Assembly (NCBI RefSeq): GCF_964355755.1
Contig: NC_092676.1
Coordinates: 6,926,288 to 6,990,287 of the forward strand
DNA length: 64,000 nt
From: Antedon mediterranea
Lineage: Eukaryota > Echinodermata > Crinoidea > Comatulida > Antedonidae
Reading direction: 5' to 3'
Of this stretch, positions 1 through 64,000 are shown in pieces. Positions within the stretch are counted from its first letter, which is position 1. Each line of letters starts with the position of its first letter. The notes beneath the pieces are model-generated. The model ran no database searches, was not told the origin of the DNA, and was given only the letters and a program-made list of their open reading frames with translations. The translations under genes were made by a program, and so were the position numbers.

Positions 1-3000
1 CCTTTGAATATACAAGCAGATATGAAAAGCAAAATGAGCTCTTTGAAAGTAATATAATCTTTCTGATTGATAAGATTCTCTTTTATTTTATTTACTTTGT
101 CGACGAATTACGGAACTATAGCGTGAAAATTAAACATAAATAATACTAATACATATTTAGTTTATTACAAAGATTCACGCCTAAGATTAATTTATTGAAA
201 CTTATTCTAAATAAATAGTTTAAAAAGACATATTATGAAACAGGAAGCGACAACAAAATAAATGTTTTTATGGTCACATTGTATGTTTTATGATCGATGA
301 GATTTTCTTTATCTTGTATATTTATGTAACCATTTGAAACACGACAAATGTGTAATCATGTTGAGATGTATGCGTGAACATTAAACAGAAATATTAGGCT
401 ACAAATATTAAATTATTTTCGACTAATTCATTCATTCATTTCTTTATGTGAAATCAATTTCAATAAAAATAATTATACAATAATACAATACAGTCGTTAC
501 GAAATCGTAATAAATATACGTAGGCAAAACAAACAATTTATTAGATAAAATAATATTACTAACCGAACTAAAGCCAATCAAACCATAACAAAACATAATT
601 CAACAGAACAATTCAACTTTTGTGTTTTTCGTGATACGAACACCAGCATTAGTTCATTAGTTAGGCTTACTGTTTAATTTCTTAGTCCATGAGGATACCA
701 AATATGATGACTATGTGAGCCAATTCAAATGAAATTAAGGCAGAATAATAAGAAAATTGTGGGTATATCAATATGGATACCCACAAACAACAAACAAGAA
801 ATTACTAATCTGTTTGAACGGCTTACTAATTCGTTTAAACGAATTATTAATCCGTCTAAACGAATTAGTAACTCGGTAGAACGGATTACGCGTGAAAAAC
901 ATGAGATGAGGATTAATGTTAATAAAGATTATTGTCTTGTACTGTTACTATGAAAATGAAATATAGAAAAAGTGAAATTAAATGAGTTCGTTATGTTTCT
1001 ACCATAACCGCCCCAGCCTAATCTATTTTTTTCTTTCGATTGTTTCTCTTTATTAGGTATTTGGTGTTTTTCATTAAATTCAATAATCAATAAATAAAAG
1101 TGTATATATTGATATTTTGTTCCTGTTAGACAATACGATTTTCAATTTTAAATTTTTTTTTCGATTTTCAAAACAAATGGGCAATCTTTTTTTAATGATT
1201 TTATAGGTCTTCTTTATAGACTCCAAAGAAGATGATGTATATAGTTATATTTAGACATAAACAGTTATTACGATACACGCAAATTAAATAACAATACATA
1301 GATGTACTGTAGTCAATTCATCCAAAAGGAAACTCTCAAAATCCATCACACAAACATGTTGCTCAACACAGAAAATAAATAAAGAAAGTATTGCTCTGTT
1401 TTGAAACCATTTTCCGCTTGGTATTTTGCACATCATTGATTGGTCAATCAATTTCACTTTAACCCCCGTCTCTAAAAATGATTCCGTGTATCTAACCTTA
1501 CCTTTAAACGTCTAATCTTACCTTTGAATATATACAACAAGCAAATATGACAAGCAAATTGAGCTCTTTGAAATTGATAAGATTTTATTTACTTTGTCGA
1601 CGAATTACGGAACTAATTGCGTAAAAATTAAACTAATACATATTTTGTTTATGACAAAGATAACCGCTTAAGATTATTTTTTTTATTGAAACTAAACAAT
1701 AGTTAAAACGACATATTTTAGACTTATGAAACAGGAAGTGAGAACAAAATAAGTGCTTTATGGTCACATTGTATGTTTTATGATCGATGTTCAGTTTTAC
1801 CTTTTTTTTTATTTATTTATTTTTTATTTCATATTTCATCAAAAACATGTCCTTATTGAAATTTATATCAAAGATGTTAATATGATATGATGTTTTCCTT
1901 TCAGTAGTTTCTCTTCATCACTTATTTGGTGTTTGTCGTTACATAAAAGATTCAATAATAATACTCCTATTTTTCATGTCAATGTTCACATTTTATACCA
2001 TAACATTATAGCCGCAATTTTATTATATTAGGTCTTAGACTTAAACAATAATACGATTAACTACAAATTACATTACTTTACATAGAAGTAGTGATATTCA
2101 TTAACAAAAAAATCTCTCAGAAAATTAAAACAAAAGAATAATAATAAATGTTCAAATCATCCCCACTCGGTACTTTGCAGTAAATTGTTCAATCAATGTC
2201 ACCTTGACTCTCACCCACAAGTATTGGTCTACATCAGTTACTTGGTGTTTTGCCTTAAATCCAATAATCTATAAATGGTAGGTAGGCTTACACTTTATTA
2301 ATATTTTGTTCCTGTCAATGCAATAATATAAGACCAAACAAATATGTAATCTAAATTTTCTAACTTTTTTATATATCTTTCTTTTTAGACCCCAAGAAGA
2401 TGGATATGTTTATTTTTAGACTTAAAAAATTCACAAAAATGACAAAACAATACATAGAAGTAGTTAATTCATCAAAAATAGTAGTACACTTTCTAAATCT
2501 ATCACAAACTTGTTGCTCAACACAGAAAATGATTAAAGAAAGTATTGCTCTGTTTAAAACCATCCCCCACTCGGTACTTTGCACATCATTGATTGGTCAA
2601 TCAATGTCACTTTGACCTCCGTCCCGCCCCAGAAATCATTCCGTGTACCTAATTATATTTAAAACTTAGCTTTGAATATACAAGCAGATATTACCAGCAA
2701 AATGAGCTCTTTTAAAGCAATATATAATCTTTCTGATTGATAAGATTCCCTTTTTTTTTATTTACTTTGTCGACGATTTGAGATACTTCACCTTTGGAAC
2801 GTCAACTGTGCTGAAATCAAACAAACTAAACTAAGCGTGTTGGTTATACTAGATATTAAGTTATCAAACTATTACCACTAATACTGATTTTTTTTTACAT
2901 CTAGGTCACAAGCCAACCACCACCATATCTATATATAAATTATGGTTAATTCTGACATAGGCGAGCACAATGGGAAAACTTCGGTACAAATCTCTGCATT

Positions 3001-5720
3001 ATTGGATACCTTCCTGATCTATCTCAGATGTACCGTGAAATGTAAATTTGATAACATTAGTTTTCACTATTACGATATTGTTCCATATTTCTATCTTATG
3101 AAGATATTATAAAGATTTAAAAATGTATGATTTCAACAGTATATTTTCAACTCAATTTCAATTCTTCGCGGTCAAAGTAATTTCCGGGTTCATGATGAGT
3201 TCACCTTGCAACAACCTGGTTTCAACTATTTTCTCTCTTTCATACACAAGGGAGCAGTTAAAATAATAGATTTGATCCTAAAGGTGACTGGAAACAGGCA
3301 CTTTCCATCAATCAATACAGTGTCCCTTTGAAGACTGAAGAAAAAACCAGATCGTGGGACTGGAGCTTTAAGTTGGCCATCATTGGCTATATAGCCATTT
3401 TAGTTTTTTGTTTATTTTAGCAACGGACCGCGCGTGTGAAGGTACAGTAGTTAAAAAATAAAAATTATACTGCAAATTAATAAAGATCAAATTAAATCGG
3501 AATATATTGTGGGGAATAGTATTATAAAATTACATAGGGAGATTTGATGATAAGAAATTGTGTTTAAAATCAAGTGAAATCCCGACAGCCGAGTTTTATT
3601 GAGTAAGCTGGCAGAAATAACTGTAGGCTATCTGTGTCCCGTTATGACCGAGATGTCTGCCCATGTTGCAAGCAATGTCTTCTTTCTTGGGCCGAAACAT
3701 CCGCTCTGTTACGGAAGTTAGTTTCAAAAGATGTTTAAATTAAATAATGTATTAATTATTAGGATGGTATTTATTTTAATAAACGCCTCTCCAATAAAAC
3801 ATCACTTTGAATAATAATCCCCCCCCCCCCCAACCCAACTATCTAACAAACGTCCATCCCATCCACATTTATAATAACACAATTATACTATTTGCAGAAG
3901 AATTCATCACACTGTTATTTACAATTTACCACGCATTTGTTATTCTTTTTTACCGCTTTTCATATCTATTAGAGGATTTCATTTGATTTTAAATGTTTCC
4001 ATATTATTAAAACTAAAAAATGTAACATATCCCTCGAATAAGCACCTCCCTCAAATGAACTCCGCCTCCCCACCTCCGCCCTATAATGGCCCTCCAAACA
4101 ATAAACACTATACTTTAAAATATTATTAATCATCTAAGACACTGTGAAACAGAGTAGTTTAGTTTTACGAATGTCAAGCATTTTCAATAATAGTAAACGA
4201 CAGACAACGTAAGAAACATTATCATTCCGAGAACCATCGTCTACACTTCCTAGTTAGCTTAATTTATCTACAGTTGTTGTTATAGAAACATTAACATTCA
4301 GGATATACTCAGTCGTGCAAAGTTGTCTCTCTGTTCTCAATACGTTTTCTGAACTATGAGATATAAATATGTTATAATTATAATGTGTTATTTTTCTATT
4401 CATCCCCAAGATAAATTATGAAGTTTACATGGTCTTTAGACATGAAATTTACTTTTCAGAACCACTATTCACTTGATGCACCACATTATTCAATCAAGTT
4501 ACATTGAACTAACACTAAAATCCTTTAGAATATTTGAAACTCTGAATATAAACCTACAAGAAGATACAGTAAGGAAAGCAACACATGCTCTTTGAATACA
4601 AAGGTGTATGCTTTCTGATATTATATTCTCTTATTATGTTGCGTGTGTATTTACACTTCACCTTTGGAATGGTGTCCCTCTGAAATTTACAAGCAGGTTT
4701 AACGAACTATCATGATAATTAAACATTAATTATTCTATCAATGCATATTTCGTTTATGACTAAGATAACCGCATACAATTATTTTATTGAAATTTCTTCT
4801 AAAACAATAATTAAAACGACATAAAGGAACCGATTTTGTTGAATTTTATATTTTTTAAATAGTTTTTTTTTTCTTTCTTTTAATATTGTTTAATGCGCAT
4901 TCAATTTTAATTATTTATATAGATCATAAAATGAGAAATAGTTTTGTATGATTATTGTCTTATTTCCTCTTTTGTGCCGTTAACTACTGCTTTTATTCAT
5001 TTCCTTTTTAAATGATCTAGACTAAATGATTATTGTCTTGTACTGTTTTCTGTGGAAATGAAGGTAGAAATAAAGATAAATGAAATAAATACATTATGTT
5101 TTTGTATCTACAATAACCGTCTCAGCTTAATATTTATCGAAACATGGACATTATTTCTCCATTGAAATTTATATCAAAGATGTTAATCTAATATGACTTA
5201 ATTTTATATTTTCCTTTTGCTTGCTTCTTTCCATCAGTTATTTGGTGTTTGTCATTAAATAAAGATAAACGATAGGCCTATATTGATATTCTGTTCATGT
5301 TAATGTTCACATTTTATACCATAGTGGCAATCTTGTTTATATTAGGTCTTCGTTATAGACGCTAAGAAGATGAGTAGGCCTAATGTTTATATTTAGACCT
5401 AAACAATAATACAATTAACAACACATTGACATTACATAGAAGTAGTCAATTCATTAAAACAAAATCTTTCACAAATTGTGTGTTGCTTGTCAGAAAATAT
5501 AAAAAAAATATTATGTTCGAAACCATCCCCACTCAGTACTTTCGATAAATGACATCATGTCTCACCCCCACAATTCGTTCTCGTGCACCTTATCATTTTG
5601 GACACTTTACCTTTGAATATACAAGCAGATACGACAAGAAAAATGGGCCATCTGAATACAATGGTGTTTGCATTCTGATTGATAATATTCTCTTTCATTT
5701 TGTGTGATGATTTCATTATC
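1..5720. repeat. Degenerate tandem array of about 1-1.5 kb units
   Basis: The same blocks recur in the same order. A block beginning near ACCTTTGAATATACAAGCAG, followed by GAGCTCTTTGAA, TTGATAAGATT and ACTTTGTCGACGA, occurs at about 1-125, 1510-1610, 2670-2775 and, more decayed, 4540-4650 and 5610-5720. A second block containing TTGCTCAACACAGAAAAT and GTACTTTGCACATCATTG occurs at about 1335-1480 and 2495-2640, with weaker versions at 2115-2220 and 5460-5580. A TATTTGGTGTTT block recurs near 1060, 1925, 2255 and 5240. Copies differ by many substitutions and indels, so this is an old duplication. No credible exon is seen. The short open frames at 729-953 and 2369-2615 lie inside repeat units and show no family signature. 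A poly-C tract lies at about 3820-3832. Confidence 0.6.
807..890. repeat. 21-bp minisatellite, four copies
   Basis: Four adjacent 21-bp units (807-827, 828-848, 849-869, 870-890) differ by a few substitutions each. The core is AATTCGTTTAAACGAATTA. The unit length is a multiple of three, so an open frame from 729 reads four seven-residue repeats of the form N-S-F-K-R-I-x. I see no evidence that it is translated. The units are also near-palindromic around GTTTAAAC. Confidence 0.5.
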
Positions 5721-7870
5721 GATTTGAGAGATCGTTTACCTTTAGGATGGCGGCACTCGCAAACAGTGATGACCCAAAACAGTGATGACTCAAACGATCG
5801 AAACTAAGCGTGTTGGTTGCAAATAGTAAATATTACTAATATTAATTTATCAAACTAGGCCTAATAAGCCTACTTATTTATTTTGTCAACCACCACCGTA
5901 GGCCTATTATCACCACAATTTCACATTAGCTCTTTATTAGCTACAGTTTTTGTTATTGAAACATATTGACATCCTGAATATATTTTTGTTATTTATAATA
6001 ACATTAATGGAATGATGCGTTTGCAACAGCGGCACAAACGTATCGGTAGTGCATCCTAATAATAACACAAAAAAATACCAAAAGTAAAAATACAATGTTC
6101 AATTCAATTCAACTTTATTTTAGACAAGCTGTGCATATGAAGAATATACATACAATAAGAAAAAAAAAGAAATACAAAATCATTATATGACAACCGTTGG
6201 AGAGAGGACCAATAATTATTTGTTGACATATAGGGCCACTCCATCTCCACTTAAAATACATTTTGGAATAAAAAAATAAATATTCATATATACAAATTAG
6301 AATTTTATTATTTTTGCTTTTCATAATTCTGAGCATTTTGAGCCTTAAGAATTCATACAAAGAACATTATTTTCCACAAACAGATTTCTTGTACTGAGAT
6401 ACCGGGGTTGATCGGATAGTTCCTAGTAGCCTCTAGCATGCTGACGCGAACAGCCTGCCTGCTTTAGGCTATAGTCAACAGTATTCATTGCAGTACAGAC
6501 CTGTATAAAGCTTGTTAAAAATTAAAAACAGATTAATAATAAAACATTGTAAGTTCAAGCGTGTATTAAACAACTGTAATCATTAACTAGACATAGAATC
6601 ATAAATATTACACAAATTATGAAGGAATAATTATTTTCCCGCATTAAAAATTGAAAAATGTAAGGGGTTCACTTCCGTCTTTTTTTTTCATGGGAGAAAC
6701 GATCTTTTTAGTACTCCTAATGACCGATTTATAGGCCTAAGTATTGTTGCTTGTTTCTTGGACCGCACCGCAGATTCAAAGATGGTGAACAATTCATTGT
6801 TAAGTTGCCGTGGTATTTTTGTTAAATTGATGTTTTATTTTTTCCTTGATGTTTTGTTTAAAATTGCCGCGTGAGGGTTTTTTTTTTATTGCCGTGGCTT
6901 TAACAAAAAAAAACGTGTCTCCTTGAAAAAATAATTATTAACAAAATGTTTGTTGAATATGCCATTTTAATGTAACAATATTTATCCACTTTGACAAAAA
7001 ATTGGATAGAAAAAAAGTGTATTTACCTGAAAAAACTGTAATTTAAAGCAGAACATGGTCAAAAATTAGCTGCCAGCCAATGGGTTTTTGGTTGAATTTA
7101 ACTTGTCATTTTTATAAGTGAAAACATTTATTTTTTTATTGTTTTTCATCTGAAGTGATTAACTTTATTAAAACTACAAAATAATCTATTCAATGTTTTT
7201 ATTTTATTAATCTTTACTTTTCATGTCTTTGGGGAACAATACATCTTTAAATTGCCATGATATTTTTGGAAAGTTGCCGTGACACTTACAGGCCACCGTA
7301 ATTTTTATTTGTAGAGGGCGGAGAGAGCGCGGTAAATTTTATCTAAAATCAGCAAAGCGTGACGATGAAAACAAAAAGTGAATAGGCCCTAATTATGCAA
7401 TTTTGTTACCGTTTTACTTTTAGTTTACATACATTTGTTTATGTTAACATTTTAATCATAATTGAACTATATAAACGTTCTAGCCTAGGCCTCCTATAAT
7501 TAGTTGTAGGCCTAATTAATTAACCTAAAAATAAACCTAGGAGGGCTAGGCCTAGGCCTAGGTAGGCTAGATTAGGTAGGCCTAGGAACTCTAAACTAGC
7601 CTAGTCGCAGTCCCAGAACCCGTGGCCTGGCCCTGGCCTGACTATCCTAGCTAACTCAGGCATAGCTAGCTAGGCCCTACTACTGTACTATGGCCCTTAC
7701 TAAACCCTAGCATGCCTTAACTTAATCATGCCTAGGGGCCTAGTATTAATGTTAAATTAATTAAATTTTTATTTTGCAGCATTTGAAATGTATTCTTATT
7801 GCATCAATACAATGTTTAATAATTTAAATTAATATCAGCTAATAAATAAGCAATCATATTTATAGTTTAG
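5721..7870. other. Intergenic region upstream of the TPP1-like gene
   Basis: No exon could be supported. At 6092-6125 there is a run of AATTCAATTCAACTTTATT, the reverse complement of the TTGAATTGAATT tail typical of LINE 3' ends, so a decayed minus-strand LINE end is likely. A family B MITE lies at about 6910-7250. From 7485 to 7745 the DNA is dominated by overlapping TAGGCCTAGG-type runs. A short GC-richer patch at 7310-7370 could be a promoter or an untranslated first exon of the next gene, but no splice donor was convincing. Confidence 0.35.
6910..7250. mobile_element. MITE family B, copy 1
   Basis: The right end reads GGGGAACAATACATCTTTAA, the inverted terminal repeat of family B. The interior shares CTGCCAGCCAATGG and GTGATTAACTT with the copy at 24377-24680. 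The left end is eroded. There is no coding capacity. Confidence 0.5.
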
Positions 7871-7887
7871 CAAAGTACACTTTGGCA

Positions 7888-10800
7888 ATGGAAGTTGCAA
7901 GGAATAACCCAGTCGGTTTCCCTTGGATTTACTGTTTGAGCCATGCTGGCTTTGATACAACTCAATATTTGATGGCGGAAATTGTTTCTGTGGAGGTTGT
8001 ATGATTTGAAATTTTTTTTTTGTCTCTCTTGTGAACTTCATTCAATCAATCATAACAACATAATAACTTATTTTCTTCATAAAAATGATATTACCATAAT
8101 AACATGTAGTAACGTGATTTTTACAACAATAATAATTATAAGATATACAGTAATTATTTACAGTGTTTATTTACAATAATTAACAGTGAAAAATAACACT
8201 GACGTTTGATAATATTGAAAAATGAATGAAACACAGAAGTAAAAGTAGAATACTAATAAATACTGAACAAATACATTGTTTCATTAGAGAAGTAATCTTT
8301 TTTTTTAGATTTTAGATCCTCCAATTGAAGATATTTACTATGGACATGGAATTTTGACCGATAAGTATCAGAATATTGATGCATATTTCACCAAAACTTG
8401 TGTAAACAATTATGATTGGTAACTATTTCTACGTTTTATTTTATTTAAAGATGTATTGTCCCCAAAACACATGAAAAATGAAGTTTATTAAAATCAGACT
8501 TTGAATAGGCCATTTTTTAGTTTTAACAAAGCCAATTTGACTATTTTGTGACTAGTTTTTTTCAGGTAATAATTTTTTTTTCCAGCTGTGTACAGTGGCT
8601 ACGAGCGCTCACAGGTTAAACTCAGGTGCCCCGGAGCACTACCATTTTCATCTTAATCTTAATAAATGTTAATGGTATTTATATATTTTATGATAGTTTA
8701 TCCATATTTGTATATAAAATTAATGAAATTGTTTTGTTTTATCTCAGCCTGTTAGAGTGCAGGTTTCATATCTCTGTTGGCTGTGAATAAGACAAGTTAA
8801 AATTAAAAGTTATTTATACTTTTAATTCTCTTTTTCTTCTTCTATAATGCAATGTAAAAATGTTATTTAATATTATTTATAGTATTTGTCAATAATGTAA
8901 TTTCTTTGTTAATATGCATTTATTTATATTTTTGGAGTAAAATGAATATATTATTATTATTGCTTTGTCAATAATGTCATTGCTTTGTCAATAATGTCAT
9001 TGTTTGTCAATAATGTCATTGTTTGTCAATAATGTCATTGTTTGTCAATAATGTCATTGTCAATTATGTCATTGTTTGTCAATAAATGTTATTGTCAATT
9101 ATGTCATTGCTTTGTCAATAATGTCATTGTTTGTCAATAATGTCATTGTCAATTATGTCATTGTTTGTCAATAAATGTCATTGGCAATTATGTCATTGCT
9201 TTGTCAATAATGTCATTGTTTGTCAATAAATGTCATTTCTTTTTCAATAATGTCATCATATTTTCAGTGATCAGGATAGTATTTCAGGATGTACATTCGC
9301 AGACCTTGCCAAATCACGTATTACTCTTACTAAGTATGAAATTGGAACTAATTACCATGAGGTATGTACAGTATAACTTTGCACTGTGATGAGGCTTAAT
9401 CAGCACTACCAATCCTAAATGCAGCAGTGGCTATGAGCATTCATTTGCTAAACCCAGGGGCCTCAGAGGTTAAGGGAACCCAGATAGACAGCCCAAATGC
9501 AACTACCCAGCGTTGGAGGGCTCCTAGGAGTGCTAAGCCATACCCTTCTGTATTATGCCACTGGAATGCAGGTCAACCCTCTGTCTTCCAAAAGATGCAC
9601 TGGGTTCTTTAAAATGCACACAATCTAGATTTGACAACAGCTCGAGTTTTAAGTACTTGTCCAAGAAAATGTGTTCTACCACCAGAACGAGGAGAGCTAA
9701 TTTTATAAATATAGTGTGCCACTGCCAAACCAGTTGGCCATTTGAATCCACTGTACAGTTTTACACTTACAGTATATTTAGTTTTTTATTTTCTTAGGAA
9801 AAAAAGACAGAATTCTATCTCAAAGTGATGGAATTTAGCTTACTTAGCACTGAACAATTCTCTCAAATGAATGTCGATGATGAGAATTACATATTAGACA
9901 AAAGGTAAGAGAACTGTCATTCTTCAGTGGAAACAAAACATTTTCTGTGAATCCCTATAAATGTGATGTGCCCAAATATGGTAGTGATATGGCCAAATAT
10001 GGAATTGGTATGACATCATCATGTCAATATATGTGCACATCACATTTTTTTGATAGTGTAGACAGAGCTTTATGATTTGTTGGGTCCAACGTTAGTTTCA
10101 TCTTTAATAGCTAAATTGTCTTGCGTCATTTGTAATAAGAAATCTCATTTGTATTTAGACGTGTGAAGTTTGTAGGAAATAATTCTGAAGACAGTATTTA
10201 CAACTTATCCAACTTATGCAATTTTGCGAATGATTCTCGTATGGAAATGAACTCCGAGTATGAAACGCAGGAATCTAACAATAACATGGAAAACATTGGT
10301 ACTATAAACGCAGAAGAAACAGGTGGGCTGATTATTTACAAAGACGATTTAGAGGTAAATCATTTTATTCTCTATGTTTGTGTCTCACCACCTCTTCCCA
10401 ACTTTTTGGGATAGGTTAGCTAGTGGCATCCATAGCATAGTACTTAAATAGTTAAGCTCTGTCAGCACTATCAAACTAGTTTGACAAAAAAGTGTGATGT
10501 GCCCAAATATGGTAGTGATATGACGTCATTGTTTCCATATATGGGCACATCATATTTTTTTCACATAAAGTTTGGTAGTATAGATGGAGCTTAATGATGT
10601 CACAGTATGTGTTTTGTCTTTTGTGGGGCAGACATAATCTAAACCTTCTACTTGGATTTTCTTCGTATTTTTTTTTTTGCTTTGCAGTGTGTAAAAAGCA
10701 CATTAATACTGTACTATTTTTTACATTTAATGTTAAACAATGTGTAAAGCTCTGTCTTATCAGATTATGTGACAAAAATGTGATGTGCCCAATATGGTCA

Positions 10801-13800
10801 GTGGTATGGCCAAATATGGTAGTGGTATGGCCAAATATGGTATTGTTATGACATCTTCATGTCCATATATGGGCACATCACATTTGTTTTGTCACATCAA
10901 GTTTGATAGTGTAGACAGAGCTTAAGTTTTTCATTTAAACTCTGAGTTCCCTTCAATGTGATTGTTAATGAACAGTCTAGTACAGTAGTATTAAGGTCTA
11001 ATGTTAAAATAACGTAAAAACTATGTATTAAATATTTGATGCTTGCAAAGCAAAGCAAACAACTTTCTGACCTTTTCTTTATGTTTTTATCAAGCTTGAG
11101 CTTTTGTCTTCCTCGGAGGAAGAATTACTGGAAGAAGAAATTGAAGAATTGGGAATTAGAAAACTAGAAAACCCAGAAATTGTACTACTAAAAAACGTAA
11201 ATGTTACTATTTTTTGTGCAATCTTCTAAGCATGCTTCATACAAAAGTAAAAATATGTTACATACAGTAACCTATTAAAGGACAACTTGACCGAGGACCA
11301 TATTTTTACAACGTGTTAGGGATGTACATACTACGATGCACCTGTGACGTCACAGCAATTTACCACGATGGCTGTACAGAGAGCGCGTGCTTAATTTCGC
11401 ATAGGGGTTGGCCGTAGTGTTAACACATATATTGCTCATCATTTGAGCGAGAGTGAGAGACTTCAGACTAGCCAATCAGAATGGTGTATTCATTATAACA
11501 CTTTCTTTTATTTATTTTATGTTTTTATCAAGCTTGAACTTCTATCATCTGAGGGAGAACTGGTTGAAGAAGAAATTCAAGAGGAATTAGGAAGTGGAAA
11601 ACTAGAAAACCCAGAAGTTGTATTACTAAGAAACGTACAGGTAAATTTTAATTTTGTTTACAATTTTATAATGTTTTTATTGTTAAACCTAATAGTAGAA
11701 TACTATCCAATAGCAAACATGTATTTGATGCATGATGATCTTTGATCCAGAAACCCAAGTGAGGGAGAGTAAATCTAATTTTGGTTCTTTCTGGTCCTAA
11801 TATTGATATTTTGAGCATGGAGGTCTATTAGTCCATGCTAATGAACAATAGTTTACCCAACTGACCCTTGACCCTTGAAAGCAAAACAATGTAATTACTA
11901 AGAAGTTCATTAAAGCACATCTGATTGGCTCTGTCGTAGAACAATGATTACATAATTCAATGAGGCCAATAGCATTGTTTCAAAGGCAAGTTCAGACTTG
12001 CCAGTCAGGTTGGTGTATTTGACCTTACCATGACCTTTTATTTATTGTGTTGTTTTTATCAAGCTTGAACTTCTGTCCTCTGAGGGAGAAGTGGTTGAAG
12101 AAGAAATTGAAGAAGAATTGGGAAGTAAAGGAATAGACAATAATAATGTTGTACAGAGAAACTTAAATGAAGAAAATACCACAAACAATAGTAAAACAAG
12201 AAAAGAACTAAATTCATTTGAAGTAGAAGAACTAAATGGACTGGAGGCTTCCAGTTTGGGAGAACTGGTAGAAAATCGAAATGAAAATGGAACCAAAGAA
12301 TGGAAAGGTAAAGAAAAAGAAAGAAATAGAGGACATACAAGATTTGTTAGAAAGAAGTTGAATTATTAGATTATTAAGTTGATTAAAATACAGTATATTA
12401 ATATACAGTATTACAAAGAAAAATTAAAACAAATAGATATGGCAATTCATTCGTCCCTGCTGCAATACGATTTTATAATGAATGACATGCGCTAGTTTTA
12501 TTTATTAGTATTTTAATCGACATTTTAGGATTTTATATTTATATTTTGTATGGCTTTTTTATTGTAATTTATATATTTTATATACTGTATCCATTTTATA
12601 TTTGTATGTACTGTATTTTTGAAAAGGCCAACAGAGTTTCCTCATGGGGATAATAAAGTTGTAATTGAATTGAATTACATTAATTTTAATATTTTTTTCC
12701 TATTACTTTAATTTTTATTGAAGGTTTAGAAGAAGACTGTGATACAAGTAACCAATCATCGAGTATGGCCTCACAAGCGAGTAAAATATATTTTTCTACA
12801 AGAAAATATAGAAACAAACGCAGACTTCTTGAGATAAATGATAAAAAAGCATACAATATTCAACGTTGTTCGGCAGATAACAGACATAAAACATCAGACG
12901 ATACACAACATGAATTGTCAGATGGTATACAGCATGAATTGGCAGACAATACACCAGAATTGGCAGATGATATTCAGCATGAATTGGCAGATGATATTCA
13001 GCATGAATTGGCAGACGATATTCAGCATGAATTGGCAGACGATATACAGCATGAATTGGCAGATGATATACAGCATGGATTGGCAGATGATATACAGCAT
13101 GAATTGGCAGATGATATACAGCATGAATTGGCAGATGATATTCAGCATGAATTGGCAGACGATACAGCATATGAATTGCCAGACGATACAGCACCTGAAT
13201 TGGCAGACGATACAGCACATGAATTGGCAGATGATAGTTTAAAACTGGAAAATATTGTAATAATTTACAAGGAAGACTTGCAGGTAATAGTTTGTTAAAA
13301 ATTTAGCTTTTGGGTAACAAGGATAGAGAGCAGACTGACATTCTCTGAAATAAAATACTGTATATGCAGCTCTCTGATCAATGAATTGTTGCAAGTAATA
13401 ATAAACTACAATCATTGTATACTGTATGTAGGTGTATTGCATCGTATGCCGAGTATATGATACAATACTGTAGTTTTAGTCCTAGTAGAATAAATATTTT
13501 ATTTCTGAGACAGATTATTAAAAATCTACATTTTTATATTTTATTCAAAGCTTGAGTTGATTGAGGATGACGAAGAATATGCTGATGAATCTTCTGAATT
13601 GATTCGCTCGAACTCCATCATCGAGTGCGACTCTGAGACCGGCGACTCATTCGTTATAAGTGCCAGTGATTCCTCACTTTACCCAAGTCAAAAAGGTATA
13701 AAGTTAATCTTTTTCAATTTTCAAGGACTCTTAAGCGAGATGTTTTATATGATGAATTAAAGCTTGGTTTAAAAAAAAAATTGAAATAATTTTCATAAAA

Positions 13801-16047
13801 AAATGTGGTTGTAATGTTACCTACTACATTTACTTCAGTAAAGCCTGTCTAATCCAGACAATAGGGAGGTTTCGCAACCTTATGAATACGATAACCAAAA
13901 CAGATACGTCACATATTTGTAAAACTTTTGAACTGATCCCCATTTCATATTCGTAAAGCGTATTCGTGCTGACGAATATCACCATCATATTTGTTACTAC
14001 AAAACGAGCATAGTTTTTGATATATTTTGCACATTTAGCATTTGAGTCAGGAATTATTCATGATTATAATATAATTATAGATTTATTGAAAGTAATTTAC
14101 TAAAAGTAATTTACTAAAATGCCAGGTCAATTTTGATAAATAGCAGTTTTGAAAGTCCTCACTTGCTTTGATGTTACGCTAGGCCTAGGCAGCCAAGCAA
14201 CACGTACCTGGGCTTCGTTCAAATTACAGTAAAAACTACAGGCTTATGGCCAATTAGCCGTTTAAAACACTTAACTAAAATGGCCTAACCAAAATGATTA
14301 AGATTCAAATAGTCAAGAACAGTAACACTACTTTAAAAGTGTTATAACAACGTATGTAGTACTCCCTGTCAGGAATAAGTAAACTCTCTACTATTAGATA
14401 ATAAGCGTGATTAATTCTTGCAGACAATTTTTTAACCAAAAAACAAAACATTCACGCCTCCAATGTCAATGTTCAAAATCCGAAACACCGTCTTCGAAAC
14501 AAACCAAATTTCAGTGTCAACAAATGGAATTTCTTCTCATTTCAGAATCTAACATCTTTGGTTCAGCATCTTTCACGCTTGACAGCCATTTACCAGATTG
14601 TGTGAGAACTTGTTCGACCGTTTCACAGCAAGATGTTTCAAGTACCAACAAAAACCACGAAGAATGTTTAAAGAGCAACCAAGCGAAACATACTTTGTTG
14701 GAAGATTGGACGCAGGATAGCATGATATTGATACAAGATACGCCCACAATGAACAAATCAAATTGTAACCAATCTACAAATCTTGAAATGGCTGTGGTAA
14801 TCACGGAAAAATGTTCAGAGGATCAAAATCAGAAAACTGAAACCCAAAGCGGGTCTCGGAAAACAAATTGTGAACAAAGTTTGGATAGAATAAGTAATGT
14901 TACAAATTGCGCTCGATTACAAGATTCACAATCTACCGCAAAAAGAAAAAAAGTTGAACATTTAGAAAAAGCTTCATGCTCACAACCAGCTAAGAAACGG
15001 AAGACTAATTTATCCCTTTCAAGCACCAGTAAAGTGAATGATGGAAATGATATACCACATTCGTCCAATCAAATCGCTGCAACTTCAAGTAAAATGTCAG
15101 ATGTATGTAGAAAACAAACTGAACAGTGTAATCCTAAAAAGCCCAAAACCAATCATGTTGCCAAGGAGCCTAAAACTAACCATGCTTCACAAAAGGTAGG
15201 AAAATAATATTTTATCATATTCATAACTACTGTATATAATGTTAATTGTATATACTGTATAAAGCGCATTCCACAAATAATGCCGTCTTAATGTGCTGTG
15301 AACTTAAATGTTACGTACTTCAAGTACATGGTTCTTTCCTAAAGCGTGGTTCCCACTAGCGACGCAACGCAAGGACGTAACGCAACGCAAATGAATTGAC
15401 CAATCACAAGCGATGGCTTATTCGCTTATGATTGCTAACTGTCTATAACTTCGCTTGTCATTGATTAAAACGCTTGCGTTGCGTTTACGTCCTTGCGTTA
15501 CGTTCTAGTGGGAACCAAGCTTTAGGGCTACCGCATCGGTTCTGCGCTGTTTGGTCTGTCCCCTACAGTGGTTGTGTACGGAGGTATGCTTTGGTAACCC
15601 ATACTTGTCTCGAAAGATGTACAACAGTAGGTTCTTTAAAGTGCACATCAGCATTATGTGTACACTGGACATATGGTTTATAATCCTTATCTGAGAAGAC
15701 TCATTCTACCATTAGAATTATGAATCAATTGAGCCTCTTGTCATAATGCTATGGATTATGGTTCCACTGTCTTAACCGCTCGCCCCCCCCCCCCCCCCAC
15801 TCATAAAGTTGATTACCTTATACCTACAGTACACGAATCAGTTTGGATGACAATGTGCGTTGGAGGCCATTGGGCATTTTTTAAGTATAGTAATTATTAT
15901 ACTGTTTTATCAACAATTATTTACTGTTATTCCTACTATTGTTTACTGTTAATCAAATCAACTGTTTTCTTTATTACTTAGCACAAGCAGCACAACGAAT
16001 CCTCGGAAGACTTGTTTCTCTGGTGTATTGAGTATCTCAAGATCTGA
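7888..16047 (+). CDS. ACD: TPP1-like shelterin protein (ACD homologue), 12 exons
   Basis: Exons: 7888-7995, 8309-8418, 9268-9361, 9798-9904, 10159-10354, 11095-11196, 11533-11640, 12064-12307, 12724-13283, 13551-13695, 14546-15195, 15982-16047. All junctions keep frame and give 829 residues. Introns are GT-AG; the first donor (GTTGTA) is weak. Residues 110-124, FYLKVMEFSLLSTEQ, closely match the TPP1 OB-fold strand FYLQVDRFSLLPTEQ. FPWI at 11-14 matches the PWI at the start of that fold. The acidic stretch around residues 70-77 lies where the human TEL patch glutamates lie. The extreme C-terminus (LFLWCIEYLKI) resembles the TIN2-binding tail. TPP1 bridges POT1 to TIN2 at telomeres and recruits telomerase. 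The protein is longer than human TPP1 (about 460-540 residues) because of acidic duplicated exons (206-356) and a nine-residue repeat (about 417-530). A bipartite basic stretch near 723-746 is a likely nuclear signal. The start codon has purine -3 and G +4. The family call rests on a remembered human sequence, not on a search. Confidence 0.62.
8445..8582. mobile_element. MITE family B, truncated copy 2
   Basis: This begins TTAAAGATGTATTGTCCCC and continues with CATGAAAAATGAAG and ACTTTGAATAGGCCATTTT, as in the copies at 17421 and 31056. It stops after the TTTTTTCAGGTAATAATTTTT portion, so the right half is missing. It lies in intron 2 of the TPP1-like gene. Confidence 0.6.
8955..9258. repeat. 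19-bp minisatellite in intron 2 of the TPP1-like gene
   Basis: About fifteen irregular copies of TTTGTCAATAATGTCATTG occur, with shortened variants such as GTCAATTATGTCATTG. The array runs to within about 10 bp of the acceptor of the exon at 9268, and its final, diverged unit forms part of the region where a branch point and pyrimidine tract would be expected. Confidence 0.85.
9425..9760 (-). mobile_element. Decayed tRNA-type SINE, family 1
   Basis: The central GGGTTCTTTAAAATGCACA and the CTACCACCAGAACGA segment match the better copies at 15524-15795 and 27425-27715 in the same orientation. The tRNA-like head should lie at the right end (minus strand), where ATGGCCAACTGGTTT resembles an A box. 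It lies in intron 3 of the TPP1-like gene. Open frames crossing it are not genes. Confidence 0.5.
9962..10075. mobile_element. MITE family A, copy 1 (left end lost)
   Basis: It reads GTGATGTGCCCAAATATGG, then TGACATCATCATGTC, then the mirrored CACATCACATTT and GATAGTGTAGACAGAGCTTT. The left terminal repeat is missing. It lies in intron 4 of the TPP1-like gene. Confidence 0.75.
10454..10592. mobile_element. MITE family A, copy 2
   Basis: This copy is complete: AAGCTCTGTCAGCACTATCA at the left and its inverted partner ending TAGATGGAGCTT at the right, about 139 bp apart. The interior is a near-palindrome, GTGATGTGCCCAAATATGG to CCATATATGGGCACATCA. It lies in intron 5 of the TPP1-like gene. Confidence 0.85.
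10746..10925. mobile_element. MITE family A, copy 3
   Basis: The ends AAAGCTCTGTCTTATCAGAT and GATAGTGTAGACAGAGCTTA are inverted. The core GTGGTATGGCCAAATATGG is repeated twice, an early stage of the internal expansion seen at 53092-53380. It lies in the same intron as copy 2. Confidence 0.85.
12440..12680 (+). mobile_element. Decayed LINE 3' end
   Basis: One frame reads NSFVPAAIRFYNE then stop at about 12445-12485, which resembles the conserved C-terminal end of many non-LTR retrotransposon reverse transcriptase ORFs (NSF-P-AIRLYN). About 170 bp further on comes CATGGGGATAATAAAGTTGT and an AATTGAATTGAATT tail, a usual LINE 3' terminus. It lies in intron 8 of the TPP1-like gene. Confidence 0.55.
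12900..13240 (+). repeat. 27-bp coding minisatellite (DDIQHELAD units)
   Basis: The array lies within the exon 12724-13283. About twelve units of 27 bp encode DD(I/T)(Q/A)HELA with small variants; some outer units are shortened or read DDTAPELA and DDTAYELP. The array keeps the frame of the TPP1-like gene. Because the unit has no stop in other frames, it also produces long spurious open frames on both strands (about 12796-13242). Confidence 0.95.
15341..15524. mobile_element. MITE with long inverted repeats (family C)
   Basis: The left arm starts AAAGCGTGGTTCCCACTAGC and continues with GACGCAACGCAAGGACGTAA; the right arm is its near-perfect inverse, ending CTAGTGGGAACCAAGCTTTA. Arms are about 50 bp, total about 184 bp, with no coding capacity. 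It lies in the last intron of the TPP1-like gene. Confidence 0.85.
15524..15800 (-). mobile_element. tRNA-type SINE, family 1
   Basis: The shared body TAGGTTCTTTAAAGTGCACA, then TGTACACTGG and CATATGGTTTATAATCCTTAT, matches 27425-27715. The minus-strand tRNA-like head ends in a poly-C tract (about 15783-15799) that probably replaced part of it. It abuts MITE family C. Confidence 0.65.
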
Positions 16048-16864
16048 TTAATAACATTTAGAGCGATCTACCATCACTACTATTAGGGAGATTTTGATTT
16101 GCAAGACCAAGGATCAACAACCTGGTGGAACAGCATAGGCCTAGCCCTCCTAGCTAGGAGCCTCGCATTCAAACGCCATGCAGAATGTGTTGCTTTTAAT
16201 ACAGCGTTGAACAATTAAATAAGAAGTTCAAATATTATTTAGAGTTTTGAAATTTTCATGTTTAAGTGTAAGTTGAACTGTATATTTAAGGTTATTTCTA
16301 GTCGTTCTCCATAAACAGGAAAATGGCAACTTTATCGATAAGCTCCGCCCACATTGTTAAAGCTCTTGCATAAATTATTCATGAGCACTGTCTTGTGGCT
16401 TTCCGTCGTGTTTCGTAAAGTCCCTAATATCATCAGTCAACAGCGTATAGCTAAAAGATATTGACAAAATAAAGGCATTTATCATTTCAGAAGACATTTA
16501 TTCACAAATTCATCGATTCTCATTAAACAATAATAAAATAGAGAGGAGTTATTTATCGTTCCTTTCTAAAATGCTACAAAGACAGTGGTTTATAGTAATA
16601 TCAAATATAGGACTGGGTACCAGTAAAATATTTGAAACATGAATATTGTATAGTATAGTTTTAACTACTGTATCATAAAATAAACATTTTTTTAACTTAG
16701 TGGTATTGAGACAGGCTCATAGACATTGCCAACGTTTTTGTATAAATTCTTGATTTATCATGAAAATGTAGATCATTAAAAAGAACAACCAAAATAATAC
16801 AACTACTGGTTATGAATTTCAATCAGAGGTTGTTCTATGTTAACTCATTTATGATGCATTTGTT

Positions 16865-17025
16865 AAAGCTCTGTCTACTCTATCAAACTAGTTTGACAAA
16901 AAAGGTGTGATGTGCCCAAATATGGTAGTGATATGCTCAAATATGGAAGTGATATGACATCATCATGTCCATATATGGGCACATTTTTTTTTCACATAAA
17001 GATTGATTGTGTAGACAAGGTTTTG
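16865..17025. mobile_element. MITE family A, copy 4
   Basis: It starts AAAGCTCTGTCTACTCTATC, contains GTGATGTGCCCAAATATGG twice in part, and ends in a slightly damaged right repeat (GATTGTGTAGACAAGGTTTT). Confidence 0.85.
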
Positions 17026-17420
17026 AGCATGGATATATTAGTATCACAGACAAGGATTATTCAAATAAAGAATATGAATTATTTAAATGAGGATCGTACA
17101 TAGACAACACATTTCTGTCTATGGACTAATTGTTACACCTAAAAGCAGTATAGAGGGAATTAACACATACACACTTCACAATACTTGTACTACAACTGGA
17201 CATAGTCGGTATACCACTACTGTACAAATATTATATACCCAGAGGTAGAGTATTATACAACTAAAGAGTTAAATACTATAGATAGTGAAGTGATGCCAAC
17301 AGGACAAGGAATTTTCAAAATGACCACCTTATCGGTTCAAAAATATTATGAAAACCACATAAATCAGTAATCATGTTTCTGTTTTAAATACATTACCGTT
17401 TTTATAAATTACTAATATCG

Positions 17421-17713
17421 TTAAAGATGGAAAAAAAAAACACGGGAAAAAAAACATTAATAGAATAAGACTTTGAATAGGCCATTTTGCAGTTTTAATA
17501 AAGTTATTCACTTCTGTAGACAAAAAAAGTTATTTCACTTAAAAAAAGACAAAATAAACGGTTCACGGTTAAATTACAGTTACATTTTTTTCAGGAAAAT
17601 AAGTTTTTTTCGATCCCGTTTTTGGTCAATCAAAGTGAATAACTATTATGTAAACATTAAAATAGCATATTCAACAAAAACTATTTTTTTAGGGCGGACA
17701 ATAAATCTTTAAT
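17421..17713. mobile_element. MITE family B, copy 3
   Basis: It starts TTAAAGATGGAAAAAAAAAA and ends GGGCGGACAATAAATCTTTA. The interior segments ACTTTGAATAGGCCATTTT, GTTTTTGGTCAA and TGAATAACTATTATG are shared with 31056-31332. Total is about 293 bp with no coding capacity. Confidence 0.75.
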
Positions 17714-18398
17714 GACATTGAAAAGAACAGTTGTTCGGTAAATGTTTAACAATTTCATATACGACTATCATTTATAGGATACACTCAACATGCTGCAATG
17801 CAGGTGTAGTGCAGTAGTAACTGCATAGTTGGTGCAGCTTCAAACTGATTGGCGATCAATATTTGGAGTATGTTTTGAGTTAAATCTCTAATTGTATAAT
17901 ACCTCTATGATTATACTGTACCACAAACATGAGTACCATTCAATATTTTATATTGCAATTCTCTATTATTTGTACCCTGAAAAAAGACCAAAACACATAA
18001 GTACATAAACAGCCTATGAACAAACATCGATTTATAAGTTGGCAGTGTACAGTTTGTTATCAAAACTAGAACATCGGAAATTATGTCAATGGAAACTAAT
18101 AAACTGCCAATTCTACTATAAAACGTTATTTTTATGATTTTAAAGATTTAGCTATTTTCAGAGCACAAAAAACATGACATAATTTTTACAGTACATGAAG
18201 ATAATGAATACAGATTATATAATAAATCCATTGCATAAATTATTTATATTTCACACAGTACAACTCATTCATACAAATAATATGATACAGTAAAACAGAA
18301 TCAAGTCAGTTTCAATGTAATTGTCATAACAGAGGTGCCAAGTTGTTTTTGTTTGTGAAAGACCAATCATACTGTACCAATGATACATATATAACAGT

Positions 18399-18534
18399 AA
18401 AGCCTCTGTCTACAATATCAGACTTTGTGACAAAAAATATGTGACCATATATGGACAAGATGTTGTCATATCACTACCATATTTGGGCACATCACACTTT
18501 CTTTTGTCAACTTGATACTATAGCAGAGCTTAAG
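18399..18534. mobile_element. MITE family A, copy 5
   Basis: It runs from AAAGCCTCTGTCTACAATAT to GATACTATAGCAGAGCTTAA. It is in the opposite internal orientation to copies 1-4: the CCATATATGGAC half comes first and the CCATATTTGGGCACATCAC half second. Confidence 0.85.
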
Positions 18535-19767
18535 ACTTCCAGAGAGACTGATAATTTATCATTATTTCTGGAACAGATAGTTAGAATAATAGGAATATAT
18601 AAAAGTTTTGTTTTTCCTCAGCGAAATTTCTGTCTGTGTGTATGTTATGTTTAACATATGTACACTTCAGGCATACAGTATGCTGCTGTTTTTTTATGTA
18701 AATAAATACAGTATACAGTATGTTAGTGGTCATTATTGCAGCTGTTTCTACCCAACTAAAAAGACCTTGGCATCTTTGTTATTATATATTGAATATAATA
18801 AATTACAGAGAGACTTACAGAAAACATTTAAAAATACCACACCTTTTATAATTTTACAAAATATGATTTTTTATTTAATATTTGGCAACTTTTAAGGGAA
18901 GAAGCTGTAATATAATTAAAATGTACCAACATGGTACTGTTCATAAATGCTACTAATTGTTAATAAATACCCACTATACTATAGTACAACCATTCAATAG
19001 TGCGTACTATTGCACGCCATGTGACCCACAATTGTCCAATCAAAATGACAGGAATTTATTTAGGTGTTATATAATACATATATTTCTTAGGTCTGGGCAT
19101 GGAAATAAAAAGGATAACGGTACATTATAAGAGAAGCACATGGGAAGTGTAGGTATATTTTTTTCATAATATATACAATTTTTTTTTCTATCAGGCCTTC
19201 CTTCACAAGAGTTATTTTCACATTTTGCTTTAGATACAGTATCACTATCTACAGCCTCAAAATATTTTTCATATTTGATTGGAACTTTACCATTGAGTAA
19301 AATTGTTCTGTTCATTATACTTATTTAACAGAGTATTCTGAGCGTTGAGATTGCACTCAAAGAAAAAGGCTTGCATTGTTTAACATTTTTGTTTTAATGA
19401 TTTTCTGTTGAGCACAATCTGTTTACAACTTGCCATTCATGTACAAAAAGTACTCAACTACTATTTATGCTGACATCATTTTCAATTTTCACCACCCACC
19501 CAAATTCCCCAGCAAAGATCATCATATTTTATATAAATAATAAAGCATCTTTGCTTCGTCTGTTTTTAACCTCTCGCAACAGCCTTGGTTGACTACGAAA
19601 GTTCCCAATCGAATACAACAATTGAAGTTTTAAAGACTATTTGCTAATTTTGGGGTGATAGTTGTGTTCGCCTATAAATTCCATATTACAAGCAAATGAA
19701 TACAAACAAAACAATAAATACTATTTAGTAGTATTAAGCATCTCATATATATTTGATGAACACAGAC

Positions 19768-19927
19768 CAAATCTCCGTCTACACTATTAAACTTTATGTG
19801 ACAAAAAGATGTGATGTGCTCATATATGGACACGATGATGTTATATCAATACCATATTTGGGCATATCACTACCATACCATATTTGGGAACTGTTCACAC
19901 TTTTTTCAGTGTGGACAGAGCTTTAAG
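19768..19927. mobile_element. MITE family A, copy 6
   Basis: It runs from AAATCTCCGTCTACACTATT to TGTGGACAGAGCTTTA. The internal orientation is as in copy 5, with a duplicated ATCACTACCATA segment. Confidence 0.8.
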
Positions 19928-20723
19928 TAGTTAACCTGGCTATTGGTGGGTGTGGTTTCCTGTTATATATCACAATGTTATCGGCAAACCATTGCACACA
20001 CTTCAATCTATTATGTAAATTGTTAACATAAATAATAAATATGTATTATGAGTTTGTGCTTCAACAAAATGATTTATTTTTCATGATCATTTAAATTTAA
20101 AATGATTTAAAATGTGTTATTTTTTTCCTAATAAAAAAAAAAATAAAACAAATACGCATAAAATTATAATTTCAAATTAACTTTATAATATCATTGTGTA
20201 ACAAGTTTAGGACTGAAAAATAGTACTTGATAGTATTTTTAAAACAATATTTTATTAAATGTTTTATATTGTTTAGGATAATTTTATGGTCATTTTTATC
20301 TATATAAGTAAAAAAAAAATTAAAAATAATATTTCTATCAAACATGCATTTACAAATTATATTTAAAACTAATATATAACTAATTATGTATATCACACAA
20401 CCAAGCAAACCCATATAATTCATATAAAATAATAGAAATTTTAATCTAAAAATACATGCAAACAACTAAGATAATCAATAGATTTTAATATAGTTAAACA
20501 AAATATTGTATATGTATTGAAGTATAATTGTTTTATAAGTTGGCTAAATAAATACAGTGTAAGTCAGTTGAGTTTTAGATATAATATAAAAATTAAAAAT
20601 ACTGTAAATACAAAATATTGCCATAATGTTTTGAAAGGTTTCAATTTTCTAAAATTGATTTTAAATTTTTTTAATTTTAAGGTTCTAATAATTATCAAAA
20701 TAATTTGAACATTTTTTTTTTAT

Positions 20724-21295
20724 TTCTTATAGCTAGGTAATTCACCAACTACAAGATAAGTAGACTATCCCATTCATTCTTATAGCTAGGTAATTCACCA
20801 ACTACAAGATGAGTAGACTATCCCATTCATTCTTATAGCTAGGTAATTCACCCTACAAGATGAGTAGACTATCCCATTCATTCTTATAGCTAGGTAATTC
20901 ACCCTACAAGATGAGTAGACTATCCCATTCATTCTTATAGCTAGGTAATTCACCCTACAAGATGAGTAGACTATCCCATTCATTCTTATAGCTAGGTAAT
21001 TCACCCTACAAGATGAGTAGACTATCCCATTTATTCTTATAGCTAGGTAATTCACCCTACAAGATGAGTAGACTATCCCATTTATTCTTATAGCTAGGTA
21101 ATTCACCCTACAAGATGAGTAGACTATCCCATTCATTCTTATAGCTAGGTAATTCACCCTACAAGATGAGTAGACTATCCCATTTATTCTTATAGCTAGG
21201 TAATTCACCAACTACAAGATGAGTAGACTATCCCATTCATTCTTATAGCTAGGTAATTCACCCTACAAGATGAGTAGACTATCCCATTCATTCTT
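20724..21295. repeat. 51-bp minisatellite, about eleven copies
   Basis: The unit runs TTCTTATAGCTAGGTAATTC, then ACCCTACAAGATGAGTAGAC, then TATCCCATTCA. Most copies are 51 bp; three (the first two and one near 21187) are 53 bp, with ACCAACTACAAG in place of ACCCTACAAG. Copies are almost identical, so the array is young or homogenised. Since 51 is divisible by three, it creates a stop-free frame on the minus strand (20795-21211) with a 17-residue repeat. I treat that as an artefact. Confidence 0.95.
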
Positions 21296-22160
21296 TAAAA
21301 TTAAGATTCATTATGGAACATATTGGACAATCATGTCATATTAGTTAAAATTTAATTAAATTTGATTTATAAAAACATACATGATTTTAATTTCAATAAA
21401 TATATTTGTGTTTAGGTGGGAGAAATAATACTAAGTATCTACGGATATTAAGTATCATTAGTATTTATAAAATAAAATGTCAAAAACAATGTATCATATT
21501 AAAAAAAAATGAGCGATTGACACTTAAAGTGAACAGGGTGCTCTTAGCTAGGCCATGTCAACTACTGTACTACTGTCTAGGGAGATATTTTTTAATACAA
21601 AAAAAGCTTTGGTAGGCTTTGATAAAATGTAATCATAGGCCAGCTAAGCGTGTTCCTTTTCTAAAAAGGCCGGTGCTTATCTAGCAATACAGTAAGATAG
21701 TACACATGGGACAAATTCTCTACTGAAAATCGGCATGGTTTATTATAATTTGGTTTGTCTGTGGGAAAATTTAATACATTACGATTCAGTGCACAAATTC
21801 TTGAGTAATAATATAAAGCAATCTTTTAAAAACATAATTATTATTAATAAATTTACATGATTTTTATATAATTTCGGGAGTTGTCATCATCAGAATAGGT
21901 TTTTAAAACATTGAATATTTACAACCTGACCAAATATGGTCTGTTTTTTTAGTTTAAATATAATTTACGCTCACTCATGTGAAGCAATTCAATTTGATTT
22001 AGTACTTTATGGGAAATGTCACGAACACAGATTTATCTGTTAACATTAAATAATGTTCTGAAACATCCTTCACAGTGTATACCGTAAATACACTGACAAC
22101 TTACATGCAAACCAATTAAAAATAATACTTCAAATGTTCTTTAGTATGTTTATATACTCA
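21296..22160. other. 3' flank of the Rab gene
   Basis: AT-rich sequence follows the Rab stop codon on the minus strand and presumably contains its 3' untranslated region. The reverse complement of AATAAA appears at about 21738, roughly 420 bp past the stop. Nothing else is recognisable. Confidence 0.35.
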
Positions 22161-23297
22161 TCAACAACATATCCGTTGTCTTTGTGGTGGCTCTTCTAGT
22201 CGCAAAGTTTCTCTCGGAGTTGAGAAACCACCTTTAATGCCATCCCATCCTTCGTGCATCTCCACTTCTCCTTCTTGAAGTTTCACGTAAATTTCTTTAG
22301 CCATCACCGAAAACGCAGCCTCTACGTTAATACATGCTTTCGCGGATGTTTCTATATACTTCATTCCGTAAGCTTTCGCAAACTTCTCGCCTTCTTCCGC
22401 AGCTACTTGTCGTAATTCTTTTAAATCACTTTTGTGACCGATTATCATGTACACAACGCTTCTTGGGTAAATTACATTTTCTTGAGCCTCTAGGAACCAT
22501 TCCTGTAGATGCTCGAAACTTTTACGATTTGAAATGTCAAAAACGAGCAATACTCCTACAGAATTGCGATAGTAGGACGTTGTTATAGATCTGAAGTTTA
22601 AACAAATTTAACATAGGCCTAGTATTATTTTAATAATTTTCATCACTGACTTCTTTTTATAATATTGTATTACTAATAGTGTTTTTAAATATTGTTTGGT
22701 AAAAACACATACTATTATTTACTATTATAATAAAATATTGATCAAATAATTTATATTAAATACACATACGACCAACTACAGTAAACTAATATAAATAATA
22801 ATATTAATAACATTCTGCCCTGAAAATATTAATTGAATCAAAATTAATCGTGGAAAGTGTAGTGTAGGTCCTACTAGCCTACTATTTTCTTACTGACTCA
22901 CTCATATAGGTCTATGTATGTAGATATTGTTTATAAAATACTGTACCGTACAATAATATTATTATTAACAAAGAATCAGTAATTTTTAGGCCTAAATAAA
23001 AGTGACAGTATTAAAAAATAGAAATATTCTGAAGTTATTTTACCTAAAACGTTCTTGACCTGCTGTATCCCATAGCTGCAGTTTAACTCGTCTACCTGGT
23101 GCAACTTCTATAAGTCTTGCATAAAAATCTACACCTACAGTAGGGTCTGAAGTTTCTACAAATTTACCATCACAAAATCGTCGCAACAAACACGATTTTC
23201 CTACCGTTGAATCCCCAACCAAAATCATTCGAAATTGGTACTCCCATATAACTTCTGGTGGCAACCCTGCCAATTGATCCCCACTCATATCGTTCAT
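22161..23297 (-). CDS. RAB39: Rab GTPase of the RAB39/RAB42 clade, complete
   Basis: Two exons, 23297-23044 and 22590-22161, with a GT-AG intron splitting an Arg codon, give 227 residues. A Rab GTPase cycles between GDP and GTP on a membrane and recruits effectors; RAB39 proteins act in endolysosomal, autophagic and Golgi-linked traffic. Motifs in order: P-loop GDSTVGKS (28-35), the switch I threonine in DPTVGVDF, WDTAGQE (76-82) with the catalytic Gln81, GHKSD (136-140, the variant of NKxD usual for this clade) and ETSAK (165-169). It ends in a CC prenylation motif (226-227). Overall it is closest to RAB39A/B, but VGVLLVFD, NRKSFEH and KLQLWD are closer to vertebrate RAB42, so it may represent the state before the two separated. 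There is an extra N-terminal extension of about 14 residues before the EVIWEYQFR block. The start is the first in-frame ATG. Confidence 0.93.
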
Positions 23298-24222
23298 TTT
23301 TATATTATTCTTTTAAACGTATAAGTACAAACCGTAATTAGCACACTAATTATTAGTTAATCAGTTATTTGTTTTGGACATTCAATAAAAAGGTGTTTTC
23401 CTTCATTTTCTTTCGTTATAAACATGAACTTTGACCCACCACAAGAAGACTTTTAAATTGTAAAATACGTTTTTGACCTGTGCACTGAAACGCTCAATTA
23501 ACTAGAGATGTTTGTGTATTTGAACTTGTTATTTTTATCACCATAAAGTAACTATAAAATTATCATATAGATAAGTTTAATTGCTATAAATATAACCAAA
23601 ATTATTCTAAATATGACAAAGTAAAACATAGAAAACCGGCTTATGATAACCATTTTGTGAACCGCATTGACATGACTTTTCCATAAAGTAGCACCCACAG
23701 TAACTTATCATTTACGAGTTCGTTGATTGGATGAAATGTGTAACATTCTGGCTGGCTGCCCAATTAAAGGTATTGTTTTATCTTTTTTCTGTTTACACGA
23801 GGTCGCCTTATTTAAAGTACTTTTTTAGAATCAGATAGGTAAACATGTGCGTTGTGCGTGGTATATGGATTTTGGAAGGAAAATCGGACACGAAAATTCA
23901 TGTATATCCTGAAGTTTAAAGTGCAGATAATTTATACATATAATGAACATTTTAACTTATACGTTTTAGACATTGAAAAATAATAAATTGTTTGTTGTAG
24001 GCCTAGTTGAAAAATAGAAAACGGTTCTCCTGCTGGGCCAGGCACTCATCATTATTAAAAGGCAAAACACAGGCACGCCGTGATCATTACGTTCGGCTTG
24101 CTTAGCACATGCCACACCACCAGCTGTTGTTGTATCTACAGTATAAGGCACAAATCGATTTTAGATGAGAACAATAGAGCCTACAATTTTATTAAGGTGG
24201 TGTAGATCATAATTCATTTAAA
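23298..24222. promoter_or_regulatory. Shared divergent promoter region (Rab / SLC35F)
   Basis: The Rab start codon (minus strand, 23297) and the transporter start codon (plus strand, 24223) face away from each other across 925 bp with no repeat family recognised between them. Both 5' untranslated regions and core promoters should lie here unless untranslated first exons lie further off. I see no clear TATA box or CpG-rich core. The open frame at 23966-24151 shows no family signature. Confidence 0.4.
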
Positions 24223-27200
24223 ATGAGTTGCCAACCTGGTCCTGGTTGTGAACAATTTTGTTCAAAATTACGGAAAGTTTTTAACAGGTAGGGCCTAATT
24301 TCTTTATAATATTTTTTAATTGAATCCAAATAAGTATTAATTACAAATACAATTTTGAATTTAGATATTAATTATTATTAAGATGTATTATCCCCCTGAA
24401 AAAATAATTGTTAAATATGTTTTTATTGTTGAATAATATTAATATGCCATCTTAATGTCACAATTATTTATCCACTTTGTCTTTGACCAAACATTTGATC
24501 AATAAAAAATACCTGAAAAAGCAAAATATAGTCAAACTGGCTGCCAGCCAATGGATTTATTTTGTTTGTTTTTTTCCATACAAAGGTGATTAACTTAATT
24601 AAGACTGCAAAATACCCATGTATTCAAAGTCTGATTTTATTATTCTTTATGTTTTTGAGGACAATATACATCGTTAATTATTTTAATATTAATAAATACG
24701 CTGTGGCTAAAGATACGGTACCGTATTCTAACTTCTGTTTACTAAAGGTACGGTAAAATTGCATTACGTCATAATCAGCCAATGGGATTCTGGTACGTGT
24801 GTGACGTCATCATATAAGGATTTTTTTTTCATATCGCGTCTGTTGTATGTAGAGAATTCCTGTCGGCGGCGCCAGGCTGCATGGATGTGTGTGCGCTGAT
24901 GAGGGTTTTATTTTTATTCCAAATGGCCTTTAGGCCTATATTTTTTATTAAACTTTGTTTACAATGGTGACCATAAACAACAAGCAAATGCGGACAATAA
25001 AGGGGCCCTCAAATACTATGATTTTTAGACAGTAGCCCCAGTGCTGAGTCAATCATCAGCGCACACATGCAGCTGACCCCAGCCTGGCATCGCTTTCCCT
25101 ACACACAAACAAACTGAGGTTATAGTACGTAGTAAGTAGGCCTAGGCCTCTTTTGAAACGGTTTTCTCTGTATTCTAGAATTAAAATCAACATGTTTTCG
25201 CTTTTCAATAATAATAACAGACGTAGGCTACATTTAGTTTTTGTCACACACGACGGCGATAATAGCGATACATGAAGCATAAAGAAAATGCGGTTGATAC
25301 TGTTTTCGCGATATGAAAAAAAATTCCAAAGTCCTTATACGATGACGTCACACACGTACCAGCACCCCATTGGCTGGTTATGACGTAATGCAATTTTACC
25401 GTACCTTTAGTAAACAGAAGTTAGAATACGGTACCGTATCTTTAGCCACGGCGTAATAAATATTAATTTATTGAATTCAATTGTTTTAAAATGTCAATGA
25501 ATAATCACTAACACCTGAAATTGTGTATACAATAAACACAGTAATAATTTAGACTTTCTTTTTAACCACAGAGATTTTATAAAGTTGTTGATAGGAGGTC
25601 AAATTTTATCTTTACTGATTTGCGGAACGGGTGTAACGAGCCAACTGTTGAATTCTGAACATGGAATAAATGCTCCAACAACTCAAAGTTTTCTCAACTA
25701 TTTGCTACTCACTATTGTGTATTGCACCCAGCTTTGTTTTAGATCAGACAATAATAATTTTTATCATATATGTCGTAATCGCGGTTGGAAATATTTGCTT
25801 GTGGCGTTAATCGATGTTGAAGCTAATTACATGGTTGTAAAAGCATATCAATACACAACACTGACCAGTGTACAGGTAATTGGTGTTGGCTAGTATTAGT
25901 AATAATGTATATAAAAGGTTTGATGATGGGTACTAGTTCATGTTGGTGCAGTATCTACTCCTGAAACATTGGGCTTTAATCAAATGCTACAGTACATAGC
26001 CATCAACTTACGAGTTAAGAGATTGTTTACTATTTATAGGCATCAATGAATGTTCACCCCTTATTAAATGAGGTTACTAGGTTCTCCCCCCACCCTATAC
26101 CCCCAATATCTTAGATGATTTTGTGCTATGGAAAGCCATTTTGCAGTATAAAATTTATTTAAAAATCGTAACTCCTGAAGGGATAAACAAATTAACTGTA
26201 AAATGTTCAACAAAAGATTGGCCTGCATCACTGTATGATTAATTTTTTCACCCCCTAAAATCCATCGAAAAAAAAGCACTACAGTGTATAATCATAATCA
26301 CCATGACAAATGTGGGCCTATATACTGTGGTGATCAAAAGACTTTCAATCATACACTACAGGGAATTAGGCCAATCTTTTATGAACATTTTATGATCTTT
26401 AAATTAACATGGTGCCCTGAAATCCACTGAAAACGCTATGTTATTTTTGTTTTTTTTACATTCGGCTGGTGTGCAAGATGGCTTTCATAGCACGAAAATC
26501 GTCTATTCTCATGGTTTAACAATATTTATTCTTCATTTAGCTTTTAGATTGCATCTCAATACCTGCTGTTTTATTGCTGTCGTATGTTATTTTAAAGACC
26601 AAGTTTTTTGCCAACCACATCATAGGCATAATTGTATGCTTGATTGGAGTTCCGCTTATGGTCTGGGCTGACCTCAAAACTGGACGTTCACATACTAATG
26701 GTCAGTTACTTTTTTATCTTGATCAAAATATTTTAAAAATTATTATTTAAAAAGGTTGACAAAAGAGATAACCATTGTAATGAGTCACAAGTATATGTTT
26801 TATTATATACATACGGGTAATTACATGACAGTTTTGTTACCTCTGCCTAGGAGAGGTAATATTTTTGTCTGAAATATTTAGCTGTGTGCACGAATACAGT
26901 AAGTATGTTCTGTTAAGTTTGCTGGATAATGTAAAAAAATACAGATCTTTAGCATATAACATTAAATTAATTAAATTGATATTGAAACGATTTTTTTTTA
27001 CTCCTGGCTGAGGTTGCAACTCTCCTGACTTACTCTTGTTTAGATTATAATTTTATTTCCCACTTTCGTGTTTGGCTCTTGGGTCGTACAGTAGTTCCCC
27101 CAGTCTATGAGATAAAATAACTCCTGGCATGGGATTATGACATTTACACGTTTCTTAAATTGTTATGTAGGGTCTGATAAGTTACTTGGTGATATGCTAT

Positions 27201-30200
27201 GCATTGTGGGTGCATCGTTGTATGGTGTATCAAACGTGGCCGAAGAGTATGCTGTGCGGTTTTACTCACGGACAGAATTTCTTGGGCTTATTGGTTTATT
27301 TGGAAGTTTCATCTGTGGCATTCAACTGTAAGTTAAAAATAGAAATTAAGAAAGGACTCTCTTTCTGAGAGTGTACCTTTTTTTTATATTTTTTATTTAA
27401 ACCTTATTAAATAGACGGGAACCCTAAACAGCGTATGCTGACCATCAAGGGGCCCTCAAGATGAGTCTGTGCCTATGTATATTTTAGTGCACCAGGGTAA
27501 CCCCCTATTCGTCTCGCAAGATGTACTAGGTTCTTTAAAGTGCACATAGGCTGGATGTGTACACTGGTCATACGGTTTATAGTCCTTATCCGTGAAGACT
27601 TCTTCTACCACCAGAGCCGTAGAGCGAGTGAGGCTCGAACCTTTGCCGATGTTATGGCTATGTAATTACAGTTTCACTGTCTTACCCACTTGCTCTCCCA
27701 CAGCTCAGAAAATTAACACAAAACAATTAAACCTGTTAATTTTGTTTTTCTGACAAGCCCTCTCTAAGTATTAATAATTAATATGTAATAATGCTGAATC
27801 TGAAACAATGATTGGTACTGTAATTGGAGGGACATGTTGAGATAGCTAAACAAAACCTCCTTTCAGGTTACTAAAGCACTGTTATGTTTTATATTCTGTT
27901 TTATCACCTGCCTGTAATTTTTTTATAGGTTACTGTAAGCGAGTAAGGCTCCAACCCTTGCCAATGTTATGGCTAGGTATTAGGGTTCCACTATCTTAAC
28001 CGCTTGGCCACTCACTCGCTCACCAACAGCTCGGAAAACCATTACACCTTAATTGTCTTTTTGTGACAAGCCTTATCTAGTATTAATAATTAATATGTAA
28101 TAATGCTGAATCTGAAACAATGATTGGTACTCTAATTGGAGGGACATGTTGAGATAGCTAAACATAACCTCCTTTCATGTTACTAAAGCATTGTTATGTT
28201 TTATATTCTGTTTATCACCTGACTGTAATTTATTATAGCTTCTAAATATTTACAATCCCATACAGTAGCATGTGATTGTCAATTGACATTAATGTTGCAA
28301 TAAAGTTAACTGATGATCACATGATGATAAATAAACAACTTTTAATCATTTTTTCACTTCAAAATTGTAATCGCATTTTACAACCATTAAGTTTTATGCA
28401 ATAATGTTTATTCTATATGTTATATATATTTTTTGTTCATACAGTACTAATAATATTTAAGAAGAATTTCTATTGTTATTTACCTCCGCCAAGGAGGTAT
28501 GTAATCGATCGCGTGTGTTTGTTTGTCTGTCTGTTTGTTTGTTAGCAGGATTCTTCAAAAAGTAATTAACCTGTACAATATTTCGACTAAAATGAATATA
28601 CAGATAGATATGTGGTCAAGGACCATTCCATTAAATTTTGGGACCATGGTCCCAATTCTGGACCACTTTTTAATACACTTTTCAGACCTGCTAGTGTTAA
28701 AAGATAGGACAGAATTTTTCAAAAGCCGGCGAGCAGTCTTAATTTAAAGTAACAAGTAAACTGAAATTGCATTTTTTCAAGAACTACTTGTCCAAAAAAC
28801 TTCATTTTTGTACAGGAGGCAAGAGTTATAATTTGTGATTTGTAATTTTAAAACATAAGTTGATTTAATATACAGGTTTTTGGATGCGAATAGTTTAAAA
28901 AACCTGATTCTTTTCAAATTCACTCGTTTGATTTTCGCGTTGCTGTTCTATTGTTAGTCAACTAAAGCTATTGTTAATTGAAAGGCTTGTTACATAACCA
29001 TTACACCAAACTCGCATACACATGCTTGTAGTGAAAATAGCCTAAATCACAAACAGCATTAAGAAACGCACAAATATATATATATATATATATATATTTT
29101 CCTGGAGAAATCTTATGTAGGAGAATTTTACAGTAGGCGGAGGTATCCACTCTCGGAGTGGCTTTCTAGTTGTATGATGATAATAGACAAATATAACATT
29201 TCAGAGTATTTAGTAAATAAGATATTCTACTGTACTTGCAAAAAATAGCATTAATTGAATTTAACTTTTTATCTTTCCAGAATTATTTTAGAACGTGAAG
29301 AGTTAATGACATTTGCATGGAATTGGCAAGCTATTTTACTACTGCTTGGTTTTGCAATATGCCTTTTCAGTTTATATTCCTTGATGCCAACCGTAATCAG
29401 ACTTAGCAGCGCCATGGCCGTTAACTTGTCATTACTAACGGCAGATATTTATGGTCTTCTGATTGGTCTATTTGTTTTTCATTATCATGTAAGTTGTTGT
29501 TTACGATGAGAGGTAAATTTAGGTGAACGAACTCTGTTTGAAAATCTTGTATGTAAAGCCTTATCTACAGTATCAAACTTTATGTGACAACAAAATGTAA
29601 TGTGACCATATATGGACATAATGATGTCATATCACTACCATGTTTGGGCATATCACTATCACATTTGGGCAAATCACACACAAACTAATTTGATAGTGTA
29701 GACAGAGCTTTAGGCAAAAAGTTAACTGATGATTATCAGATAAAAGTTCTTGAAATATGTCCTCCTGACGTCGCATGGCCACCACAAATTATGTGACGCA
29801 TGTACAATTTCACTGTCTGTGTCGGCAATTGTGAGCAGCAATGGCTAAACACTTAGCTCAGAAATCAAAAGGATAATTAAATTGAAGTTAATTAGAAAAA
29901 AAATGAGAAGTTGTTTAGGCAATTGCAGACATTGGTGCCCAAATGGAAACCTAATTTTTGGAAATTTTGCGAGGTCTGCAAGTACATAATAATAAAGTAC
30001 ATAAATAAGTAAGTAAATAAAAATACATAATGAAATACATAATACTAATAACTTTTCTTTCTTCTCCAGTTTTCGTTTTTGTATTTCTTCTCGTTTGTGA
30101 CAATCGTCTGCGGAATCATCGTGTACAGTATGAGGAAAACTGAAGTTGCTGTGCCGCCAACTAATTATCGCGAGTTCAGTAATGAAGACGACAACGATGC

Positions 30201-30291
30201 GGATGTTACCGGTGATACTGACGATGTAGACGCTATCCACCAGTCAGCAAGGAAGTGCTTAAACGGCGATCAAACTGTTGAAAATCCATAA
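24223..30291 (+). CDS. SLC35F2: SLC35F1/F2-type solute carrier, complete
   Basis: Six exons, 24223-24287, 25572-25875, 26541-26700, 27171-27327, 29281-29488 and 30070-30291, splice in phase to 371 residues (human SLC35F2 has 374). The family belongs to the drug/metabolite transporter superfamily, with about ten membrane helices; human SLC35F2 imports queuosine and the drug YM155. Family-typical blocks are [10 protein letters not shown], a [21 protein letters not shown]-like block (the best conserved family segment) joined across the splice to [42 protein letters not shown], and a final hydrophobic helix around [17 protein letters not shown]. The N-terminus is cytosolic-like and Cys-rich; the tail is acidic (about residues 325-345). 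Vertebrate F1 and F2 are paralogues, so this single gene could be the ancestor of both. The introns carry a foldback element, SINEs and MITEs. Confidence 0.93.
24377..24680. mobile_element. MITE family B, copy 4
   Basis: It starts ATTAAGATGTATTATCCCCC and ends GAGGACAATATACATCGTTA. It shares the CTGCCAGCCAATGG interior with 6910-7250. It lies in intron 1 of the transporter gene, directly before the foldback element. Confidence 0.75.
24684..25468. mobile_element. Foldback element with about 155-bp inverted arms
   Basis: The left arm (about 24684-24838) and right arm (about 25305-25468) are inverted copies with only a few differences. Both contain CTAAAGATACGGTACCGTAT, TAGTAAACAGAAG or its complement, and a TGACGTCA palindrome. 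The interior of about 465 bp has no open frame of note. No transposase is present, so this would be a non-autonomous element. Confidence 0.85.
26199..26393. repeat. Imperfect inverted repeat in intron 2 of the transporter
   Basis: AAAGATTGGCCTGCATCACT with TGTATGATTAA at about 26211-26242 is mirrored by TTCAATCATACACTACAGGG with TTAGGCCAATCTTTTATG at about 26345-26383. It is probably a small degraded MITE; terminal repeats could not be fixed. Confidence 0.45.
27425..27715 (-). mobile_element. tRNA-type SINE, family 1
   Basis: The body has AGGTTCTTTAAAGTGCACAT, GTGTACACTGGTCATACGGT and TTCTACCACCAGAGC. The tRNA-like head is on the minus strand at the right, with a B-box-like GGTTCGAGCC (27631-27640 reversed) and an A-box region of altered sequence before 27710. 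It lies in intron 4 of the transporter. Confidence 0.7.
27620..28245. repeat. Direct duplication of about 315 bp including a SINE head
   Basis: The block 27625-27928 is repeated at 27940-28243. Shared landmarks in the same order are GCTCGAACC/GCTCCAACC, GCCAATGTTATGGCTA, TATTAATAATTAATATGTAA, AATGATTGGTACT, GGAGGGACATGTTGAGATAG and TTATGTTTTATATTCTGTTT. The second copy keeps a better A box, reading TGGCCAAGCGGTTAAGA on the minus strand (near 28000). The SINE head was therefore copied with its flank rather than inserted twice. Confidence 0.8.
28479..29170. mobile_element. Repeat element with CCTCCGCC / GGCGGAGG ends
   Basis: It begins TTACCTCCGCCAAGGAGGTA and ends GTAGGCGGAGGTATCCACTC, with GAGTGGCTTTCTAGTT after it, so the termini are inverted. 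The GTTTGTTTGTCTGTCTGTTT and GTTAGCAGGATT stretch just inside is typical of a widespread repeat in marine invertebrates as I remember it. A (TA)n run lies at 29078-29097. The open frame at 28523-28747 is not convincing as a gene. Confidence 0.5.
29555..29713. mobile_element. MITE family A, copy 7
   Basis: It runs from AAAGCCTTATCTACAGTATC to GATAGTGTAGACAGAGCTTT, internal orientation as in copy 5. It lies in the last intron of the transporter gene. Confidence 0.85.
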
Positions 30292-30436
30292 TTTGGAAAA
30301 AAAAAAGTTTAAAATGTGAAGCAGTAGTTTAAATTACAGCTGAAGCCATATTTGAGATACCCCAATTCAGTCGACACCCCTGTGGAACATATAAGGGGCA
30401 ATGCTTTTTGAGGACACACTCTGTTTGGTCCAGAAG

Positions 30437-30975
30437 GTGTCCCCTTAATAGAGATTCTACTATACAATGTAATCCACACTCATAGAGGACTTGTCTGGAA
30501 TAGACGATATGATAATTACTCATTAGTTGGTTTGGATGCTACCTCCGTTTCTTGTTTTTAATGAGAACACCTTCTTTCAAGGAGAAACTTTGCTGGGTCT
30601 TCTTAAGGTGTCCTCTTAGTGGAAGTTCTACTATACAATGTAATCTAAAATCATAGAATACTTGTCTAAAACAGACGAAAGGATAATAACTCATTACCTG
30701 TGGGTTGGATCCTATCTCCTGTTTCTTGTTTTTAATGAGAACACCTTCTTTTAAGGAGAAACTTTGCTGGGTCTCGAAGGTGTCCCCTTAATAGAGTCTC
30801 TAATATAGAATGTAATCTAAAAGCATAGAGGACTTGTCTCGAATAGATATGATAATAACTTATTACCTGTGGGTTGGATCCTATCTCCTGTTTCTTGAGT
30901 TAATGAGAACACCCTCTTTTAATGAGAACTTTGCTGGGTCTTAAAGGTGTCCCCTTAATAGAGGTTCTACTGTGC
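30437..30975. repeat. About 170-bp tandem repeat, three copies
   Basis: GGTGTCCCCTTAATAGAG, or a near match, recurs at about 30437, 30608, 30778 and 30943. Between these, ATACAATGTAATC, GGACTTGTCT, ATGATAATAACTCATTA, GGATCCTATCTCCTGTTTCT and GAGAACACCTTCTTT are repeated in order. The GTGTCCCCTTAATAGAG phrase also occurs singly near 48705 and 48840 and in changed form at 60740, so this derives from a dispersed element. Confidence 0.75.
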
Positions 30976-31055
30976 CATGGTTTAGTTTGCATAGAGATTC
31001 GCCATAAAATGAACAAAGTTTAGATTAAATTACTGTATATATATTTTATTTTCTG

Positions 31056-31332
31056 TTAAAGATGTATTGTCCCACAAAAACATGAAAAATGAAGAATCAT
31101 AAAAAAGACAAAACAAACAGTAAATTCATCCAAAAACCCATTGACTTTTGAATAAATGAATTTGACTATTTGTTGATTTAAATTACAGTTTTTTAAATAA
31201 TTGAATAGTTAAATAATTTTTTTTGGATCCAGTTTTTGGTCAAAATGAACTATTATGTGACTTTAAAATGACATTATTTAACAAAAGCATTAAAAAAAGT
31301 TGTTTTTGTCAGGGAGACAATAATATCTTTAA
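31056..31332. mobile_element. MITE family B, copy 5 (best preserved)
   Basis: It starts TTAAAGATGTATTGTCCCAC and ends GGGAGACAATAATATCTTTA. Inside the ends, CATGAAAAATGAAG and CCAGTTTTTGGTCAAAATGA are diagnostic for the family. Length is about 277 bp with no coding capacity. Confidence 0.8.
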
Positions 31333-32625
31333 TAAAAAATAATACAGGAATGTATTTGTTACATAAAGTATGCATACATACATTTTCTCATTTAGTCTAG
31401 GTTTTTAGATACCAAATCATTGTGGTTATCATGATCTGAATTTAGTCCTAGAAAAGGATATTCTCAAAGAATTTTTTTTTTAATCAAAATTTAATTTTAC
31501 AATACACACTCACAGAAACAAATTAAAGCTATTTTTGTATTGTTAAATTGACAATTAAATGTATACAGCTAGCTAAGTACTTAATACAGTGAGATGTCTT
31601 TACCAAGAAGGACGTTTTGTGAGCTTTTTCTACATTTTGCATTGCAAACATGTTGGCAAAGGTGCAAGTCATGTTCACCCGATTTTGTCATTGTGTGTTT
31701 TTAGGATAAAAAAGAAAAAACAAATGTGTAAAAAAAAAGATATTGCCTTTTACGACGCATTCAGTTTATTTTAAAATTAGCACCAACTTGAAAAGTATTT
31801 ATTTTCACATTGTTTAATGTATAAAATAGATGTTATAAATTTTGAATAGTTAGTAGTCTTATTAGATAAGAAAAACTGCAATACAGTTGCCTTGCTCGGG
31901 AAAAGTAATGTTGCTAAAAGTAACTTTACATTTCTATTTAAGACAAATTATTTTAATGGTTGTTGATCTTAAATTATTATGGGTAGTTTTGGAGGAAGAA
32001 ATCAAAATTTTAAAACTAAAATTGAGCAGTGGAATTATCAGAACAATCTATCAACTATTTCTGGGGAAGCTGTACCGTACTCAACTATGTCCATCTCTTG
32101 CTCCCCACCCACCTTTTTTTTTGTTGGAGAAAAGAACAAATTTGTTTATTTATTTATGATGAGTGTGGTCATCCAGCTAAACTGATCATTTATGGACCCT
32201 CAGAACAATACTGTTATTTATGATTAAGCCTGTCAAAAGAAGACAATGGGTTTTATATATGAACTTTTTTTTCTTGACTGCTACAAATAATGTATCTTTA
32301 AAATTGATTTTTTGAAATTGGAAATAAAGAGAAGATTATTGGTGTAAAATAAATGTGTTGGAAATATATTAAACATAATTATGTTGATCGGTCACTTATG
32401 TTTGATTCATCCAGCACAAGTTAAGTACAGTATTGACTTCGAGTCGCGTCTGTTGGCATGGCAAAATGAGTTAACCAATCGGATCTCTTATATCCGAGTA
32501 ACTATACCCACAATTCATTGCTGTAGGTGGAAACGTCGAAAAAAACATTCGTCTTCGCCCCGAAAACTAAATCGAAAAGATTTTAGTATTTATTATCCAT
32601 AAAAAACTATTCATTCAATTTAGTA

Positions 32626-33794
32626 ATGGATGATTTTCAGTCCCCAGAAGAGGTAGGTTTGTTTGGTTCGTTTGCCGATTCTGAACAAACGTAGTTAAGC
32701 AAGATAGGCTGACCTAAAAGGCTAGGCCAACCAGCAGCAGGCAGGCAATTTTCTGAATGTTGATGCACTGGCGCTTGTTGGTGATATCGGTAACCAAGTA
32801 CGGTCGCCATAGCCTAGGCCTAGTTATTTATGTCAAATGCTGCTCGGCATTTGGATGTTCATTTAATGGCAATTGTACTTTAAATACATAAGGCACAATT
32901 AAGCTAGGGTGTAGCCTAGTTAAGTTAGGCCTAATATAATTGTAATAATGGTAATTTTAAAATTAATACAGTATCTACTAGCCTCTATCTATAGGCCCCT
33001 AGGCCTATTATATATAAATTTACGTAAGGGCATTAAATACAATTTGTTTTTCAATAAATTGCCAGCATTTTATTTTTATTATTTTTAAATTGTAACATTT
33101 TGTTGTTGTTTAAAAGACTGCTTTTGTGGTGGATGAAGTGAGCAACATCATCAAAGAAGCTGTTGAAGGTACAATTGGAGGAAATGCCTATCAACATAAC
33201 AAAATTAACCAATGGACGTCGAACGTAGTGGAACAATGTCTCAACCAATTGACTAAATTAGGGAAACCCTTTAAATATATAGGTAATTCAAATGTATCAA
33301 ACATTTATTTCATCAAATGTCATACAAATAATACAGAGCATAAAATGAGGACCAACCTAAAAGTAAACTTGTCTCAGTTGACCCTTTAACATGGTTACAG
33401 AAAAAGTTGAATTGGTCAATATGGCGCTGTAGATGATGACTATTTAAAAATATGTAAATATTAATGAACTTTAACTTAACTGAAAACAATAATTATTATG
33501 TAATGTATTGCAGCTTAAACATTGTAAATTGATGTTTTTAAATTTGATGTGCTTTCTTTTACATTGTAATTTTTGAATTGGATAAATAAACCTAGGCCCA
33601 TGCTTTTTTTTAATTAATACTGTATAAACATTGGTTTTTTTTCAGTGTCTGCTGTCATAATGCAAAAGAATGGAGCTGGTCTACACACAGCAAGTTCATG
33701 TTTTTGGGATAACACAACAGATGGTAGTTGTACTGTGAGATGGGAAAATAAAACAATGTACTGTATTGTTAGTATCTTTGGATTAGCGATATAA
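32626..33794 (+). CDS. DYNLT1: Dynein light chain Tctex-type 1, complete
   Basis: Exons 32626-32652, 33117-33282 and 33646-33794 give 113 residues, the same length as human DYNLT1. Cytoplasmic dynein uses this subunit as a dimer that binds the intermediate chain and links cargo. Family-defining blocks are [30 protein letters not shown], a [12 protein letters not shown] block, and [19 protein letters not shown] followed by [18 protein letters not shown]; nearly all residues outside the first nine agree with the vertebrate protein. The first exon codes only MDDFQSPEE. Introns are phase 0 (GTAGGT donor) and phase 1 (GTAATT donor). It is closer to DYNLT1 than DYNLT3 in the GKPFKYI and AFG-type C-terminal region; the last residues are SIFGLAI. 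Confidence 0.97.
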
Positions 33795-33851
33795 AAAAAT
33801 AATGCGATTTGATGTACATAATATGAGTTCAGTTTATAAAATGGATGTATC

Positions 33852-33857
33852 AATAAA
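33852..33857 (+). other. Polyadenylation signal of DYNLT1
   Basis: AATAAA lies 58 bp after the stop codon, followed within 20-25 bp by a T/GT-rich stretch. This would give a very short 3' untranslated region. Confidence 0.55.
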
Positions 33858-36800
33858 ACGAATTCATTGTTTATAATGTATATTGTATTATCCTTCCAAT
33901 TTAAATGTGCATATACACTGGAATATTTTATTAATTTAAGCTCAACCTTGTTTAATATATACTTTACATTTAAACAATAGATATCTTATAATCCGTTAAT
34001 AATATAATATTAATGCCCATATGCCAATCTTCCCTATGGTTGAACTGTATTGATGATGTCAATTATTTTTTCAATATATTATTTGAACGGTTACTAAACT
34101 TATCCAAAGTTAGTTACAGTAGAGAACGTCTTTGGGAGGGAACAACCCCTTTATAGGCGTGGCTCCTGAACAGTGATTAGCCATTGGTGTTAAAACAATA
34201 TATAGATTCTTGTTCATTTCACGCCCTTCAGGGTGTATTATATGATAAGAGTACTACTGTATTAAAATCTCTCTAAATGCAACAAAAATGATTTCAGATA
34301 ATAAATAATATAATAGAAAGGGTGATTAGTTTTAAGTATTTTTTATTTATGATTTAAATATAAATTTCAATCATTCAATCAATTTATAAACATTTATGAG
34401 AAATGCCAATGTGATGTTATTAAAAAAAAAAAGATTTTTTATAATTAATTTAATCCGTTTTTGATGTACAATTTGCCAGATACTTTTATCTACATTTAGT
34501 CAGTTCCCCACCAACATGAATAACTATGTAAAATTCATGGCTTAAATTAAATGAAAGTTAGGGACAAGCGCATGCCTTCAGAATCAAAATGAAGTGTGTA
34601 TTTAGCATGTTGTGTGAATTGTGTACATTAAAAATTACTATTTAGTAAGTATAATTAATAATACTCAAGTGTGTTTTATTGTAGTTCTACAGTACAGCCA
34701 TGGAGCTATAAAATTAGATAGCTCCATCGGGTACAACCCCTATAACACTCTGTCCACACTATCACACTTAATGTGACAACAAATGTGATGTGCCCATATA
34801 TATGGACATAATGTCATACCAATACCATTTGGGCATATCACTATCATATTTAAGCACATCACATTTAGTTTGGTAGTGCAGACAGAGCTTAAGTTAAGAG
34901 AACACCTTTGGTACCTGACACAATGTCCTCTTAAAGGCAAATTTACACATCACAGACGTCCGAGTGGTAATGGTATAGAAATATAGAATCTATGTTATTT
35001 CTTATGACGGGCGGTTTTTTTTTCCACTCAGGATTAATACAGATTGTACGTGGGACAAGTTTTCCGTTACCGGCATTACCGCTCGTGTCTGTGTAAATTG
35101 GCCTTTAACAGGTGTTGGCCATGTGTTTAAACATATTGCTCCATCATGTTGGTTTCTGGGGAAACTTTATAAATACGTACGTCCGGTCCCCTGAATAGGC
35201 ATATCCCGGTCCAAAGGAGGGATTCTGTCTAAACATTATTAGTGAATTTGACATCTAGGTGGTCGTGCCCACAGATGGTTCTCGAATACACAGTAATTTC
35301 AGTCTAAAAAATAGCTATTTCAAATGTACTTACTGCAGGACTATAATACATTTGTCGTTTACAGAAACAAATAAATAGACAATGATTTATGTAGGCCTAC
35401 TCAACTTAAATTAGCACCCTGGGAATTACTTCCGAAAAAGAAACTTGTCACAAAATAAGTCACAATTTTGTTTAAACCCAATTTGTGTTTTTTATGTAAC
35501 ATTAGGGGTGAGGGATGGGGAAGAGGATAGGTACAAAGAAAATATATTTGTATCCACTCAGTAACCAAATATATGTTTTTTCCTAAATAATACACCAACC
35601 ACTAAAAATACAGTAAAACATTTTCGATTTAAAACTGTCACTGTCACGATACACCACTCTACGAGTTTATATTTTTTATAATTATTAATTAATACAAACG
35701 TTGAGAAGCAAATGTCAGTAATAAAGTTATTTTGTATTTGTTTTTATAATCCAACAGTAGGGCCTACCCACACTCACAGTATTAAAGTTTATTTGTATGT
35801 GTTTATATATCCCACACTCACAGTAAGAAATTTGCGATTCAAATGGCGACCAAAAGTGGTTAATACAATCTAAATGTTTTAAGTTTATCTTTCAAGGGCC
35901 TATAAATGGACCTACTTGTGTAGGTATAGGGAGACTGAGAGGTTGAAATGTTCCATTCATCGCAAATCAATACATTTGTATAAACGTATATTAAACCTAT
36001 CAAAATAGTATTTTTTCTAAGAAAATCAGCCTGTCTTCAATATTATGATGCTGTACTTTAGCTGTTCAACCGGTTTTCAGCTATTAAAACAATTATCGTA
36101 GACGGAGATATATAAATGCGAAGCATCCTCGTATTATTGTGTGCGGGTATTTTTCAAGATGGACATCCATTAGACAGTGTATACCACGACCCCTTATTTG
36201 GGGCAAATCGTTGAACCTAAATTCGTTTTAAGTATCAAAACTAATTATCTAACTCAATTTAATTAGTAAACCAGGTTACATCAGGTGGTTAAAATCAGTA
36301 CTGAAGGTACGAACCAACTTTATATACCATATGAGTAAACATTATAGAATCAACGCGCGAATTTTGCCGGCCCTTTCGTGAGTTTATATGTAGATAATAT
36401 TGTTGCTGTTCATAAAACCCCCTCCTTTGGAAAATCCCTATTCAATGTGAACACTCCTACATTATTTATTAGGTGATGTATACCAAAGTCAAAGGCCAAC
36501 CCTATTCAGTGGATATTTTTTTAGGAGAGGGGTACGGGATGTGTTGAAGGTGTCTGTTAAATTAAATATGGGTTCTATTATAATTTATTATCACAGCCAA
36601 TAAATACACTTCTGTCACGTCCCGTTTCTATTCCTTCCGCCGCTAACAACCTCTTGACTTGAAACTCCATCCTATCCTTCTAACATCAATATCCTTCCTA
36701 TATCTCGATTCAATCCATCTCAGTCTGACCCTCTCCTCACATTGTACCCCATCCCCGGCCCGCCAACTGTTTTTGTATGCAAAATTTCACTAAAATTGAC

Positions 36801-37619
36801 GCCAACCCCGTCGCGAACGTTCTGTATTTGTCGCACCATCTGCTACTCTCACAACTGAAACGATTTCGTGGAAAGAAGTACATTTTGTAAAAAAAGAAAT
36901 TGTCTGGCAAATGGACGGTGGTTTCAATTTTAAACATAAACTCTAGAAAGTTTTTGAAACCAGAATTAAATAAAAACCACCTTTTAGTATAGATTCTCAA
37001 CAACTCCTTCGATCAGCTAAAGAAGTAGAAAAACTTGTTGAAAATGCAATGGTGTACGTATTGTGGGATTTTTTCCCCAATTTTCAATTGTTTTAAAGTC
37101 ATCCACCAGTGGATAAATTCGTTGAACCAAAAAATTGCTCGATGTAAAATAATATGCCGACGCCATAAACAATAAGGTGATAATTCATCACAAAAGAGAT
37201 CGTAAATGGACACGTTTTTTTTCAACATTTTTAATTTAAATATGTGGAAAGTAGGCATACTAATGTGAAGTTGTACTGCACCTAGCAATTATGTCTGTCT
37301 CCATTAAATTGATTATTTTTTAATAATTTCGTATTGTTTAATTGATATAATTAATTTATTTTAATATCACTTTATCGTATGAATCACAAAAATATTTCAG
37401 AAATTTTGATTTTGCCGCCCTCTATAGCTGATATCTAAGAACAAACATTACGCAGGTGTTTCAAAAGTCACGTCTGCCGAAATGAAAGGAAGAGTTTTCA
37501 AAACATAAAGTGAAGAAAACAGGAAAGTAAGCTTTGTTTTTTTATATCTGAATAAACTACAAAAGAACATTAGTTTAATCTACATACTCAACGAGTCTGA
37601 CCTAGTACTTCAAATAGCG
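33858..37619. other. Intergenic region, little recognisable
   Basis: AT-rich DNA with one MITE (34744-34893). No exon could be built. The overlapping minus-strand open frames at 36737-37003 and 37013-37288 have unremarkable composition and no family signature I recognise; a degraded transposon is possible but not shown. Confidence 0.35.
34744..34893. mobile_element. MITE family A, copy 8
   Basis: It runs from ACTCTGTCCACACTATCACA to GGTAGTGCAGACAGAGCTTA, internal orientation as in copy 5. Confidence 0.85.
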
Positions 37620-40600
37620 TGGTAACGACACACCTTTTAAGTACCGCGCTTGAAGGATTGTCAAGTTGTCTCGGCATTCATTCAACAGGCCAGAGGAGAG
37701 AGCGGCATGCCTACTTAATTTAAAGTACAGTGTAGCCTACAAATACTTCACTGCTGGCCAAGGTAAGGTTGAACTTTGTATCCGGGTAGGGTTTTGAGCT
37801 ATCTATTTTGTGTCTATTCAGTTTTATAAATTATGTATTTTATTATAGTGCATTAAAAAAGTGTAACTTTCAGGTAATAATAACAATAATGTTTTTTTTT
37901 TCTTCGCTGTACCATGCACTGCACAAGATTTCATTTTCAGCAGTACTGAAAACCGAGATACCTGTATGTAGTGTTCCGATTATCAACCCTGCCCTCAGTC
38001 TAAATAATCTACCATGCAAACCCCTATCCATCTAACCCTATGATAATTTTTTCCTTCTAAAACTGAACCCACCTTATCCTCGAAATAATCTGTTCACTCG
38101 AACCGAAACAAACTTTTTACCTCCTTGTTTTAAAGTTTCGATCCAGAAAGGTTGGTTTCCATTTGGATGGAACGCAATAATGAAAGCACAATGCAAGTTG
38201 ACAATCATAAGCAATAGTTTAGTTCATCCATCATGTTTTGATTGTTCAAATTACTGCCATTTTTGCAACATAAAACTTAAGCGAATTTTAAAAATAAAGT
38301 ACAAGTAAATATAGTATTAACAAGATCGCGTATGCGTGACCTTGTGTTATAAAGATTCTAATACATGCTATTTTATACTAATGTAGAGTACATTCTGAAA
38401 ATTATTTGTGGAATGAAACTTTCACAAAGTTCAATCACTCCCGAAAGTTTAATGCACATGAAAGTTTCTGGTTTTACAGTACTTGCAGCTCTAGCTTTTT
38501 CGCCCTCGCATCCAAGTGGAATCCAATCTTTAGAATCTGGTACTGGATCTCTTGGCTAAAATGTTTTTTTTTACAAGTACTGTACAAAAAAAAAGAGAAA
38601 AATTTGCAAATACGACTTTATAATTTACTTTTATTAAACATAATGTAAGGTTAATGACATTAAGTTTATTTTTAAAATAGGTATTTCTAATAAACACGTC
38701 GCATATTCACTATCTGAATAACCCAATACAAATAAAAATATTGAGAGACCACGTAAAATTGCACAACGTATTATTAAAGCTGATCTAACGCCTTGTTCAT
38801 TTATCTATGAAAAGAGTATTTAAAAAACCCCACTCATCCATTACATTACTGTTATAACTTAAATAGATCAGGTATTAGGCTACGACCTCCAAGAGCAAAT
38901 CTTTGTAGAACTAGAAAATCCTTCGTTGTAAATAGCATCCATATTTTTAATTCTAATGTAAGACGTTAATGCAATTTTTAAATAGTTTTACATTTTTAAC
39001 AGTATTTTTAACTTTTTATCATGTATTTTTAATCTGTTATAATTCTGCACGTTTTAAATTGTTGCTATATGGTTGTTTTAATCTACCAAGCAAAGTGAAT
39101 TTCCATTTTTATGGACAAATTAAATTTCTTGAATCTTGAATCTGATACTGATAGTCTGGTTTCAAGAGAATTAAATAATGTCAATCTTTACTGAATGATT
39201 GTATCAATCTATATCCTGTTTTATTCAGGACCTTTATTGTGTGTACTGGTTAGTGACAAGATATCACAATGTCTTTTAAATTTAGGCACATGATAGAGAT
39301 ATCAATTATCATACTCTATGCTCGGTATCATAATTATCCTAAAACAAATTGACTTAGTCTTTGAAAGGAATTTATCTTTATCTAATCAAATAATGACACA
39401 TCCCACGATTATTTATTGTAATATTATATTGTCTGTACAAAATACTATATTTTGACCATTTGTAAAATATTGTTGAAATAAAAATAAAAACAGATATTCT
39501 TAAATTACAGTAATTTTAGTAAATTTATTCTTTTTTAAAGTATTGGTTATGATTATCTTGGCTATGGGTGGGGTGGGGGAGGGGGTGAGGTTGAATTAGG
39601 GGAGGGGATCCAGGGGTAGCTTACTGTTCATTCGCTTACTTACAGTCTCGTAAAACTGTATTTTGTAATAAAAGTTAAAATTGGTATCTTCGGACTATTG
39701 TTTGTACAGTACTTTATTTTTATGTTGTATTAATTTTATACTCTTGCACTAGTTATTGCCATAATAACACATTTCTACAGTAGTTACAGTACCTTTTCAA
39801 AAATACTTAATAAAGCTACGAAATGTTATATTTTGTGCTGGTATTATTAAGTGATGGTTGAACATAGTCATATGATATGGTCCTCAATACCTTTTCTTAA
39901 TACTGCCAGTCTTGTATTTAGACTCATTGGCTAGCTGTAAGTGAGCTGATTATAATGTTTGTTGTAAGAATATCATTTTTATTTAATTACTTGTTTTTGT
40001 ATTTAGCCTTCGAACATTTTTTTTTTTAGGGTACAATAGTCCATTGTAAAAAAAATGACTCGTAGATTGTAGATTTACATTCTGTGAAATATCAAATTTC
40101 TAAAGCGCTGTTTTGATGTTCCTTGATGCTTTCTGCATGAATTCAAAATATTAAAATCTTAAAATTATAGTAAACATAAGTAAAAATTATAACAACTAAT
40201 TAAAAATGCTTTTCTATTTCATATTTATTTTCTTATTGGGTGTCATTTAAGGTATGAAATGATATTTTTTCAACTTACAACATATACAGTAAATGTCAAC
40301 TTTGTATTTTAAGTGACACTGACTTGTACTTGCAACAAGATTAAACACCTAATACTATTGATTTAAATTGAAAACATTTCCATCAATTGATGCCGTAATT
40401 GTACCGGAACAAAATAATGACACTATAATTCTCTTTTAAGTAAATATTAGTTATTACCTGTCTAATAATAAACTCTTAATATTCCATGGTTTGTTATCCT
40501 TTCTGTTATTTTCTATTGTGAATTTTATAACCCAAGCCATTATATCTACTGTAGGACAAAGAATTGCAGAATTGTTACAGCTAGAGTGTACAAATTTACC

Positions 40601-40979
40601 AAGGTCACTGAAATAGTTTACTATTGTTCATTTTTATGAAATATAAAGTGTAATACTCAAATTAAGAATTGAACTTTTCCTGAGTACAGTACTGTATAAC
40701 AATTAATGTATACAGTAAATACAGTATGTACTGTATAGAGTTGAACTACTTTGGTGGGTGACCATGTCTTTTCATTTCTCTAAAAAAAGAGAATTCTAGA
40801 AATAGCACTACAGTACTGTAAGTTTGTTTTTAACTTGGTAAGGTAGGGGTATGGTATACAGTGCTATTGTAGGTTGAATATATCCATACATGACAAGTCA
40901 CATGCATCAGGCATACGTGCTGAGGCCCAACCTCAAACTCTCGCACTGTATGTACATCTCACACTTTCTCACCAATCTC

Positions 40980-41023
40980 AATGATACATGTCACATAAAG
41001 TTTGATAGTGTAGACAAGGCTTT
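40980..41023. mobile_element. MITE family A, fragment
   Basis: Only the right end survives: TGTCACATAAAGTTTGATAG followed by TGTAGACAAGGCTTTA. Confidence 0.65.
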
Positions 41024-41697
41024 AGGCCAAAACAGCATAAAAATGAAATTTTTTTTGGGAGTACAGTATACAAGTAGTAATGAATATTGATGATTCAGGC
41101 CGGGAACATTGCGGCCATGGACGTTTCGCCCCAAACCGGTGGGGAAGTTCCGTCCCTATTTTGGCTAAAAAAAATGGTTGGAGAATTGGGAATCTCAACC
41201 CAACAGCAACCTAAAACTTGACATGCATGTTGTGTATCCTCTGTTTATACTGGTTGATATACAGTATCTATAACTAACTAAATAACTATCTAACTATAGC
41301 TTAGACCTAATAAATTCAACTATGAAATGAATACAATGGATTATGAATTGATACAGTACATGGCTCTCTAATTCTAATGATGTGATTACGTACTATGTTT
41401 TCCTTTAATCTCTTGCGAATTATCGTCTTTTATGACTGCTGAAGTGCTAGTTGTTTGTACTAGTTTAATAGGAGAGGTTAAGGTGTGAAATGTTCACAGA
41501 CCCCTAAATTGGAACTTTAAAAACCTACTAATCTACTACTACTAATAATAATACTATATTTTCTGCATCTGAAGCTAAATTTCAGACCAGTGGTCATTGT
41601 CCAGCCATAAAGGATAAGACACAAGAGGATTTTACAATCTTCACCAAAGTATATTTTTTATGTACCAAAAGTATAATACCTGCTCCATGCCCTGATT

Positions 41698-42036
41698 CAA
41701 TATTTTTACATTAATTATGTCAATAGGAATGATATAGAAAATGACAGGCAGCTTGTTAAAATGTGTCATGGGAATTTAAATTAAGTTATCCCAATTATAG
41801 TCCATTTTTATCCATTGTAATAAAGGTGGTCAGAAAACTGAATATATCGGTATAGACAATAATAGAGTTAAAACCACTCTATGCTATTATACTGTAGGAT
41901 TCAATATTTTGACATTAATTTAAATGTCAATAGGAATGATATTGAAAATGACAGCTTGTTAAAATGTATCATGGGAATAATTTAAGTTATTCCAATAGTC
42001 CATTTTATCAATTGTAATAAAGTCTTAGGTGTTCAG
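41698..42036. repeat. Direct duplication of about 135 bp, two copies
   Basis: Segments 41698-41832 and 41902-42036 share CAATATTTT-ACATTAATT, GTCAATAGGAATGATAT, GAAAATGACAG, AGCTTGTTAAAATGT, TCATGGGAAT, AGTCCATTTT and ATTGTAATAAAG in order. Confidence 0.8.
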
Positions 42037-45000
42037 CCAACAGAGTACTGTATATAAAGACAATGTGCTATTTTAATCTAAAAACAAGTGTTATTGTATG
42101 TTTGTTTTCTTGATCAGCAGTTGCTTTGATATTAAGTAATATATACACAATTGTGTAAGCGTATACAATAGTGTCTGTGTCAGGTAGTCGCTTCGGGTAA
42201 AGATCAATAATACGCGAATATCATAACTTATTATGAGCTGTATGAAGGTTCAATCCATATTTGGCTCCTGGTTGAGTTATGGTACGTTGAATCTTGGATC
42301 GTTTCTTAGGCTGTAAGCCATTCCACACTATTGATCTTTTTTTTGTTCTCTGTAATCTTGACTATTCATATTCAAATTGAGGGATGAATGTAGTCTTGTC
42401 ATCGTGCTAAGACCTTTAATTCTGGATACTTTCACTGCTTTTAAATTACTTTCTAACTAACAGTGCTTCTTCTTTAAATTGTAGAAAAGGTAAGGTTTAC
42501 TTATTTTTAGCGTTAATAAATGCTCTGTATGATATTTTTCTAGCCAAACAAAACAGTAAAAAACTTGTATAAAAATAGTATTGTAAAGGTAGTAAAACGT
42601 TGTGTAACAGTGTCGTTTTCTGTCAGCTTAATTGGCAGAAGATTGTTTTGTAGAGTAACACTTTTATTCCAAGATTCTAATTCTGTCATTAGGTATCCCA
42701 ATGAAAGCGCACAGAGGGGTATCACTTTTGAAATATTGACGAAATTCGAAAAAGTAGTATGACTTTGATGTTAAATAAATCGTATTCAATCTTAATTAAT
42801 ACTTACAAAATTTATATTGTTTGAAAGTACTTGTTTTAATCTATGTATAAGTGTGTTTATAATTAAAATTAATGAATTAGTTGCCGAGAAAATGCGATTT
42901 TAAAACGGTTCTAAAATCCCGTCGAGCCGATTTCCGCGCGTTGAAAACCTCATCGGAAAATCCCCATCAGTTTTCAAAACACGATCGCACGATTACCATT
43001 GGAGCTAGCGGATTAATTTTTGTTGTATGTTATCAGGCTTTAAATAAGCTTTAATTTGATACGAAAATCGTCTTCTATAAATAGGTTTTTCGTAACGAAA
43101 AGTCAATTTTTGTGACAAAAATCCAATTTTGATTCACCGTTTATGGAAAAATATTATGGATTTTGGTATTAAATTATAGCTAAATCTACATTGAAATCGA
43201 TAAAACATAGTTTACAAACGTATTGTGCATGGTAATTGTGCGAACTACATTTTAAAATGGTGCATGAGGCGTAAATCCCATTCAAAATTTTAAAGATCCA
43301 ACCATTATAATCCGGTGAATATTGTAGTGAGTAAAATATTGTACTCTAAAATACGCGCGTGTTTGTTGTGGCGTTTTCCGTTAAATACATTAATGCACCC
43401 TATCAGCGAATGGTACGTTCCATATTTTGAACACGTTGTTTAGTTTTCCTCGCTCGAGTTCGACCGGCTCGACGCGAGATGTGTGACAGCAGCGATGTCG
43501 GAGATTGACATGTCCTTTTCCGTCGTAGAATATCTGGTTTTACACATTAATTTAACAACTTAAAATTGATGTAATGTGCGGAAGATTTATTATGCAAGTA
43601 TACAATGCAAATGCGTTAGGTTAAAATGTACCGAGGAAATTTATTAAGCTAATTTACCAACGTTACATTTGACTCTGTATACGGCGGCCGAAAGTCATTA
43701 ACTGCGACCGAAATACTTTAACGGGAGCGACTACTGATCGCGAGTAAGCCGTGACTTGGCCTAAACTTTAGCTCCGTATTTCAATTTAATAACGTAATAA
43801 TACGAAAAGAAAACAATTTTTATAATGCTATATATACTATTCAGGTAAACAATTAATTGTTTTAATTAACATTGATTATTTTAAATGAGTTTATTTTGAC
43901 CCATATTGTGCGTTTGCCAAGAGCATATCTTACTTAGCAGCCCGGCTTAGATTTGGTGTCATAATCATATGGGCCTAAAATCTTGTTTTACGTATTCAAA
44001 AGTTATATATAATAGTATTTATGATTGAAATTATAAATATAAAGTATATTAAAATATTCTAATAATTATACTTACCGAAAATTAGTGTAAAAGAAAGGAA
44101 ACAGTACACACCGTTTTTAACATACTTTTTCATTTTTTTTTTAATGATTTTAAATTTCACCATTAAAAAAATTTTTTTTTTTCATATACACATCTAAAAT
44201 ATATTTATTAATGAAATATACACTACATTCTAACAAGTACAAAACAAATTAAATGAATTAGTACAGTAGTTCAAAAGTTACAGATCATTGAAAAATTGCA
44301 GTTTTTTCATTTTTTAGGGAATTCCAGCAAAAATGGGCGTTAAATGCTTTCCTACCACTTTGCGGACCAATAATTTAAAAAATAGGTTTCGTTGAGGCTC
44401 CAAAAAAAATAGAGTTGTACAACTCTGTGATATCTATAGGTTTAACAAAATTCAAAACTTTTAACTAATTATTGTAAAAGTTATAACCTTTTAAAAATGC
44501 TTCCAATTTCAACTGCAAAAAAACACCATTTTTAGGCAAAAAATCGTATATTTTTTTACCACTTTAAATAACCATAACTTTAGAACGGGTAATCGGATTT
44601 CAATCATTTAAATTGCAAAATGCTAATTACATTAAGTTCTTTATGGTTAACTGAAAGAAAATGTAAAAAAATTAATCTGAATTTTTTCATTGGGATACCT
44701 ACTGTCATAGGATGTTTCTCACAGCCGTACAGTCAAACTACTAAACAGTACAGTAAAGCCCGAGTTTAATATCCTTTTCACACCTGAAAAAAGTAACAAC
44801 TTGTATTAAACAAGTTGTAACCAGGTTTGCATAGTGTGTAGACAATTTTTCTCAAGATTTCACAAGGAAACCTGAGAAAAACACACTGATAAGAGGCATG
44901 TTTTTTTGTTACTGCGAGTGCCTGTGTGTATTACCCATTAAACTGACCAATCGTAGTAATCAAACAGCGCGCAACTATGTTTTCTCCCAATATTTCCTAC

Positions 45001-45884
45001 GTATCGCGTCGTTATGCAGCTGTGGAAAGGGTATTATTATACTAACTGTAGTTTGGAAAGCAAGGGTTGGTGGTAGTTTTCACCGCTGTTGGTTGTCAAC
45101 TGAATAAAATAAATTCTAATTGGTGAGTTGTGTTACCTGTTGGGTATGGTGTGAAAATAAATAGAAAATACAAAAAATATTATAACCTAGAAAGTTTGTT
45201 ATTTTTTGCTAATTACGATATACTAAATATTTATTATTGATGCTGCTAACGGATGACCTCACTCATAAACAATTATCATCATCAATCGACGTTTACTGTC
45301 GTGATGATACAGTTACCATCATTATTATTTTAAACATAATATAATAAATTCAAACTTGGCAAGTACAGATGAAAAAAGGATAAAAAATATGACACAACAT
45401 AATTTGTTTGTGTGTTCTTGCATTTGTTTATTTTTTTTTTTTCTGGCTGTTTCAAATGTCTCTTCGGTGTTTACCAAGAACATAGTAATATACCAATTGC
45501 TCTAAAATAGACCAGTTTGAGCAAAAATTTCATTGTCCAGACTTCTAGGATGATTAAAGCATTTAACACGTAATATAAACAAAACGTTTATTTCATAAGC
45601 TAATTAGCCTTGACTTGTAATTCACAATAATTAGTAATTATTGTAAATTGTGCTATTAAGAGTAGATTGTTTTACATAATTAACTTGATAAACTGGCCGT
45701 AGTACATGATTAAAATAATTCAGTAAATCAAATAATGTTGTGAGTTTGTTTATAGAGCAGTATAGATGTCTCATAGCATAAGTTGGTTTTCCATCGTCCA
45801 TGCGGTTACTGTGTCACACTCATTTCTCAAAAACTGAGAATGCAATAGTAACCTATCATTAAAATATGAGAAATATTGCATGGC

Positions 45885-46700
45885 ATGTCATGAAATCAAC
45901 CAATCAAAATGGCGAGGACTATTTCAGTGTGTTCTATTATAAAATATTTATATTTATTATACAATATTTATAGAAATTTACTTTTTATACCTTGTAAAAA
46001 ATTGTTAGCAATGCAATTTTTGACAATTCTTATATTGACAATAATGAAAAAAAAGTTTTGATAAAGCCTACGTCATTAAATATGAAATCAACCAATCAAA
46101 ATGGTGAGGACTATTTCAGGGTTTTCTATAATAAATTCTGTGTAGAATATTTATAGAAATTTACTTTTTATACCTTGTAAAAAATTGTTAGCAATGCAAT
46201 TTTGACGATGCTATATTAACAATAATGAAAAAATGTTGATAAAGCCTATGTCATATAATATGAAATCAACCAAATAAAATGGTGAGTTCTATTTCAGGGT
46301 GTTCTATAATAAATTCTATATATTATAGAATATTTATAGAAATTTACTTTTTATACTGTAAACAATTGTTAGCTATAATGAAAAAAGTTTTGATAAAGCC
46401 TATGCCATATACCAATCAAAATTGCGAGGACTATTTACAGTGTGTTCTATAATATATTCTATACACAATTATATAGAAATTTACTTTTTATACTGTAAAC
46501 AATTGTTAGCTATAATGAAAACAGTTTTGATAAAGCCTATGCCATACCAATCAAAATTGCGAGGACTATTTCAGTGTGTTCTATAATATATTCTATGCAG
46601 AATTATATAAAAATTTACTTTTTATACTGTAAAAATTGTTAGCAATGCAATTTTGACAATGCTATTGACAATGACAAAAGTTTTGATAAAGCCTCTTTGA
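45885..46700. repeat. Tandem repeat of about 140-190 bp, five copies
   Basis: The unit contains CCAATCAAAATGGCGAGGAC, TATTTCAGTGTGTTCTAT, ATAGAAATTTACTTTTTATA, TTGTTAGCAATGCAATTTT and AGTTTTGATAAAGCCTA. It recurs from about 45891, 46081, 46260, 46407 and 46546, getting shorter by internal deletion in the later copies. Confidence 0.85.
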
Positions 46701-47567
46701 TCACAGTAATAACACCAGTGCTAAATGCTTTCAAGCCATGTTTTTATTATTCTGTTAAACTATTGAGATGTTATGTGGAACTTAGTAACTAAACACAATG
46801 CTTGAAAAATATTATAATCTTTTCATGGTTTGCAGCGTCCTTGCTTTTGGTTACATTGCACAAAATCTATTAGTTTTTATTTGTAATAATTATGTTGCAA
46901 CCTGACCTGGGTTTAGTCTATTGAACTTTCTAGAAAGAAAGAAAGAAAGAAATGCAATCTTTTACGGACGGATGAATTCCTTATGTAACAAACAGACATG
47001 GTCAACTCTCTTAAAATTAAAAACAAGTTATTGGCGGTTTTATATATCCCTACAAATATTGTTTTAAAGCAAAAACATGATATAAATTGTATGGTGCGAT
47101 ATAAAAGTGGATGGAACAGCAGTTTTTACTTGTAAGCGAGTAAACAGAATAGAAAATTACAATCTGTTTTAATAGTACTAAAGTATATTCCACATACTGT
47201 AGAACTTAATTGATTGGTTCTTTCATTAAATACCTTTTTCTATAATGTTTTTTTAAAGCAAAAATATGGTAAACAGTACTAGTTTCATGTACTGTAGTAT
47301 TTCTGTAGTAGTTTTTACAGTTCATTAGACATTTAACAATTAGGCTACAACACTGCCAAGATCCTCTGGGATGCTGTAGTCAAAACATACTAATTCACTT
47401 ATCTTAACACACATCACACTCTTCAGTAAATCACAAAGTAGTGACATATATTTCTAGCCTGACTAAATAAAATACAAAATCTAAAAAGGAAACAAAATGT
47501 TGAGATTGTCTCATTGTATTTCCTGAAATTTTAAGAGCAAATACAGTTTAGTCTATTTGTGCCTAGC

Positions 47568-47824
47568 TTAACCTGGATAAACCGACAATAGCCTATGCTC
47601 TCTAGATGGAGCACTTAGATATGAAAAGTCAACAGTTCTTAGAACACCCCCGGTACCATAATGGACTAGTCCACTTACCTGGATAAATACTACCACTGTC
47701 CCTGCAGTCAAGTAAGCGTGTAGTTGTGGACTAAAGTATGTTCTATTGTAGGAACTTTTAACTTTTCATATCTAAACCCTCCCTTTGCACAGCACAGGCT
47801 ATTGTCAGTTTATCCATGTAAAGT
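47568..47824. mobile_element. MITE-like inverted repeat element
   Basis: The left arm has CTGGATAAACCGACAATAGC, then CTATGCT and TTAGATATGAAAAGT. The right arm has ACTTTTCATATCTAAA, then CACAGGCTATTGTCAGTTTA and TCCATG. Total is about 255 bp with no open frame of note. Confidence 0.65.
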
Positions 47825-48489
47825 GGCACTTATAGACTACTAACACCACTATTGGTTTGTGTACTGCCTCATTGATGGTCTCTTCAAGTATTTTGTATTC
47901 CTTGGATGTCAATTTGGAGCCTCTTTTTTAAATACCAGTATATTTTATGTCAATGTTGAACGAAAGTTAACATTGCATTAAATAATATTGAACTCTTTTA
48001 CGATCCAATTTGATATTTTATTTATGTACAGTATGCATGCATGCATCTAATTTATTAGATAAAGTACAATCCCTCCTATTCCTATTCAGTGAAAACTATT
48101 CTGTGAAAAAAGTATCAAATGTAATATAATGTAAAGCCAACCCCTATTGGACAACCGTAAAGGGGCTCTTTATGTCGACATGGAACTCAATCCAACTCAA
48201 TTCAACTGAACTGCAAGGAACTAGTTGCGCGATATTACTTGGTCGACATTTTGAGCTGAACGGAACTGAAAGGAACCAGTGTGCGAGCACTTATGTCAAC
48301 ACTGGAACTGATTGTAACTATAGTCGTGGTTACCTTATGGTGCGCATGATGTAGTTGTATAGGAACCAGTATGCACAATTAGCGCTTTTACGGTATTAAT
48401 CGAACAGATACCTACTGGTCGCGGTTATGCATACTGCACGCGGAACTCAATTCAAAGTTTTCTGTTCCGAAAAAAAAATAGAACATGGG

Positions 48490-48866
48490 GAACTGAATGG
48501 AAATAAGCTTACTGTATGTCAACATTTTGTTTGTGCCGGTCAGTTGCGTTCAGTTGCTTAGAGTGCTTATGTCCCCCTATGTATGTCAGTCGAATTTTTT
48601 TGTTTTGTGCTTGCCAGTTGCGTTCAGTTTGGAGGTCGACACATTTAAGTTTAGGTCGACATAAGGGCACTTTTAGCGGACACATTGTGGGGTCCTGAAG
48701 GTGTTACCCTAATAGAAGCTTACTGTATGTCAGTCAACATTTGTTTGCGCCTTTCAGTTGCTTGGAGGTCGACACATTTAAGTTTAGGTCGATATACTGT
48801 ACAGTAAGGGCACCTTAATGGGACACTTTTTCGGAATGTTTCCCCTTAATGGGAGTCTACTGTATT
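48490..48866. repeat. Direct duplication with TCGACAC-TTTAAGTTTAGGTCGA
   Basis: The segment TTACTGTATGTCA, CAACATTTTGTTTG, CAGTTGC and GGAGGTCGACACATTTAAGT, TTAGGTCGA, AAGGGCAC at about 48508-48670 is repeated at about 48719-48812, followed in both by a GTGT/TTTCCCCTTAAT phrase. Upstream (48172-48480) is a stretch rich in GGAACTGAA-type words whose origin I do not know. Confidence 0.6.
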
Positions 48867-48999
48867 TAAAAATAATTCCAGTCACCATTGAATTAAAACT
48901 GGAGCCATCTATTGCTTCATGCATGAATGACTGCATTTAGTGTAAAGTTTATTCTTATCACTGTACTTAAATGCATTCCTTTCTTTCATTGTATTTCAG

Positions 49000-49065
49000 C
49001 ATCCAGCCGCGGTCACAGAGACTAAACTGTCATCAGTGTTCATCTTCGTCATGCTCATGTGAAAG
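49000..49065 (+). other. Candidate untranslated exon (SYTL 5' region)
   Basis: A 66-bp, CG-richer segment is flanked by a good acceptor (TTTCTTTCATTGTATTTCAG) and a donor (AAAG then GTATAA). It holds only a three-codon open frame (ATGCTCATGTGA), so it would be non-coding. Its strand and position suit a 5' exon of the Slp gene. Confidence 0.35.
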
Positions 49066-51042
49066 GTATAAAACTTGATGAGTTTATCACCATGTAAACT
49101 AGGCTGTTCTTTTTCGCCAAGTTTTTATGATAGTTTATTGTGTTGCTGGTTGGCTTAGCAGGCAGCAGGCGCTGTCTTCTCTTTTAACAGTAAGTATCTT
49201 TATAAAAATTATATATTGTTAGGCTTTTTGGGTTATTTCTTCATGGAAGAACTAACTCTTTTGTACATTTTAATAAGTACAGTATCTTTAAAAGAAATGT
49301 AGTCTGTTTTTTAATTGTTAAACCCAGATCCATTTTTCTTGAAAAAGTATGAAAATATGAATTTTGTTTTTTTTATATCATTTTAAAATCGTTAGGCAGG
49401 CCTACAATTGAAGAATTATGACTCCTCCATGGGCCTACAGTACAGCATTAGCAAATTTAACTAAATTTGTAAATTTTAAAAAGTAGCTTGCTAAAGCTAA
49501 ATGTAGTACCTCTATTATACAAAATCAGAGAGCTTTTTAGTACTGTCCAGTGGTAGAAATGAATTGCTAGGTGCAGATTTAAGCCCCTTAAAATTTAACA
49601 GCCATGTCTTTTGAAAATAAAATAATTGACATTTTTTTCTGCGACCCGACGCATCGTTTTCATCATTATGAGATTGTTAAGTACAGGGTATAATGCTGGA
49701 TCCGCCCAAGTGCTATTTGTAGAATATTTTTTGATATATTTTCCATACTGTACCACCATTGAATAAACTATCTGGAACAATTTCATTCACAACACACCTT
49801 TTAAATGTAACTTAATATCATTGAAAGTAGCTATTATTTCTTAATATGGTTGGTAAAGTTCACTGCCGGCATAATGCGAACACTCCCCGATTTTGAGGCA
49901 GGATCATTATATCCAATCAACTGTTCTGAAGATCTATAGAAAGAACTGTTATTTGTAACAAGTGTTTGGTATTCAAACAATATATGGTTCAATAGATATT
50001 CTGTGAAGGTAGTCATAGAACTTATCTATCTGACATTAAGTTTACAATGAGCCTTTATTAAACTGATCTATTGCTAACAAAAAACCTAAAAATCTATTAG
50101 AAAATTATGGCTTTAATTTGGTAAGTGCTTTATTATACAATAAAGTTCCACTTCTATTTCTGTCATAAACCCTGATTTATAGAATGCAATATTTCTTTTT
50201 AAAATTTTGTTTAGAGCTATCCTGAAACCTCATAATTATAAAAGTTAAAAACCATACTTCATTTAAATGTCATTTATTAAAGACACCTTCCCTACGTTTT
50301 TTAGATCTATTTTAAGATCACAAACTATATTTAATGTAAAAATAATACTATATGGTCCTATTGCGATAACTTTTTTCGTCTTTAAATGGTTAAAAATGTG
50401 AAAAATAAGTCGATTCTAATAATTATAGCGGCCCGCTATAAATCCCAAAATGCATTGCGCGCGGATTGATATTTCTGCTTTTCTTCTGTAATTAAACCCA
50501 CTTTTCGATTGATCACAAGGCCAAAACAAATGGAAGACTCCTAACTTTTCAGCGAAAATACCAGGTTTTCCCCAATTTGTATCAACAGAGTCTGGCAAAA
50601 ATAGAAAGACAATTAATGCAGCAACTATACAACGTACTCAGGCTAGGTATATAGCTAGCGTACGATGTTCGTACATTACCGATGTTTACCAGCTAGGCCT
50701 ACAAAACTAAGCCTAGCTAGCTAGGCCTAAAGACCGTCCACGAGAGGTCAGTTGCCGTGAGCTAAGGTAGTGCATTGTTTCTCACTTTTTATCATAATTT
50801 ACCATAAAACGTACATTTAAGACCAGGAATGACCTGGTTTAATGTTTTTAAAGTAATATGTATTATTTCTACAAAACGTCACAAATTGTAGGAAAGGTGT
50901 CTTTAAACTGCGTATTATATTCTGTACATATTACATAGAACATACGATCATCATCATAATCAATAAAAATATAAATCTATAAAATGACCAATAGTTTAAA
51001 CTTTTATATTTGTTTTGATTCAGGTGATACTTAATAGGAGTG

Positions 51043-51225
51043 TGGAATTTAGGAGGTACCGGTAGAAATAGATTGAGTTTTTGTAATGTCAGGACCACAC
51101 CCATAAATGCCTTATATCAGCCATCGAGTGGGACCAATGCCAAAAATACTTGACACAATAATATACAAATAAATGTAATAGATGGGTGTGTCACTATACT
51201 GTTATTATAGAGGTTGGCACTAGTA
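51043..51225. repeat. Dispersed repeat, copy 1 (inverted partner at 61215)
   Basis: GGACCACACCCATAAATGCC, AGTGGGACCAATGCCAAAAA, TACTTGA and AATGTAATAGATGGGTGTGT occur here in this order and as reverse complements at 61215-61368. Confidence 0.75.
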
Positions 51226-53084
51226 TAAAAACAGCCTATTTCCCTTTGTTTATCAACTAAATTAGGGTGTCTCTTAAATAGGGTGTCCCCCAAATAGAGG
51301 TGTTCCTCCTAAATAGAGGTGTCAGGATTGTACTATATGATTTATAGAACACACTATTTCTTAAATTTACAGTAGTTTGGAGTTGTCATGAAGTCTCATA
51401 AATATATATAGATAATCTATAAGTTAAATAACATATGTACTGTACTCTATCTAAATGTCATTTATTAGACAGGGTTATTAAGTATTTAAAATACATTATA
51501 ACTCTAAGATTTAAGAACATACAGTAGATCTATAGAATGACTTGTTTCTCTACTTGATCAGTTAATAAAAATGCTTAGATAGATTATTCTAACTACTTTC
51601 ATAAATACTGTATCTACGGAACTATATTGTTTGGTTACCAATCCCACAATTAACTTCCAACACATCTCCACAAACCTCCCTTTTCCCCATCATAACTCCT
51701 CTCCATAAACACCCCCAACCCACCTCGTCTCCCCTCCTTTTGTGATAACTTTATGATTAGACCATTTTAGACACAAGTCCATTTGCCATTTCTCCTTGGT
51801 TAATACTATATTCTAGCAGTTTTTCAATTCTAAATCAAATACAATGGGTATTGCATACTTAGAGTATTTGACTGGATTTAACCTTTCAATATCTCAGTTC
51901 AATTGTAGGTTTATCCCACTTTGTAAAGAAAGAATTGTTGTTTGCGTTTTTTTCTATTGTGTCTAGGTCTAGTTTTTGCCATGGACTTTAAAGTACTCAG
52001 TAGTTATTCATTCTAAAGATTTATCCAAAGATGTAAAGCCGCGCACCCTTCGTTTTTTTATTCAGCCAAACTATTAACTATTGTCGTAAAGTACAAATTA
52101 AAATCTATCATTGGTTTTTTAAGGCTTTTAAAGGTTTTTTTTCTCATTGCGCCTCCCTGATAACATGGTATTATGTCATAATTCTGTATATAGCATCACA
52201 TGTGACGCATATCATGGGAGGTTAAGTTAGGAGTTACAGGTAGATAGAGCCTGATACAGCTATCACATGTAACACCTGTATCATGGAAGGTTAAGTTAAG
52301 GGTTTAGGTTAGTGCCTGATACAGGCATTACATGTGAAAGAGTTAACTGGCGTACTTGTTTTCATAAAAGAAGGTTATTGTGAGGCTCCTAATAGGACGA
52401 CTTCTATTCTCAATCTTGATTCATTGTCAATGAAAATTGCCATTAAAATTATATTTCTTATGTTTGCTGCACGCACTGAACAAAACTGTCAGGTTTAATG
52501 CCAGCCAACCAGTGCATTGGCTAAACCTACCAGCAGAATATCCATTCAACCTTTTAAACAAACTACACTCTGGTAATGCAATAGCATGGATCTTTTATAT
52601 TTTCTGTTTGATTTCATGTGGTTTGCCCACTCACAAGGGACTACTGTACTTTATACAAACAATGCATACTACAGGGTAGGGTTACTCATGTACTGTACTC
52701 TGCCCACTGTATAAATATACAACTAAAGCCTACTCTATTTGTGGCATGGCCTCAGCCTTTACAAAAATGTAATTGTAACGTTATTGATGCATTAATAAGG
52801 TTATGTTTAATGTTATTTTAAGCTACTTGAGATTATATTTCAGTAAATAAGACAGTTGGGTGTCATACTGTACTACACCACTCGCATCATCCATAAGAGA
52901 CATAACGCTGTACGCACCAAAAGCCTAGTATTCCGCTTCTAATGAGAGCTTTTCTCCTTCCTACAGTAAATAAATGCAATCTGAACATACAGTAACCCAC
53001 TATAGAAAATTTGCGGCCTAATCTAGGGGTGTTGTGGTGAAATGTATGTTGTTTAGTATTAAACATCATACCATAAATTAGATC

Positions 53085-53382
53085 TGCATTGTCACAGTAT
53101 GTGATGTGGCCATATTGGAAAGTGATGAACACTGCCATATTTGGCCATATCACTACCATATTTGGCCATATCACTACCACTACCATATTTGGCCATATCA
53201 CTACCATATTTTGCCATATCACTACCATATTTGGCCATATCATCACTACCATATTTGGCCATATCATCACTACCATATTTGGCCATATCATCACTACCAT
53301 ATTTGGCCATATCACTACCATATTTGGGCACATCACACTTTTTTTGTCAAACTAGTTTGATAGTATAGACAGAGCTTTATAC
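53085..53382. mobile_element. MITE family A, copy with expanded core
   Basis: The right end is complete (AAACTAGTTTGATAGTATAG then ACAGAGCTTTA); the left terminal repeat is lost. The core word CCATATTTGGCCATATCACTA is amplified to nine copies with a 21-, 24- or 27-bp period (extra ATC or CACTAC). All six frames stay open through it, giving spurious proteins of up to 149 residues. Confidence 0.85.
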
Positions 53383-54961
53383 ATTGGTTGAATTTAGATT
53401 TTTAAATTATTTTGTCACTATTTTTTATTTAATAAAGTACAGTACAGTATAATCTATTCAATAGTCAAAATTGCCAAAATATGATTATAAAAAGTAATAA
53501 TTGATTTCTAAAGAAAATCTGGGGCACATGCTAGTAATCTAAAGTGCTTAAATTAAATTATATTAAAACTAAACCACACATTGACATTTTAAGTACACAG
53601 TATACTACCCTAATAAGGAAAAGATTGAATAGATATTAAATTTGTATACCATTAAAGTATTAGTGTGCTGATTGATAGCCATTGACATGGATTTACACTT
53701 TAAAGTATTTGCCACTCCTGTTTACTATTGTCTGTTAATCATACTATTGTATCATTTTAATACTTACAATTTACATAAGGTGAAATTTCCATATTTAATA
53801 TGCTTTATTTCTATTGCACTGATATAAAATATTTCACATCAATTAATTTTTTACAATAGTAATTTAGTTAACTTATAAAGAAAATAATAAGAAGTGTTAT
53901 CATACTTTTGCATCACATCATTGGAAGAAAAGGACTACAGATACATATTTAACAATTTTGTTATGCAATACTTTACTACAGTAATTGATATACGGTAATG
54001 GACAAAAATGCACCATTAGTAATTGTAACGTATAGCTTCAAAAATTTTTTTTTTAATTAAAAAAAAGTTTGTTTTTTTTTTCATTTTTTTTTTCAGTTAC
54101 ACTACAGTTGGACAGTAATTTGTTTTTTATTGATGAATGACTATTTTTATTTAGGAATATTAGGTCTACTCTTCACTGATGCAAAAGTTCTGTTTTTTCT
54201 CTCAGTGCTTTGGGACAATCTTTTAATTGTACTGTATACATAGCGCTATCATATAAACATTACATTAGCGCCATAATATTACTATCTAGTCTATCATTGA
54301 AATTGTATCTTCGATAGTGAGATGATGTCATATTATTAGGTCACGTTTAATTTTGATGATAAGTACTGTAGGTATTTATTACTGATGTAATGTAAATATT
54401 AATTGGTATTAATTACAATGATAATTGGAAATTGAAGGCCGTGTATTGTATGATAACTATGTATTATTAACTAACCCTATATATAGGTATTTGTGTGTGT
54501 TAATAGGCATTTGTGTGTGTTATATAGGCCAAAATTGCCGGAAAAAAATTTCCCCAAGATAGGGATTTTTTTTCTGACATTCTATATGGTATACTCTATC
54601 AGAAAAAAAAAGAAAATAATTTTCCTATACTTTTTTCCCGCAAAATTTGTACTGCACCCAGGCTATTATTATAGTATGAACTTTAATATCAAATTGTATT
54701 TTTTTTTTTAATTCCTTCTCGTTATCGTAATCATTGGTATCACATTCTTAGAAAATATTAATATTTAATTATTGTTTTATTATATTTGTACTGTACAGTT
54801 TGTTATTTACTATTTAATTCATAAGTATAACGTGATAATTTTGTTCTGTGTCTACAATACCAGTATTAGTTTCAAAATTCTAAGTATTGGTGAAACGCAC
54901 TTTAGCATTAGACTTTCAAATTGAATAAATAATTGGAATAATATTGATAAAGGAAAAACTA

Positions 54962-55262
54962 GCGAGTCAAATGGCCAAGTGGTTAAGGCAGAAGCGCTGT
55001 TTACCATACATAAAGAGCCAACAATATCAGCAAGGGTTCAATGCCGACTCGCTCCTAGTTGTGGTGGTGGAACGAGTCTTCTTCTTGTCCAGTGTATACA
55101 GTTATAACGTGTGTTCACTTTAAAGAACGCAGTTTATCATTCGAGATAAATAGGAGGTTACCCTGGTGAACTGATTCACAAAATAGCCCCTATGTCAGGG
55201 GTATACAGTACAGTGATTATAACTGGTAATCCTTGGCCATATGTGCCTAAAGACATAAAAAA
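54962..55262 (+). mobile_element. tRNA-type SINE, family 1 (plus-strand copy)
   Basis: The tRNA-like head has A box TGGCCAAGTGGTTAAGGCAG (54972-54991) and B box GGTTCAATGCC (55035-55045), with stem ends GCGAGTC and GACTCGC. It resembles a class II (Leu/Ser-like) tRNA. The body has GTGTATACAG and CACTTTAAAGAACGCAG, matching the minus-strand copies. It ends in an A-rich AAAAAATAAATGAAAT. Confidence 0.75.
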
Positions 55263-55436
55263 TAAATGAAATAAGTGATATTTCTGTACTGGTTTGATTC
55301 AGCTCAGAATTGAACCAGGCTTAATAGCTTTTGATCTAGTAGTAGGAACATTTTTAATTTAAATAGACAAAGCAATAAAGTTATCTAAAATGAAAACTTT
55401 TCTTTTTAAAGGAGTACTAAATACTAAACAAAAATA

Positions 55437-58400
55437 ATGCCGGGTGAGAACGACATAACGAAGGTCGAGCCAAAACGACAATTGAAGATGATAGAGTTAG
55501 ATCACCTGACGGAACAGGAGCAACAAGTGATTATTGACGTACTGCAACGAGATGAGATTCTACGAAAGAACGAAGAATCTAGAATCAGGTTAGAATTTAG
55601 TCCATCTTTAGTTTTTGAGTCAGAGAAAGTATTATTTTTAAAAGTAAGTAAGAAGTTCAATGGTTTAAAAGTTATTTTTACTTTATTTTATTATAGAAAA
55701 TTTTAATTTCAATTGTAAAAGCCTGATTATTTTAAATGTTATTCGCCTGACCTTTACATAAAAAATGTGTGTATTTAATTTGTCTATGCTACACAAAAAC
55801 TGCTGCGTGTGGCTAGTGTCTTAGACGCTGGATTACCGATCGTGAGTTCGGGGTTCAATTCCAATTCTCGCCACATTGCTTGTATCCTTTAGGCAAGGCA
55901 CTTTACTTACATTTGCCTCTCCACACCCAGGTGTATTAAATGGGTACCGGTTAGATCAAGTCACAAGTTTACGCTGATTACAGTACTAGCTGCATTATGG
56001 GAGTTGCCATACGTGTTTGATCTAAAAATGACTGGAGTGAATGCTTATAAAGTGCCTTTGAGCTTGATTAATCATGAAAATGGCGCTATATAAAAATATG
56101 GTATTCAATATTATTATGACCTTAATAATCAACGCATTAAACATTTATAAAATGAAAAAAAAAAATATTTTCTATTTCAAAAATAAAAATCAGATTGATC
56201 AGCTGTTATTGCTGATATTGATAATCAACATTTTTATTAATGAAAATATCACCTGCCTTAATAATTAATATTGTTTAAATTAGTGTTTATTTTTATTAGA
56301 TAATGTGTGAATCTTTTCAGCTGCTTTACTGATAATGATAGTTTCATCCGATTTCTGCAAGTTTTCATGGGTAATAATAGCAGCATCCTAGATTAGAAAT
56401 GCATGCTACCCAAAAAATATTTACAGTAACTGCATTGAGAACTTAATCCCTATAATCCCGTTTACATCCTACAATCAAGCTATCCTGCTAAAACAGAAAG
56501 CAGAAACTGTTTTTACATGATGATAGAAGACATTGTAAAGGAAATATAAAACATGATATTCATTTTCCCAAACTTCAATATCCTCGTCCTTTGCATGTGC
56601 AGATAGTTTTTTTAAATTTTTGACTTGAATAAACTAAGCATTGCCTTCTCCTGTACATTCTGCATCTCCTCCACCCACTGCAACCTCCCTTCCCCAACCT
56701 CCTCTTTCCATTCCTATCTCACACCCTTTAAATATACCACTGTGCTTTTGATAAAAAAAAAAAGGAAATTTAAAATGCAAGCTGTTTGCATACATAATTT
56801 TCAATTGTTTGATTTATTGAACTCTTATGAAAATAGAAGCAGGAATACAGCTTACATTATGTGTGATTTTAAATTATATTGACAATAGCAGAAATGTATA
56901 AATAATAATAAATAATAATAAAATAAAACATAAATATTAATATCATAATCATCAAGTGTTGAGTTATTATTGTGCTCTATTCAATAATCTATTTTTAGAA
57001 TCAGCAAGATGTAATTTCTTGAAAATTTGAATACATTTTCAGAACACAAAGTATCTATGACTGAATGAAATGGTACTCATACAAGACTATTGAAAAAAAT
57101 GTATAAAAATGTATATGCAAGTTCAGCTATTGAAACATCCATTAAATTGTTAATTGTGTGATTGTCTAAACTTTTCAATTTGTTTCCAAAACTGTTAGTA
57201 CAGTTATTGAATGCTCTCCTTTATAGTTGCATGTATAAACCATTTTAGAAAGCATTCTATAAATGACTTTCATTGTTTTTAATATTCATTTTTCATTTCG
57301 TTTTAAAACCAGATAAACTATGGAGAAAATATGTATATATTTCCTCCATGAATAAACCAACATTGGCCTATTTGTCACGTTTCGAATGGGACATAAAGCC
57401 GTTGGTCCCATGTATATATTGCATGTCAAAGAACTATTTGAAAAGAGTACAGTTGGGATAAGCTCTCGGTGTGCTAATCTGGTAGGCGCTACACTGCTGG
57501 CTGCTATGGTGATCATAGAGGGGCCTAATGCAAATTTCCTCAGTTTCCAGTTAAGTTTGAAGACCAGTATAAAATACCTAAAGCTCTGTCTACACTATCA
57601 AACTACAGTAGTTTGACAAGAAAAAGTGTGATGTGCCCAAATATGGTAGTGATATGACATTATCATGTCCATACATGTTTTTGTCACATAAAGTTTGATA
57701 TTTGTATCTTTAGGCTTTATACCTTTCTCTCAGGGAAGAGCATTACAGTACAATACAACCTGAATATCTGAAGTATTTACTACTTAGACTTTTTGAACAA
57801 GAGTGTAGTGAAAAAAACATCTTATTAGCAACTTGTACAATATCTTTAAGTGTAGAATGTTACTGCTAGGAAAATGAGCTATAAAATGTACAGATAAAGC
57901 TATGTAAGGTCTACTTACCATTAAAATATTTTAACATTCACGCATACATTTTTTCAAATTAGGAATCATAAAAGGTAATTTCTCTAGATATCTTGGCAAT
58001 TGACTTGTTTCATTGTGTTCACGTACAATATTTAAATATCGCTTTTTCAATTTTTGGAATTGTTATTGTTCAAATATTAGTACAGTATATATTGGTTTTA
58101 CTATCATAACTATAATGTCAATTTGTGTTTTATAAAGTAAAATGATTTGATTCAACTTTTTTCTATGCATGTTTTATTCCAGTCTATTTGGTAAAGTTTT
58201 TTAACTTTATAATACTGTATGATATTATGTATTAAAAGTTTAAAACATGCTATTGAATGTCTGTTAATTTGTTATGCTTTGTTGTACTTGATATGTACAG
58301 TATTTAACACATATTTTACTTCGTCAATAACTGGCTTTTTTTTCATTAAAAAAAATGTTCTATATGACCAGGTACGGTATTGTCATGCTAAATTTATGTA

Positions 58401-61400
58401 ATGTAGTTTTAAAAAAACGACAACTTTTTGTTTTTAAAATGCTCACATTCTAGTGTCTTGAATGTTATTGTTGATAACAAATTATTAAAATCGAATCAAA
58501 TGAATTCTACCAAACTATTATGAATTGATAAACATGATTGCGTGTGTTATGGTTAAGTAACGTCTTCATTATTACTGCTTCATGAAAACAGAACCTTGCT
58601 ATGAAGATCAATCAGAATTGAATTAACAATGAAACACCTTTTGTTCCTAATTACAGGAAACTCAGACTCGAACTCCAAGATCTCCGACGTCAGGGAACCA
58701 TTCGGGAAGGAGACGACAGCAAGAATCTCTGCGCCAGATGTCGTGAGCCCCTGGGAATGTTCGCGTCAGCGGAGGTCTGTCCAAAATGCAAACACAAAGT
58801 CTGCAAGACGTGTCAGGTATATACACCTAGTGGAAAACGATGGGTGTGCAAAGTATGCCACAAATCTATGTAAGTACTACAGTAATTAAAGTAATACACT
58901 GCAGTAATTGTTGTAGTATTGAACTATTGAAATTACTAATTAAATACAGTGTACTCTAATTCTGTCTTCAATAATTTAGACCAGATTCTAGATTCCAAAC
59001 CATTGTTAAACCAATCCGAGTACAATATCAATCACCAATTTTGACTAGATTTCAGACTCCAGATTATTGTTAATCCAGTCCCAGTATAATCTCGACTACT
59101 AATTTAGACTAGATTTCAGGCAACGTTTGTTGACGATTTCTGTTTTCCTGCAGGCAAATCAAAATAGAGTCAGGAGAATGGTTTTATGAAAAGCTTGAAG
59201 TGGACAATGTCCGACTCTTCGGATCTGACCTTGTTAAGGCTTCTCTTGACCGTGTCCACACTCGAAGCAAAGGCAACATGAGTTCCCCAAACAGCTTTGA
59301 AGAACAGGACGAATCAAGCCGACAGCATTACCAAGGCAGACACAACCACCATTCTGGAACCCCACGCAGTACCCCACGTGGGACACCAAGAGGAACTCCT
59401 AGCGGAACACCAAGAGGCATGTCTCCTCACAACAGTCCTCACCGACGAAGAGCAAACCGAAACCAAGATAGCGTGAGTGTAACCAGTTCCGAAAGCCACC
59501 GCTCTCACAGCCAGCAGAGTCAAATAGCGCATAGTGAATCGGGTTCTTCGAGAGATGGTATGAATGAAAAACGAACAAATGGTGTTCCGGTTGAGGTCGA
59601 TAACACACCATCAAAAAGAAGATCAAGGTAAAACAATCAATAAACACTGAATCAATGCAATTTTATTTACATAACTTTATGTATTCAAATTTAAATTGCA
59701 CTTTATAGATTTCAAACACAATCGTCAGAATTATTACCATACAAGTTTATGCACATTTTTTTAAATTTAATATTTTGATATTGCATCACATTTGAATAGT
59801 ATTAGTTTAATCAATTAATATAATTTAATATTTTGGGTGTGTCGGCTGGCAAAATCACTATTTTTTTACAACCAGTACTTATTATAAAGGAACGCCTCAA
59901 ACAAATTAAACTTCAATTTATTTTCCAAATTGCATGAAATGATAAGTAAATATTTAAAATGAAGCAAAACAGAGGGAAAACCAAAAGAGCAATTATTATT
60001 ATTATTATTATTATTATTATTTCATACTCATCCAACAGCGAGTAACCCGCCAATTACAGGATGGATAAACTATTTAAAATTTCACAAGATGCTCTACATA
60101 AACAAAGACTTATTATTAAGTCTTTGGGAGTGGAGTTGTAAATTGTCATGAGAAAAAAACCCTGACATATGACAGGACTTGAACCCAGGACCCTTAGATT
60201 AGTAGCCAAGCATCATAACCACCAAGCCACAGCTCCACTCTGTTATGCTCGTTTGTGTGGTTATACCCTTATACATATAACAAGGACAATAACAATAAAA
60301 AAACATGACAATGACAGGACAATACATAAACAAATTACCTACACAAACCAAACTATAGGCTAACATTTTATTAAAAATAAAGTATTAAAAGCACTATACA
60401 GATTTTTGCATATATAAATGCATGAAAAAGTCATTATAGTACTGTAAAGTGGTGCTCTATTTTTTATTTTATGTTGTTTCAAAATGTTTTCTTTTATGCA
60501 AACAAGGATTAAGAAGATGTTTCCAAGTTTCAAATCTAGCAAAAAGTCAAGGTATATGACAAAGTGCATAGTGGGATATGTCATATTACATATATTATTT
60601 AATAATCTCACTGTATATGCAACTAACATTCAACAGATTTAAGAAATTATATAGTATGTATATGTTTCTGGGATGCAAATGTAGTTGTTGTAAGATAGTG
60701 CTTATCTGAAACTGATTGACACACTGGTGGGTCCAAAAGGTGTTCCCTTAATATGAGTTTGAATGGTACATTTTATTAGGGAATTTTAAGGGGAAAATAA
60801 TATACAAGGTATACGATTTATAGAAAAAGACAAATTTTTGAAAATGATGGAATTTTTTAAATTTTTTATTTATGTATTTTTTTGGTCCTTTTTTTGCTGT
60901 TATACATTTGAGATATCAATTTATCAATAGAATATCAATTAGAATAAATAAAATAAAACTAATTGGGATACAAGAAATCATTCTTATATATTCTGAGATG
61001 ATATTTATTTTGTATTCAAATAAATGTTTTGCTGACAATTTCTACAACTGAAGAAAATAGAATACATTCAAAAATATGCTGGCAGTGGTTATACATAATT
61101 TAGAAGAAAAATAATAAAAACATTCTTTTTGACAGGTGTCATATTTTATTCATTTCATTACCAATAAATGTCATATCAGTTGGAATTTATGGATAGTTTA
61201 TAACAATTTATATAATAACTATAGTGACACACCCATCTATTACATTTTAATGTCAGTGAGTTCAAGTATTTTTGGCATTGGTCCCACTCAGTGGCGGATA
61301 TAAGGCATTTGTGGGTGTGGTCATGACATTACCAAAACCCAATCTATTCCAACCCTCCTATTCACCATACATGATCAATCCAAAAAAAATGTAGTTGATT

Positions 61401-63031
61401 ATAAGTAAATACTTTACAATATAAGGCCTGCTTTTTAAAGAAATTAGTATAATCAGTGGTTTATGTGATGTTAATTACGTCACAAACAGATGTTTATACT
61501 ACGCTATGGCCGATTTCTCTGGCTATTTGACAAACTATTATATCTATTGTCTATTTGTCTATTGATTTTGTTAAGTCTTTTGTGTTTAGTTCAAGCCAAT
61601 TAATAGTACAGTCTAGCTTATCAGGGCAGTAGCATGGAATTTTACGAATATATATATAAATCTAAAGCGTTATTAAATATCCTGTGAATGTAAGTCAGTA
61701 TTTTTGTTTTGTATGGTTTTAAGTTTTAATATGCCTTTTGTTCCTTTGAACCTTGTTGTTGTGTGTCAGTATTAAAACCTATTGTGTTTATTGTTATCAA
61801 TATTTTGCGACTGTGTTTTCAATCTTGCCTGCGTAATTGCTGCTCCTGGTGGTTGTCATGTACTCTGTACTGCTTTATTAGGTCAGTTTGATAAGCTCTA
61901 ATCATCTTTTTCTAGGTCGTAAATTTTCACTGATAGCTATAAAATAGGGCTGTATAAGGGGTTTATCATTTTTGGTATATGATAGCTTCTTTTCTCCTGG
62001 TTGGTACTAAAGCTGTTAACATGCTTACTGATAAAATCCTAGTCCTACCAAATTGGTGTGTGATGGTCAAAATAGTACCCAGCGTGGGTTGCATCTCATT
62101 TGGTAGGGATTTCTGTAATTGGGGACATAAAACAAGGCTTGGGAGTATTCCATTATATGCAAAATAGTTAATTGTAGTATAGCTCTTGTTTAAAAGGAGC
62201 AGATATTTTTTATCATTCATTCATCTTTTTATTTCGGAATACCATGATGACATAATATATCCATAGCCAAAAAGAAACATAATCTAAGAAATTATTGTAC
62301 AGGTGACAAACAAAAAAGAATTGAGATTGTAGGAATAACAGACAAAATATATATGTTTATTGTCATTTATTATTTAAAATTAAAAATGACAATGCTGTGG
62401 GTATCAGTGGCTGGATCTCAATGGAGATACAAAAATAAAAAGCGAAAAGCTAAATCAAAACGATAAAGTAAACAGCCAGAAAAGTTAGCAGAGCTTTCGG
62501 GCAACACTTGCCCTTCATCAGTGCAAGTGAAGGAATTTGGATAACGTCATTTATAGTCATTTATTGTCATTTATTTATATAATTTTATATTTTCCTTTTC
62601 TTGTATATTTTTTAACTATGGTTTGTGAAGTACGGTATTTATAGCATGTGGCCATTTATACTAAATATACAGTACTCAAATGCTGTGTTATGTATGAATA
62701 TACAGTACTGTCTTAAAACTTTATTTTTTGGTTTTTTATATTTTTATTTTATGTAGTATTGGTTATAACAAGAAATTATGGTGATTTTTTACTTCTTGTA
62801 TGTTTATGATGATCAATTTTACAATTCAGAATTTTCATATACATAATAAATAACGAAAAATAAGTAGGTATCGCTAATTTACGTACATATTTGAGAACCT
62901 TAGTTAACATTTACATGTATGTATTGAAAATTTAATTACTTAATGTTTGTTTACTAGTTTTGAAAAAGTATCAACTACCTCCAGTACAGATGATAAAGAC
63001 GTACTAACAGAAGTACCAACTTTGACTAAAG
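55437..63031 (+). CDS. SYTL4: Synaptotagmin-like protein (Slp), N-terminal part
   Basis: Exons 55437-55588 (start codon within exon 55412-55588), 58657-58869, 59154-59627 and 62958-63031 splice in phase to 304 residues plus one base. The gene then leaves the window. Slp proteins bind GTP-loaded RAB27 through this N-terminal homology domain and tether secretory granules through C-terminal C2 domains. Seen here: helix SHD1 with LTEQEQQVIIDVLQRDE (24-40); a zinc finger with four CxxC pairs (76/79, 92/95, 100/103, 115/118); SHD2 with SGEWFY (128-133); and FGSDLVKASLDR. The zinc finger puts it with Slp3/4/5 (or insect bitesize) rather than Slp1/2. A linker follows with a TPRG-type repeat (about residues 178-195) and Ser-rich stretches. 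Exact paralogue assignment needs the C2 domains; rabphilin/Noc2-type genes share the fold but fit less well. Confidence 0.85.
55807..56102 (+). mobile_element. tRNA-type SINE, family 2
   Basis: The head has an A-box-like GGCTAGTGTCTTAGACGCTGG and a perfect B box GGTTCAATTCC (55852-55862), with CTCGCCACA after it. The body has AGGCAAGGCACTTTAC and the tail ATGGCGCTATATAAAAATAT, a 3' end common among invertebrate SINEs. It lies in the first coding intron of the Slp gene. Confidence 0.8.
57580..57722. mobile_element. MITE family A, copy 10
   Basis: The left end is a perfect family consensus, AAAGCTCTGTCTACACTATC. The right side has TGTCACATAAAGTTTGATAT and a damaged TAGGCTTTA end. An extra ACAGTAGTTTG doubles the sub-terminal segment. 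Confidence 0.85.
58978..59119. repeat. 70-bp direct duplication in an intron of the Slp gene
   Basis: AGACCAGATTCTAGATTCCA, then AACCATTGTTAAACCAATCC at 58978-59046, is repeated as AGATTTCAGACTCCA and GATTATTGTTAATCCAGTCC at about 59049-59119. The second copy carries TTTCAG motifs resembling splice acceptors, about 35 and 100 bp before the real acceptor at 59153. Confidence 0.6.
59992..60245 (-). mobile_element. tRNA-type SINE, family 3
   Basis: On the minus strand the head reads GTGGCTTGGTGGTTATGATG (A box region, about 60212-60231) and GGGTTCAAGTCC (B box, 60175-60186). The body ends in an (AAT)n tail seen as (ATT)n at 59992-60018. It lies in an intron of the Slp gene, in opposite orientation to the gene. 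Confidence 0.75.
61215..61368. repeat. Dispersed repeat, copy 2 (inverted partner at 51043)
   Basis: It is the reverse complement of 51043-51225 over most of its length: GACACACCCATCTATTACAT, TTTTTGGCATTGGTCCCACT and GTGGGTGTGGTC. Confidence 0.75.
62399..62537 (-). mobile_element. Penelope-like element 3' fragment
   Basis: On the minus strand this reads GCACTGATGAAGGGCAAGTG, TTGCCCGAAAGCTCTGCTAA, then a T-rich stretch and ATCTCCATTGAGATCCAGCC. As I remember it, this matches the 3' region of many animal Penelope-like retroelements. No reverse transcriptase or GIY-YIG part is present, so it is a short fragment. Confidence 0.6.
62485..62521 (-). ncRNA. Hammerhead-ribozyme-like core
   Basis: On the minus strand the order is CUGAUGA (62521-62515), stem II GGGCAA-GUG-UUGCCC (six pairs, three-base loop), GAAA, a three-pair stem III AGC-UCU-GCU, then A as the cleavage-site base (62486). 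All invariant core bases I know of are present. Stem I, which would join the flanks, is not evident by eye, so activity is uncertain. Confidence 0.55.
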
Positions 63032-63912
63032 GTAAGTTTATTTAACATAGTGTTTTAATACTGTATAAACATGTGTGTGTGAGAGTTTGTAATGCTGACA
63101 GGATATCATCATTATCTCTATGGTGGTAAAAGCAACTAAATTTTCAACTAATTATTTTCTAAATCAATGCATTTTTAATCTTACAACTTCAGTAAAGAAA
63201 ATGTGTGATTTCATGAGAGATACTCTACTAAATTGTTGTGAAGCAAATGTACAGTATAACAATGGGTATATAGCCCGCAGAACATTTGGTAGACTGCAGA
63301 TGTCATGGTCCAAAACGCGTAAACCCTGGCAAAGCGAGATGCAAACAATTCCTACTACAGTATCTTGTTGAAGTGTCATACGCACTGCTCACGTAACGGC
63401 TTTTCCACTTCACGCCCAGATCAAAACCATGCGACACCCTTCCACAAAATCACTCTCTATCTCTCTAAATAAAAAATAAGCTTTTAGTTTTAAATGTTAT
63501 TTTTTTTTGCAATCTGTGTACTCCTATTTGTGCCATTAACAATCCAAAATTCTGATTACCAATACAAAAGTACAGTGAAGCAGGACATCCCTATCAAAAT
63601 TGTGTTTTTTTTTTGGGGGGGGTTTTTTTCTCACATTGTATTGTATAATTATATTATCAAAATCGTTTGCACTGAACAGTATTATATTTGTTAATCAGGT
63701 GTAAACCATTGACTAGCGAAAGCTATTTGTTTATACCGTTTGGCCTTTGGTGAATAAATAAAGAATTAAATTAAAATATAACACTACTATTTCATTAGGG
63801 GACACATTCCTGTGAAAACGAACATAGGGGAAGTATATTTTATAACACTGTAAAGCCAACCCTATTCAAGAGAGCCTGGAAGCAGAATAGACTGTATTAA
63901 TTCTAAATGTTG
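63032..63912. other. Intron of the Slp gene at the right edge
   Basis: It follows a GTAAGT donor at 63032. The open frame 63120-63371 has no family signature, and joining it in phase was not convincing. A poly-G/poly-T run is at about 63607-63630. Confidence 0.4.
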
Positions 63913-64000
63913 GTATCCAATATGTAATTTGATATATTTTGATCTGTAAACTTAAATTTCACTTTACAGATCAAAATATATCAAATTACATATTGGATAC
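63913..64000. repeat. Perfect 38-bp inverted repeat, 12-base loop
   Basis: The left arm 63913-63950 (starting GTATCCAATATG) and right arm 63963-64000 (ending CATATTGGATAC) are exact reverse complements; the loop 63951-63962 is CTTAAATTTCAC. The window ends at the last matching base, so the arm may be longer. Confidence 0.95.

Follow-up and report, generated by a model that had tools for sequence, protein, structure and literature searches.

A very probable TPP1 (ACD) orthologue and its recently duplicated intact second copy in the crinoid Antedon mediterranea

The crinoid Antedon mediterranea very likely harbors a functional orthologue of TPP1 (ACD), which connects POT1 and telomerase with the other components of the chromosome-end cap, and a recent segmental duplication has, with the same high confidence, given rise to a second intact TPP1 gene in its genome. 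The locus was analyzed within a stretch of 64,000 nucleotides (contig NC_092676.1, positions 6,926,288 to 6,990,287 of the forward strand; hereafter the window), which has a GC content of about 32% and belongs to a genome of 354 Mb in 18 contigs. The initial annotation of this DNA had proposed a TPP1 homologue, and this assignment holds in our analysis, with the Pfam family PF10341 (Shelterin complex subunit, TPP1/ACD) being the best and sole significant profile match.

The gene lies on the + strand and its 12 predicted exons run from an ATG at 7888 to a TGA at 16045-16047, encoding a product of 829 amino acids (Table 1). Its 11 introns are all of the GT-AG type, their phases agree and the frame is open throughout; the twelve junctions counted earlier have to be corrected accordingly. 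An in-frame stop codon is located 5' of the ATG, and the FPWI motif that had been noted near the start is encoded at 7918, ten residues past the initiator. The exon structure is independently supported, because a paralogous gene (copy B, see below) retains every splice site and the reading frame.

Table 1. Coordinates of the TPP1 exons, the duplicated copies and neighboring genes. Positions are those of the window unless a contig (C4, C7) is named.
Feature	Position	Strand	Remarks
Exon 1	7888..7995	+	Start codon, N-terminus with FPWI (at 7918); phase and splice site matched in paralogue B
Exon 2	8309..8418	+	OB-fold region, aa 37-72; Pfam match, paralogue B
Exon 3	9268..9361	+	Acidic loop DCDQD, strand with R90/L93 (paired by hand with human TEL-patch R180/L183)
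Exon 4	9798..9904	+	TEFYLKVMEFSLLSTEQ, best conserved OB strand (human counterpart AEFYLQVDRFSLLPTEQ)
Exon 5	10159..10354	+	End of OB and linker; last residues GGLIIYKDDLE; paralogue B
Exon 6	11095..11196	+	Acidic repeat unit 1, LELLSSSEEELLEEEIEELGIRKLENPEIVLLKN
Exon 7	11533..11640	+	Acidic repeat unit 2
Exon 8	12064..12307	+	Acidic repeat unit 3, then linker
Exon 9	12724..13283	+	8-residue unit ADDIQHEL repeated in frame about 14 times (24-bp tandem repeat 12895-13236); ends IVIIYKEDLQ
Exon 10	13551..13695	+	Acidic segment LELIEDDEEYADESSELIR; paralogue B
Exon 11	14546..15195	+	Low complexity, basic KKRK/KKPK stretches; paralogue B
Exon 12	15982..16047	+	C-terminal tail of TIN2-binding type SSEDLFLWCIEYLKI, stop; residues matched in paralogue B
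Duplicated segment (TPP1 and RAB39-like gene)	6335..23421 and C7:6,807,084-6,825,631		About 18 kb, second copy about 124 kb upstream
Copy B	about C7:6,810,128-6,818,760	same as copy A	12/12 exons, product of 823 aa
Copy C	C4:25,360,919-25,379,477		Pseudogene without exons 1, 11 and 12; 4-base frameshift in exon 5
RAB39-like GTPase gene	22164-23312	-	Within the duplicated segment
Tctex-1/DYNLT exon	33114-33386	+	
Synaptotagmin-like/rabphilin-type gene	55428-59628	+	With FYVE_2 Rab-binding domain

Genome searches with the Pfam models of TPP1, TRF and TIN2 gave no matches, most likely because exons were searched singly; a protein query, the OB part of the predicted product, then found all TPP1 copies, namely the gene of the window (copy A) and two further ones, B and C. 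In copy B the splice sites are conserved, indels are in-frame only, and the protein ends in KIR followed by TAA. The genome carries a second intact TPP1 copy, and such a duplication is uncommon. Most of the aligned exons and introns of A and B are roughly 96% identical. Haplotypes of very heterozygous animals can differ this much, and A and B might then be two haplotypes that the assembler has set in tandem, with no true duplication. We regard this as unlikely. The match is limited to about 18 kb, the flanks downstream of the duplicated block differ, and the 192 kb around both copies contain zero N gaps; the unmatched flanks and the absent gaps thus disfavor mis-assembled alleles.

The OB domain, which spans four exons, is under purifying selection between the copies. 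Only 2 non-synonymous vs 8 synonymous changes separate A and B in this part (dN/dS 0.05, binomial p 5e-5), and the tail exon is unchanged at the amino-acid level as far as the stop. The middle regions of the two genes are weakly constrained (w about 0.5-0.6), and the genome does hold a decayed copy on C4, in which exons are missing, the frame is shifted and intron 2 contains about 17 kb of extra DNA. Both observations could be taken to mean that the homology to TPP1 is genuine, but that copy A is itself a decaying pseudogene and the upstream copy B alone is working. However, there is no stop or frameshift in A, its splice sites are all intact, the indels that distinguish A from B in exons 9 and 11 have lengths divisible by three, and the OB domain is strongly constrained in the comparison of A with B. 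Decay of copy A is therefore improbable, and we favor two intact genes.

Other duplications of 90-97% and large 171-bp tandem arrays are found between A and B. Close to the RAB39-like gene a 51-bp unit is repeated about 11 times with 97% identity (window 20724-21295). A dispersed element with the motif GCCCAAATATGGTAGTGATATG is seen many times in the window (9960-10060, 10490-10590, 10780-10920, 16864-17000, 53130-53339) and around the other TPP1 copies; it is probably a short transposable element.

The family assignment of the predicted protein is supported by profile and pairwise comparisons, and the gene itself is of a known kind. In an hmmscan against Pfam, PF10341 matches aa 50-142 with 26.8 bits for the whole protein (curated cut-off 26.5 bits), the OB part alone reaches 31.4 bits (E 2e-7) and paralogue B scores equally. 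No other Pfam family passes its cut-off in this search, and hence no better profile match competes with TPP1. When the OB part was compared with human TPP1 by BLASTP, TEFYLKVMEFSLLSTEQ aligned to AEFYLQVDRFSLLPTEQ (34 aa, 47% identity, E 3e-5). This alignment bears out the resemblance to a vertebrate OB strand that the initial annotation had seen in residues 110-124 (FYLKVMEFSLLSTEQ, encoded at 9813-9857, +). The pairwise signal is concentrated in these roughly 34 residues: a global alignment with human TPP1 lies above shuffled sequences (z 4.7) and is weak outside the best strand, and hhalign with single-sequence profiles aligned the best strand alone, with a probability of 57%. A phmmer search of the PDB with the OB part returned chance matches only, with no TPP1 among them. 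The confinement of the human signal to one strand would also suit some other OB-fold protein, telomeric or not, that resembles TPP1 by chance or convergence, but this is very improbable given that the Pfam TPP1 match spans about 93 residues above the cut-off with no competitor and that FPWI near the N-terminus and a TIN2-type tail at the exact C-terminus are both placed as in human.

We take the human TEL patch to be made up of E168, E169, E171, R180, L183, L212 and E215. In a hand alignment anchored on EFYL, residues R90, L93, L120 and E123 correspond to human R180, L183, L212 and E215, so that 4/7 TEL-patch positions would be human-identical, while an automatic global alignment threads the middle and the acidic loop differently. 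Acidic TEL-patch residues had been proposed earlier; the acidic DCDQD falls at the human E168-E171 loop by hand, and the automatic global alignment puts the loop elsewhere. From FPWI through the OB strands and the acidic loop to the C-terminal LxxW tail, the elements succeed one another as in human TPP1, in line with the initial annotation. Like human TPP1/ACD (PDB 7qxa, 2I46, 5H65, 5XYF), the protein has an N-terminal PWI, followed by an OB sequence with EFYLxVxxFSLLxTEQ, an acidic loop, putative TEL-patch residues R/L/L/E (by hand alignment) and a predicted C-terminal LxxW helix. The short form of human TPP1 carries RPWI at residues 10-13. In contrast to the human protein of 458/544 aa, the crinoid product has 829 aa, it contains an array of 8-residue repeats and additional acidic exons in tandem, its gene is duplicated, and the POT1-binding helices H1/H2 are not recognisable.

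The extreme C-terminus carries an LxxW tail that resembles the TIN2-binding motif. The hydrophobic end LFLWCIEYLKI, already suspected to be TIN2-tail-like, is encoded at 16012-16047 (+, including the stop) as the last 11 residues of the protein, and its LFLW keeps the L and W spacing of human L524/W527 (human LMAW). In human TPP1 the double mutation of L524/W527 abolishes TIN2 binding (PMC8262337). By score alone the tail match is not significant, with 137/2000 shuffles scoring as well; its value lies in the position at the very C-terminal end.

An acidic unit of about 34 residues (LELLSSEGELVEEEI.EELG) has been duplicated in tandem and makes up exon 6, exon 7 and the beginning of exon 8; exons 6 and 7 have phase 0-0. 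The dN/dS among the units is 0.11-0.13, and the introns beside them share only short similarity next to the acceptors, which points to an old and constrained unit. The number of units varies among the gene copies, with one extra in the pseudogene copy C. Among the core copies of the 8-residue repeat in exon 9 differences are mostly synonymous. Helices H1/H2 of the human POT1-binding motif contact the POT1 HJRL domain or its seam with OB3 (PMC5394241). A scan of the full-length product with the human motif yielded several weak candidates at aa 150-165, 195-215 and 644-660, none of them outstanding. We had considered four tandem POT1-binding motifs (a LIIYKDDLE-LELLSS pattern, like human SMLCISENDQLILSS) and rejected them, as the motif scan ranked other sites equal or higher. 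That the acidic segments act as POT1-binding motifs is possible, but we keep it as a reading of low probability that we do not favor. Myler et al. are said to have surveyed shelterin subunits across invertebrates in 2021 and reportedly found invertebrate POT1 to be without the vertebrate HJRL insert, and hence an absence of H1/H2 here would be expected.

In the same genome, a POT1 gene is located on C10:12,465,000-12,483,100; its assembled OB1-OB2 pieces match PF02765 (E 5e-27) and PF16686 (E 1e-18), with OB3-like exons next in order. Upstream of OB1, open frames that have no Pfam match may code for a fourth N-terminal OB fold, and the OB2 region contains a nearly repeated piece, VWVYDDHVE(S/T)VSNVKVSS. 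We further identified a TRF-like C-terminal Myb exon with the telobox VDLKDKWRNM (VDLKDKWRNMQKKY, then stop), a match to the TERT RNA-binding domain, and terminal TTAGGG arrays where contig C3 begins. TIN2 (PF14973 or human TIN2 as query) and a TRFH domain were not detected in searches of single exons run without a positive control. By analogy to the vertebrate family members, the OB domain would contact and recruit telomerase via its TEL-patch-like surface, a middle segment would bind POT1 at the single-stranded overhang, and the helix at the C-terminus would dock on a TIN2-like protein, which in turn might bridge to a TRF protein on the TTAGGG repeats.

It is tempting to speculate that each of the two intact TPP1 genes serves its own telomere task and that the tandem acidic exon units act together as a multivalent platform on which perhaps several POT1 molecules dock. 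We give this extended model little credence; if it were true, a single TPP1 could load two or more POT1 molecules. A lineage-specific duplication of a shelterin gene is likewise seen in mouse, there of POT1 (POT1a/POT1b; PMC8448735) and here of TPP1, and the divided roles of mouse POT1a and POT1b set a precedent for a split between copies. Two intact and recent TPP1 duplicates with a constrained OB domain would offer a natural test of whether two copies can divide end protection and telomerase recruitment between them. Because this fast-evolving protein frequently escapes notice, a complete TPP1 from a non-vertebrate that also has its own POT1 helps to map the origin of shelterin.
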